Assembly: GCA_023131975.1 (NCBI GenBank)
Contig: JAGLYV010000035.1
Location: 1-48,957, forward strand
Direction of reading: 5' to 3'
Length of the DNA stretch: 48,957 bases
From: Candidatus Krumholzibacteriia bacterium
Lineage (GTDB): Bacteria > Krumholzibacteriota > Krumholzibacteriia > Krumholzibacteriales > Krumholzibacteriaceae
Each line of letters begins with the position of its first letter. Positions within the stretch are counted from its first letter, which is position 1. The notes beneath the pieces are model-generated. The model ran no database searches. It was given only the letters and a program-made list of their open reading frames with translations, and was not told the origin of the DNA. This document shows, one piece after another, positions 1-48,957 of this stretch. Both the position numbers and the translations under genes were made by a program.

Positions 1-158
1 TCATGAACGGCATCATCCCGGATATCCGCGACTTCCAGGCGACGCACGAAGTCTATGATCCCTGCAAGCTGGATCCTCAACGTTTCCCTCTCCCCTGTTT
101 CCAGCCGGATCCTCGCCAGCCCTTCGAGCCGCAATAATTCTTCTTCAGACAATCGCAT
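1..158 (-). CDS. gatC: GatC, Asp/Glu-tRNA amidotransferase subunit C (partial, N-terminal 52 residues)
   Basis: The gene runs off the left edge of the window, so only the first 52 codons are present. The visible protein begins MRLSEEELLRLEGLARIRL and continues with a helical stretch resembling the GatC opening, which usually reads like 'hLAkLArLeLseeE'. GatC is the small subunit of GatCAB, which converts misacylated Glu-tRNA(Gln) and Asp-tRNA(Asn) to the amide forms. The ATG at 156-158 has a purine-rich AAGGG sequence several bases upstream. It is transcribed away from the plus-strand lipoprotein gene. Identification rests on a short fragment and on family resemblance, so confidence is moderate. 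Confidence 0.7.
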   Translation of the reverse strand, partial: MRLSEEELLRLEGLARIRLETGERETLRIQLAGIIDFVRRLEVADIRDDAVH

Positions 159-196
159 CAAAGGCCCTTCTTCAGTAAAAGCAATACATCGTATTC

Positions 197-226
197 AAGC
201 TAGCAACAGGTAACACCCGATGTCAA
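197..226 (-). promoter_or_regulatory. Possible promoter for gatC
   Basis: A perfect -35 hexamer TTGACA lies at 221-226 on the minus strand. Its best-placed -10 is only TAGCTT (197-202), with an 18-base spacer. The weak -10 makes this tentative. Confidence 0.35.
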
Positions 227-251
227 CTGCAGTTCTGTCAAGAAACGTCTC

Positions 252-280
252 TTGCAAAAATATTCTGCACAATCTATATT
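252..280 (+). promoter_or_regulatory. Promoter for the propeller lipoprotein gene
   Basis: TTGCAA (252-257) and TATATT (275-280) are separated by 17 bases, a good sigma-70 arrangement. Transcription would start near 287, about 48 bases before the start codon at 335. The intergenic stretch 159-334 holds nothing else I can support. Confidence 0.55.
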
Positions 281-334
281 TTACGGGTACCGGGTCCGCA
301 CCAATACCCCCACCACCACAGAACGGAGTCGTCG

Positions 335-1366
335 ATGTCGCTATCCCCCTGTTTCCGCCTTATCATGACTGCCACGGTTCTTTCTTTTCTTTTCCATTCA
401 GGTTGTGCCACGAAGGACGATCGCTCGTCCGGTGACACTTTCCCCGTACTGACCGGCGACTATTTTGGACAGGTCCCTCCCGGAAATGAACCTGAGCTGT
501 TTGCGCCCGGACTTATCTCGACCTGCCTGTTCACAAGGGATGTCGCAATGACGCCTGAGGGCGACGAGATCTTCTTCACGAGCGTCGTCGGCAGATACAA
601 TATCACACAGATCCTCCACACCAGAAGGATCGATGGTGTATGGACCAGTCCCGAGGTCGCTTCTTTCTGCGGTAATATCGACTACATGGACGCTGAGCCG
701 TTTATCACCCCCGATGGTAAACGTCTTCTATTCCTTTCAAACAGGCCTGATACGGCCAACGGAAAGCCCGCCAACCAGGATATCTGGGCTGTGGACAGAA
801 CGGAAGGCGGCTGGTCGGAAGCGTATAATATCGGCGGTCCGATCAATACAGAGGCCCCGGAATTCTTTCCTTCAGTCACGAGGGACGGCACTTTCTATTT
901 CACCCGGACCGTGGGACGGTCCAGTTATATCTTCCGCTCACGGTTGATCGATGGGAAATATGCGGAGCCCGAGAAACTTCCAGAACAGGTAAACTCCACA
1001 AACCAGCAGTACAACGCCTTTATCGCTCCGGATGAAAGTTATATCATCGTACCGACCGGGGGGCGTGAGGATTGCCTCGGTGGGGACGACTACTATATCT
1101 GTTTCAGAAACACGGACGACACGTGGAACGAACCCGTAAACATGGGGATCCCGGTCAACTCAAAATACGGCAGTGAGCATTCAGCATACCTGTCTCCGGA
1201 CGGCAGATACTTTTTCTTCATGTCCGCTAGAATGAGTGATGATATAGTATTCCCGAACGGCAGGATCACACGTGACCTGATGCTCCGCATGCATAACGAG
1301 CCCGGAGGGGTACAGGCTTCCATCTACTGGATGGACGCATCGTTCATCGAAGGACTCCGTCCCTGA
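335..1366 (+). CDS. Putative lipoprotein with WD40-like (PD40/TolB-type) beta-propeller
   Basis: The 343-residue protein opens with a short hydrophobic segment (about residues 10-22) and a Cys after Ser-Gly, which looks like a lipobox, although His at -3 is atypical. The rest carries PD40-type repeats of the form 'S/TPDG-x-x-hhF', for example TPEGDEIFF, TPDGKRLLFLS and SPDGRYFFFMS, typical of TolB-like propellers. GGAG at 325-328 is spaced 6 bases from the ATG and fixes the start. It is one of only two plus-strand genes and converges with pcrA, with 15 bases between the stop codons. Propeller lipoproteins of this kind usually sit in the periplasm and bind proteins or glycans. No specific function can be assigned. 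Confidence 0.7.
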   Translation: MSLSPCFRLIMTATVLSFLFHSGCATKDDRSSGDTFPVLTGDYFGQVPPGNEPELFAPGLISTCLFTRDVAMTPEGDEIFFTSVVGRYNITQILHTRRIDGVWTSPEVASFCGNIDYMDAEPFITPDGKRLLFLSNRPDTANGKPANQDIWAVDRTEGGWSEAYNIGGPINTEAPEFFPSVTRDGTFYFTRTVGRSSYIFRSRLIDGKYAEPEKLPEQVNSTNQQYNAFIAPDESYIIVPTGGREDCLGGDDYYICFRNTDDTWNEPVNMGIPVNSKYGSEHSAYLSPDGRYFFFMSARMSDDIVFPNGRITRDLMLRMHNEPGGVQASIYWMDASFIEGLRP

Positions 1367-1381
1367 GGATGAATCCGCCAC

Positions 1382-3538
1382 CTATCTGAATTTGAACGGC
1401 GCGTAACTGGCAAGAAACTTTTTCGTCCCGAAACCGGTGAACTGGACCGAGACCTTCATCTCCTGACCGGTTCCCTCTATCTTTTTGATAGTCCCTTCCC
1501 CGTATGAGGGATGAAAGATCACCACACCCACCCTGTATCTTGTATCGCTCTGCCTCGTATTTTTGCTGGAGGCGAATGACTCCGGAGAATCGACCCGCTT
1601 GAAAAGATCGTCTCCATAGCTCCCGGGACGCGCGCTCCCTGACACCTCCACCAGTTCAGCGGGGATCTCCCCGAGGAATCGGGAAGGCCTGTTTCCAGTC
1701 CAGTTACCGAACTGCATCCTGCTGGAGGCGCATGTAAGAACGAGCTTCTCCATAGCCCTGGTCATCCCGACATAGAAGAGCCTCCTCTCCTCTTCCAGTT
1801 CGACATCGTTGTCGAACGCCGAATAATGAGGCAGCAGACCTTCTTCTACACCAGTGACAAACACGGCTCGATATTCGAGCCCCTTCGAATTGTGTAATGT
1901 CATCAGGGAGACCTTTTCATCGTTCTTCAGGGAATCGATAGCGCTGACCAGGGCGATCTCCTCGAGAAATGCCGCGAGAGACGGATCCTCTGACATCGAA
2001 GAAAAACGCTCGGTCTCATTAAGGAGTTCTTCGATATTCTCCATGCGGACCTGTTGAGTCTTTGGATCTTCCCCGAGGTACTCCCTGTAACCGACGGTTT
2101 CGATCAATCCTGACAGGATCTCCCAGACAGTATCTTTCCTGGTTCGAAGCTGAAACGAGGCTATCATTTTCGAAAATTCCTCTATCCGGCCGCGCTGATT
2201 CGACGAGAGCTTCCCGATCACATCGTCCCTTCGTACCGCCTCCAGAAGATTGAGGGAACCAGCTTCTTTCTCAATACGTTCAAGAGTCACTTTTCCTATT
2301 TTCCTGCGGGGCACATTCACTATCCTGCGAAAATTCACATCATCGTCAGGATTGGCTATCAGCTTCATATATCCGAGCAGGTCCTTTATCTCTTTTCTCT
2401 CGTAAAACCTGAGACCACCTATTATCTGATAGGGTAGCCCTCCCCTCATCAATTCCGACTCCAGAGCCCTGGACTGAGCGTGAGTACGATACAGGACAGC
2501 GATCTCACTTCTCTTGAACCCGCTTCGGATCAATGAGACGATCGTATGTCTGACCACCGCGGCCTCGCTCCTGTCGTCAGGTTCATAGTCGATCAGAAGA
2601 GGTTCTCCGCGGCCTTTCTTCGACCACAGTTTCTTCCCTTTTCGCCCGATATTATTCGCGATCACAGCATTTGACGCTTCCAGGATAGTATTGGTGGACC
2701 GGTAGTTCTCCTCCAGTTTGATGGTCACTGTTCCCTCATATACCTTATCAAACTGGAGAATATTATCGATAGTGGCACCCCGCCAGCCGTAGATCGCCTG
2801 ATCGTCATCTCCGACAACAAAAAGGTTACCATGCATGCTGGCCAGCATATCGATCATCATCATCTGTATCGTGTTGGTGTCCTGGAATTCATCGACCAGA
2901 ACGTAACGGAACTGCCTGGAGTAACGCTCTTTCACCTTGGGATACGCCGTGAATAGTTCTACCACCCTGGTGATCAGATCGTCGAAATCGAATGAATTAC
3001 ATTTTTTCAGTTCACTGCAGTATCGCTGATAGACCTCCGCCTGAAGTTCCTCCACCACATCCGCCGCGTTTTCCAGTGCTTCTTCCGGAGTGACAAGGTC
3101 GTTCTTCCATCTCGATATCCTCGCCTTCAGTATCGAAGGTGGGTATTCGTCGAGTTTCCACCCTTTCTTTTTTATGATATCTTTAATAAGGCTCTGCGCG
3201 TCATCCTCATCATAGATCGCAAAGTTTCTTCTGAACCCTATATTCTCAGCCTCGCGCCTGAGTATTTTCAGGCCGGTCGCGTGAAAGGTGCCGACCCAGA
3301 AAGGAATCTTCTGTTGTCCGAGGTTCCTTTCAACTCTCGACCTCATTTCTCCGGCAGCCTTGTTGGTAAAGGTGAAGGCAAGTATACGCTCGGGAGATAC
3401 CTTTTTCTCCCTTATCAGGTAGGATATTCTTTCGGTAAGGACCCTCGTCTTGCCACTTCCCGCGCCAGCGAGGATAAGGTAATGGCCCTCCGTGGCGAGG
3501 ACCGCTTTCTGTTGTTGTTCGTTCAGTCCGGTGCTCAT
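1382..3538 (-). CDS. pcrA: PcrA/UvrD-type ATP-dependent 3'-5' DNA helicase
   Basis: This is a 718-residue superfamily 1A helicase of normal length. The Walker A motif GAGSGKT is at about residues 25-31. DEFQDTN (Walker B) and QAIYGWRGA lie in domain 1A, ENYRST follows, and the C-terminal part has the SLMTLHNSKGLEY and RRLFYVGMTRA motifs. The C-terminal domain ends in a VxHPxYGxGxI-like segment typical of PcrA, which binds RNA polymerase or DNA. The protein unwinds DNA in nucleotide excision and mismatch repair and removes RecA. It lies 45 bases downstream of the zincin-propeller-barrel gene, so it may be the last gene of the tam transcription unit, which is an odd functional pairing. Confidence 0.95.
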   Translation of the reverse strand: MSTGLNEQQQKAVLATEGHYLILAGAGSGKTRVLTERISYLIREKKVSPERILAFTFTNKAAGEMRSRVERNLGQQKIPFWVGTFHATGLKILRREAENIGFRRNFAIYDEDDAQSLIKDIIKKKGWKLDEYPPSILKARISRWKNDLVTPEEALENAADVVEELQAEVYQRYCSELKKCNSFDFDDLITRVVELFTAYPKVKERYSRQFRYVLVDEFQDTNTIQMMMIDMLASMHGNLFVVGDDDQAIYGWRGATIDNILQFDKVYEGTVTIKLEENYRSTNTILEASNAVIANNIGRKGKKLWSKKGRGEPLLIDYEPDDRSEAAVVRHTIVSLIRSGFKRSEIAVLYRTHAQSRALESELMRGGLPYQIIGGLRFYERKEIKDLLGYMKLIANPDDDVNFRRIVNVPRRKIGKVTLERIEKEAGSLNLLEAVRRDDVIGKLSSNQRGRIEEFSKMIASFQLRTRKDTVWEILSGLIETVGYREYLGEDPKTQQVRMENIEELLNETERFSSMSEDPSLAAFLEEIALVSAIDSLKNDEKVSLMTLHNSKGLEYRAVFVTGVEEGLLPHYSAFDNDVELEEERRLFYVGMTRAMEKLVLTCASSRMQFGNWTGNRPSRFLGEIPAELVEVSGSARPGSYGDDLFKRVDSPESFASSKNTRQSDTRYRVGVVIFHPSYGEGTIKKIEGTGQEMKVSVQFTGFGTKKFLASYAPFKFR

Positions 3539-3583
3539 CTTCCCAGCCCTCTGGTTGTCCCCTTCCGGGCTCCAGTCGAACTG

Positions 3584-6500
3584 TCAGAACTGAGAACCCA
3601 GATAGAAGTGAAATACAGAATCGCCAGTGTATGAGAAATCCGTCGGCCAGGCAAGCTGGAAATTGAGGATGAGAAAACCGAATCTCATATAGAATCCCAT
3701 TCCGAAATCGCTGTAGAATTTGAGTCCGTTGATCTCTCTGGCATCGATCCCCGCGGGCAGAGGCTCCACATACATGTCCTCCCCCCACACACTCCCGGTA
3801 TCAAAAAAGAATGTCCCGCCGACATTGGTAAATCCCCATCTGCCGGGCCAACCGAAAATCAGGGCATCCACCAGAGGGTAACGGTATTCGAGGTTAAAAA
3901 GCATCATCTTCGGCCCCTGGAACTGAAGATAATCATACCCTCTCATCGTCAGGGGCCCCCCAAGGAAAAAATATCTCTTATCGAGACCATCGCTGACAGA
4001 ACCTACTGCCCTGAACGCGAGGTAGTTCCTGTACCAGAGAGGCATGTATTTTCGATAGTCGGCAAAGAAAGTGGTCCTGGAAACATCATCGCCGGAAAAG
4101 GAAAGAGCCCGGGAAAAGCTGACCATCCACCTGGAACCGATCACCGGACCGTAAGAACCATAATATGCCGAATCGTGGACAAGGGATATCGAAGGCTGCA
4201 ACAGCCTTCGGGTCGATATTTCGCCCGCCAGGGGAACATAATATCCTCCGTAACTCTCATTTTCGTCCCAGGTCAGGAACTCCCTTTCGCTTATATATGC
4301 CTGAAGTTCCAGTTCCACCCTTGTAAAGGTCGAGAACGGAAAACTTGCATTTCCGAAGACTCCGTAATTTCTTTCAGAGAAAAATCGATAATCAGTGAAT
4401 GCTTCTCCGATCGAGGAGAATCTCGAATTGAGGTAGTTCTTGAACTGGAACACTCCCACCGAATAATCGATACGTTTTTTCACGTAATAGTAGGAAAGCA
4501 TAAGATCGCTATCCTCGATCGACCCGAAAAGATTGAATGCCAGAAAGAGATGATGGTCCCCAAGGAGATCGCTGAATGCTATCTGGTTTGCCAGACCGAA
4601 TCCGAAGCCCGTAGAAAAAAACAGACCCATTCCGTTACCTATGTAATCAGGGGAAAATTTGGCATCGTAGGGTCTGATCGTTCCGATCTCCTTACGGAAT
4701 TCGTTCCTCATGGCCTCGAGAGAATCGGGATCGATATCTTTTTTCGAATCCTCCTCGATCACAACATCCGGAGTCTCTACGGGGATCTTCCACTTCATCC
4801 CTGGAAGTTTCCCTCCTGTTGGAGTTCCCCCGACACTTTCGACCCTCACCGAACCGGAGATCTCAAGAACATCCTCCCCACCGGAGTCAAGCGAGCCAAT
4901 ACTCCCTTCGTCCACTCCACCATCAACAAAGGCCCCGGGATCCTGAAACATCATTTCGCCCGAAGGTATCATTCCGAACGAAGGCCATTCCGCACTGAAT
5001 TTCACCATGAGGGGACTGCCTGTAGAATAGGAGACCGCAGATTTATCGATGAAACTGTCCATTATGTACAGGTCGTAGCCAGCCATGTTAAACCCGGAAT
5101 AAACAAGATTGTCTCCAATACTCGAGTATGACGGATTGAATATACCTCCCGGCACATCAGTAAATCTGTAATAGCTGCCCACCTCCAGGCTTCCCCTGTA
5201 AAGGTTGCTGACACCGGTCTCGTCGGATGTAAATATTATCTCTTTCCCGTCAGAAATGATAAGCGGGGATTCGTCGTTACCCGGCGTCGCTATCAGAAGT
5301 TCTTTTTCGCCGCTGTCAAGATCTATGCTCCAGATATCACCTGTCACATCAAGGAGATTTCTCATAGAGGTAAAATCAACGCCTGTAAGTCTTGGATTAC
5401 CGTCATCCCCCTGATTAAAACCATGCTGTACCGCGACCTGGGGAAATCTCGTATATGCTATTCTGGTCCCTCCGGGAAACCAGGATAGATATTTTTCGTC
5501 TTCCAGATCGTCTGTGACTCTCAGCAGCGATTGTTTCCCGATATTATAGACATATATGTCTGTCTGACCATCTATTGTCCCGACAATAGCGATCGATTCT
5601 CCGATCGGTGACCACGAGGGATTAAAAAAGAAATCGAGAGGCAATTCGATCTTCTTGAGTATTTCTCCGCCGGGAACCTTCATTATGAAAAGTTTGTCCT
5701 TCCCATCTGACTTGGCCACAAAAACGATACTTTTACCGTCCGGGCTCCACGACAGGCTCGATTTCAAAGTGCGTATATACTCAAACTCGCTTGACATAGA
5801 GCTGGAAAGAAGCTTGCCGGTCACCTCCCCGGTAAGGGAATTCATAAGGTAGATACCCTGGAGTCCACTCCTGTCGGAATAAAATACGATATTCCTTCCG
5901 TCAGGAGAAAAAACAGGTTTCGAGTTCATGTAGTGATGTTTCTTCATATGATCGGTGAGCTGTCTGCCAAAAAAATCGGGTTCCTCCTTACCGGCATAGA
6001 CCGGCCAGTATCTTTTTCTGAGGTCCTTTTTCCAGTCTTGAGTCAGTTGCTGCGTGGTCAACCCGATCGAGTTCTGAAGAGCGATCTCGAGTGACCTCTG
6101 ATACCGGAGCTGATCCATCAATTCGACGATCTTCTCATTGCCATACGTCCTGCATATATAGTCAATGGCCGACTGCCCGGCCTTGTAATTCATATATCCG
6201 CCCGCATAAGCCAGATCAAAGGGGAGATAGTCGAAGATCGTGCCATCCCGCATGAACATCTCACATTCATCGTCCATGCCGCCTATCGAATAGTATTCCG
6301 CCATTCCTTCGGCAAACCATAACGGGATCCGGAACAGGAAACTGCGGGAGAATACGGATCTCAGAAGATTCCCATATATGATATCGAACTGGAATATATG
6401 TACCAGCTCATGGATCGCGGTATGACTGAAATCGACGTTTGAACCACTGAAATGCAGGACCATCCGTCTTCTACTCGGCTCTGCAAAAGCCTGGACTCCC

Positions 6501-6844
6501 TCAGGAAGCAGTTGCCATGTCGTATTGGTCTGCTGAAAATCGGTATGACTGCCATATATAATAACGGGTATACGCCATTTAAGTTGATGATCAAAATCAC
6601 CCGACAGCTTGCCATAACCGTACTCAAGGATTACCGCCGTCCTGGCGGCGAGATCCCTGTATCCTTCGCTGAAATGGATATCAAAATGTGGAGTGGTAAG
6701 TATGCTCCAGTGGAAATCCTTGTATTGTACCTTGTTCTTGCCGAACCACCATGCCTGGGAATTGCTGCCGGTGGGAAAAGAGAGAGTGGTCGCCAGAGTC
6801 AGCAGAATAATCACGACACGCTTCAAATATACCGCACCTTTCAT
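3584..6844 (-). CDS. Exported peptidase MA-like zincin fused to PD40 propeller and Omp85/BamA-type barrel
   Basis: The protein has 1086 residues in three parts. A signal peptide (about 1-30) precedes a gluzincin-like domain with HELVH at 145-149 and a downstream FAEGMAEY segment giving the likely glutamate zinc ligand. From about 300 to 620 there are at least six PD40 blades, for example FSPDGRNIVFYSD and WSPDGKSIVFVA. The last 330 residues form a surface-antigen/Omp85-like barrel with GGPLTMRGYDY (compare the L6 VRGY/F motif) and a terminal Phe. The start at 6844 is preferred over 6853 because GGAGG is 9 bases upstream of the former and touches the latter. It lies 81 bases after tamB. By inference it is an outer-membrane protein with a periplasmic peptidase; substrate unknown. 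Confidence 0.8.
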   Translation of the reverse strand: MKGAVYLKRVVIILLTLATTLSFPTGSNSQAWWFGKNKVQYKDFHWSILTTPHFDIHFSEGYRDLAARTAVILEYGYGKLSGDFDHQLKWRIPVIIYGSHTDFQQTNTTWQLLPEGVQAFAEPSRRRMVLHFSGSNVDFSHTAIHELVHIFQFDIIYGNLLRSVFSRSFLFRIPLWFAEGMAEYYSIGGMDDECEMFMRDGTIFDYLPFDLAYAGGYMNYKAGQSAIDYICRTYGNEKIVELMDQLRYQRSLEIALQNSIGLTTQQLTQDWKKDLRKRYWPVYAGKEEPDFFGRQLTDHMKKHHYMNSKPVFSPDGRNIVFYSDRSGLQGIYLMNSLTGEVTGKLLSSSMSSEFEYIRTLKSSLSWSPDGKSIVFVAKSDGKDKLFIMKVPGGEILKKIELPLDFFFNPSWSPIGESIAIVGTIDGQTDIYVYNIGKQSLLRVTDDLEDEKYLSWFPGGTRIAYTRFPQVAVQHGFNQGDDGNPRLTGVDFTSMRNLLDVTGDIWSIDLDSGEKELLIATPGNDESPLIISDGKEIIFTSDETGVSNLYRGSLEVGSYYRFTDVPGGIFNPSYSSIGDNLVYSGFNMAGYDLYIMDSFIDKSAVSYSTGSPLMVKFSAEWPSFGMIPSGEMMFQDPGAFVDGGVDEGSIGSLDSGGEDVLEISGSVRVESVGGTPTGGKLPGMKWKIPVETPDVVIEEDSKKDIDPDSLEAMRNEFRKEIGTIRPYDAKFSPDYIGNGMGLFFSTGFGFGLANQIAFSDLLGDHHLFLAFNLFGSIEDSDLMLSYYYVKKRIDYSVGVFQFKNYLNSRFSSIGEAFTDYRFFSERNYGVFGNASFPFSTFTRVELELQAYISEREFLTWDENESYGGYYVPLAGEISTRRLLQPSISLVHDSAYYGSYGPVIGSRWMVSFSRALSFSGDDVSRTTFFADYRKYMPLWYRNYLAFRAVGSVSDGLDKRYFFLGGPLTMRGYDYLQFQGPKMMLFNLEYRYPLVDALIFGWPGRWGFTNVGGTFFFDTGSVWGEDMYVEPLPAGIDAREINGLKFYSDFGMGFYMRFGFLILNFQLAWPTDFSYTGDSVFHFYLGSQF

Positions 6845-6925
6845 CGTAATCATCCTCCAGGGTTCAACATGAGAGCCGCTTTAAAGATGGCGTTTCAACT
6901 CTTCTTCTTCAAGTAAAAACCTCAT

Positions 6926-9900
6926 TTAGAACTCCCACCTGATCTTAAGGTCGACGTTGTATTCATCACCGCTTCTCCTGCTGCCTCCCTGAATCAGTTT
7001 TTCGGAATACATGATGACCTCGGACCGGATCTGAAACAGTCGGCTCAATCTGTATTCAACTTCGAAATGTCTGGCCGTAGAGATCGACAACCCTTGCTTG
7101 TATTTAACGTAGAGCCCCTCAGACAGGTACTTCCCTATCGCTACCACTGTCTGGTTCAGCTCGAATCCTGACGATACTCCACCGGCCCCGCCTGACGCCT
7201 CCAGCTCTATGGTGATTCCCTCCATCTGGGAATTGAGCATCTTCTCAACATAGTTTGCCGCCAGATTCTGAGCGGTGTTCAACGCTCTCCAGCCGGCTTC
7301 CGTCCCGTCCTCCCCTCCAACTACTCCTCCCCCGAGCATCTTCCAGATATCAGTCTCGCTGTATCCTGGATCTTCATGGTAAAGGGAGAGCCTCGGCTCG
7401 ATATCGTCCTGATGCCAGGAAAGTAACAGGTATATTTTTCTACCCTCTGGATCCAGTGTCTCGGCCTCGATATCGACGATCGGCCTCATACTCTCAGCAT
7501 GAACGAATTCAAGTCTCCCGGTTTTGACCCGGAACTTATTGTTATACACATTGTACCAGCCCCTGATCAGATCCAGCTTGCCTCTCAGATATGTTCCCCT
7601 GCGGTCGTGGTGGATCGTAACATTTCCCTGCATTTCAACATTGGCGTCGGGAGTCTTTATCCAGGTATTTCCTCTTGCTTCCAGTTCGATTTCCGCTAAC
7701 CAGCGGGGAAGCTCCATCGTCCCTTTCGTGCCGGTCGATGAGAACTCACCTATATCGAAATAGACCTCCGCCCTGTTGACATCAAGCATCCCTGTAATGG
7801 AAGGGACGAGGCGTCCCTCATGTTCCAGAGTACCGACTTTCAGGTCACCTGAAACGACAGCCATTATATCAGGAATGCTTGCCAGGAGAAATTTGTCCAG
7901 ACTGGCTCCAAGGTCGTACCTGGAAGGTCTCCATCCATCAAGGGTGATCGTTCCTCCGCAATCGAATGTACCATCACGCCCCTCACGGCCGACGAGGGAT
8001 GTTATGGTAATGAGTGTATCTTCCAGTATCACTGTCGCGTTGACATCCCTGAATCTTTCTTCCATTCCGGAAAATCGGAAAGTACCGTCAAAAAGGTTAA
8101 GTTCACCATGGAGTTTCGGGTCGTTGAAAGTCCCGTCTATCCTCAGACCGACCGAATACCTGCCGCCCGCTTCAGCGACCACATCGGTCATTTCCGTAAA
8201 ATCGGCAAGATCACTCTCTTTCATGTCCAGTTCGAGGTTCAACGGTTCGTTCCCGGCCGGTGAATAGAACCAGTCCGCTTCCTCGACAGGTATCTTCCCG
8301 CTGAAAAAGCCTTCTTTTCCACCGGGGCACAGAAGGCTACCCTCCATCAGGAACCCATCCTTGTCCACGGACGCGTCGAAACGGACACCGTGCAGAGTGA
8401 TTGGATCTGAAGCCAGACTGTCTATTACTCCTTCCATAACTATCGATGGATGTACAAGTGAATCTCTTACCGAGACAGTACCGGTAAACTTCCCGCCGTT
8501 AAAAAATGATCGGTCTGTCATCCGGAGAAAAGGCGCCATCTCCAGATTATCACATTCGGTTCTTATATCCAGGCTCAGCTCGTCCCATCCCCTACCATTA
8601 CCACCAAAAGCCTCGACGTATCTCAATCCGGACAGAGAACCCGAAAGCATGAAAGTTCCTCCCGGAGAAGCAACCCGCATATTATCTATGGCTGTCACGC
8701 CTTCCGAATATTCAGCCACGAGTCGAATGCTGTCTATCTCAATCGAGTCAACAGCAGCCGGCCCGGCAGAAATATCCAGATCAAAGCATGGATCACTGAT
8801 CGATCCACTCAGACTCAGGCTCCCCCGCGTCCTTCCCTCAAGAGGGACCGACACGATCCCCGCCTCCTCGACAAGCGATAATCCAAGCCTTTCGAAACGC
8901 AAGGCGCTGTCTATCTTTCTTTCCCTGCTCTCATAACGACCGTCAAGATAGAGTGCCCCCATTTTTGAATGCAGCTGGATATCATGAATGTCTATCTTAC
9001 CGCTTTCCAGTGTGATCTCGGAGGCTCCTCCGCTTGTCCAGTCCTCTCCCAGAACGTTGATCTCGGCGTTTTGAACAATAATAGAGACTTCTCCATCATC
9101 AGCACTTACCGAGATGCTCGCTTCTCCCAAAAATCCGGGGCGTGAAAGTCTCAGTTTTTTTATATCTGTGATCCCGTCTATGTATTCCAGAGAAAGCGCC
9201 ATATCGTCGAAAGGAATCGGCCCTACATGGCATGTATCTCCCTCCATCTCCATGAAGAAATCGCTGGATTCTCTCTTCTTCAGGATCAGCTTGACATCAC
9301 CTGTCGATACCTTGGTGAATTCATATTCGAGATTCGAGAATCTTCCATTCGCAATCAGGTCCCACTCTTTCAGATTTCCTTCCCAGATCCCGTTCAACGA
9401 CACATCGCCCCTGTACTCTTCGATATCGAAATACGGAAAGAGCGTATCCTGCCTGGCAGCGTTCAGATCGAAATAGAACTTTATTCCTCCGCCTGTCGTT
9501 ATCAGGCCGTCCGACCTTATGTCATGTGTGGGAGATTCGAGGACGATGGAATGGAAAGTTGTAGTGTCTGCCACGAACCCACCTATGATCCTGCCGCTAT
9601 CAAATGGGATTCCCCTGAAATGTCCCTCCTGGAGGTCCAGATCGAACCGCAATCCGGCCGGAGAGGGCCCGTAATCGAGCTTTATCAATCCGTTCAGCAT
9701 TGTCTCCGGCAGATTCACTCCCCTGACAAACCCGGCAGAAAGATCGAGTCCTTTCGCGTCAAGCTGAAGGGAGACCGAATAGTTACCTCCAAGGACCAGT
9801 TCTCCGGTTCCATCGATCTCCGAACCGTTAAACCTGCCCCATCCCCTGTTCATAAGTAATACCGGGGATCTCCATGACATATCGATCCGGAAGGATTCAA

Positions 9901-10828
9901 GTGCGTACCCCGAGAAGATCCCGTTGACCATACCTCTGATATCGAGACTTCCCGGCACTCCTCGTACAGCCAGAGCCCCCTGAAGTTCTCCATATTGTGT
10001 AGTCTTAATCCCGAGCGCTCTGGTTACCTCTTCGACTTCCAGTGGCTCCGCCGCTATATTCAGGTCGAAGAACATCGAATCCGGGTCAACGGTCCCATTG
10101 ACTATCATGGTGGATTCATCGAGTTCGAGGAAAAGATCTTCGAGCCGCAGGATTCCCCCGGCGCTTCGATTCAGGTCGCCATCATCGTTACTCCACCGCA
10201 GGCCTCCATTAATATTCCTGAAATGCAGCATCCTCCTGATATCTTCTCCACTACCGCTTTCTATATCGATCTTCAAACCGTCGCTATCAGCAGTGATACG
10301 CCCGTCCAGATCCAGTTTCCTGACGGCATCGGCCATCCTGGGCCCCTGGTATATAAACTGTCCCTCTCTGATGACGAACCTGCGGATCTCAAAAGAGGGG
10401 TTTGTGCCCGCCACGTCACCCCCTGAATGTGGGAAAACGTTGATTCCGGATGTGTCCGGTTTTATCCATACATGCGGCCTGTCGAAGATGATAGTCTTGA
10501 TAACCGGGTTCATGCTGAACATGGAATGCAGGTCATATTCACACTGTAATCTCTCTATTCGGACTACATCATAGGAAAAGTCATCCCCATTATACCTGAC
10601 ATACAGCCCGTCAAAGGTAACGTTCTTCAGAGGATTACCGGAAAGACGGTCGATATGAAGAGAAAACCTGGTGCCCGCAAAAAAGAACCTTGTAAGCATC
10701 TGGCTCGCCCTGTGGGCAAAGAAATCGGTGTGAAATATCAACAAGAGGACAATAATTACCGTCATGGACAAGGCTATTATCAGCGATATCCAGGAAGTTA
10801 TTTTTGATTTCAGTAACCGCTTGACCAA
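6926..10828 (-). CDS. tamB: TamB-like translocation and assembly module protein (AsmA/DUF490 family)
   Basis: The 1300-residue protein has one N-terminal membrane anchor (about residues 13-35). A very long, repetitive beta-rich region follows, with recurrent segments such as 'G.h.hdg....' typical of the AsmA/TamB beta-taco fold. The C-terminal TamB domain (about 950-1300) ends in VDLKIRWEF, the usual C-terminal aromatic strand. TamB spans the periplasm and works with TamA in outer-membrane protein insertion; AsmA relatives move phospholipid between membranes. It starts 15 bases after the tamA stop, so the two are clearly cotranscribed. The length is normal for the family. Confidence 0.9.
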   Translation of the reverse strand: MVKRLLKSKITSWISLIIALSMTVIIVLLLIFHTDFFAHRASQMLTRFFFAGTRFSLHIDRLSGNPLKNVTFDGLYVRYNGDDFSYDVVRIERLQCEYDLHSMFSMNPVIKTIIFDRPHVWIKPDTSGINVFPHSGGDVAGTNPSFEIRRFVIREGQFIYQGPRMADAVRKLDLDGRITADSDGLKIDIESGSGEDIRRMLHFRNINGGLRWSNDDGDLNRSAGGILRLEDLFLELDESTMIVNGTVDPDSMFFDLNIAAEPLEVEEVTRALGIKTTQYGELQGALAVRGVPGSLDIRGMVNGIFSGYALESFRIDMSWRSPVLLMNRGWGRFNGSEIDGTGELVLGGNYSVSLQLDAKGLDLSAGFVRGVNLPETMLNGLIKLDYGPSPAGLRFDLDLQEGHFRGIPFDSGRIIGGFVADTTTFHSIVLESPTHDIRSDGLITTGGGIKFYFDLNAARQDTLFPYFDIEEYRGDVSLNGIWEGNLKEWDLIANGRFSNLEYEFTKVSTGDVKLILKKRESSDFFMEMEGDTCHVGPIPFDDMALSLEYIDGITDIKKLRLSRPGFLGEASISVSADDGEVSIIVQNAEINVLGEDWTSGGASEITLESGKIDIHDIQLHSKMGALYLDGRYESRERKIDSALRFERLGLSLVEEAGIVSVPLEGRTRGSLSLSGSISDPCFDLDISAGPAAVDSIEIDSIRLVAEYSEGVTAIDNMRVASPGGTFMLSGSLSGLRYVEAFGGNGRGWDELSLDIRTECDNLEMAPFLRMTDRSFFNGGKFTGTVSVRDSLVHPSIVMEGVIDSLASDPITLHGVRFDASVDKDGFLMEGSLLCPGGKEGFFSGKIPVEEADWFYSPAGNEPLNLELDMKESDLADFTEMTDVVAEAGGRYSVGLRIDGTFNDPKLHGELNLFDGTFRFSGMEERFRDVNATVILEDTLITITSLVGREGRDGTFDCGGTITLDGWRPSRYDLGASLDKFLLASIPDIMAVVSGDLKVGTLEHEGRLVPSITGMLDVNRAEVYFDIGEFSSTGTKGTMELPRWLAEIELEARGNTWIKTPDANVEMQGNVTIHHDRRGTYLRGKLDLIRGWYNVYNNKFRVKTGRLEFVHAESMRPIVDIEAETLDPEGRKIYLLLSWHQDDIEPRLSLYHEDPGYSETDIWKMLGGGVVGGEDGTEAGWRALNTAQNLAANYVEKMLNSQMEGITIELEASGGAGGVSSGFELNQTVVAIGKYLSEGLYVKYKQGLSISTARHFEVEYRLSRLFQIRSEVIMYSEKLIQGGSRRSGDEYNVDLKIRWEF

Positions 10829-10843
10829 ATTCAGAGCTCCCTG

Positions 10844-12781
10844 TTAGAAGATCTGTCCGAGACTTATATGAAGACGATAATCAAAATCCATATCTACCGA
10901 CCTGACCACAGGGAATCCCAGATCTATTCTGATCGGCCCGACTGGTGTGTAATATCTGATTCCAAAACCTATACTTACCCTGAGATCATCGGGCATGACT
11001 TCGGCTTCCTCGCGAAACAGGTTAAAGTCATGCATTGAGATATCATCAAATCCATTCCATGAATTGCCCGCGTCTATGAAAGCCGCACCGCCGAAATTGT
11101 ATTTCGAAATGTAAGGGATAGGAAACCTCAGTTCCAGATTGGTCAGTACCATCACATTCCCTCCCTTGGATTCTCCTGTGCTGCCGACAGGCCCCAGAGA
11201 GTTCTCTTCATATCCGCGCACCGAATTGCCTCCACCAAGAAAAAATCTGCTTTCCACGGGCAATCCCGCTTCCCTGCTGTCCCCAAAAGCTCTGGCATAT
11301 CCGACTCTTATCCTGTACGCGATAGTCGTACTCTCACCCATCGTACGATACTCCTGATAAGATGGAATGATGGAATAGTAATTATCCTCGCCCCCCAGGA
11401 TCCCCCCCGCTATTCTGCTCTCAAAAGTGATATAATGTCCCCGCCTTGGATTGAAATAGAAATCCCGCGTATCTCTCCTGAATGTGGCATCGATAGAGCG
11501 ACGTCTGGATTTTTCTTTTTCATCCACGACCGCCTCTCTTCGCACCTTCTCATAAAAATATCCGAGTAGAAACGAAGTGTGGCGTGAAAACCTTCTCGAT
11601 ACCGTTCCATTGAAACTGACCGCCTCCACGACAATAGGCTCCACGGTGGCATCACGTTCGTAAAAGGCTCCTATGATAAAAGTATTCCAGGTGGAAAGAA
11701 TATGGGGAAAGGCCAGCTCCATCTCATGCCTCTCGAATTTATTCTCAAGATCCATCCTGTCTATCGAATAATCCCCTTCACGGAACAGGCTGAAAGCGAA
11801 TTCGCTTCTGGTGTTCAAAGCGTACCCTCTGCCCAGCACGTTTCTCTGACCCCACTCCGCGAATACTCTGTTAGCATGTACATTCCCCACACCAAATCCG
11901 GTCTCTACATAACCCATCTTCCGCTCACGGACCTGAAGGTGCAGGTCAACGCTCCCCTTCTCAATATCAAGTGCTCTGGGCTCCACCTCCACCGATGTAA
12001 AACAACCCGTACTGTATAGATTCTGTTTGCTCTCTACGATTTTCGCCAGGTTGAAGTATTCTCCACTCCGCACCCGAAGTTCCCGCCTGATCAGCCTTTC
12101 CACCACGGAACCATTACCAGATATAAATATATCCTTTATCTTTATCGGGTTTCCCGGAGCCATCTCCCACGAGATGTCGACTCGCGCGGAATCGACGACA
12201 GTCTCACAGGAAACCATGGCACCAAGATACCCTCTTTCGAAGAATTTACTGAATATCGTATACTTATCGACATCGAGAAGGTTTGGATTGTACGGCTTAT
12301 CTTCTGTCAGCTTCAGGCCTTTTCGCAATTCACTGTCATCGATCAGGGAACTTCTGCCCAGCGACAGGGTTCGTACCGTCGTCTGAACTCCTTCGTTTAT
12401 CATTATCCTGATCGATACGCTGTTGTCACTTTCATCCCTGTCGAGTGATTCAAGCGACACCGATGCATCAAAGAAACCATTAATATTATAAAAAGTCCTG
12501 ACAGCCTCTATGTCCCGTCTCAGAAAATCTCTCCTGAAAGACGGCTTTCTGAAGAAGCTGAAGAATCCCGCTTCCCTGGTCCTCATCCTCTTCTTTAAAA
12601 CTTTGTCTTCGAAAGACCTGTTTCCCAGAATGACGATCTTTTTTACAGTGGGCAGGTCTGCTCCGAAATCATCGGCAGACAGGGGTACGGACAGTACCGC
12701 GAGTACAATGACAGCCAGAAAGACCGTCTTAAGTCTGACCGGAGAGAATCTGGACTTATTCCATACCATTACGATTGACAT
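10844..12781 (-). CDS. tamA: TamA-like Omp85 outer-membrane assembly protein
   Basis: After a signal peptide ending near PLSADD there are about three POTRA domains, the first starting at VKKIVILGNRSFED. A 16-strand Omp85 barrel follows, with the L6 motif VRGYEENSLGP and a C-terminal IF. Three POTRAs and a tamB partner favour TamA over BamA, which usually has five, but a role as the main BamA cannot be excluded from this window. The reading frame is open to 12880, but that extension overlaps the divergent promoter and does not look like a signal peptide. I place the start at the ATG at 12781; the ATG at 12769 is nearly as good. No ideal ribosome-binding site is present for either. Confidence 0.85.
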   Translation of the reverse strand: MSIVMVWNKSRFSPVRLKTVFLAVIVLAVLSVPLSADDFGADLPTVKKIVILGNRSFEDKVLKKRMRTREAGFFSFFRKPSFRRDFLRRDIEAVRTFYNINGFFDASVSLESLDRDESDNSVSIRIMINEGVQTTVRTLSLGRSSLIDDSELRKGLKLTEDKPYNPNLLDVDKYTIFSKFFERGYLGAMVSCETVVDSARVDISWEMAPGNPIKIKDIFISGNGSVVERLIRRELRVRSGEYFNLAKIVESKQNLYSTGCFTSVEVEPRALDIEKGSVDLHLQVRERKMGYVETGFGVGNVHANRVFAEWGQRNVLGRGYALNTRSEFAFSLFREGDYSIDRMDLENKFERHEMELAFPHILSTWNTFIIGAFYERDATVEPIVVEAVSFNGTVSRRFSRHTSFLLGYFYEKVRREAVVDEKEKSRRRSIDATFRRDTRDFYFNPRRGHYITFESRIAGGILGGEDNYYSIIPSYQEYRTMGESTTIAYRIRVGYARAFGDSREAGLPVESRFFLGGGNSVRGYEENSLGPVGSTGESKGGNVMVLTNLELRFPIPYISKYNFGGAAFIDAGNSWNGFDDISMHDFNLFREEAEVMPDDLRVSIGFGIRYYTPVGPIRIDLGFPVVRSVDMDFDYRLHISLGQIF

Positions 12782-12826
12782 AATCCCCATTGATATTGTT
12801 ATATATGACAATGGAACGAGATACAA
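12775..12826. promoter_or_regulatory. Overlapping divergent promoters (tamA and small lipoprotein)
   Basis: On the minus strand TTGTAT (12821-12826) and TATAAC (12798-12803) are 17 bases apart, reading toward tamA. On the plus strand TTGACA (12775-12780) and TATATA (12800-12805) are 19 bases apart, reading toward the small lipoprotein gene. The two -10 elements share the same AT-rich core, so the transcripts probably compete. The spacing on the plus strand is longer than ideal. Confidence 0.45.
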
Positions 12827-12912
12827 TACAATCAGAGACTGGTGGACAGGTCGCCCATAGCCATGACAAGCCCGGTCCATACTGGAGGGTCTCCCTGATT
12901 TTTCGACGCCCC

Positions 12913-13224
12913 ATGATCCTCACATTCTGCGCGGTCCTTATCGCGACTACCATCGGTTGCTCAAAACCGCAGGAAATAGCCTCCGAGAAAAACAGCACAC
13001 TTACCCCGGATGAACGATATATCGTTCAACTCTATATGAAAATAAACGATTTAGAGAAAAATCTCCAAGAGAATCCATCTGATAGCATAAAAAAATGGGA
13101 TGAACTCCGCGGGGAGGTCGATGAGGATAGAATCCGGGCGATTCTGACCGACCTCGAGAAAGACCCCGAAAGGTGGCTTCCCGTCTACGGAAGAATCACA
13201 GAATTACTCGACAGAAAAGAGTAA
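12913..13224 (+). CDS. Small putative lipoprotein of unknown function
   Basis: From the ATG at 12913 the protein has 103 residues. It opens with a classic lipoprotein signal, MILTFCAVLIATTIGC, followed by Ser-Lys. The mature part is charged and helical, with no family I recognise. The start is uncertain: no Shine-Dalgarno sequence precedes this ATG. A GGAGG at 12884-12888 is well placed for a rare CTG start at 12895, which would add Arg-Arg before the hydrophobic core. The frame is also open upstream to 12790. The gene sits between tamA (divergent) and rseP (convergent, stop codons 3 bases apart). Its location suggests an envelope role, but this is inference only. Confidence 0.6.
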   Translation: MILTFCAVLIATTIGCSKPQEIASEKNSTLTPDERYIVQLYMKINDLEKNLQENPSDSIKKWDELRGEVDEDRIRAILTDLEKDPERWLPVYGRITELLDRKE

Positions 13225-13227
13225 ACC

Positions 13228-14580
13228 TCATCTCATAAGATTAAAGATATCCAGGAACAGGATAAATGCCATCAGTGCGATCAGTATGTAGAACCCTATC
13301 TGCAGCATCACATTCTGGACCTTCGGACTCGGTTTCACACCAGTCGTACCTTCCAGCAGGAACAGGACAAAATGCCCCCCGTCGAATGGAAGTATCGGCA
13401 ACAGGTTGAATATGGCCAGGTTCATCGAAAAGAATGCCAGGAAATTAATCAGATAGCTGAATCCCCACCTGATCATATCGCCTGCCATCACTCCCACCCT
13501 GATAGGACCACCAACGGCGCGCAGGGTAGCTTTACCGGTGACAAGTTTCCCCAGAAAATCAATGATCGCCATGAACAGATTGTTGAAAGCCCTCGTCCCA
13601 TAAACAACTGATTCGCTGAATGATACAGGGACCTTGTCGTAGTACTCACCAACACCTATCGCTCCGACCTGGACCACGTCCAGCTTTTCTCCCTGCGAGG
13701 GAGCGTCCATCCCTGTCGGTGTGATCATCGCGGAAAGAAATTCTTCGTCCTGCCTCCACGTGAATTTCAATGGAATCCCGTTATGGGAATATATCTTCTC
13801 TGCGACTTCTATGTATGTGTACACAAGTGTATCGTTTATTGCGATGATCTCCGCGCCTCTTTTCAGCCCTGCCTCTTCTGCCGGACTGTCTCGCTTTACG
13901 TCTCCGATCCTGGCCGGGCCAGACGAAAATATCCCGAGGGTCAGCCTTTCGGCTTCTTCATCCCACCTGGGTACAATAGAAAAGGTCAGGGTCTCTTCGC
14001 CCCTCAGTATCTTGAAAGTGGATCGTACGCCCTCTTCGTAAACGACCAGATCTCTTATCTGCGAATCCTTATCGAGGCCATGGTCGTTGATCTCGATCAC
14101 TCTGTCTCCACGGAGAAGGCCTGCCTCCTCGGCAGGTGACCCCGCGACGACTCCGCTGATTATAGAATCAGGTTCTCTGACAAAGATCCCCTGTCCCCAG
14201 ATATTGAATATATAGAGCAGAAGCGCCAGGACCGCGTTCATTACCGGTCCGGCCAGAACCACAGACATCCTCTGATAGGGGTTCTTGTTCCTGTAGAGCC
14301 GGTGTTCTGGAATATCCAGGTCATCGACCTTTTCCTCGCCATCTTTCTTGCCTCCCTCGTCCGCATCTTCCCCGGCAAACTTTACGTATCCCCCGAAAGG
14401 AAGAGCGGATATGGCGTATTCTGTCTCTCCCCATTTGAACTTCAGGATCTTCGGGCCAAAACCCATGGAAAAGGTGATTACATATATCCCGTTCATCTTT
14501 GCGACCAGAAAATGTCCCAGTTCATGAACAAGTATCACGATGCTCAAAACAAATAGAAATGCGGCTATAGTCAGTAACAT
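13228..14580 (-). CDS. rseP: RseP-type site-2 intramembrane zinc metalloprotease
   Basis: The 450-residue membrane protein has HELGH near the N-terminus (zinc ligands). Two PDZ domains follow, with GSPAEEAGLLRGD and DSPAEEAGLKRGA. The second zinc motif near the C-terminus reads NLLPILPFDGGH; the usual LDG is FDG here, with the Asp kept. RseP cleaves transmembrane anti-sigma factors and signal-peptide remnants, often after a DegS-type cut. The start overlaps the dxr stop by 10 bases, giving translational coupling. The order cdsA-dxr-rseP is widespread in bacteria. The stop converges with the small lipoprotein gene and no terminator is visible between them. Confidence 0.95.
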   Translation of the reverse strand: MLLTIAAFLFVLSIVILVHELGHFLVAKMNGIYVITFSMGFGPKILKFKWGETEYAISALPFGGYVKFAGEDADEGGKKDGEEKVDDLDIPEHRLYRNKNPYQRMSVVLAGPVMNAVLALLLYIFNIWGQGIFVREPDSIISGVVAGSPAEEAGLLRGDRVIEINDHGLDKDSQIRDLVVYEEGVRSTFKILRGEETLTFSIVPRWDEEAERLTLGIFSSGPARIGDVKRDSPAEEAGLKRGAEIIAINDTLVYTYIEVAEKIYSHNGIPLKFTWRQDEEFLSAMITPTGMDAPSQGEKLDVVQVGAIGVGEYYDKVPVSFSESVVYGTRAFNNLFMAIIDFLGKLVTGKATLRAVGGPIRVGVMAGDMIRWGFSYLINFLAFFSMNLAIFNLLPILPFDGGHFVLFLLEGTTGVKPSPKVQNVMLQIGFYILIALMAFILFLDIFNLMR

Positions 14581-15752
14581 GTATCCTCCGTAACCCCTTC
14601 TATCCCGGCATATTTATCGCGCAGGAATTCTCTGGTCCATCTATCAGCCTCCAGAACGTCTCCGACAGTCTCTATCTTTGCCGGAGAATGCGCTGAGAGG
14701 GCTTCCTCTATCCATTCAATTATCGCCATAAACCCTATTCTACCCGACAGAAAATTTGATACAGCCATTTCGTCGGCAGCGTTGAGTACGACAGGAGCCG
14801 TACCTCCGGTCCTCATCGCCTCTACACTCAGTTCAAACCCCCGAAACCTTCCCTTCTCCAGGGAATGAAATTCGAGACTGCAGAGCTCATCGAGAGACAG
14901 CTCCTTCCATGGAAACTCTCTGACTTCGGGAAAGAAGAAAGCATTCATTATCGGCAATCTCATATCCGGAGGACTGAGATGTGCAAGAAGCGAACCATCT
15001 CGCATCCTGATCAGGGAATGTACTATAGACTGCGGATGTATGACAACCTTGATATCATCTATGGGAAAATCAAACAGCCAGTGTGCCTCAATGACTTCCA
15101 GTCCCTTATTGATCATGTGAGCCGAATCAACAGTCACTTTCTTCCCCATGTTCCAGGTAGGATGGTCAAGGACCTGTTCGAGAGTCACATCGACCAATGT
15201 CTCCGGATCCCTGTTAAAAAACGGGCCTCCGGAAGCGGTAAGGACAAGCTCCGTAGTCTTGTCTCGATTCCCGGACAGACACCTGCTCAGGGAGAAGTGC
15301 TCACTGTCCACAGGGATTATCCTTTCCCTGTCCTTACCGACCATTCCCATGACCAGCCCGCCTCCCGTAACAAGGCTCTCCTTGTTTGCGAGAGCCACAC
15401 TGCATCCGCATTCAAGAGATGTGATAGTGGGCATCAGGCCGGATATCCCTACAAGAGCATTTACGACAAGATCAGGAGAGGTCTCCCGGATCATGGCCTC
15501 GATGCCAGTCGGGCCGGTTCCCACCAGCCTCCCGGCGAAAGACCCGTCTGAAGAAAGCAGGCCCTGCAGGAGGTCATCATCCCTGATAGTAAATTTCGCC
15601 TCCGGGAACTCGACAAGCTGTTTTTCGAGCAAATCGACGTTTCTGCCCGCTGCCAGCCCTACGACCTCGATATCACCTATACCTGCGCCAGCTATCTCCA
15701 GAGCAGCCTTTCCTATCGATCCTGTCGACCCGAGAATCAAAACCTTTTTCAA
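14571..15752 (-). CDS. dxr: 1-deoxy-D-xylulose-5-phosphate reductoisomerase
   Basis: This 393-residue enzyme of the non-mevalonate isoprenoid pathway converts DXP to MEP with NADPH. The N-terminal dinucleotide motif is GSTGSIGKAALEIA. NKESLVTGG, the metal motif VDSEH and the substrate motif TASGGPF follow. The loop normally reading DSATxMNKGLE is DSAHMINKGLE here: Asn, Lys and Glu are kept but the Thr is replaced by His. It lies 11 bases after cdsA and overlaps rseP. Together with uppS and cdsA it supplies isoprenoid and lipid precursors for the envelope. Confidence 0.95.
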   Translation of the reverse strand: MKKVLILGSTGSIGKAALEIAGAGIGDIEVVGLAAGRNVDLLEKQLVEFPEAKFTIRDDDLLQGLLSSDGSFAGRLVGTGPTGIEAMIRETSPDLVVNALVGISGLMPTITSLECGCSVALANKESLVTGGGLVMGMVGKDRERIIPVDSEHFSLSRCLSGNRDKTTELVLTASGGPFFNRDPETLVDVTLEQVLDHPTWNMGKKVTVDSAHMINKGLEVIEAHWLFDFPIDDIKVVIHPQSIVHSLIRMRDGSLLAHLSPPDMRLPIMNAFFFPEVREFPWKELSLDELCSLEFHSLEKGRFRGFELSVEAMRTGGTAPVVLNAADEMAVSNFLSGRIGFMAIIEWIEEALSAHSPAKIETVGDVLEADRWTREFLRDKYAGIEGVTEDTCY

Positions 15753-15763
15753 AAAAGACCTTC

Positions 15764-16648
15764 TTATTCGAGAATAAAATATTTTAGAAAATAATAGATC
15801 ATAGGCGCCGTAAAAAGCAGAGAATCGAATCTATCAAGGACTCCTCCATGCCCCGGTATCGCTCCGGATGAATCCTTTATCTTCACGTCACGTTTCAGCA
15901 TCGACTCGACAAGATCACCCAGTTGACCAATGATCGAAGCCATGAATGCCAGCCCTATGGCCTCATATATCCCCAGGAAAGTAAGCAATGTCTGCCTGAC
16001 GATCAGTATTCCCGCAATTGAGAATACGAGTCCGCCCAGGGCACCTTCGATCGTCTTTCCCGGTGATATCGACGGAAAAAGCTTGTGCTTACCAAACAAC
16101 CTGCCGATCGTATAGGCTCCCGTATCGTAGCACCATGTCAGCGTAAAGATCATTATAACGAAGTAATATCCGTACCTGTATTCCAGGCCCGCGAGGACGG
16201 GGAGTTCCCGTATGAGAACAAGATGGCTCCCGAGCCATGCGACATAGAGGACGCCAAAAACAGTAACGGAGATATGATATACCGCAAGCCCCTTCTCTCT
16301 TCTCGCCAGTTCCATCAGCATAATACCGATAAAGATAATACTCAGGAGAAAATTCACGTATATACCCTGCTGGAAGAATATGTACCATGGAAGGGCAATG
16401 CCACTGAGGATCCCTATAGTCTTGTAGGGAGACAACCCCTTGACTTCCATCATCCTGTAAAACTCCAGCAGACCGACCAGGATGATGATGTCAATGAGTA
16501 TCAGGTAGTATATACCTCCCCGCCACGCGATGACTAAAAGGCATGGAAGGAAGATGGCGGACATGACCAGGCGAAGAAACAGGGAACTCGATTTATCCGA
16601 CCCTGACTTTTTCTTTTCACCCTCATTCTGATATCCGATATCGCTCAT
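15764..16648 (-). CDS. cdsA: Phosphatidate cytidylyltransferase (CDP-diacylglycerol synthase)
   Basis: The 294-residue protein has a charged cytoplasmic N-terminus (about 25 residues) followed by about eight hydrophobic segments. The CdsA signature near the C-terminus is clear: SMLKRDVKIKDSS, then IPGHGGVLDRFDS. CdsA makes CDP-diacylglycerol from CTP and phosphatidic acid, the branch point to all major phospholipids. Its ATG overlaps the uppS stop by four bases, and it is followed by dxr after 11 bases. Length and topology are normal. Confidence 0.95.
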   Translation of the reverse strand: MSDIGYQNEGEKKKSGSDKSSSLFLRLVMSAIFLPCLLVIAWRGGIYYLILIDIIILVGLLEFYRMMEVKGLSPYKTIGILSGIALPWYIFFQQGIYVNFLLSIIFIGIMLMELARREKGLAVYHISVTVFGVLYVAWLGSHLVLIRELPVLAGLEYRYGYYFVIMIFTLTWCYDTGAYTIGRLFGKHKLFPSISPGKTIEGALGGLVFSIAGILIVRQTLLTFLGIYEAIGLAFMASIIGQLGDLVESMLKRDVKIKDSSGAIPGHGGVLDRFDSLLFTAPMIYYFLKYFILE

Positions 16649-17394
16649 TTCCGACTCTTCACTCCTCCAAACCGCCTCTCGCGCCCCATAAAATCATTCA
16701 CTGCCGCCAGCAGATGTTCCTCCCTGAAATCCGGCCAGTAGAGATCCGTTACGAATATCTCCGAATAAGCGATCTGCCACAACAAAAAATTACTTACCCT
16801 GAGTTCCCCACTACTCCTGATCAACAGATCCGGATAAGGAAGGTCGGGCGAATAGAGGTAGCTCCTGAATGTCTCTTCATCTATCGTGCCAGCACTGATC
16901 TTCCCCTCACCGGCATCCTCCGTGATCCTGTTTACCGCATCCAGTATTTCAGCTCTGCCACTATAACTGAGACAGAGATTCAGGATCATGCCGTCGTTAC
17001 CAGAAAGCTTCTCGATCGTCTTCTCGAGTTCTTTTCGGGTCACATCGGGAAGAAGTTCAAGTCGGCCCATAGCTCTCAGCCTGACATTGTTCTCATTCAG
17101 TTCCAGGTATTCAGATCTCAAGACATTTCTGAGAAAGGTCATAAGGGCCTGGACCTCGCGTTTCGGCCGGGTCCAGTTTTCCAGAGAGAATGTATAGAGG
17201 GAAAGCACGGAAATCCCGAGTTTGGCAGCAGTGCGCACGACACATCTCACCGATTCCCTGCCGGCCCGGTGTCCCGCTATACGGGGCAATTTGCGCTGCT
17301 TTGCCCACCTGCCGTTTCCATCCATTATTATGGCAATGTGGTCAGGCAGCCTCCGATCGCCTTTCAGCGCGGCGATCTCCTTTTCCAGATCCAT
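16645..17394 (-). CDS. uppS: Undecaprenyl (di-trans,poly-cis-decaprenylcistransferase) diphosphate synthase
   Basis: The 249-residue cis-prenyltransferase has all key motifs: HIAIIMDGNGRWA with the catalytic Asp near the N-terminus, GHRAG, LYTFSLENW, and the C-terminal block DLLIRSSGELRVSNFLLWQ with the isopentenyl-diphosphate-binding Arg residues. It elongates farnesyl diphosphate to the C55 carrier used for peptidoglycan and surface glycans. It starts 35 bases after frr and overlaps cdsA by four bases, in the conserved order frr-uppS-cdsA-dxr. Confidence 0.95.
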   Translation of the reverse strand: MDLEKEIAALKGDRRLPDHIAIIMDGNGRWAKQRKLPRIAGHRAGRESVRCVVRTAAKLGISVLSLYTFSLENWTRPKREVQALMTFLRNVLRSEYLELNENNVRLRAMGRLELLPDVTRKELEKTIEKLSGNDGMILNLCLSYSGRAEILDAVNRITEDAGEGKISAGTIDEETFRSYLYSPDLPYPDLLIRSSGELRVSNFLLWQIAYSEIFVTDLYWPDFREEHLLAAVNDFMGRERRFGGVKSRK

Positions 17395-17429
17395 CGATTA
17401 TCCATTCTGCCGTATATCTTCAGCAACAC

Positions 17430-17993
17430 TTAAAACTCGAGTATCTCTTTTTCCTTGGCATGGGACACCTTATCCAGATCTTCGATAGACTTGTCCGTCA
17501 GCTCCTGGATTTCTTTGTGGTAGCGATGGTGATCGTCCTCGGGTATCTCATGGCTTTTTTCAAGTTTCTTTAATTTTTCGTTCGCGTCCCGTCGGATGTT
17601 CCTGATCGCGACTTTTCCCTCTTCGACCATATGTTTCACTGTCTTGACAAGTTCGAGTCTTCTTTCCTCCGTGAGCGGGGGAAGAGGAATCCTTAGAAAA
17701 TTTCCATCACTCTGTGGGTTCAGCCCGAGATTCGATGATTGAATCGCCTTAACGATTTCGGCCACCATAGGTTTTTCCCATGGCTGTACCGTTATGAGTT
17801 TGGCATCGGGAACAGCAATATTGGCCACCTGGTTCAGTGGGACCATAGAACCATAATAGTCGACCCTGATACTGTCCAGGATGGTCGGCGAAGCCTTTCC
17901 CGTCCTGACTGTGGACAGTTCCGCCTCGACGTTCTCAATGGATTTATTCATATGATCTTCGGTTTCCGTAAAAATCGCATCGACCTGATCCAT
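17430..17993 (-). CDS. frr: Ribosome recycling factor
   Basis: The 187-residue protein matches the family over its full length (E. coli RRF has 185). It has the helical N-terminus with LSTVRTGKASP, then VPLNQVANI and ITVQPWEKPM. The C-terminal helix carries RNIRRDANEKLKKL. RRF works with EF-G to split the post-termination ribosome. A GAGGAGG ribosome-binding site precedes the ATG, and the gene follows pyrH by 12 bases. Confidence 0.97.
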   Translation of the reverse strand: MDQVDAIFTETEDHMNKSIENVEAELSTVRTGKASPTILDSIRVDYYGSMVPLNQVANIAVPDAKLITVQPWEKPMVAEIVKAIQSSNLGLNPQSDGNFLRIPLPPLTEERRLELVKTVKHMVEEGKVAIRNIRRDANEKLKKLEKSHEIPEDDHHRYHKEIQELTDKSIEDLDKVSHAKEKEILEF

Positions 17994-18005
17994 CTGACTT
18001 CCTCC

Positions 18006-18719
18006 TCACTTGACGAGAGTACCGATCTTCTCACCATTTAAGACTTTATTCAGATTACCTTTTTCCCTGATATTGAATACGATTATCGGGATCCCGTTAT
18101 CCCGGCAGAGGGCTACAGCCGTCCCATCCATCACTCTCAGATCGTCTCTGAGTACTTCGGAGTAACTCAACTCTTCGATCATCCGGGCATCCTGATTCAT
18201 TACAGGATCACGATCATAGATCCCTTTCACCTTTGTCCCCTTGACGAGGACATCGGCACCTATCTCAGCAGCCCTCAAAGCGGCTGCCGTATCTGTAGTG
18301 AAATATGGATTCCCCGTCCCTCCGGCCAGTACGAGGATCCTTCCCTCACTGAGATGATAGAGGGCCGCTCTCCTGGCGAAATTCTCCGATACCTGGCCTA
18401 TAGCGAAAGGAGTCATCACCCGGGCTTCGATTCCCATTTTCTCCAGAGCGCCCTGCAGGGCCAGCGCGTTGATAACCGTACCGAGCATTCCCATATAATC
18501 GGCTGACACTCTGCTGACTGTCTTCCCGCTGAGCATCGAACCCCTGAGGATATTACCGCCTCCCGCGACTACCGCCAACTCAGCTCCAGTCGCGCGAGCA
18601 TCTTTGAGTTCAGAAGCGAACTCCTCCACCATATCGAGATTAATACTCTGTTCGATGCCGCCAAAGACTTCTCCACTGACTTTGAGAAGCAGCCTCTTGA
18701 CTTTCGGGCGCCCTGTCAT
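18006..18719 (-). CDS. pyrH: Uridylate (UMP) kinase
   Basis: The protein has 237 residues, normal for PyrH. It shows KRLLLKVSGE, the AVVAGGGNILRG nucleotide-binding segment, GTGNPYFTTDTAAALRA and the C-terminal VMDGTAVALCRDN. The enzyme phosphorylates UMP to UDP and feeds all pyrimidine nucleotides. The frame is open to 18770, but an AAGGAG ribosome-binding site precedes the ATG at 18719, and the upstream extension would be encoded by an intrinsic terminator. That terminator ends only about 16 bases before the start codon, so pyrH expression probably depends on readthrough or a regulated antiterminator. Confidence 0.95.
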   Translation of the reverse strand: MTGRPKVKRLLLKVSGEVFGGIEQSINLDMVEEFASELKDARATGAELAVVAGGGNILRGSMLSGKTVSRVSADYMGMLGTVINALALQGALEKMGIEARVMTPFAIGQVSENFARRAALYHLSEGRILVLAGGTGNPYFTTDTAAALRAAEIGADVLVKGTKVKGIYDRDPVMNQDARMIEELSYSEVLRDDLRVMDGTAVALCRDNGIPIIVFNIREKGNLNKVLNGEKIGTLVK

Positions 18720-18735
18720 CAACGTCTCCTTCCAT

Positions 18736-18767
18736 AAAAAAGCGCAGGAGGTAACAGCCTCCCGCGC
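18736..18767 (-). terminator. Intrinsic terminator between tsf and pyrH (possible attenuator)
   Basis: On the minus strand a 10-base-pair stem, GCGCGGGAGG with CCTCCTGCGC (one G-U pair), closes a 6-base loop and is followed by six T residues. The T-run ends about 8 bases before the pyrH ribosome-binding site. A separate hairpin lies just upstream, AACGCT (18799-18804) pairing with AGCGTT (18776-18781). The structure is as strong as a classic rho-independent terminator. Whether it ends the rplM-tsf transcript or regulates pyrH cannot be told from sequence. Confidence 0.85.
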
Positions 18768-18812
18768 CATCTTATAACGCTCAGATAATCAACATATTAG
18801 CGTTCAGGATAT

Positions 18813-19406
18813 TCACTCTCCCAATTGGAACCGTGCAAAACGTCTGATCAACATGTTCTCGCCGAGTTTTCCGATCGTCTCATTAAGAAGATCCCCCACC
18901 GTCATCTTATCATCCTTGACAAACGGCTGATCGAGAAGAACAGTCTCATGGTAAAACTTTTCCAGCTTACCTTCAACGATTTTATCCAGTACTTTCTCGG
19001 GTTTGCCAGACTGAAGCGCCTGATTTCTGAAAATCTCTTTCTCGTTCTCGATTACTTCCGCCGACAGTTCTTCTCTCTTTACTACGAGAGGGTTGGCCGC
19101 GGCTACCTGCATCGCGATGTTCTTGCCGAGAGTGATAAAATCATCCGTTTTGGCAACGAAATCAGTCTCACAATTCAATTCGACCATCACACCGAGTTTC
19201 TCGTTACTGTGAATATAAGAGAATATCTTTCCTTCGTTCGCTGCCTTGTGCGCTCTCTTGGCAGCTGAAGCAAGACCTTTTTCACGCAGGAACTTGACGG
19301 CTTCGTCAATATTCCCTTCTGTTTCCAGAAGAGCTTTCTTGCAATCCATCATCCCGGCCCTGGTCATCTCCCTGAGTTCTTTCACAAGCTTGGGTGCTAT
19401 ATCCAT
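18813..19406 (-). CDS. tsf: Elongation factor Ts (short form)
   Basis: The 197-residue protein has the N-terminal UBA-like domain with LREMTRAGMMDCKKAL, which contacts EF-Tu. The core has VMVELNCETDFVAKTDDF and the VLLDQPFVKDD segment. At 197 residues it is close to the short Thermus-type EF-Ts and well below the E. coli form (283), so only one core subdomain is present. EF-Ts exchanges nucleotide on EF-Tu. It follows rpsB by 22 bases and ends just before the terminator in front of pyrH. Confidence 0.95.
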   Translation of the reverse strand: MDIAPKLVKELREMTRAGMMDCKKALLETEGNIDEAVKFLREKGLASAAKRAHKAANEGKIFSYIHSNEKLGVMVELNCETDFVAKTDDFITLGKNIAMQVAAANPLVVKREELSAEVIENEKEIFRNQALQSGKPEKVLDKIVEGKLEKFYHETVLLDQPFVKDDKMTVGDLLNETIGKLGENMLIRRFARFQLGE

Positions 19407-19428
19407 TTATCGATCCTCCAGTGACTTT

Positions 19429-20244
19429 CTATTCTGCAGCCTTACCCTTTTCTGACCCAGTATCCGGTTTTGCCTTTTTAGGCTCGGCTTTTTTTTCGGA
19501 TGGGGCAGAACTATCGGGCGGCGTATTCTTCTTTTTCTTGTCCATGAAATCCTTGTTCTTCAGATACCTCGACCTGCCCTCGATAATCGCATCCGAGAGG
19601 GTCTTGGTGAACAGTTTAATGGACCTTATCGCGTCATCATTCGCAGGGATCGCCAAATCCACATCGTTGGGATCACTATTCGTATCGACAAGACCGATAA
19701 GAGGTATCTTGAGCCTTCTGGCTTCCCTGATCGCGATCGCTTCCTTATTCGTATCGAAAACGATTATGCATGCCGGCATCTTCTCCATCTTGCGAATACC
19801 GGAGAGTACCTTCAGAAGCTTCTGTTTGTGCTTCTCGAGATCGAGTCTCTCTTTTTTCGAGAGCTGCTCGATGCGCCCGTCTTTTTCCATCGCTTCCATG
19901 TCATCCAGCTTGGCTATGCTGACGCTGATCGTCTTGAAGTTTGTAAGCGTTCCACCGAGCCAGCGCTCATTGATATAATACATGTCACAACGGTCGGCAT
20001 CCTCCTTCACGCTCTCTTTCGACTGACGCTTGGTCCCGACAAAGAGCGAGGTCTTTCCCTGCGCCGCGATGTCGACCAGCATGTCGTATGCTTCCTGGAG
20101 TTTCTGGAGAGTGATACGGAGGTCTATTATATATACGCCACTCTGCTCTTTATATATATATGGCTTCATCTTGGGATTCCAACGACGTGTCTGGTGCCCG
20201 AAATGAACGCCCGCTTCGAGCAGATCTTTGATCTGTACGTTCAC
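19429..20244 (-). CDS. rpsB: 30S ribosomal protein S2
   Basis: The 271-residue protein starts with the classic VQIKDLLEAGVHFGHQTRRWNPKM and has VGTKRQSKE, RWLGGTLTNFKT and GLVDTNSDPN, all standard for S2. The C-terminus carries a Lys/Pro-rich tail of about 35 residues. The start codon is GTG at 20242-20244, with AAGGAG 7 bases upstream. It is coupled to tsf as in most bacteria. The 96 bases before it contain a possible leader hairpin. Confidence 0.97.
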   Translation of the reverse strand: MNVQIKDLLEAGVHFGHQTRRWNPKMKPYIYKEQSGVYIIDLRITLQKLQEAYDMLVDIAAQGKTSLFVGTKRQSKESVKEDADRCDMYYINERWLGGTLTNFKTISVSIAKLDDMEAMEKDGRIEQLSKKERLDLEKHKQKLLKVLSGIRKMEKMPACIIVFDTNKEAIAIREARRLKIPLIGLVDTNSDPNDVDLAIPANDDAIRSIKLFTKTLSDAIIEGRSRYLKNKDFMDKKKKNTPPDSSAPSEKKAEPKKAKPDTGSEKGKAAE

Positions 20245-20275
20245 GGAGTTACTCCTTCTGGTTTATCCTCCATCC

Positions 20276-20322
20276 CTTATTCAACCGATCCAATCCCCGA
20301 AGGGACACCAAGGAACGATAAG
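20276..20322 (-). promoter_or_regulatory. Possible rpsB leader RNA structure
   Basis: Between rpsI and rpsB the minus strand can fold into an imperfect stem: CTTAT at the 5' side pairs with ATAAG at the 3' side, and an apical GTCCC-TTCG-GGGAT hairpin has a stable UUCG tetraloop. S2 is known to autoregulate its own mRNA in several bacteria. I cannot match this to a known leader family by eye. Confidence 0.3.
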
Positions 20323-20340
20323 AGATGTGTGAATTCCGGT

Positions 20341-20733
20341 CTAACGCTTGGAGAACTGGAATTTCTTCCTGGCTCCGGGCTGACCGTATTTCTTTCTTTC
20401 TTTCTCCCTTGGATCTCTGGTCAGAAATCCGCCGGCTTTCAGGACCTTCCTGAGTGACTCGTCATGAAGCATGATCGCTCTCGCGATACCCAGCCTGATA
20501 GCTCCAGCCTGCCCGGCTGTGCCACCACCCTTCACGGAAGCCCTGATATCGAATTTGCTCACGGTATCGGAGACTTCAAGCGGCTGCTTGACCAACAGTG
20601 TCAGGCTTTCCCTCTTCATATAGTCCCTGAGGGACTCACCGTTCACGATGAGTTCGCCACTACCTTCAGTCAGGAAAACACGTGCAACAGCTGATTTTCT
20701 TCTCCCTATCGTGTGAAATACTTCTTTTGCCAA
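20341..20733 (-). CDS. rpsI: 30S ribosomal protein S9
   Basis: The 130-residue protein opens as AKEVFHTIGRRKSAVARVFL and ends with the conserved basic tail of the form 'KKYGxPGARKKFQFSKR', whose last Arg contacts P-site tRNA. VKGGGTAGQAGAIRLGIARA is intact. The start is a TTG at 20731-20733 preceded by GGAGG 8 bases upstream; the in-frame GTG at 20742 lies inside the ribosome-binding site. It is cotranscribed after rplM, the near-universal order. Confidence 0.97.
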   Translation of the reverse strand: MAKEVFHTIGRRKSAVARVFLTEGSGELIVNGESLRDYMKRESLTLLVKQPLEVSDTVSKFDIRASVKGGGTAGQAGAIRLGIARAIMLHDESLRKVLKAGGFLTRDPREKERKKYGQPGARKKFQFSKR

Positions 20734-20787
20734 ATCGTACACCTCCTTCCATCTGTCTAAAAACAGTCTGTTTCTCGATCAGGCAGA

Positions 20788-21219
20788 TCAGAATTCAAGG
20801 ATTTCCGGCTGCTGAGCTTTGTGAGGATGCTCAGTTCCACCATAGACCTTGAGTTTCTTGAGAAGCCTTCTACCGAGTTTATTCCGCGGGAGCATACCCT
20901 TGACGGCATTTTTCACCGCGAATGTGGGATCTTTTTCCATCTTGTCCTTGAAGCTGATCAGCTTGAGCCCACCGGGATACCCCGAATGAGACCAGTATTG
21001 CTTGTCCTCGCGCTTGTTACCGGTGACATGGATCTTCGAAGCATTTACGACGACGATAAAATCACCGATATCCATATGAGGAGAGTAACCCGGTTTGTGC
21101 TTGCCCCTTAGGACTGTGGCAATCCTGGTCGCGAGTCTTCCAAGCGTCTTACCGCTCGCATCGACGAGATACCAGTTTTTCTCGAAATCTCCATCTTTCA
21201 ATATTGTAGTTTTCTGCAT
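20788..21219 (-). CDS. rplM: 50S ribosomal protein L13
   Basis: The 143-residue protein has the L13 landmarks: [46 protein letters not shown] and [12 protein letters not shown]13 is an early assembly protein of the large subunit. A GGAGGAG ribosome-binding site precedes the ATG. It is the first gene of the unit rplM-rpsI-rpsB-tsf and has a strong promoter about 50 bases upstream. Confidence 0.97.
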
Positions 21220-21266
21220 CCTGCTCCTCCATAAAGCACACTTCGCCCAGGAAAATTAAGTAACAA

Positions 21267-21295
21267 AATATAAACGGCTTCCGCCCGTCTGTCAA
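21267..21295 (-). promoter_or_regulatory. Strong sigma-70 promoter for rplM operon
   Basis: TTGACA (21290-21295) and TATATT (21267-21272) are separated by exactly 17 bases on the minus strand. This is a perfect -35 and a 5/6 -10. Transcription would start near 21260, leaving a leader of about 40 bases before rplM. Confidence 0.8.
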
Positions 21296-21347
21296 GTTTC
21301 TTTAGCGGACTTCAGTGATTATCCGACAGAAATATATAGCAATCCAG

Positions 21348-22472
21348 CTACTGGCCGGGGGAAAAGAACAATAACCTGATGTTTTCCCCGTATGGAGCCC
21401 GGATGACCGATTTTTCGGTAATTATCCCACTGATGAGGTCAGAGGGCGTCACATCGAACGCCGGATTGTACGTCCGGACACCTTCCGGAACGATTCTGAT
21501 GCCATGAAAGTGTGTCAGCTCGGTCCCTGACCTCTCTTCGATGACTATTTCCTCTCCGGATCGTGTAGCCATGTCGAATGTGGAAAGCGGGGCTGCCACA
21601 AGAAACGGTATATCGAACCTGTCGCAAGTCGACGCCAGGCCGAATGTCCCTATTTTGTTGGCAGTATCGCCGTTCGCCGCAATCCTGTCGGCGCCCGTGA
21701 TCACGATATCCACCTTTCCCGAGGCTATCACCGAATGGGCCGCACTATCGCAGATGATAGTCGTATCGATCCCGTTTTTCTCGAGTTCATACGCCGTGAG
21801 TCGGGCGCCCTGGAGCAATGGCCTGGTCTCGTCAGCGAATACTTTCACCTTTTTCCCCTGATCCGAGGCGCTGTATATAACGGAAAGAGCCGTTCCCAGA
21901 CCTGCTGTGGCAAGCCCCCCCGCATTGCAGTGAGTCAGGATAGTCATGCCGTCGCTGATCAATCGGGCTCCGTTCAGGCCTATGCGCCTTTCGACTTCAA
22001 TTTCTTCTTCATGTATATGAAAAGCATCGCCTGCTATTCTTCCACAATATACTTCCGGGCAGCGCTCCTCACTCTCCACTGCCCGACGCATTATATCGAG
22101 GGCCTGAAAAAGATTTACCGCGGTCGGCCTGGTCAGTGCCAGCTTCTCGATTGCCGCGATGAGCCTGGCCCCGCATAAATCGACATCCAATCCTTTCACC
22201 CGCTCCGGATCGAATCCAGTCGCCCTGTCGAAAATGAATCCTTTCCCGCCGGCGTCACCTTCTGCCAGGATATTCTCGAGTTCCAGAAGGACTCCGTACG
22301 CGGCAGCTATCCCGATAGCCGGCGCGCCGCGTACTTTCAGAGATCTGATCGCATCGGCAACATCCTCGACACAATCGAGATCGAGCCGAATATCCTTCCC
22401 CGGAAGCAGGGTCTGGTCGATTATCCTTACCCTGCCATGGATGTAATCCACAGTATCTATGAAAACACTCAC
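21348..22472 (-). CDS. mtnA: S-methyl-5-thioribose-1-phosphate isomerase
   Basis: The 374-residue protein belongs to the eIF2B-like isomerase family. Motifs include VRGAPAIGIAAAYG, LTHCNAGGLATAGLGTA with the catalytic Cys, and ITGADRIAANGDTANKIGT with the catalytic Asp. MtnA isomerises methylthioribose-1-phosphate in the methionine salvage pathway; the same fold also acts on 5-deoxyribose-1-phosphate. The start is a GTG directly after the yjbQ stop, with GGAG 5 bases upstream. No other methionine-salvage gene is in the window. It is the last gene of the recJ-dtd-maf-yjbQ-mtnA chain. Confidence 0.93.
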   Translation of the reverse strand: MSVFIDTVDYIHGRVRIIDQTLLPGKDIRLDLDCVEDVADAIRSLKVRGAPAIGIAAAYGVLLELENILAEGDAGGKGFIFDRATGFDPERVKGLDVDLCGARLIAAIEKLALTRPTAVNLFQALDIMRRAVESEERCPEVYCGRIAGDAFHIHEEEIEVERRIGLNGARLISDGMTILTHCNAGGLATAGLGTALSVIYSASDQGKKVKVFADETRPLLQGARLTAYELEKNGIDTTIICDSAAHSVIASGKVDIVITGADRIAANGDTANKIGTFGLASTCDRFDIPFLVAAPLSTFDMATRSGEEIVIEERSGTELTHFHGIRIVPEGVRTYNPAFDVTPSDLISGIITEKSVIRAPYGENIRLLFFSPGQ

Positions 22473-22892
22473 CTATTCTCCAATCAGGTTCACATGGACG
22501 CGCCTTCCGCGCTCCCTGTTATCAAAATCAAGAAAGACTACCTGCTGCCAGGTGCCGAGAACCAGTTGTCCCCTGCTGACAGGGATCGTCATCGAAGTCC
22601 CGACAAGGGATGAGCGAAGGTGCGAAAACCCGTTACCGTCCCCCCATGTCGCGTCATGTTCATAGCCTACATTAGACGGTATGATCCTCTCCATGAATTC
22701 CGGAATGTCCCTGAGGAGGCCCGGCTCATATTCCATCGTCGTTATTCCGGCGGTCGATCCAGGAGTTATGACGGAGAGTTGTCCCGAAAGAATGCCGCTC
22801 TCCTGAACAGCCTCTCTCAGAAAACCGGTGATATCTACAATGGTCCCGTCACCGGAGGTCTGAAATTCATATTCTTTTTCAAAGGTCTTCAA
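22473..22892 (-). CDS. yjbQ: YjbQ family protein (UPF0047; secondary thiamine-phosphate synthase type)
   Basis: The protein has 139 residues from a TTG start at 22890-22892, which has AAGGA 6 bases upstream. A longer start at 22913 overlaps the maf stop and lacks a ribosome-binding site. Family signatures are present: TPGSTAGITTMEYEPG, DATWGDGNGFSHLRSSLVG, and RGQLVLGTWQQVVFLDFD. Family members form small trimeric metal-binding proteins; E. coli YjbQ has weak thiamine-phosphate synthase activity, and the true role is unclear. It abuts mtnA and maf. Confidence 0.9.
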   Translation of the reverse strand: MKTFEKEYEFQTSGDGTIVDITGFLREAVQESGILSGQLSVITPGSTAGITTMEYEPGLLRDIPEFMERIIPSNVGYEHDATWGDGNGFSHLRSSLVGTSMTIPVSRGQLVLGTWQQVVFLDFDNRERGRRVHVNLIGE

Positions 22893-22909
22893 TCCACATC
22901 CATCCTTTT

Positions 22910-23512
22910 TCAACGTGATGATACATTCTCGAGTTTGCGAAACATTTTAAAAAGTCTCTGGACCGGAAGCCCCACGACATTCAGATAACATCCTTCGATC
23001 CGTTCAACAAAAACCGAGGCATGGCCCTGAATCGCGTATGCTCCCGCCTTGTCTACCGGTTCATCCATATCAGCGTACTTCTCGATCTCGCCCCTGGACA
23101 ATTCTCTGAACCGCACTATTGTCGTCTCGACTTCCACAATCCGGGTATCAGGTAGAGTCGCAATGGCGATCCCCGTCAGCACTTTATGCGATCGGCCCGA
23201 AAGCCTCTCCAGCATCGATACTATCTCTTCCCGGTTTCCAGGTTTCCCCATGACTGTTCCTTCGCAGACAACGATAGTATCCGCTCCTATCACGGTCTTC
23301 CTGGGCTTTCCGCCCAGAACATCTACAGCCTTCAATTCGGCCAGGAGCGTCGCGATCTTTTCAGGATCTTTCCAGAATATCTCACTCTCATCGACATCAG
23401 GGGGAATCACTTCGAACTCAAACCCCAGCGAAGAAAGGATCTCCCTCCTTCTCGGTGAGGCAGAGGCCAATACGAGGTTGCTCTGAACTTCCATTGAAAG
23501 AAAAGGATTCAA
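22910..23512 (-). CDS. maf: Maf family nucleotide pyrophosphatase
   Basis: The 200-residue protein begins with LVLASASPRRREILSSLGF, the Maf signature. The catalytic GADTIVVCEG segment (Asp) and the GYAIQG-like segment GAYAIQGHASVFVERIEG follow. Maf proteins hydrolyse dTTP, UTP or modified nucleotides, keeping them out of nucleic acids. The start is either the TTG at 23512, with a G-rich tract about 9 bases upstream, or the ATG at 23494. The stop overlaps the upstream extension of yjbQ. Confidence 0.93.
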   Translation of the reverse strand: MNPFLSMEVQSNLVLASASPRRREILSSLGFEFEVIPPDVDESEIFWKDPEKIATLLAELKAVDVLGGKPRKTVIGADTIVVCEGTVMGKPGNREEIVSMLERLSGRSHKVLTGIAIATLPDTRIVEVETTIVRFRELSRGEIEKYADMDEPVDKAGAYAIQGHASVFVERIEGCYLNVVGLPVQRLFKMFRKLENVSSR

Positions 23513-23543
23513 GGATCATTACCCCCCGGGAAATGCATTTACA

Positions 23544-23990
23544 TCATGAAGGATCTCTGTCGAGAATCATGGTCACAGGACCATCGTTCAACAGCTCTAT
23601 ATTCATATGAGCGCCGAAAACTCCCTCCGACACTCTCGGATAATGAGACTCCAGGATATCTATAAATCGGCGATAAAGCCCTGCAGCGTCACTTGGAGGC
23701 GCACTGTCAGTATAATCAGGCCGCCTGCCTTTCCTGCAATTACCGTAGAGGGTGAACTGTGATACTACAAGAAGTTCCCCCCCGATGTCCGTCAGAGAAA
23801 GGTTCATCTTGCCATCGTCATCTTCGAATATCCTCAACTCAAGACACTTCCGGGCCATCCAGGCAAGCTCTTCATCGCTGTCGTCCTTCCTGAACGCGGC
23901 CAGTACGAGGATGCCCTGGCCGATAGATGAGACCTCAAGACCGTCCACCTCCACAATCGCACGACTTACTCTCTGAATGACTATCCTCAA
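23544..23990 (-). CDS. dtd: D-aminoacyl-tRNA deacylase
   Basis: The 148-residue protein matches Dtd over its whole length: MRIVIQRVSRAIVEVDG, the LLVVSQFTLYG active-site strand with SQ, and the gly-cis-Pro motif region NDGPVTMILD (usually NSGPVT). Dtd removes D-amino acids wrongly attached to tRNA. Its ATG overlaps the recJ stop by four bases, so the two are translationally coupled. Confidence 0.96.
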   Translation of the reverse strand: MRIVIQRVSRAIVEVDGLEVSSIGQGILVLAAFRKDDSDEELAWMARKCLELRIFEDDDGKMNLSLTDIGGELLVVSQFTLYGNCRKGRRPDYTDSAPPSDAAGLYRRFIDILESHYPRVSEGVFGAHMNIELLNDGPVTMILDRDPS

Positions 23991-25699
23991 TCCGCCCCAC
24001 TTTCCCTGATACGTATGTTTTTCACTATCAACTGCAGGTTCTCTCTATTATTCCACTGATTGATACTGATATTGGCAAGTACATCTATCACTTTTCCGGT
24101 CAGATCGACAGGATTCCATGCTCTTGCCAGAGAAAATCCGATGAAGCTGCCCCTGTTACCTTTCCCATCCTCCGCATCGAACTTTATATGGCTGCTTCCC
24201 ACTATCCTGGCACCAGACGCGACTTTCAACCTCTCGATCAGAAAAAGAGGTTCTTCATTTCCCGGACCGAAAGGCCCCATCCTCTCCAGAGACCTTGCCA
24301 TGGCGATGTCGCAATCATCAAGGCCTACCCTGGAATCATAGACCTTGATATTTTCCCTGCCGGAAAGTTCCGACATCTCGCTGACCGCGTTGTCGAAACA
24401 TTTCGTAAAATCATATATCTTATCTTTTGGAACGGTAAAACCACCAGCCTCCCTGTGTCCGCCATAAGCAACGAGATATTCTGAGCACCTTTCCAGCGCT
24501 TCCCTGACATTGACCATTCCGGCCGACCTTGCCGACCCCTTGCCAATATTATCCCTGACAGCGATCAATACAGATGGAAGGGAGTACTTCTCCGCGAGCC
24601 TGGCCGCGCCGATTCCTACCACACCTTCATGCCATGACGGGGAAGAAAAGACGAGGGCGTTCGGATTGCTCTTCTTTATCTCTGTGTCAGCCAGCTGGGA
24701 AGCCTGCTCGGTGACCATGGTGTCCAGTGATCTCCTCAGAGAATTGATCGTCTCGATCTCCTTTGCGATTGCTTCAGCCTTAATACCATCACCCGTTACC
24801 AGAAGTTCGACAACATCCCTTGCGCTCCCCACCCTTCCAGGAGAATTCAGGCGGGGAACAATATTGAAACAGACCTGTTTTGCCGAGAATCCACTCCTTG
24901 GCAGGTTGCTCTCCTGCTGAAGCGCGGCAAAACCGGGACGAACCCATTCACCGAGTTTTCCCAGCCCAAGGGAAACGAGTACCCGGTTCTCTCCGGTCAA
25001 CGGGGAATAATCTCCCAGGGTCCCTACAGCCACAAAATCGAGAAGTTCGGCCAGTCTCATATCCTTTTGAATGACTTTCTGTAAACCCTGTAAAAGCTTG
25101 AACGCCACACCGACACCGGCGAGTTCTGTGAACGGATATGTCTCTCCGGGCAGCTTGGGATTGAGAAAGGCATCCGCTTCGGGGATTCGATCATTTATCT
25201 CATGGTGGTCCGTAATGATGGTACGGACCCCATTTTCAGCGAGGAATGAGACAATTTCACCGTCACTCGATCCACAATCGACAGATATCACAAGTCCCAA
25301 ACCGGCTTCTATGCCTCGCCTCATCATCCTGGACGCCAGGCCGTAACCATCCTTCGCCCTGTCCGGGACAAAGAAATGGATATCTGCCCCTATGGCAGCA
25401 AGCGCGCAGTATATCATCGCCGCGCCGTTTATCCCGTCAGCATCGTAATCGCCATGTACCAGGATCTTCCGGCCTTTCTGAATCGACTCGCTGAGGATCG
25501 AGACTGCTCTTTCCATCTCCTGAAACATGAAAGGATCGTGCAGGTCATCATGCGATGGATTCAGAAAAGCGGATGCCACGACAGGGTCATTGATCCCCCT
25601 GGCGACAAGGATACGGGCTTCAATCGCTGACAGGGTCAGACTGTTCTCCAACTCGCGCACAGCATCGATGTCAGCTTTTCGTTCTATCCACTGGATCAT
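23987..25699 (-). CDS. recJ: Single-stranded-DNA-specific exonuclease RecJ
   Basis: The 570-residue DHH-family nuclease has HGDYDADGINGAAM, VDCGSSD, ITDHHEI (the DHH motif) and the DHHA1 motif YGGHREAGGFTV. A C-terminal OB-like domain follows. RecJ degrades single-stranded DNA 5' to 3' in recombination and repair. I place the start at the ATG at 25699, because GGAG lies 6 bases upstream. The alternative ATG at 25714 directly abuts the 3' end of rnpB. Either way recJ begins within 20 bases of the mature RNase P RNA, so it is likely expressed from the rnpB transcript. Confidence 0.95.
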   Translation of the reverse strand: MIQWIERKADIDAVRELENSLTLSAIEARILVARGINDPVVASAFLNPSHDDLHDPFMFQEMERAVSILSESIQKGRKILVHGDYDADGINGAAMIYCALAAIGADIHFFVPDRAKDGYGLASRMMRRGIEAGLGLVISVDCGSSDGEIVSFLAENGVRTIITDHHEINDRIPEADAFLNPKLPGETYPFTELAGVGVAFKLLQGLQKVIQKDMRLAELLDFVAVGTLGDYSPLTGENRVLVSLGLGKLGEWVRPGFAALQQESNLPRSGFSAKQVCFNIVPRLNSPGRVGSARDVVELLVTGDGIKAEAIAKEIETINSLRRSLDTMVTEQASQLADTEIKKSNPNALVFSSPSWHEGVVGIGAARLAEKYSLPSVLIAVRDNIGKGSARSAGMVNVREALERCSEYLVAYGGHREAGGFTVPKDKIYDFTKCFDNAVSEMSELSGRENIKVYDSRVGLDDCDIAMARSLERMGPFGPGNEEPLFLIERLKVASGARIVGSSHIKFDAEDGKGNRGSFIGFSLARAWNPVDLTGKVIDVLANISINQWNNRENLQLIVKNIRIRESGAD

Positions 25700-25715
25700 T
25701 TTTTCTCCGAACATT

Positions 25716-26079
25716 GGTGAAGCAGACTTGTAAGCCGGATTCTGTCCCCTCCCTGAACGGGAGGATGGTGATCATTTATCTGGGACCGATGTTACCACCG
25801 GCCTCGAGCGACCTACCCGAGAGTCAGACGAAACGGGCCGTTTCTCCTCTTCTATTTGGTCTTTCACCGGGTGGGGTTTACCTAGCTACCACCGTCACCG
25901 GCGGTACTGGTGAGCTCTTACCTCACCGTTTCACCCTTACCCCCTTGCGGAGGCGGTTTGTTTTCTGTGGCACTTTCCTTAGGGTCACCCCCACTGGGCG
26001 TTACCCAGCACCCTGCCCTGTGGAGCCCGGACTTTCCTCAGGCGCACATGGCGCCTGCGACCACCCCGTCTACTTCACC
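25716..26079 (-). ncRNA. rnpB: RNase P RNA (bacterial class A)
   Basis: The minus strand has the conserved core of the RNase P ribozyme. The P1 helix forms between GGTGAAGTAGAC at the 5' end and GTCTGCTTCACC at the 3' end. GAGGAAAGTCCGGGCTCC, the GTGCCACAGAAA segment, GGGTGAAACGGTGAGGTAAGAG and AGACAGAATCCGGCTTA-like 3' sequences (here GGACAGAATCCGGCTTAC) are all present. The length of about 364 bases is typical. The RNA trims tRNA 5' ends with the RnpA protein, which is not in this window. Ends are set by P1 pairing and may be off by a few bases. It has its own promoter and no terminator before recJ. Confidence 0.97.
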
Positions 26080-26105
26080 AATTTCTGATTCAGATCTGAT
26101 AATGA

Positions 26106-26134
26106 AATATAGCACAGCCCACAGAGAAGGTCAA
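26106..26134 (-). promoter_or_regulatory. Promoter for rnpB
   Basis: TTGACC (26129-26134) and TATATT (26106-26111) are 17 bases apart on the minus strand. This places the start of transcription near 26099, about 20 bases before the mature 5' end. It would also drive the recJ-mtnA chain. Confidence 0.75.
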
Positions 26135-26190
26135 AGGATTGGAACCCATCCTTTCAGACCGGAGATCTGCTGTTTTTCAGGGATTACCGA

Positions 26191-26766
26191 TCAATCCGCG
26201 TTGTCCAGAGCTGCATTGGCCACTCTGTCCGCGTCCTTGTTCTCCGCTCTTGGAATATGCTGAAATATGACACTTTCAAATACAGAAGCTTTATTTTTTG
26301 CGATATCAGCCAGCTTTTCCAGGTGAACCTTGCGGATACGGTACTCACCTTTCATTTGTCTGACAACAAGCTGGGAATCCATTTTTACTATAACGCGTGA
26401 CGCTCCGAGTTCACGGGCCAGATCGAGACCAAGGATCAGCCCCCTGTATTCGGCCTCATTATTCGTACTCTCTCCAAGAAGAACGGCCCTCTCCAGCAAC
26501 ACGGCGCCATCCTGATCAAAAACGACCGCGGCAGAGGCAGCTGGCCCCGGATTCCCCCTGGCAGCTCCGTCTGTCTTGACGACAACCTCCTTCAAACCGG
26601 CAGGAACGGTCCGTGCGGGCCCAGGCATATCGTCGCCTATGGATTCAGCAAGCCTGCCGATCGCCTGCCTGGCTTTTTCTTCGGTCTCGAAACCCGCCAC
26701 GCTGAAGGACGAGTCAAGACTCTTCCCCCTGGAGAGCTCTCTCAATAGAATACTGATACTTGACAT
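26191..26766 (-). CDS. rnhA: RNase HI family protein with N-terminal extension
   Basis: The 191-residue protein has an RNase H fold from about residue 60, with the four acidic catalytic residues in KTDGAARGNPGPAA, TNNEAEYRGLI, KMDSQLVVRQMKGEY and ENKDADRVANAAL. RNase HI removes RNA from RNA-DNA hybrids. The first 60 residues are a short domain that I do not recognise; it is not clearly the usual hybrid-binding domain. The frame is open to 26829, but that extension overlaps the zinc-ribbon gene. The ATG at 26766 has a GGGAG about 11 bases upstream. The same two-gene order with a zinc-ribbon coiled-coil gene occurs in other bacteria. Confidence 0.9.
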   Translation of the reverse strand: MSSISILLRELSRGKSLDSSFSVAGFETEEKARQAIGRLAESIGDDMPGPARTVPAGLKEVVVKTDGAARGNPGPAASAAVVFDQDGAVLLERAVLLGESTNNEAEYRGLILGLDLARELGASRVIVKMDSQLVVRQMKGEYRIRKVHLEKLADIAKNKASVFESVIFQHIPRAENKDADRVANAALDNAD

Positions 26767-26785
26767 AGGATAAAGACTCCCGCGA

Positions 26786-27508
26786 TCAGGCCTTGCTGTA
26801 GTATACGAGTATCCTGCCACAATCCTCACATGTCAGGAGCTGATCATTCTTTCGTATTTCATGAGCCTTCTGCGGAGGTACCCTGGAGAAACATCCCTGG
26901 CAGACATCCCCTGCCAGATTGGCTACACCTGAATCACCCTTGGCCTTGAGGATGCGTTCATATCGTCTCATGACTTTTTCCGAGAGATGCGGAAGGATAC
27001 GGATTTTTTCGTCCTCGATGATCTGGAGTTTTTCTTCGTTGACCCTTACCTCTTCATCAAGTTCGTTTTTCCTGTCAAGAAGACCGTCTTTTTCTGAATC
27101 GATCCTGGCCTTGATCTTTTCGAGTTCCTTCTCTGCGGCTGTTATCTTATCAAGGATCATCAGGATCTGTTCCTCTTCCTCGTCGACCTTATCAAGGAGA
27201 TATTCGATCTCATTACCCATCGCCCGGTATTCCTTGTTAGTCTTGAGCTTTTCCCTGTCCAGTTTCTTCTTGTTAATATCATCGTTCTGAAGTTTGATCT
27301 TGCCTGACAGATTCTTCTGCTCCGACTCAAGCCCGGCGATCTCATCGAGGTCTTTCTGCAGCTCTTCGTCCATCTTCGATATCTCAGTTTCCAGATCCGC
27401 GATCTTTGACGGCGCTGTCTCAAGGAATTTCTTTCTTGTCACTATCTCGTAATCCTTCTGTACGATCTGAATCAGGAATCCGATGTCCTCGGCCGCAGAT
27501 ATCATCAT
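26786..27508 (-). CDS. C4-type zinc ribbon coiled-coil protein (DUF164-like)
   Basis: The 240-residue protein has a long, highly charged coiled coil (about residues 10-180) and a C-terminal zinc ribbon with CQGC and CEDC pairs (about 203-232). This is the architecture of the DUF164 / CT398-type family. Members have been linked to flagellar or secretion partners and to nucleic-acid binding, but no function is certain. AAGGTGA precedes the ATG by about 5 bases. The gene is unusual in that an intrinsic terminator ends only about 14 bases before its start codon and a short peptide ORF lies before that. Confidence 0.85.
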   Translation of the reverse strand: MMISAAEDIGFLIQIVQKDYEIVTRKKFLETAPSKIADLETEISKMDEELQKDLDEIAGLESEQKNLSGKIKLQNDDINKKKLDREKLKTNKEYRAMGNEIEYLLDKVDEEEEQILMILDKITAAEKELEKIKARIDSEKDGLLDRKNELDEEVRVNEEKLQIIEDEKIRILPHLSEKVMRRYERILKAKGDSGVANLAGDVCQGCFSRVPPQKAHEIRKNDQLLTCEDCGRILVYYSKA

Positions 27509-27521
27509 AAATCACCTTTCA

Positions 27522-27552
27522 GAAAATAAAAATGCTTCCCATCAGGGAAGCA
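27522..27552 (-). terminator. Intrinsic terminator in the leader of the zinc-ribbon gene
   Basis: The minus strand reads TGCTTCCC-TGAT-GGGAAGCA, a perfect 8-base-pair stem with a 4-base loop, followed by TTTTTATTTT. The T-rich tail ends just before the ribosome-binding site of the zinc-ribbon gene. It could end the transcript of the Ycf48-like gene, or act as an attenuator. Confidence 0.75.
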
Positions 27553-27564
27553 CATATATGCTCA

Positions 27565-27600
27565 TCAAACTCTGCGCCGCGCGACTATATCGGCATTCAT
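27565..27600 (-). CDS. Candidate 11-codon leader peptide MNADIVARRRV
   Basis: An AGGAGG (27612-27617) is followed 11 bases later by ATG and an 11-codon ORF ending in TGA. It ends about 12 bases before the terminator hairpin. Three consecutive Arg codons (CGG CGC AGA) stand near the end, the type of feature that could stall a ribosome. The existence of the peptide is inferred only from the strong ribosome-binding site and its position. Confidence 0.35.
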   Translation of the reverse strand: MNADIVARRRV

Positions 27601-27670
27601 ATTTTATACATCCTCCTGACGCGCCCACGCAAACACCTTTCTTATTCGTCAATTGAGAAAACGAAATAAG

Positions 27671-27699
27671 AGATTATTGATAAACGAATAATAGGTCAA
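27671..27699 (-). promoter_or_regulatory. Possible promoter upstream of the zinc-ribbon gene leader
   Basis: TTGACC (27694-27699) is followed after 17 bases by TAATCT (27671-27676) on the minus strand. The -35 is good and the -10 weak. If used, it gives a leader of about 155 bases holding the peptide ORF and the terminator. An AT-only palindrome at about 27700-27719 lies just upstream. Confidence 0.4.
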
Positions 27700-27720
27700 G
27701 TGTTTTTTCTGAAAAAACAA

Positions 27721-28821
27721 TCAGGGCAGATCGGACACATCGTCTCCCGACCCCGTGACTGACCCGGTGATATCCCAGGCGAATTCGCAGATATCCCAGT
27801 TCGATCCTCCATCCCCTGTGGACATTATGACAGAATACTGGAAAGTTTTTTCTCCGATGACACTCTGTCTGCCCCGGCCGGTCACCCATCCGTTCATCGC
27901 ATCCAGAAAACAGATACTCCTTAGATCCACGATCCTCTCGTCCTCGGGAGTAATGTCGGTCCAGACACTTCCCCCGTCTATGGTCTTCAGAATAGTGTGT
28001 CCGCCGACCGCGAACCCGGTCGCCTGGTCAATGAAATCGAATTCTCTTACGGTCGAGGCCTCCAACTGGACCTGCCAGTTGCTGCCACCATCGACCGTCT
28101 TCAAGACCATGCCTCCACCGGCCCAACCGGTAGACATATCCAGAAACTCTATCGTCAGGATCGTCCTCAGTATCGATGCGTTGGAACCTTCTACCGCCCA
28201 CCAGTTCAGGCCCCCATCGTCCGTACGGTACAGAAGTTCCGGATCGGACTCCGTCCACCTGCTTCCCAGCAGGTATCCGCGGATCTCGTCTACGAGCGAC
28301 ATATCCCAGGCGCCACGCGCGGGCACTACCGGTAACCAGTTATTCTGCCACTCTACACCTCCGTCTTCGGTCACGAAGACTCCAGGGTATCCCAGAACAA
28401 ATCCCTTTGTAGAGTTGAAAAACAATACATCAAAAAAATCATCGTCCTGCGAATAGGAGGGAAACAACTGCCGATTCCATGTCAAACCGCCATCGTCACT
28501 ATTGTAGATACTATTGTCTTTCCCGACAAGCCAGCCGTTCATATGATCGAGAAAAGAGATACTTTTCAAGTCCTCATCACCGACCTTGACCGGTACCCAC
28601 TCAATCCCTCCATTCACAGTGACAAGGATGGTACCTTCCTGTCCGGCAACCCAACCATGGTCGGAGTCCAGAAAGAATATACTATTTGCGTTATGGATAA
28701 GATTTGGTATATCCGGTCCCGGCTCAGGAGCTACGGTATTATCATCAGAACAGGAATGAATCTCGAAATAGATGAAAAGCACTACCATCAGGGCGATCAA
28801 TACGCTTCGTCTAAGTTGCAT
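27721..28821 (-). CDS. Ycf48/BNR-type propeller protein, likely lipoprotein
   Basis: The 366-residue protein starts with a basic N-terminus and hydrophobic core (about residues 5-22), then a Cys in IHSCSDD, so it is probably a lipoprotein or at least exported. The rest is built of repeats of about 45 residues with the pattern 'F-x-d-x-x-x-GW-x-x-G...TxDGGxxW', for example MNGWLVGKDNSIYNSDDGG and GWVTGRG. This is the Ycf48-like/BNR propeller found in many environmental bacteria. The ATG at 28821 has GAGGG 6 bases upstream; a TTG at 28836 is less likely. Function is unknown. The region 28822-29007 before it shows no other gene. Confidence 0.75.
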   Translation of the reverse strand: MQLRRSVLIALMVVLFIYFEIHSCSDDNTVAPEPGPDIPNLIHNANSIFFLDSDHGWVAGQEGTILVTVNGGIEWVPVKVGDEDLKSISFLDHMNGWLVGKDNSIYNSDDGGLTWNRQLFPSYSQDDDFFDVLFFNSTKGFVLGYPGVFVTEDGGVEWQNNWLPVVPARGAWDMSLVDEIRGYLLGSRWTESDPELLYRTDDGGLNWWAVEGSNASILRTILTIEFLDMSTGWAGGGMVLKTVDGGSNWQVQLEASTVREFDFIDQATGFAVGGHTILKTIDGGSVWTDITPEDERIVDLRSICFLDAMNGWVTGRGRQSVIGEKTFQYSVIMSTGDGGSNWDICEFAWDITGSVTGSGDDVSDLP

Positions 28822-29007
28822 TTTTACCCTCAACATTGCAAAAGCTTAATATCGGACAGATTCAGAGTCGATGTCCCAGTCCAGGAAATGCTTGATAACC
28901 CTTTGAAACTATATAAAATAATCAGGGTCGTATCGGAATCATGAAAATCTGCATCCCCCTGACGTGGAACTACAGGGTATTACAGGCAATCTTCCTGCCG
29001 AAACCGC

Positions 29008-29475
29008 TCAGGAGGTGTCCCCGGACCGGGGGAACAAATTCCATTTCTCACTCCAGTTCCCATCATCACTCGATTCGAGGCAACTCACTTCGGCCGTTAC
29101 AAACGGCCTGAAAGTCTCACCGGTAAGTCTGTTACGAAGAAAGGCCATGAACGGCATATGCCCTACCAGCATAATTCCAGTCTCCGCGTCAGCCAGTTCA
29201 TCGACCCATAGTCCGACATCATCGTCAGGCAGCAATCCCGGAACTTCGTGAAGTCCGCTCAAAGGCGACAACTCCGAGCCGATGATCTCCGCGGTCTGCC
29301 GCGCGCGCAATTTCCCGCTGTGGAATATTCGCTCTACTGCTTCGCCCATCAGGACGGTCAATCTTTCCGTGACTTCTATCGCTTCCCTCCGCCCCACTTC
29401 GCTCAATCCCCTATCGGGATCCAGATGGGGCGGCATCGGGTGCGCGTGCCTGACAAGATAGATCGTCTTTTTCAT
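29008..29475 (-). CDS. sixA: SixA-like phosphohistidine phosphatase
   Basis: The 155-residue protein belongs to the histidine phosphatase superfamily: TIYLVRHAHP holds the RH(A/G) catalytic motif, SGKLRARQTAEII the second Arg, and MLVGHMPFM the second catalytic His. Size and the short fold match SixA, which in E. coli acts on the PTSNtr phosphotransfer protein and on ArcB. The start at 29475 has AAGGGG upstream; the frame is open to 29508. The gene begins about 45 bases after the terminator that follows tRNA-Ile2. Confidence 0.85.
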   Translation of the reverse strand: MKKTIYLVRHAHPMPPHLDPDRGLSEVGRREAIEVTERLTVLMGEAVERIFHSGKLRARQTAEIIGSELSPLSGLHEVPGLLPDDDVGLWVDELADAETGIMLVGHMPFMAFLRNRLTGETFRPFVTAEVSCLESSDDGNWSEKWNLFPRSGDTS

Positions 29476-29517
29476 AAACCCCTTCCGTCCTGCGCAGAGG
29501 ATCTTCAATCCGGACCT

Positions 29518-29549
29518 AAAAAAAGATCCACCTCACGGGGAGGCGGATC
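29518..29549 (-). terminator. Intrinsic terminator after tRNA-Ile2
   Basis: On the minus strand GATCCGCCTC pairs with GAGGTGGATC (two G-U pairs) around a 5-base loop, followed by seven T residues. It probably ends the yqeY-rpoD-tRNA transcript. Confidence 0.85.
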
Positions 29550-29559
29550 GATTTATAAA

Positions 29560-29631
29560 TGGGCCCAACAGGATTTGAACCTGTGACCGACCGGTTATGA
29601 GCCGGGGGCTCTACCGCTGAGCTATGGGCCC
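29560..29631 (-). tRNA. tRNA with anticodon CAT, probably tRNA-Ile2 (lysidine type)
   Basis: The 72-base sequence folds as a cloverleaf: acceptor GGGCCCA with TGGGCCC and discriminator A, D arm GCTC...GAGC, anticodon loop CTCATAA, and T arm ACAGG-TTCAAAT-CCTGT. CCA is not encoded. The CAT anticodon fits elongator Met or Ile2. C4-G69 and C5-G68, known recognition pairs for the lysidine enzyme TilS, are present, which favours Ile2. The first anticodon-stem pair is a C-T mismatch. It lies 68 bases after rpoD. Confidence 0.9.
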
Positions 29632-29639
29632 TGAATCTG

Positions 29640-29678
29640 TTGCCCTGACTATGAAGTGGTAATTTAACATCAGGACAA
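29640..29678 (-). other. Hairpin between rpoD and tRNA-Ile2
   Basis: TTGTCCTGA and TCAGGGCAA can pair over 9 bases (two G-U) around a loop of about 21 bases. No T-run follows. It could mark an RNA processing site that frees the tRNA from the rpoD message, or protect the rpoD 3' end. Confidence 0.4.
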
Positions 29679-29699
29679 TCCGTCTTCAAACGTTTTCTG

Positions 29700-31457
29700 C
29701 TAAATATCGATATACCCTTTAAGTTTTCTGCTTCTGCTCGGATGCATCAGTTTTCTCAGAGCCTTCGCCTCGATCTGCCGCACCCTTTCACGGGTGACTT
29801 TGAATATCGTGCCGACCTCCTCGAGTGTCCGCGGTGTACCGTCTCCCAGCCCGAATCTCAATCTCACCACTTTTTCTTCCCTGGGAGTGAGTGTGGCCAG
29901 GACTCGCGCTACCTGGTCCTTGAGCATAGAGTGGGCCGCCGTCTGATCAGGAGAGGATGCCCCGGTATCCTCGATAAAATCGCTAAGATTGCTGTCGTCA
30001 TCCTCACCGATCGGCCTGTCCAGGGAGATAGGCTCCATACTCGCCTTCATCACACTTTTCACTTTGCCGACCGGGTATTCCAGACGCAATGCGACCTCTT
30101 CAGGGGTCGGTTCTCTCCCGAACTCCTGGATCAGTTTGCGCTGGGTCCTCGAAACCTTGTTGATCGCCTCGATCATATGTACTGGCACTCTGATGGTCCT
30201 GGCCTGGTCCGCAATCGCCCTGGTAATAGCCTGCCTGATCCACCACGTAGCATAAGTGCTGAACTTGTACCCTTTACGGTAATCGAACTTGTCGACCGCC
30301 CTCATCAGGCCACTGTTCCCTTCCTGGATAAGATCCAGAAACTCCAGACCTCTGTTTGTGTACCTCTTGGCTATGGATATCACCAGGCGCACATTAGCTT
30401 CGACCATCTCCTGCTTCGCACGCTCCGCCTTGCGTTCACCGAACCTGATATCCCGGACGATCTTTGCGAGAGGGTCATACTGGACATTCTCAGACTTTTC
30501 AATCTTTCTGACTTCCTTCTCAAGGTTCTTCAGTTTTACAGCAAAGTCTTCGAGATTGTCCGCGCTCCATTTGATCTTTTTCTTAAGTTCAATATTCTTT
30601 TTGCTTCGGCTCTTTATGATCTTCAGCGCCTCCGCCACTTCTTCACCTGTCATACCGATGAACTTCTCGTATTCGGCTATCTCTTTCTTGACCTTTTCGA
30701 GCTTTCGCAAAACACGTTTTATGATTCCGACGATTCTTTCGATCTGAATCGGATGCAGGCTGATCTTTGCGTATTCAGTCTTGAGTTTCTTGTTTTTCTC
30801 CTCAAGCACCTTTACGAGTTCGGCAGATCTTTTCTTGCTGATCCTCTTTCTGAGGCTATTCCTGATAGAAGTCGTTTCTTCCCTCAACACTATTATCTTT
30901 TTAAAATTATTCAGATATTTCTTCTGTTCCTTCAGACCTGAATAATGAGGATGAAGTCCCCCGGTCTCCAGTTGAACGATATCTTCGAGCCGCATCTCTT
31001 CGTTCTCGAGTTTTTCCACAAAATAGCTGAGTTCCCCGGTGGTAATATCGAGGCTGTAAACAGCCCATGAGATCTTCTTATTTCCTGATTCGATCTTCTT
31101 AGCGATATCGATCTCGCCTTTTCGGTCCAGAAGAGGAACCTTCCCCATTTCCCTGAGATACATCCTGACGGGATCGTCATAACGGACCGCCGTACTCATC
31201 ATATCTTCGCTTTTCTTGGCGTCCCTCAGTTCCCGTTTCTTCCGGGCATCGATCTTCATCCTTGCCTTGTCATGAGAATCGAAAAACTCGATCTTTTCTT
31301 CGCTGAGACGAATATACAGATCATCGAGATGCCGGGGATCGAAATCCTCACCTATTGCGGCATCGATCTCCTCGTTAAGGACATATCCCTTTTCTTTGGA
31401 GAGTTTTACGATCTCACTCAGAGCTTTATCTACTTTATCTGCTTTACTGAGATTCAT
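29700..31457 (-). CDS. rpoD: RNA polymerase primary sigma factor (sigma-70)
   Basis: The 585-residue protein has a region 1.1 (about 1-65), region 1.2 with [11 protein letters not shown], a long charged non-conserved region (about 125-330), and regions 2-4 with [32 protein letters not shown] split over 2.2-2.4. The C-terminal helix-turn-helix has [19 protein letters not shown]. Region 1.1 and length mark it as the housekeeping sigma factor. The ATG at 31457 has AAGGAGG upstream and overlaps the dnaG stop by 14 bases; the open frame to 31505 is not needed. Downstream is a tRNA and a terminator. Confidence 0.97.
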
Positions 31458-33234
31458 CAGATCCACTATCCTCCTTGAGTCCCAGCCTCCTGTATTCCCT
31501 GGCAATCTTTCTATAAGCTTCGGCTATTTCCAGTTCTTCGATGGAGCGTTCCTCCCCACCCTGCGCCTGAAGTTCAACGATCCTCTTCATCATCTCCCTC
31601 ATCTCGTCTCGCAGAGCCGCTTTTTTCAACCACACAAGCGTATCATCGAGCATCTCACGAACCGGACCCGGAAGAACTTCCATAAGCGCAATCTCGCTTG
31701 CCAGCCTTGACAGATCAGGATCCTTGATCGAACCAATGAACTCAGGGCTTGTTATATCAATGTCGTTTTTCAATGCCAAGTCAAGCGCTTTATAATACTG
31801 CCTGAACTGATCTCCCTCGAAATCCTCCTCCATCAGGTTATCCAGGATTGCCCTGGCGTATTCGGAGTCTTCGAGCCCCAGCCTGAACAGGTCCTTCTGT
31901 ATCTGCGCTCTCTTGCTTTCGACCGCTTTCGAAACATCCGCCTTCCGGTCTGCTCCGGGCCTTTCCGGCTTTAACCCGGTCCTGAGAGTATCGACGGGAA
32001 TCTCGAAAAGGTTTGACACTTCCTGGAGCAGAATAGCCCTTGTGACAGCATCCCTTACGCGGGATACCGAATTGAGCAGGTGCCCGACGACCTGGCTCTT
32101 TCTGTATGCTGTCCGGGAACCCTTCTCTGCTTCCTGTTTCAGATAATTAAAATAATCAGGAGCAGAACGCATTAATCCCCATAAGGCTTCTGCTCCCTTT
32201 TTCCTTACAAAACTGTCAGGATCCTCTTCCTCTGGCAGTATGACTATCTGAATGTCAAGCCCTTCAACGAGCAACTGGTCCGCCGCGCGAACAGCAGCCC
32301 TGATACCCGCCCTGTCTCCATCATTGATAATATATATGCGTTTTGCGTATCGTGCAAGCAGCCTGGACTGATCTCCAGTGAGAGAAGTGCCGCAGACAGC
32401 AGCAATATTCCTTACTCCATTCTTCCACAACATCAAATAATCAGCGTAACCCTCTACTATTATTGCAGATTTAGCCTTGCGTATCTCATCTTTCGAATGA
32501 TTAAGACCATATAGTATCCTGCTTTTCGAATAAATAGGATTTTCTGCGGAATTAAGATATTTTGGCTCAGAATCGTCCAGGACACGCCCCGCAAAACCAA
32601 CCGTTCTGTTGGATACCGTCGAAATAGGGAAAATCAGACGATTTCTGAAATAGTCTCGAAACCCGCTCCCCCCCCTGCTTTTGATCACAAGCCTGAGTTC
32701 GAGAAGAATATCCCTGTCTATCCCTGCCTCAGAAGCCGCCATGTAAAGGCCATCCCATCCGGACCCCACATAACCCAGCGAAAAGAAAGCTGACGTCTCT
32801 TCATCCACTTCTCTTCTATCAAGATATTCCCTGGCTTTTGATGCTACGGACGAGGACAGAAGTATTTCCCTGTAATAATCACGAGCAAATTCTGTAGCCC
32901 TGTAATAGGGATCCAGCTTCTGCCTATCCTCACCACCACCGAGATACTGGGAAATATCGAGCCCCAGTTCACCCGCAAGTTTCCTGACAGCTTCTACAAA
33001 AGAGACGCCCTCATACTCCATGATGAAATTAAATACATTCCCCCCCTTACCACACCCGAAACAATGATATATCTGTTTGTCGGGACTGACCATGAAGCTG
33101 GGTGTCTTTTCATTGTGAAACGGACAGGCTGCCTTGAAATTCCTGCCGGACCTCTTGAGATCCAGCACAGAACCTACGGTCTCGACTATGTCGGTCCGTT
33201 CGCGTATATCATTTATGATCTTGTCAGGAATCAA
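31444..33234 (-). CDS. dnaG: DNA primase
   Basis: The 596-residue primase has the N-terminal CHC2 zinc finger with CPFH (37-40) and CFGC (58-61), the catalytic core with GYADYLML in the TOPRIM domain (IVEGYAD) and IINDGDRAG, and a C-terminal helicase-interaction region. It makes RNA primers for replication. I favour the TTG at 33234, which has GGGAG 7 bases upstream and gives the usual [10 protein letters not shown] opening; the ATG at 33252 lacks a ribosome-binding site. It follows mutS2 closely and is coupled to rpoD. Confidence 0.95.
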
Positions 33235-33264
33235 AGTACGGCTCCCGTCCATGGTGGCATTCGA

Positions 33265-35676
33265 TCATTTCAGTTTTACAACGGCGACCCCGTCGCCCCC
33301 AATAGCTGGTTCACCGGGATGTGCCTCCGCGACACGTGGATCCCTTCTCAACATATCGTAGATCGCCTTTTTCAATATACCTTTCCCAATACCGTGGATG
33401 ATCCTGACCGTAGTCAATCCCTGCAGTACCGCCTTGTCCAGATATGCATCCACTTCTTCCAGAGCTTCTATTCTCTCCATTCCCCGCACCATCAACTCAG
33501 GACTGACCGGGTCTGCATTCCCGATCATCCAGGTTATCCTCTCTTGCTTTTTCTTCCGGGAATCTCCACTCCATTCGGACAGATCGCTGTCTCTGGTCTC
33601 TACTCTCATCCCACCGGGCAGTTCTATCTTGATCCTGCCTCCCCCTTCAATCGATATTATCTTTCCGTGCTTTTTCAGACTGTTGATCATTACTGATGAT
33701 CCAGGCCTCAACAGCTCCGGATCGATCACTGACGGGATTTCTTTCTTTTTAAGGATCTTCTCATGCATCTCAGAGGTCTGCTTCAGTTCCGTCCTCGCCT
33801 TGCGGATGACTTCCCTGTCCGCCTGCCTTGTCCTTATCTCACGGACAAGGTGTTCCATTTCTCCCCTCGTCTTATTGATAAGATCGAGAGCGTCCCTCCT
33901 TGCGGATTCCTCCATTTCTTCCCGTTTTTTGTCGAATACCCCTACTTTTTCCTTATATTCTGAAATGAGGCCGGAAAGCTCCTTCTCCTGCGTGGCGAGT
34001 TCTTCACGCTCTCTATCAAGAAGGATACCCGTCTTCTCAAGATGACCGAGCAGTTCTTCCAGCCTGATCGTATCTTCGCCTGCTTTCTTTATGGCTGTCT
34101 CCACGATCCTTTCCTGCAATCCCAGCCTTCGCGCCATTTCTATACCCCAGCTTCTACCTGGAATACCCATCTGCAGCTGGTAAAGCGGCAACACACGTTC
34201 ACTATCGAATTTCAGCGTAGCATTTTCCGCGCCCTTTGTATCGTAAGCCCATCCCTTGAGTACGCTCATGTGTGTCGTCACGATACTCCTGCCACTGACC
34301 CTGATCAACTCCTCGAGCAGCGCGCATCCGATCGCCGCGCCTTCCTGGGGATCTGTTCCATCACCGATCTCATCTATAAGAACGAGAGAGTCGTGCCGGA
34401 CAAGATCCAGGATACTGGTCATCCTCTCGATCCTTGATGAATATGTGCTGAGAGAGCGTTCAATCGACTGATCGTCCCCGATATCGACAAATATGTCGCG
34501 ATGAAAGGGCAGGATCGACTCATCACCGCAGGGAACAGGAAGACCGAGCCTGTCCATCAACACGACCATTCCGATCGTCTTCAGAGCAACGGTCTTTCCT
34601 CCGGCATTCGGACCGGAAATGACAAGGACAGACAGTTCAGGTTTACATTCAATATCGAGCCCGACGATTTCTCCCTGGACCTTTGAAGCCCTCAACATTC
34701 TCTCGAGAAGAGGATGCCTGGCGTTCCTCAGATTCATTGTGCCATCCGTACTTCTCAAAGGCATAGTGCACCGATAGTCTCTGGAGAAAAGAGATTTCGC
34801 GCGGATCGTATCCAGCCTGACCAGAATATCCTGGTTGGAAGAAAGTTCTTCCCGTAATTCAAAGACCTCCAGTGTCAACCCGGCGAGTATCCTCTCGAGC
34901 TCCCTTCTTTCCTCTCTGAGGAGTGACTCGAGCCTGTTGTTCTTTTCTATGAACTCGTAGGGTTCGATAAATAGTGAGGCGCCACTTCCACTCGTATGAT
35001 GGATCAGCCCCTTGATAGCGGCCGAATCGCTTCTGGGTACCGATACGACATACCGGTCTCCCCTGACAGACACGAATTCGTTACCGTCACCGGTTCTACT
35101 TGAGCTGGCGAAATCGGCGAATTCCTTCCTCATCCTGTTGCGAAGACCCGAGGATCGTTTCCTGATCGACCGGAGTTCCGAGCTTGCGCTGTCCTCCACT
35201 TCGCCAGTCGTATCAATACACCGCAGAATATTTTTCACGACAGACCCGCTGTCGGTAAAACCGCCCAGATGACGAGAGACCGAAAGCAATCCATCCTCTT
35301 TAGAAGCCATGGATCTCTGGACTTCGAGAGCTTTCTTCTCAGCTTTTGCTACAAGGAGAAGCTCCTCTCCTGAGATGACAGATCCTGCCGCAGTCATTCT
35401 GGATAATACTTTCGAACTGTCCCTCCATCCCTGAAGGGGAATATCCTCTCCATTGTCGAACAGCGACATCACCTCACGAATTTCAGACTGACTTTCCTTC
35501 ATCTCCTCCGCGGAATCGCACATGGCGGAAGAGACTATTGCGGCACTGGCTCTCTCCGACAAAGCGTTACCGGCGATAACATCCAGAAGAGTACTCAAGT
35601 CGAGCTTTAAGGAAGCATTCTCAAACTCTTCGATCAGGGATGAGGATATGTCTGCCAAGTCGTCTGCTCCATTCAA
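33265..35676 (-). CDS. mutS2: MutS2 family ATPase with C-terminal Smr domain
   Basis: The 803-residue protein has the MutS2 core: clamp helices, the ATPase with GPNAGGKTVALKTIG (Walker A) around residue 340, LIDEIGDGTDPQEGAA (Walker B) and the STYSSRIERM and ATTHMS-like (IVTTHMSVLKGWA) segments. A long coiled coil follows, then an Smr domain with HGIGKGILKKAI. MutS2 blocks recombination and rescues collided ribosomes. The usual Smr LDLRG motif reads LMVRG here, losing the Asp. It sits between cvpA and dnaG. Confidence 0.94.
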   Translation of the reverse strand: MNGADDLADISSSLIEEFENASLKLDLSTLLDVIAGNALSERASAAIVSSAMCDSAEEMKESQSEIREVMSLFDNGEDIPLQGWRDSSKVLSRMTAAGSVISGEELLLVAKAEKKALEVQRSMASKEDGLLSVSRHLGGFTDSGSVVKNILRCIDTTGEVEDSASSELRSIRKRSSGLRNRMRKEFADFASSSRTGDGNEFVSVRGDRYVVSVPRSDSAAIKGLIHHTSGSGASLFIEPYEFIEKNNRLESLLREERRELERILAGLTLEVFELREELSSNQDILVRLDTIRAKSLFSRDYRCTMPLRSTDGTMNLRNARHPLLERMLRASKVQGEIVGLDIECKPELSVLVISGPNAGGKTVALKTIGMVVLMDRLGLPVPCGDESILPFHRDIFVDIGDDQSIERSLSTYSSRIERMTSILDLVRHDSLVLIDEIGDGTDPQEGAAIGCALLEELIRVSGRSIVTTHMSVLKGWAYDTKGAENATLKFDSERVLPLYQLQMGIPGRSWGIEMARRLGLQERIVETAIKKAGEDTIRLEELLGHLEKTGILLDREREELATQEKELSGLISEYKEKVGVFDKKREEMEESARRDALDLINKTRGEMEHLVREIRTRQADREVIRKARTELKQTSEMHEKILKKKEIPSVIDPELLRPGSSVMINSLKKHGKIISIEGGGRIKIELPGGMRVETRDSDLSEWSGDSRKKKQERITWMIGNADPVSPELMVRGMERIEALEEVDAYLDKAVLQGLTTVRIIHGIGKGILKKAIYDMLRRDPRVAEAHPGEPAIGGDGVAVVKLK

Positions 35677-35710
35677 CTATCTGTGAAATAAAGAACTCAA
35701 AGTTTTCCGG

Positions 35711-36322
35711 TCAGTCCCCGCCCACCACGCTGTCGAGACGTTCTTTCTCTTTTTCGAGCCTGTCTCCTATCTCATCTGCACTCTTCTTCATCTTGCTGAT
35801 CCCGGCCAGTTCATCTGCTCTCGTAATCTTGCTGAAATCAGTTCCCGTTCGCGAAAGAACCAGGTCGAACATGACCGGAAGCATCGGATAGACGATACCC
35901 AGAAACGGATCCTCGATGATGTCCATCCTGAACTGTCGGTCCAATGGAAGACTTATGATTATTACGAGTATCAGGCTCATCAGAAGCGCGCCCTTCAATG
36001 CACCGAACACACCACCCATCAGCCTGTCAAACCATCCGAGCACGGTCATCTTGAAGAGTTTCTGAAGCGCCAGTCCGATGAAGTGAAACAGGATGATTAT
36101 TGCCGTGAATATCCCCGCGGCGGCTATCACCATGGCTATTCTGTAGGAAAGATCGAATCTACCCTCAAGATAGGAAGCAAAATGATGTGCCATGTAAAAA
36201 GAGCCGATAAATGCTCCTATTACTCCCAGAACTTCAAGGACCTGCCGGATCAGGCCTCTCTTCAATCCGAAGAAAAAGAAAAGCGCCAGAACAACTATCA
36301 CGATTATCTTCAGTATGTCCAA
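35711..36322 (-). CDS. CvpA family membrane protein
   Basis: From the TTG at 36322 the protein has 203 residues: four hydrophobic segments in the first 150 residues, the FFGLKRGLIRQVLE motif typical of CvpA, and a charged C-terminal tail. GAGG lies 6 bases before this TTG; the frame is open to 36379, but that extension lies inside yqeY. CvpA homologues are linked to colicin V export and to bile or envelope stress, with unclear mechanism. It is next to mutS2, a common pairing. Confidence 0.85.
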   Translation of the reverse strand: MDILKIIVIVVLALFFFFGLKRGLIRQVLEVLGVIGAFIGSFYMAHHFASYLEGRFDLSYRIAMVIAAAGIFTAIIILFHFIGLALQKLFKMTVLGWFDRLMGGVFGALKGALLMSLILVIIISLPLDRQFRMDIIEDPFLGIVYPMLPVMFDLVLSRTGTDFSKITRADELAGISKMKKSADEIGDRLEKEKERLDSVVGGD

Positions 36323-36329
36323 AACGACC

Positions 36330-36788
36330 TCAATCCGATTTAAGTATCTCCTCAACAAACTTTTTAACCAAGCCGCCATCGACCTTACCCTTGAATTTCT
36401 TCATCATCATCCCCATTACACGTCCCATATCACGAGGGCCGGACGCGCCGGACTCCTCAATGATCACCGAAATCTCCTTGCGGATCTCGCCCTCGTCCAT
36501 CTGTTTCGGCAGATATACCTTTACGATCTCGAGTTCTGCCTCACTCTCCTTCACCAGTTCATCTCTTCCCGCTTTTTCAAATTCAACGAGGGATTCCCTG
36601 CACTTTCGGGCATAGCTGCCAAGTATCGCTATCTCCTGCTCTACAGTAAGCTCTTCGCGATCTTTAAGTTCAGCATTCTTCAATTCAGCTATTAACATTC
36701 GAAAAGTACTCGTTTTGGCTTTATCTCTTGCCTTCACGGCAGACTTAAGATCCTCCTGGATCCTTCTGACAAACACGTTCTTTTCCAT
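36330..36788 (-). CDS. yqeY: YqeY-like (GatB/YqeY domain) protein
   Basis: The 152-residue protein has RRIQEDLKSAVKARD at the N-terminus, then TSTFRMLIAELKNAEL, the YLPKQMDEGEI segment and the C-terminal DMGRVMGMMMKKFKGKVDGG. This is the YqeY fold related to the tail of GatB, which binds tRNA; the function is uncertain. AGGAGA precedes the ATG at 36788. In many genomes yqeY follows rpsU, which is absent here. It starts the unit yqeY-cvpA-mutS2-dnaG-rpoD. Confidence 0.93.
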   Translation of the reverse strand: MEKNVFVRRIQEDLKSAVKARDKAKTSTFRMLIAELKNAELKDREELTVEQEIAILGSYARKCRESLVEFEKAGRDELVKESEAELEIVKVYLPKQMDEGEIRKEISVIIEESGASGPRDMGRVMGMMMKKFKGKVDGGLVKKFVEEILKSD

Positions 36789-36828
36789 AACGTCTCCTGT
36801 CACCATGACAATAATGATTCAATCGATG

Positions 36829-36858
36829 AGTATAGACATTTTGCACGAAATAAGTCAA
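36829..36858 (-). promoter_or_regulatory. Promoter for yqeY-cvpA-mutS2-dnaG-rpoD
   Basis: TTGACT (36853-36858) and TATACT (36829-36834) are 18 bases apart on the minus strand, directly after the rsmE stop. This supports a separate transcription start for the replication and sigma-factor block, besides readthrough from the heat-shock genes. Confidence 0.65.
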
Positions 36859-36866
36859 TCACAGGC

Positions 36867-37586
36867 TTATCTTGAAATCAGGGTATAACCCAGGCAGATT
36901 GCGGCTGTCTCGGATCGAAGCCTTGTACTTCCCAACCGGACGGGGTCGGCGCCGTTAGCAATAAGGAGCTCCGATTCTTTTACCGTAAGGCCTCCCTCTG
37001 GACCGATTATTCCAAGGCTGGGCTCCCGCGATAAGGAGCCGACCGGGATATCATGGGAACTCTTTCCCATATCCGCGAGGAAAATAGATGAATAACCGGG
37101 AAATATGGAAATCAGTTCCTCCAGGCTGAGGAGACCTGAGACTTCAGGAAACCATGGCTGCCCGGACTGTTTAGAGGCTGATTCTACTTTGCGGATGAGA
37201 CGTTCTCTCTTGTTCCTGAATGTCTCTTCATCTCCCCTCTGTATCGATCGTTCCGCGACAAAGGGAATGATCTTCCTGATTCCCAGTTCTGTGCACTTCT
37301 CGACAGCCATCTCCATTCGAGAGGGCTTGAACAGGGCCAAAGCCAGATCCACGGCAGATTCTCGTTCCACTGACTCCTCACCGATGATGTCCATCCGGAC
37401 AATATGTTCGTCCATTTCTCTGATTATCGCAGAATATATGAGGCCACATCCGTCCAGGAGTGACACTTCCTGTCCGATCTTTGCCCTTACTACACGACGG
37501 AGATGATGAGCTTCAGCCCCCTCGATCGTGACTTTTCTGTCCGTGACTGATTCGGGATCTATGATGAAGAACCTCGACGAGGACAT
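36867..37586 (-). CDS. rsmE: 16S rRNA m3U1498 methyltransferase RsmE
   Basis: The 239-residue SPOUT methyltransferase has EAHHLRRVVRAKIG in the N-terminal PUA-like domain, KCTELGIRKIIPF, and the knot motifs IGPEGGLTVKE and RLGSTRLRSETAA. It methylates U1498 of 16S rRNA. The ATG at 37586 has GGAG 5 bases upstream; the open frame to 37670 would overlap dnaJ. Following dnaJ is a common position for this gene. Confidence 0.95.
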   Translation of the reverse strand: MSSSRFFIIDPESVTDRKVTIEGAEAHHLRRVVRAKIGQEVSLLDGCGLIYSAIIREMDEHIVRMDIIGEESVERESAVDLALALFKPSRMEMAVEKCTELGIRKIIPFVAERSIQRGDEETFRNKRERLIRKVESASKQSGQPWFPEVSGLLSLEELISIFPGYSSIFLADMGKSSHDIPVGSLSREPSLGIIGPEGGLTVKESELLIANGADPVRLGSTRLRSETAAICLGYTLISR

Positions 37587-37666
37587 CTTTACTCCATCGG
37601 GTGACTTGTAGCCCCCACCGGAAAAAACCGAATTCCATCGGGTCGGTATCCTGTCAGGACTTCCTG

Positions 37667-38824
37667 TCAATTCGAATAGATATGTTTTCCGTAGCCTGGA
37701 ATACTATCGCCCGTATTTTCCTGCAATTTCTTGAACAGTTCGGCATCATCACGGGTAACATCCTGAGGTGTCCAGGCAATCAGCCTGACAAGTTGGTCCC
37801 CTCTGCCATGTGAATGAAGCCGGGGTATTCCCTTCCCCTTCAGGCGAAACACCTTGTGCGAATGAGTTCCCGGGGGAATCTTCAGTGCCGCTTTGCCGTC
37901 GAGAGTGGGAATCTCCACCTTGTCTCCGAGAGCGAGCTGGGAAAAAGTGACTGGCAGATCAAGCAGAATGTCAAACCCGTGCCTCTCGAATATATCATCT
38001 TCGATTTCTTCTATGACAATGATCAGATCTCCTGCAGGGCCTCCCTTGGGCCCCGCGTCTCCCTGACCTGAAAGGGTGATATAGTTACCGGTAGAGACAC
38101 CGGCAGGAATCTTCACTTCTACACTTTTGCTCCCTGAGACCCTTCCATCTCCGTTGCATTTTGGGCATGGCGATGAAATGATCTCCCCTTCACCTCCACA
38201 TGACGGACATGTAGAAACATTCACAAACTGCCCGAACAGGGATCTGGAGACCTGCCTTATCTCCCCACTGCCACCACAGGAAGGGCAGGTACTCTTTGTT
38301 GATCCTTTTTTCGCGCCGCTGCCACCGCATGTCCCGCAGGGTACCATACGGTTGACCTTGATCTTCTTGGCTGTCTCTTTTGCTATTTCCTGGAGAGTGA
38401 GTTTGAGTTTTATCTGAAGATTGTTACCTCTGACATAGGTCCTGCCACCACTTCTCCTGCGTCTTCCACCACCACCCCCGAAAAGATCTTCGAATCCACC
38501 GAAGCCTCCCCCACCAAAATCACGCATGAACGCCCGCAGGGCATCGCTGAGATCGTAACCACCAAACCCGCCAAACGGCGAGCCGCCCTGTCCGGCACCC
38601 CCGAGCCCCGCATGCCCGAACTGATCATACCTCGACCTTTTGTCCTCGTCACGCAAGACCTCGTACGCCTCGGTCGCCTCCTTGAACTTCTCCTCAGCGT
38701 CCTTATTGCCCGGATTCTTGTCTGGATGGTATTTAAGCGCAAGCTTACGATAAGCTTTCTTAATATCGTCTGATGAAGTGCTCCGGTCTATGCCGAGCAC
38801 TTCGTAATAATCCCTTTTTTCCAT
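37667..38824 (-). CDS. dnaJ: Chaperone DnaJ
   Basis: The 385-residue protein has a full J domain with HPD at residues 33-35, a Gly/Phe-rich linker (about 75-125), four CxxCxGxG zinc repeats ([32 protein letters not shown]) and a C-terminal substrate-binding domain. It delivers substrates to DnaK and stimulates its ATPase. It lies 51 bases after dnaK, in the HrcA-controlled unit. Confidence 0.97.
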
Positions 38825-38875
38825 GCCCCCGTTACTGCCCTTTGATCCGAAATGATTTTCTATTTAAATATCAGG

Positions 38876-40708
38876 TCATTCCTCTACATACCCATTACTG
38901 ACCGTCGCCGAATGATACATCAACTCGGCTATTTTGTATACCGCTGCCGACAGACTTTGTGAAGATTTTTTGATATCATCAGAATTAGGAGAATTTTCGG
39001 CAAGAAGATCCTTCAATTCCTGCAGGCATGTCAGTATCCTCTCCTCATCGCTTCCCGTAATCTTGTCTCCGTGTTCTTTTATCGTCTGCTCTGTAGAATA
39101 AATCAGGATCTCTGCCTCGTTGCGGGTCCGAATCATATCCTTCTTTTCGGAGTCTTCCAGTGCGTGTTCTTCCGCGGCTTTGACCATATCGTCAATATCA
39201 TCCTGCGAAAGCCCGCTCGACACCTTGACTTCTATCTTTTGTTCCTTACCTGTACCCATGTCTTTCGCTGAAACATGTACGATTCCATTAGAATCGATGT
39301 CGAATCCCACCTCGATCTGTGCCACCCCTCTCGGAGCCGGCGGAATACCGACAAGATCGAACCTGGCCAGAGTCCTGTTATCACGAGCCATTTCCCGCTC
39401 TCCCTGAAGTACATGGATACTGACTGCGGGCTGATTGTCCGAAGCAGTAGAAAATATCTGGCTCTGGCAGCATGGGATCGTCGTATTTCTCCCGATCAAC
39501 GGAGTCATCAACCCTCCGAGAGTCTCGATACCCAGACTGAGAGGAGTGACATCCAGAAGAACGATCTCCTCGACATCACCCGAAAGTACGCCACCCTGGA
39601 TAGCCGCGCCCATGGCTACGACTTCGTCTGGATTGACTCCCTTGTACGGTTCTTTTCTGAAGAAATCCTTAACGACTTTCTTTACCGCGGGCATTCGGGT
39701 GGATCCTCCGACAAGTATCACTTCATCGATATCACTTATTGTAAGGGACGCATCCTCAAGAGCTTTCTGGCAGGGTCCAAGCGTCCTTTGAATATATGGG
39801 TGGATCAGCTTTTCCATCTCGGCCCTCGTCAGGACAAGATCCAGATGCCTCGGCCCGTCGTCATCTGCTACGATGAACGGAAGATTAATACTCGTTTCAT
39901 GGACTGTACTCAATTCACACTTTGCCTTTTCCGCGGCTTCTCTGATGCGCTGGATGGCCATTTTGTCTTCGGAAAGATCGATATTTTCTGATTTTTTGAA
40001 TTTCTCTATGATCCAATCCATGACTACACGGTCAAGATCATCACCGCCAAGCTTTGTGTCTCCGCTGGTGGATTTGACCTGGTAGACTCCCTCGCTCAAT
40101 TCGAGGATCGAGACATCGAATGTTCCTCCACCGAGATCGTAAACCACTATCGTGCCCGTTTTTTCTCTGTCGAGACCGTAAGCAAGAGAAGCGGCAGTAG
40201 GCTCGTTGACGATTCTCAGGACTTCCAGCCCGGCAATCTTGCCCGCGTCTTTCGTAGCCTGCCTCTGCGCATCATTGAAATATGCGGGCACAGTGATCAC
40301 TGCCTGTGTAATTTCCTCCCCAAGGTATTCTTCGGAGTACTTTTTTATCGAGCGGAGTATCATCGCCGAGATCTCCTGGGTGCGACAACTCTTATCTTTC
40401 ATCACGACCAGTATCTCGTCCTTCTTTCCTTCTTTTACTTCATAGGTCACTTTCCCCGCTTCTTCGGTCATTTCTGAAAAACGCGCCCCAATAAATCTCT
40501 TTATGCTATATATCGTGTTTTCGGGATTAGTTATTGCCTGCCTTTTAGCCAGTTCCCCGACAAGTCTCTCGTTGTTTCTAGCCAGAGCTACTATGGACGG
40601 GGTCGTCCTGCCCCCCTCAGCGTTGGGAATTATAACAGGTTCGTTGCCCTCTATTACTGCGACACACGAATTTGTAGTACCAAGGTCGATTCCGATTACT
40701 TTTGCCAT
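38876..40708 (-). CDS. dnaK: Chaperone DnaK (Hsp70)
   Basis: The 610-residue protein opens with [19 protein letters not shown] and has [28 protein letters not shown], the [13 protein letters not shown] linker and a beta-sandwich substrate domain with [15 protein letters not shown]. The C-terminal disordered tail is short and ends YVEE, slightly under the E. coli length of 638. It refolds proteins with DnaJ and GrpE. It is 43 bases after grpE. Confidence 0.98.
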
Positions 40709-40751
40709 GGCTGTATCCCTCTATTCAAGGTTTGCTGAAACTTCCGGGGGC

Positions 40752-41468
40752 CTATTCAGGCCCATTTTTTTCTTTCACTACAATGACCCGTGCCGGACGC
40801 AATAACTGATCATTCAGCAGATATCCCTTCTGCACGATGTAAAGAACTTTTCCAGGTTCGATCTCATCACTTTCAGATTCACCCATCGCCTCATGGAACT
40901 GAGGATCGAACTCCTTGTGTTCCGCATCGATCGCTGTCAATCCGGATTTCAACAATATATCCAGCAACTGGTTATGTATCATCCGGATACCGCCGAAGAA
41001 ACGATCCTCTGTATCTTCAGCGGACTCAAATGCCCTGTCAAAATCATCCAGGACACCCAGAATATCAGTTAAAAGGTCCGCATTCGCCCTTTTCTGGTGC
41101 AATTCCCATTCCCGTCTTGTCCTCTTCTTGTAATTTTCGAACTCGGCAGCCATGCGAAGCATCTTATCTTCTTTTATTTTAATATCTTGCTCGACTTTTT
41201 CCATCTGTTTTTCCATTGCCTGCAGAATATCGTTCTTTCTGCTGAGCAATTCAGCGAGATTTTTCGTCCCATGTTTTTTTAACCGTTTTTTCGGCTTCGT
41301 CTTCTTTTCCTTAGCGACTTCTTCTTTTTCAATATTTTCAACAGATTCTTCCTTCATGTCACCTGTCTCATTCTCCGACTCTACCCCGCAATCGGTATAT
41401 CTGTTACCCATAGCTATCTTTTCACCTTCCGGGCCTTTACTTTTTCGGGGGTTTTCTGACAAATCCAT
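40752..41468 (-). CDS. grpE: Nucleotide exchange factor GrpE
   Basis: The 238-residue protein has a long acidic and basic N-terminal region (about 90 residues), a coiled coil with AAEFENYKKRTRREWE (about 117-135), and a C-terminal beta domain ending with GYLLNDQLLRPARVIVVK. It releases ADP from DnaK. GGAGG precedes the ATG. The extra N-terminal charged region is longer than in E. coli (197 residues in total). Confidence 0.95.
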   Translation of the reverse strand: MDLSENPRKSKGPEGEKIAMGNRYTDCGVESENETGDMKEESVENIEKEEVAKEKKTKPKKRLKKHGTKNLAELLSRKNDILQAMEKQMEKVEQDIKIKEDKMLRMAAEFENYKKRTRREWELHQKRANADLLTDILGVLDDFDRAFESAEDTEDRFFGGIRMIHNQLLDILLKSGLTAIDAEHKEFDPQFHEAMGESESDEIEPGKVLYIVQKGYLLNDQLLRPARVIVVKEKNGPE

Positions 41469-41506
41469 TTCCTCCTGTCAGATCTGAATCCAGGTATCCT
41501 CTAATC

Positions 41507-42529
41507 TCACCGTACCTGCATTTCATTGCCCATCATCTCCAGCAGAGAGATGACCAGGTCATAACTCATCCTGGTGGGGCCAAGGACCCCAAACACGCCA
41601 TCATAGCCATAGCTGCTGAATCTTCTCGTAATCACGCTAAAATCCTCGAGCTCATCCAGAAGATTTTCTTTCCCGATAGTTATCATCATATCCTCTTTCA
41701 TCCGCCTCTTCATCATACTGAGCATCAGGCTTCTTTCACCCATCAGGCGTACAAGATTCTTGAGGATCTTCGGATCATTCAATTCGGGGATCTTCCCCGG
41801 GTCAGCAAGGCCGTGAAAATGATACTCCAGACTATATGGCGTTTCGAAGAGATGTTCCACATTGGCAGCGAGTGTCTGAGCTATCTCCCTTTCGATCCCG
41901 CCATACTCCCTCATGAAGGATTCCAGACGGTGGTGAGCTTCCTCGATCGGAAATCCCGCTATCCGCTCATTTATGATCTGAACAGCTCTGTCGACGATAT
42001 AGGCCTTGTATCGCTTGGGGAATTCTATGAATACCTTTCTCTCCGAACCGGTCGACATCTTAAGGACGACCAGCGCGCTGACACCTTCCAGCCTCCTGAT
42101 AGAGAGCTGGCCGATCTCGCCGTACGAATGAAGAACACCCATAATCAACCCCATACAGTTCGTTACTTCACCGAGGACCCTGGAGGTCCTGTACATTACA
42201 TCTCCCACATCTTCCATATCCTGGCCGATATTTTTCCTGACTTCTTCCGCGATCTTCCTGCCCAGCGGTCTGATCCGTTTCATCTCATCGACATAATGCC
42301 TGTATCCGCGGTCACTGGGAATCCTGCCTGCGGATACATGAGGTTTGTACAAATATCCTTTTTCCTCGAGACTATGCAGGATCTTGCGAATATTCGCGGT
42401 GCTGCATCCGATCCTGTACCTGGATTTGAGGTTCCTCGAACTGACGGGAGACCCCGTACGGATGTAGAGATCTATCACGTTTTCAAGGATAGCTGATTCT
42501 ATTTCACTCAGTTCCCTGTGCGGGTTCAT
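41507..42529 (-). CDS. hrcA: Heat-inducible transcription repressor HrcA
   Basis: The 340-residue protein has an N-terminal winged helix (LENVIDLYIRTGSPVSSRNLK, then TANIRKILHSLEEKGYL and SAGRIPSDRGYRHYVDEM) and the HrcA GAF-like core with a C-terminal GVLGPTRMSYD. HrcA binds CIRCE operators, with GroEL helping to keep it folded, and represses class I heat-shock genes. I prefer the ATG at 42529: it lies one base after a CIRCE element. The ATG at 42544 falls inside that element's spacer and lacks a good ribosome-binding site. Confidence 0.95.
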   Translation of the reverse strand: MNPHRELSEIESAILENVIDLYIRTGSPVSSRNLKSRYRIGCSTANIRKILHSLEEKGYLYKPHVSAGRIPSDRGYRHYVDEMKRIRPLGRKIAEEVRKNIGQDMEDVGDVMYRTSRVLGEVTNCMGLIMGVLHSYGEIGQLSIRRLEGVSALVVLKMSTGSERKVFIEFPKRYKAYIVDRAVQIINERIAGFPIEEAHHRLESFMREYGGIEREIAQTLAANVEHLFETPYSLEYHFHGLADPGKIPELNDPKILKNLVRLMGERSLMLSMMKRRMKEDMMITIGKENLLDELEDFSVITRRFSSYGYDGVFGVLGPTRMSYDLVISLLEMMGNEMQVR

Positions 42530-42530
42530 T

Positions 42531-42557
42531 CTGGCACTCTCCATGCTCGGCTGCTAA
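42531..42557 (-). promoter_or_regulatory. CIRCE operator (HrcA-binding site)
   Basis: Read on the plus strand, CTGGCACTC and GGCTGCTAA flank exactly 9 bases. Against the consensus TTAGCACTC-N9-GAGTGCTAA each half matches at 7 of 9 positions (14 of 18 overall). It overlaps the hrcA ribosome-binding site and starts about 5 bases after the predicted transcription start, the usual place for autoregulation of hrcA-grpE-dnaK-dnaJ. Confidence 0.85.
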
Positions 42558-42569
42558 AAGACCTGGATA

Positions 42570-42598
42570 AATCTAGATATTACAGGTCCCGTTGTCAA
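42570..42598 (-). promoter_or_regulatory. Sigma-70 promoter for the hrcA heat-shock operon
   Basis: A perfect TTGACA (42593-42598) is followed after 17 bases by TAGATT (42570-42575) on the minus strand. Transcription would start near 42562, immediately before the CIRCE element. The stretch 42599-42738 shows nothing further that I can support. Confidence 0.75.
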
Positions 42599-42738
42599 GA
42601 GAAGTCACCTGCCATACTTATCACTGACTTTCTTCCATATTGTACTACTACCTGTTGATACTTAAGCAAATAGGATGCCCGCGAAAAACGGGGTGCGTCA
42701 AGAGGGTATAGAAACAGGTCGACATGCTCTGTGCTGCC

Positions 42739-43365
42739 TCAGCGGATCAGGTCACCGATCCTGCTGAACCGCAGCCATTTCTTCTTATAATCGACAGAAA
42801 AGTAGATGAACAGGGCCTTTCCCCTGAGTAGTTTTTTGTCGAGCGGCCCCCAGTACCTTGAATCAAAACTGTTATCCCTGTTGTCCCCCATGACAAAAAT
42901 ATGCCCTGCCGGCACTTTGAGAGGACCGAAAGAACGTCGGGGAACGGTGTCATGGATATGTTTGGTGAATATTTCTTCCATGGCCTTGCCATCCACATAT
43001 AGAGTCTTGCCCCTCACTTCGACGGTCTGTCCCTCCAGGGCTACGCATCTTTTGATATAATCGGTCTTCTTGTCACCGGGAAATTTAAAGATCACAATAT
43101 CGCCCTGCTTCGGTTCTCTCACGGCTGGAAGCTTCAGATCGATAAACGGCACCTTGGCTCCGTATATGAATTTCGTCGCGAAAAGAAAATCTCCCTTGAG
43201 GAGAGTATTCTCCATCGACTCGGAAGGAATATGGTAACTCTGGATAATCAGAGCCCTGACGATCAAAGCCAGGACAACAGCAGTCAGGACGATCTCTGTA
43301 TATTCCCGAAACTTGGATTTTTTCACGACTTTCTTTTTCTCGTCTTTTGCCTTATCTCTGCCCAT
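42739..43365 (-). CDS. lepB: Signal peptidase I
   Basis: The 208-residue protein has an N-terminal charged tail (about 1-20), a membrane segment (24-41), then IPSESMENTL with the catalytic Ser50, DYIKRCVAL with the general-base Lys105, and the C-terminal GDNRDNSFDSRYWGPL box. It removes signal peptides of exported proteins. GGAGG precedes the ATG. It is flanked by the hrcA promoter region and a DUF5683 gene. Confidence 0.96.
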   Translation of the reverse strand: MGRDKAKDEKKKVVKKSKFREYTEIVLTAVVLALIVRALIIQSYHIPSESMENTLLKGDFLFATKFIYGAKVPFIDLKLPAVREPKQGDIVIFKFPGDKKTDYIKRCVALEGQTVEVRGKTLYVDGKAMEEIFTKHIHDTVPRRSFGPLKVPAGHIFVMGDNRDNSFDSRYWGPLDKKLLRGKALFIYFSVDYKKKWLRFSRIGDLIR

Positions 43366-43417
43366 CTATTCCTCCGGTTTGCTATTGAATGACATGTATG
43401 ATCCATGCCCGGCTTCC

Positions 43418-43453
43418 AAAAAACTCCTGCCGCGCTGAAAGACCCACGCGGAG
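43418..43453 (-). terminator. Possible intrinsic terminator after the DUF5683 gene
   Basis: On the minus strand CTCCGCG and CGCGG-CA-GGAG can form a bulged stem around a loop of about 12 bases, followed by six T residues. The stem is imperfect, so the call is moderate. Confidence 0.45.
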
Positions 43454-43471
43454 ATAATGCTAAACTATTTC

Positions 43472-44140
43472 TCAAAAATCAACACTTACCGACAATCCGA
43501 CAGAATCTTCCAGGGGTGAACCTTCCAGCTTGAAATTCATGTCATGCAGATGCGCGTCGATATACGAGTCAAGGACAACAATGAGTATACAACCCGCCGA
43601 CCACCAGATCCAGTCTATCTGTTTCTGTTTGTATTCCTCCGCCCAGAGATCATGGTATGTCCAATCCTGATTTTGATATGTCTCCGGGGGATCGGTATCC
43701 GAAGTGAGCCAGCGCGGATAGCTGTCACGAATCACTTCCTCTCTCTTCTCCATACGATAATAATGCAGTATCCTGCTCAGATAGAATATCTCAAAGCTCG
43801 CCGCTATAACTGCTTTTAACGGTTTTTCATTATATATCTGGCCGAGTCCCGGAATTGCCAGCGCACTGAGCATGGCTATTTTGGCGTTCTTCTTTTTTCT
43901 CCAGCTTGCTCCATCAAGTGCCGGATCACCTCTTTCCCTGTCGATCATAGCTTTTAATCGTCCCGCAGAGGTAGAATCGGGTCTTACTGAAGATAACTGC
44001 TGAGCAGTGGACAGGTCTGACACTCCGCCTGATAAATATTGGGGCGGATCTTCACTGAAAGACCATGCTCTTCCCGATCCCGGATTGAGGATGATCATCG
44101 AGAATACGATGCAAATACAGATTAACGATTCGCGGTTCAA
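43472..44140 (-). CDS. DUF5683 family membrane protein
   Basis: The 222-residue protein starts at a TTG and has a signal-like hydrophobic N-terminus (about 5-25). From about residue 88 it carries the DUF5683 signature: AMLSALAIPGLGQIYNEKP, then KAVIAA and further hydrophobic segments near 165-185. Members are small membrane proteins of unknown function, frequent in Bacteroidetes and related phyla. The ribosome-binding site is weak. It lies 80 bases downstream of tRNA-Sec. Confidence 0.75.
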   Translation of the reverse strand: MNRESLICICIVFSMIILNPGSGRAWSFSEDPPQYLSGGVSDLSTAQQLSSVRPDSTSAGRLKAMIDRERGDPALDGASWRKKKNAKIAMLSALAIPGLGQIYNEKPLKAVIAASFEIFYLSRILHYYRMEKREEVIRDSYPRWLTSDTDPPETYQNQDWTYHDLWAEEYKQKQIDWIWWSAGCILIVVLDSYIDAHLHDMNFKLEGSPLEDSVGLSVSVDF

Positions 44141-44219
44141 TTGGTGCTTCCACTATCTCCGGCCGAAACGACTGCTCCGACCGATCATAAGAAAAGAATT
44201 CAGATCTAAAAAACATTAA

Positions 44220-44317
44220 TGGCGGGAACGTGTGGGAATCGAACCCACCCCGGATGGTTTTAGCACCCAGCAAAAGGATTTGAAGTCCTCGGGGCCCACC
44301 AGAACCCGTCCATTCCC
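44220..44317 (-). tRNA. selC: tRNA-Sec (anticodon TCA)
   Basis: The 98-base gene, including an encoded CCA, has the features of bacterial selenocysteine tRNA. The anticodon loop is CTTCAAA on a GAGGA/TCCTT stem. The D stem has 6 pairs (GGGTTC with GGGCCC) and a 4-base loop. A long variable arm is closed by CTGGGTG and CATCCGG, with a T arm GTGGG-TTCGATT-CCCAC. The acceptor stem is GGGAATG with CGTTCCC; the eighth pair expected in tRNA-Sec is a G-A mismatch. Discriminator G is as in E. coli selC. It decodes UGA through SelA and SelB, which are not in this window. Confidence 0.95.
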
Positions 44318-44351
44318 ACATTCAAGCATTCGGCCGTTACTCAGGATACTG

Positions 44352-44729
44352 CTAATCGATAAGGGCAATAGCTTCGATCTCCACAAGGGCGCCGAGGGGC
44401 AGAGCCGTGACCGCAAATGCCGCTCTGGCAGGTGGATCCCCTGTAAAATACCGGCTGTATATACCGTTCATGGTCTTGAAATCATCCATCGACTGAAGCA
44501 GGACCGTTGCCTTGACGATCGACTCCATCGTTCCTCCCGCTTCCTCTACTACCGCCTTAAGATTCTCCAGCACTCTCTCTACCTGATTCTCCAGTCCTTC
44601 GACCATCTCTCCCGTTGCCGGGTCGAGTCCTATCTGACCTGAGATATACAACATGTTCCCGGCTCTTATGGCCTGGTTGTAAGGACCGACCGCGGCCGGT
44701 GCCTTGTCTGTGCTTATAACCTTCTTCAT
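44352..44729 (-). CDS. ridA: RidA family reactive intermediate/imine deaminase
   Basis: The 125-residue protein matches RidA end to end: APAAVGPYNQAIRAGNMLYISGQIG, the VLLQSMDDFKTMNGIY segment and PARAAFAVTALPLGALVEIEAIA, with the conserved Arg that binds the substrate carboxylate. It hydrolyses 2-aminoacrylate and related imines made by PLP enzymes. AGGAGG precedes the ATG. It follows glmS by 62 bases. Confidence 0.96.
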   Translation of the reverse strand: MKKVISTDKAPAAVGPYNQAIRAGNMLYISGQIGLDPATGEMVEGLENQVERVLENLKAVVEEAGGTMESIVKATVLLQSMDDFKTMNGIYSRYFTGDPPARAAFAVTALPLGALVEIEAIALID

Positions 44730-44791
44730 CCCTGCCTCCTGTGGAAAAAACTATATTGCTGGCCGAAACGCCTTTCCAGGCGACAGAACCT

Positions 44792-46624
44792 CTATTCCAC
44801 CGTCACACTCTTTGCCAGGTTTCTCGGCTGATCGACATGGCAACCTCTCATCACCGCTATATGATACGCAAGCAACTGCAGCGGTATCACGGACAGGATA
44901 GGATAGAGGAAATCAAGGGTCTTGGGTACAAAGATCACATGATCGGCCATCTTGATCAATTCATCGTTTCCCTCACTTGTAATGGCGATGATCTTTCCCT
45001 TTCGGGCCTTCACCTCATTGATATTTCCTACGATCTTCTGGTAGGCGGCGTCTCTCGGAGCGATGATGACTACAGGCATGTTGTCATCAATAAGCGCAAT
45101 AGGGCCATGCTTCATCTCAGCGGCCGGATATCCTTCCGCGTGGACATAAGATATTTCTTTCAGTTTGAGCGCCCCTTCGAGAGCGACGGGATAGTTAGCG
45201 CCCCTGCCCAGATATAGAAAGTTGTTGTGGTGATGATACTCTTCCGCGATTACCCGTATCTTCTCATCCGATTCCAGGATATGGGTCACCTGGTCGGGCA
45301 GAGCTCTCAGGGCTTTGATCATCTGCTGCCCTTCAGCAAGTGAGATATCCCTCATCCTCCCCAGAGCAAGAGCCAGGAGACTGAGGACAGTTATCTGGGA
45401 GGTGAAAGCCTTCGTTGAGGCCACACCGATCTCCGGTCCGGCATGGATATAGATCCCCGCCTCTGACTCCCTGGCGATGGTGCTTCCGACGACATTGCAT
45501 ATCCCCATCGCCTGAGCCCCCTTGCTTTTCGCTTCCCTGAGCGCGGCAAGTGTATCGACTGTCTCTCCGGACTGGCTGATCGCGAACACCAGGGTACCAT
45601 CTTCCATGATAGGGTTTCTGTACCGGAATTCACTGGCATATTCCACTTCGACAGGGATCCTGGCCGTCTCCTCGATCATATATTCTCCAAGAAGACCTGC
45701 GTGCCAGCTCGTTCCACAACCCAATATGACGATCCGCCGGATTTCCCGGAGCTGTTCATCGGTAAGGTCCAACCCCCCCAGCTTTGCCTTTCCGGTATCG
45801 TTGATCAACCTCCCTCTCATCGCGTTTCTGATGGTCTCCGGTTGCTCGAAGATCTCTTTCAGCATGAAATGTTCGAATCCGCCCTTTTCGATCATGTCCA
45901 GGTCCCAGTCGATCTCCTGGATCTTATGTTCGACATATTCGTTTTCTACCGTCATCGTCATAAAGTGTCCGGGGGTGGCAACGACCATCTGCTGGTCCTC
46001 CAGATAGATGACCTGCTTCGTGTGCTTGAGTATCGCCGCTACATCACTGGCGATAAAATACTCATCGTCTCCTATACCAACCACTACGGGAGAACCATTT
46101 CGCGCGCCTACAAGTTTGTCAGGCTCAGATTCGGAAATTACGATAATGCCATAAGTTCCCTCGACTACCTTAAGTGCTTTCTGAACAGCATCCTCAAGGT
46201 TTTTGCCATTGTAGAATTTCTCTATCAAATGTACGAGGATCTCTGTGTCTGTTTCGGACCGGAATTCATGTCCCTCGGCCAGCAGAGATTTCTTCAAAGT
46301 CTGGTAATTCTCGATGATCCCGTTATGGACCAGAGCTATACGCATCTTGGAATCATAGTGAGGATGAGCGTTGATCCTGTTAGGCTCTCCGTGAGTAGCC
46401 CAACGCGTATGCGCGATACCCAGGCTACCGGAAATATCCATATCCTTGAGACGTTCCTCGAGCTTCGCGATCTTACCCGGTGTTTTCTCAGTCACCATGG
46501 AATTGTCCCGGATAATGGCGATTCCCGCTGAATCGTATCCCCTGTACTCGAGTCTTTTCAGGCCCTCAAGTAGTATCTCGCCGACCTTTCTGCTTCTTCC
46601 AGTGTAACCAATTATCCCGCACAT
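44792..46624 (-). CDS. glmS: Glucosamine-fructose-6-phosphate aminotransferase (isomerising)
   Basis: The 610-residue enzyme begins MCGIIGYTG, with the catalytic Cys2 of the glutaminase domain, and has HTRWATHGEPNRINAHPH. The two SIS sugar-isomerase domains contain ILGCGTSWHAG, SQSGETVDTLAALREA and EMKHGPIALID, and the C-terminus is DQPRNLAKSVTVE. It makes glucosamine-6-phosphate from fructose-6-phosphate and glutamine. The 51-base gap to glmM is too short for a glmS ribozyme. Confidence 0.98.
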   Translation of the reverse strand: MCGIIGYTGRSRKVGEILLEGLKRLEYRGYDSAGIAIIRDNSMVTEKTPGKIAKLEERLKDMDISGSLGIAHTRWATHGEPNRINAHPHYDSKMRIALVHNGIIENYQTLKKSLLAEGHEFRSETDTEILVHLIEKFYNGKNLEDAVQKALKVVEGTYGIIVISESEPDKLVGARNGSPVVVGIGDDEYFIASDVAAILKHTKQVIYLEDQQMVVATPGHFMTMTVENEYVEHKIQEIDWDLDMIEKGGFEHFMLKEIFEQPETIRNAMRGRLINDTGKAKLGGLDLTDEQLREIRRIVILGCGTSWHAGLLGEYMIEETARIPVEVEYASEFRYRNPIMEDGTLVFAISQSGETVDTLAALREAKSKGAQAMGICNVVGSTIARESEAGIYIHAGPEIGVASTKAFTSQITVLSLLALALGRMRDISLAEGQQMIKALRALPDQVTHILESDEKIRVIAEEYHHHNNFLYLGRGANYPVALEGALKLKEISYVHAEGYPAAEMKHGPIALIDDNMPVVIIAPRDAAYQKIVGNINEVKARKGKIIAITSEGNDELIKMADHVIFVPKTLDFLYPILSVIPLQLLAYHIAVMRGCHVDQPRNLAKSVTVE

Positions 46625-46675
46625 ATCATTCTCCTTGCAGGCTTATCGTTCCAGAAAACCGGGCCTGTCACTCTA

Positions 46676-48028
46676 TCACGTAGATTCCAGGATCGTTATA
46701 GCCCTGTCCACAAAAAATTCAGCGTCCCGGATGTTATCGGCTTCAGCTATAATACGAACTACAGGCTCGGTGTTTGATCTCCTGAGATGTATCCATCCAT
46801 CAGACATATCAATTCTCATACCATCCAGAGTATTATATTCGCCTTTGAACTCGTTCTTGAGCAACTCCATGGCTTTTTCCATATTACCCGAGAAGGGCAT
46901 CTTTTTCTTAACTATTTCGTATCCCGGCAGTTTTTTTATCTTTTCTGAGAGAGAAAGGTCCTCTTCAGCCAGCAACTGAAGAATGAGAGCGATCCCGGTC
47001 ATAGCATCACGCCCATAATGGATCGCTGGAAAGATCACTCCTCCGTTACCTTCCCCACCTATCACTGCTCCGGAATCTTTCATCGCCGAGATGACATTCG
47101 CCTCCCCGACCTTCGACCTTACCGAAACCACCCCATGCTTTTCTGCGATGTCGTCAATGATCCTGCTGCTGGAAAGGTTGACAACGACAGGTCCTTTCTC
47201 TTTTCCAAGAATATAATCAGCGGCCAGGGCAATCGTCAGTTCCTCACTACAGACATTTCCATTTCCATCGACAAGGACCAGCCTGTCCGCGTCAGGATCG
47301 CACGCGAACCCGAGGTCCGCCTCACTCGAAGATACAGCGTTTGACAGGTCTGATAGATTGGCGGGTCTGGGTTCCGGGTCATGCGGAAACGGGCTGTCGA
47401 CATCCGTGAACAGTTCCTGAACTGTCACCCCGAGATGGCCCAGCAACTTCGGGACTATCCTGCTACCCGCTCCGTTGACACAATCTATCACTACCTTCAT
47501 CCCGCGGGATGATATTTTCTTCCGGTCTATTACCGGGAGGCCAAGTATCCTGGCTATATGAACATCGTCAGCGCCATCTTCTCGATTGTATCCTCCGACA
47601 GGATCGCATCGTCTGTATTGCAGATCTCCACTTTCAACGGATGTTCTGATCGCGGCCACGGCTTTCTCGTCAATGAATTCTCCATTCGAATCGAGAAATT
47701 TCAGGGCATTCCACTTTTCGTCATTGTGGCTTGCCGTGATTATTATGCCGCCGTCCGCGTCCAGATGTCCGACCATTATCTCCACGGTAGGCGTAGCAGC
47801 TATTCCCAGATCGGTCACATCTATACCCATGAACCGGAGTACCGAGACCACCATCTCACTGAGAAGCGGACCAGACGCTCTTGTGTCCCTGCCTACCACA
47901 ACATGCCTGCATCCAAGCAATGAGGCATAAGCCGCGGTATATCTGGCAGCGGACTCCGGGTTCATTCCAGGACCCAGTATTCCTCTCACTCCCGAGACAC
48001 TTACCATCAGCGACTTGTCTTCTTTCAA
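46676..48028 (-). CDS. glmM: Phosphoglucosamine mutase
   Basis: From the TTG at 48028 the protein has 450 residues, the usual length. It has SVSGVRGI at the N-terminus, the phosphoserine loop ITASHNDEKWNALK with Ser100, the metal loop CDPDADR, the sugar loop GGEGNGG and the phosphate loop RRSNTEPVVRI. It converts glucosamine-6-phosphate to glucosamine-1-phosphate for UDP-GlcNAc; neighbouring glmS makes its substrate. AAGGAT lies 6 bases before the TTG; the open frame to 48103 would run through the promoter. Related phosphomannomutase activity is possible. Confidence 0.92.
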   Translation of the reverse strand: MKEDKSLMVSVSGVRGILGPGMNPESAARYTAAYASLLGCRHVVVGRDTRASGPLLSEMVVSVLRFMGIDVTDLGIAATPTVEIMVGHLDADGGIIITASHNDEKWNALKFLDSNGEFIDEKAVAAIRTSVESGDLQYRRCDPVGGYNREDGADDVHIARILGLPVIDRKKISSRGMKVVIDCVNGAGSRIVPKLLGHLGVTVQELFTDVDSPFPHDPEPRPANLSDLSNAVSSSEADLGFACDPDADRLVLVDGNGNVCSEELTIALAADYILGKEKGPVVVNLSSSRIIDDIAEKHGVVSVRSKVGEANVISAMKDSGAVIGGEGNGGVIFPAIHYGRDAMTGIALILQLLAEEDLSLSEKIKKLPGYEIVKKKMPFSGNMEKAMELLKNEFKGEYNTLDGMRIDMSDGWIHLRRSNTEPVVRIIAEADNIRDAEFFVDRAITILEST

Positions 48029-48074
48029 AACTATATCCTTTTCCCGGTTCACGCGTCTCCAATAAATGAATGTA

Positions 48075-48103
48075 AAAGTATCCGGAACACTCGACTCTGT
48101 CAA
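48075..48103 (-). promoter_or_regulatory. Probable promoter for glmM-glmS-ridA
   Basis: TTGACA (48098-48103) is followed after 17 bases by TACTTT (48075-48080) on the minus strand. The -35 is perfect and the -10 weak. It lies between the acs terminator and the glmM start, leaving a leader of about 40 bases. Confidence 0.5.
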
Positions 48104-48187
48104 CTTTGATGATCATCAGCCCCCGATAACCAAGTCTTTTCAATACTAAACCCGTAAGCCCCGGATATCCAGCAAAACCTTCCAAAC

Positions 48188-48219
48188 AAAAAAGGGGCGG
48201 AGCAAAACAGCTCCGCCCC
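48188..48219 (-). terminator. Intrinsic terminator after acs
   Basis: The minus strand has a perfect 10-base-pair stem GGGGCGGAGC with GCTCCGCCCC, a 6-base loop, and six T residues after it. It separates acs from glmM. Confidence 0.95.
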
Positions 48220-48244
48220 GTAAGCATCTATTATGGATGCCTTC

Positions 48245-48957
48245 TTATTTGCGTTCCTCGATCAGCTGCTCGACTACCTTGGGGTCGGCAAGAGTAGTCG
48301 TATCACCGATATCATCGCTGCCAGTGGCAAGGATCTTGAGGATCCGGCGCATGATCTTCCCACTCCTGGTCTTCGGAAGAGCGTCGGCAAACTGGATCTT
48401 GTCCGGCTTGGCGATCGGACCGATCTCCTTGCTCACGTGGTTCCTGAGCGTCTGGATAAGTTCATCGGTCTTGTCGACATTCTCCTGCAGGGTAACGAAA
48501 GCATAGAGTCCCTGACCCTTTATCTCATGAGGCATCGGAACTACAGCAGCCTCGGCCACGGTCTCATGGCTTACGAGGGCGCTTTCGACTTCCATCGTAC
48601 CGATCCTGTGACCGGATACGTTGATCACGTCATCGACACGGCCCATGATCCAGAAATAGCCGTCCTCGTCCTGCATAGCGAAGTCGCCAGTGTAGTACGA
48701 TCCAGGGAAGCGCGACCAGTAGGAATCCTTATAGCGCTGTGGGTCGCCGTAGACGTCGAGCAGCATACCCGGCCATGGCTTCTTTATTATTAGCAACCCC
48801 GTCTGGCCAGCAGGAAGTTCGTTTCCCTCGGCATCAACTACAGCGGCATCAACCCCAGGAAGTGGGAAGGTCGTCGAGCCTGGTTTTAGTGGTATAGGCT
48901 CAATCCCTGGCGTTGGGGATAGCATTGTGCCCCCGGTCTCCGTCTGCCACCAGGTAT
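48245..48957 (-). CDS. acs: Acetyl-CoA synthetase, C-terminal part (partial)
   Basis: The gene enters from the right edge; 237 codons are visible. They begin TWWQTETGGTML, the A5 motif of AMP-forming acyl-CoA synthetases. YYTGDFAMQDEDGYFWIMGRVDDVINVSGHRIG (in two adjacent motifs) and the C-terminal PKTRSGKIMRRIL follow, with the catalytic Lys that is controlled by acetylation in known enzymes. Acs activates acetate to acetyl-CoA through acetyl-AMP. A strong terminator follows the stop codon. Confidence 0.95.
   Translation of the reverse strand, partial: TWWQTETGGTMLSPTPGIEPIPLKPGSTTFPLPGVDAAVVDAEGNELPAGQTGLLIIKKPWPGMLLDVYGDPQRYKDSYWSRFPGSYYTGDFAMQDEDGYFWIMGRVDDVINVSGHRIGTMEVESALVSHETVAEAAVVPMPHEIKGQGLYAFVTLQENVDKTDELIQTLRNHVSKEIGPIAKPDKIQFADALPKTRSGKIMRRILKILATGSDDIGDTTTLADPKVVEQLIEERK

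What the first reader, a model, noticed from the sequence alone, without database searches (positions are those of the whole stretch)
3584..6844. Zincin-propeller-Omp85 fusion in one gene next to tamAB
One protein joins a signal peptide, a gluzincin-like HELVH peptidase domain, at least six PD40 blades and an Omp85-like barrel with an RGY motif. It is the next gene after tamA and tamB. This would place a peptidase and a protein-binding propeller permanently on an outer-membrane pore, possibly for quality control or for release of exported proteins. The domains are visible; the function is inference.
Basis: partly seen in the sequence, partly recalled or inferred. Interest (0 to 1): 0.6.

Follow-up and report, generated by a model that had tools for sequence, protein, structure and literature searches.

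The report
Metalloprotease-propeller-Omp85 fusion linked to TamB
A single outer-membrane protein that joins an intact zinc-protease domain, a TolB-like propeller and a BamA-like barrel is real, widespread and often encoded beside the TamA-TamB assembly/lipid-transport machinery, but the propeller-plus-barrel family was already catalogued and I found no report of what it does.

Summary
The gene at 3584-6844 (-) encodes 1086 aa: signal peptide, gluzincin domain (HELVH plus a WxxEG third ligand), six-bladed TolB-like propeller, variable linker, Omp85 barrel with the RGY motif and a terminal Phe. It is not an artefact: 75 homologous frames, inside the window's phylum (Krumholzibacteriota by named relatives) and well outside it, have the same three domains, and H145, E146, H149 and E179 are unchanged in all 75. 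A barrel-only model matches BamA barrels. The gene follows an Omp85 gene and the genome's only tamB; it directly follows tamB in 28 of 30 loci of the phylum and in 4 of 57 genomes from other phyla. The neighbouring 'tamA' is a second, 3-POTRA, TamA-like Omp85; the canonical BamA lies elsewhere. The kind is partly known: Heinz & Lithgow (2014) defined a 'WD40-Omp85' subfamily without a tested function. The protease domain and tamB linkage seem undescribed in what I could read. Eight related genomes keep tamB without a detectable copy, so it is an accessory. Most likely it is a periplasm-facing, barrel-anchored metalloprotease for outer-membrane assembly quality control; function is inference.

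The parts
3584..6844 (-). CDS of the zincin-propeller-Omp85 fusion, 1086 aa (an in-frame ATG also lies at 6853)
6755..6844 (-). probable Sec signal peptide (about residues 1-30; cleavage site inferred from sequence)
   Evidence: sequence and alignment of relatives
5975..6739 (-). gluzincin (Peptidase_MA_2) domain, about residues 36-290
6398..6412 (-). HELVH zinc-binding/catalytic motif, residues 145-149
   Evidence: H145, E146 and H149 unchanged in 75/75 homologues
6305..6319 (-). WFAEG motif, residues 176-180; E179 is the probable third zinc ligand
   Evidence: W176, E179, G180 in 75/75 homologues; aligns with the WWSEG of a microbial collagenase
5045..5950 (-). six-bladed TolB-like beta-propeller (PD40 repeats), about residues 299-600
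4685..5032 (-). poorly conserved, low-confidence linker, about residues 605-720; no POTRA recognised
   Evidence: linker length 21-181 aa among 75 homologues, no conserved column; low pLDDT
3587..4672 (-). Omp85-type beta-barrel, about residues 725-1086, ending in Phe
3935..3943 (-). RGY (Omp85 VRGF/Y-type) motif, residues 968-970
   Evidence: R968 at least 95% conserved
6926..10828 (-). tamB, the only TamB gene found in the genome
10844..12880 (-). second Omp85 with 3 POTRA domains (TamA-like by context)
1382..3538 (-). uvrD-type helicase, conserved downstream neighbour
13228..17394 (-). rseP, dxr, cdsA, uppS: conserved upstream genes (rseP and dxr by Pfam; cdsA and uppS named by position and size only)

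Best explanation
The gene encodes an outer-membrane protein exported through Sec. Its C-terminal Omp85 barrel sits in the outer membrane. Its N-terminal gluzincin domain and TolB-like propeller lie in the periplasm, tethered by a flexible linker. Most likely it is an accessory quality-control protease at sites of outer-membrane assembly, working beside the TamA-like/TamB pair: the propeller docks partners or substrates and the zincin trims or removes stalled or misfolded envelope proteins. Shown: architecture, zinc-site conservation, barrel homology, gene linkage. Inferred: topology, proteolysis, substrates, physical contact with TamA-like/TamB.
For: Zinc ligands and catalytic Glu unchanged in 75/75 homologues while the rest of the domain varies, so the chemistry is probably under selection. 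Barrel homology from PF01103, a PDB profile hit to Fusobacterium BamA at 1.9e-7 and fold search. Directly after tamB in 28/30 loci of the phylum and in 4/57 genomes outside it, about 0.17 expected by chance. Gaps of 15, 81 and 45 nt on one strand fit an operon. Precedents: PlpD's enzyme domain, also fused to an Omp85 barrel, stays periplasmic (PMC11116518); BepA, a separate zinc protease, degrades stalled OMPs at BAM (PMC13067283).
Against: No activity or localisation data. Eight related, well-assembled genomes keep tamB but give no match to the protease domain, so TAM does not require it. In most genomes outside the phylum the gene is not next to tamB. The neighbours also include housekeeping genes (uppS, cdsA, dxr, uvrD), so linkage may reflect shared regulation only.
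Confidence: 0.42

Rival explanations
1. It is mainly an assembly/scaffold factor, as Heinz & Lithgow suggested for WD40-Omp85 (a BamA-BamB-like fusion). The barrel helps insert or fold outer-membrane proteins, the propeller recruits partners, and the protease domain is secondary.
For: The barrel is clearly Omp85-type with the conserved RGY motif; 2014 proposal (PMC4104836); linkage to the TamA-like/tamB genes.
Against: No POTRA: the linker is as short as 21 aa and unconserved. The zinc site is unchanged in every homologue examined, unlikely if secondary.
Confidence: 0.22
2. It is a maturation or surface-display device: the protease processes, or releases from the cell, specific secreted proteins or lipoproteins, or the N-terminal domains reach the surface through the barrel.
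For: Omp85-superfamily TpsB proteins do translocate proteins (PMC4104836); a Salinibacter plasmid carries the protease-propeller pair without a barrel, so the soluble unit can exist alone.
Against: PlpD, once thought to display its enzyme, keeps it in the periplasm. No dedicated substrate gene was seen next to it; the conserved neighbours are envelope and housekeeping genes.
Confidence: 0.15
3. It supports TamB-linked phospholipid transport or outer-membrane lipid balance, with the protease regulating TamB or another lipid-transport component.
For: TamB is reported to take part in phospholipid transport (PMC12045153); conserved tamB adjacency.
Against: Only linkage supports it; TamB-bearing relatives lack the gene.
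Confidence: 0.12
4. An assembly artefact or chance run of domains.
For: None found.
Against: Three-domain frames in 75 homologues from many independent assemblies, some of them single-contig genomes.
Confidence: 0.01

Closest known systems
WD40-Omp85 subfamily (Heinz & Lithgow 2014, PMC4104836)
   Same: Omp85 barrel preceded by a TolB-like WD40/PD40 propeller and no POTRA
   Different: The paper's main text describes only the propeller; here an intact gluzincin domain precedes it. I could not read its supplementary tables, so the domain may be listed there, and published members may well carry it.
'Metallo' Omp85 subfamily (same paper)
   Same: Described as an N-terminal metalloprotease on an Omp85 barrel
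   Different: It was defined by PF00149, which to my knowledge is the calcineurin-like metallophosphoesterase family, not a zincin; no propeller is described. The window protein has no PF00149 match.
PlpD-type patatin-Omp85
   Same: Enzyme domain fused N-terminally to an Omp85 barrel; enzyme shown to be periplasmic
   Different: Patatin lipase and one POTRA instead of zincin and propeller. A separate patatin-Omp85 exists in this genome.
BepA, YcaL and LoiP (M48 proteases of OMP quality control)
   Same: Zinc proteases acting on outer-membrane protein assembly (PMC13067283)
   Different: Separate proteins of another family, not fused to a barrel; comparison from the literature, not by sequence here.
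TolB and BamB propellers
   Same: Propeller fold; TolB is the best structural match
   Different: Separate periplasmic proteins or lipoproteins; no protease or barrel.

Membership tests
Omp85 superfamily | Omp85-type C-terminal barrel (PF01103 over its cut-off, fold like BamA) | tested here: met
   44 bits against 24 by the genome search; hmmscan finds it in 7/11 close homologues though not in this protein; fold search hits BamA. The barrel model is only moderately confident: pLDDT 59, pTM 0.62.
Omp85 superfamily | (V)RGF/Y-type motif in the barrel | tested here: met
   RGY at 968-970; R968 at least 95% conserved
WD40-Omp85 subfamily | N-terminal beta-propeller repeats before the barrel | tested here: met
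WD40-Omp85 subfamily | clusters by sequence with the published members | not testable with these tools
   the member list is in supplementary tables that could not be read
BamA / TamA / TamL | one or more POTRA domains before the barrel | tested here: not met
   no POTRA match; linker 21-181 aa without conservation
Gluzincin (Peptidase MA clan) | HExxH and a downstream Glu ligand | tested here: met
   75/75 homologues; Peptidase_MA_2 in 16/16 domains scanned
Gluzincin (Peptidase MA clan) | bound zinc and peptidase activity | not testable with these tools
   requires experiment; the AF2 model of this domain is of moderate confidence, below 50 at residues 150-172
TAM (TamA-TamB) component | gene linkage to tamB | tested here: met
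   28/30 loci of the phylum; 4/57 genomes outside it
TAM (TamA-TamB) component | present wherever tamB is present | tested here: not met
   8/8 sampled relatives keep tamB without a match; the empty protease search had no positive control within that call
PlpD-type patatin-Omp85 | patatin domain | tested here: not met
   no match

The most novel reading that the evidence does not exclude
A recurrent third partner of the TamA-TamB system in several phyla: a barrel-anchored zinc protease that polices or regulates TAM-dependent assembly or lipid transport, with its protease built into an Omp85 protein rather than recruited as BepA is.
Probability: 0.27. Interest if true: 0.7.

Novelty: new variant of a known kind. 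Interest (0 to 1): 0.45.

Why it matters
The functions of the non-POTRA Omp85 subfamilies are open. This one carries a strictly conserved protease site and a recurrent genetic link to tamB, which turns a catalogue entry into a testable link between outer-membrane assembly (or lipid transport) and proteolysis. It also covers a large, mostly uncultured part of diderm bacteria where envelope biogenesis is poorly known.

Tried and rejected
The neighbour as the organism's BamA: first suspected from TIGR03303, rejected when a 5-POTRA Omp85 scoring 484 bits was found beside skp-lpxD-lpxC/fabZ-lpxA. A natural tamA-tamB-fusion single gene: a 3042-aa open frame in L074 looked like one, but its upstream part is an out-of-frame read of a GC-rich stretch. 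Full-length AF2 gave a poor barrel, so the barrel was folded alone. A viral-contig search found no relatives and the viral fold search gave only generic propeller matches. Flavobacterium BamP was checked as an analogue; no protease or propeller was described for it in the passages read. Promoter and terminator scans were little better than shuffles.

Full report
Observation. The gene at 3584-6844 on the minus strand encodes 1086 aa. Pfam finds Peptidase_MA_2 above its cut-off and four PD40 stretches; AF2 places 22 strands between residues 305 and 596, which fits a six-bladed propeller, and TolB is the best PDB fold match. The barrel is recognised by PF01103 in a genome search (44 bits, cut-off 24), by NCBIfam Omp85_fam in all 11 close homologues and TIGR03303 in 7 (all below the NCBIfam cut-offs), and by a profile hit to Fusobacterium nucleatum BamA in the PDB (E 1.9e-7). 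hmmscan of this protein alone does not report PF01103, so the barrel call rests on the other searches and on its homologues. A barrel-only AF2 model (pLDDT 59, pTM 0.62) has BamA chains as 49 of its 50 best PDB hits, with TM-scores near 0.44 because the model is only moderately confident.

Zinc site. The comparison set is 76 frames, chosen by a score to the protease domain (not by the motif), from the phylum and from many lineages outside it; 75 of them also carry propeller and barrel. In those 75, H145, E146, H149, W176, E179, G180 and Y220 are unchanged; E183 is Glu in 73 and Asp in 2. The spacing from the HExxH motif to the WxxEG glutamate is 25-31 in nearly all. A profile of the domain gives weak PDB hits to microbial collagenases (E 0.017-0.02), whose WWSEG aligns with this WFAEG. 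All 16 domains scanned match Peptidase_MA_2. This is an intact gluzincin site by sequence; activity is untested. Because the set was selected by the protease domain, it does not tell how many propeller-Omp85 proteins lack it.

Anatomy. The linker between propeller and barrel varies from 21 to 181 aa without a conserved column, so there is no POTRA. The last residue is aromatic in 74 of 75. A second copy of the architecture lies elsewhere in the genome (934 aa, L079:9052-11856) and falls in a separate clade.

Distribution. In the phylum 54 of 80 genomes match at E 1e-70. Of 385 genomes searched from the genus to the rest of the domain, 119 match at 1e-80. A Salinibacter ruber plasmid gene has protease and propeller but no barrel. 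The fusion is therefore old and widespread.

Context. The window shows uppS-cdsA-dxr-rseP, a 347-nt gap, then Omp85(3 POTRA)-tamB-this gene-uvrD with gaps of 15, 81 and 45 nt. Of 30 loci read across the phylum (L049-L078), 28 have this gene directly after tamB on the same strand, and 27 of those have uvrD after it. Outside the phylum, 4 of 57 genomes with a homologue have it beside tamB (G212, G271, G284, G347); about 0.17 would be expected by chance (rough estimate, P about 3e-5). Three of the four lie in one small clade, so this is at least two lineages. The genome has one TamB. The neighbouring Omp85 passes the BamA model, but the canonical 5-POTRA BamA sits beside skp-lpxD-lpxC/fabZ-lpxA, so the window's copy is best called TamA-like.

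Counter-evidence. Eight well-assembled relatives of one family keep tamB but give no match to the protease profile, although the empty search had no positive control in the same call. TAM therefore does not need this protein; an accessory role fits.

What is known. Heinz & Lithgow (PMC4104836) defined a WD40-Omp85 subfamily and likened it to a BamA-BamB fusion; their 'Metallo' subfamily was defined by PF00149, which I believe is a phosphoesterase family. A 2024 paper on PlpD still lists WD40-like and metalloprotease Omp85 proteins as not well characterised (PMC11116518) and shows that PlpD's enzyme domain is periplasmic. No paper found by the searches described a zincin-propeller-Omp85 protein, but only open-licence full text was searched.

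Verdict. Real, widespread, architecture partly catalogued, protease domain and tamB linkage apparently undescribed. Function remains inference; the periplasmic quality-control reading is preferred at 0.42.

Noticed in passing
G000 C148, L098:8180-10495 (-): The genome's canonical BamA: five POTRA domains, 484 bits to TIGR03303, followed by skp, lpxD, lpxC/fabZ and lpxA.
   Followed up: yes
L079:9052-11856 (+) (G000 C147): A second zincin-propeller-Omp85 paralogue of 934 aa in the same genome, next to a diaminopimelate epimerase gene.
   Followed up: partly
L100:2518-4542 (-) and L099:64-1134 (+): Two further Omp85 proteins: a patatin-POTRA-Omp85 (PlpD-like) and one with no recognised N-terminal domain (its contig begins there, so it may be cut).
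   Followed up: partly
window 335-1366 (+): A stand-alone PD40 protein matching the CHU_0125/PorE families far below their cut-offs; its gene lies close to this cluster in several relatives.
   Followed up: no
window 44220-44317 (-): A selenocysteine tRNA gene; the nearby genes scanned at 44792-48103 are glmS and a phosphoglucosamine mutase, not selenocysteine machinery.
   Followed up: partly
L101:3917-5818 (+), Salinibacter ruber pSR116: Protease-propeller protein of 633 aa without a barrel, annotated 'basic secretory protein-like protein', in a plasmid region with a TonB-dependent receptor and a zinc transporter.
   Followed up: partly
G261:C20:44681-47962 (-): A homologue whose frame contains one in-frame TGA.
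   Followed up: no
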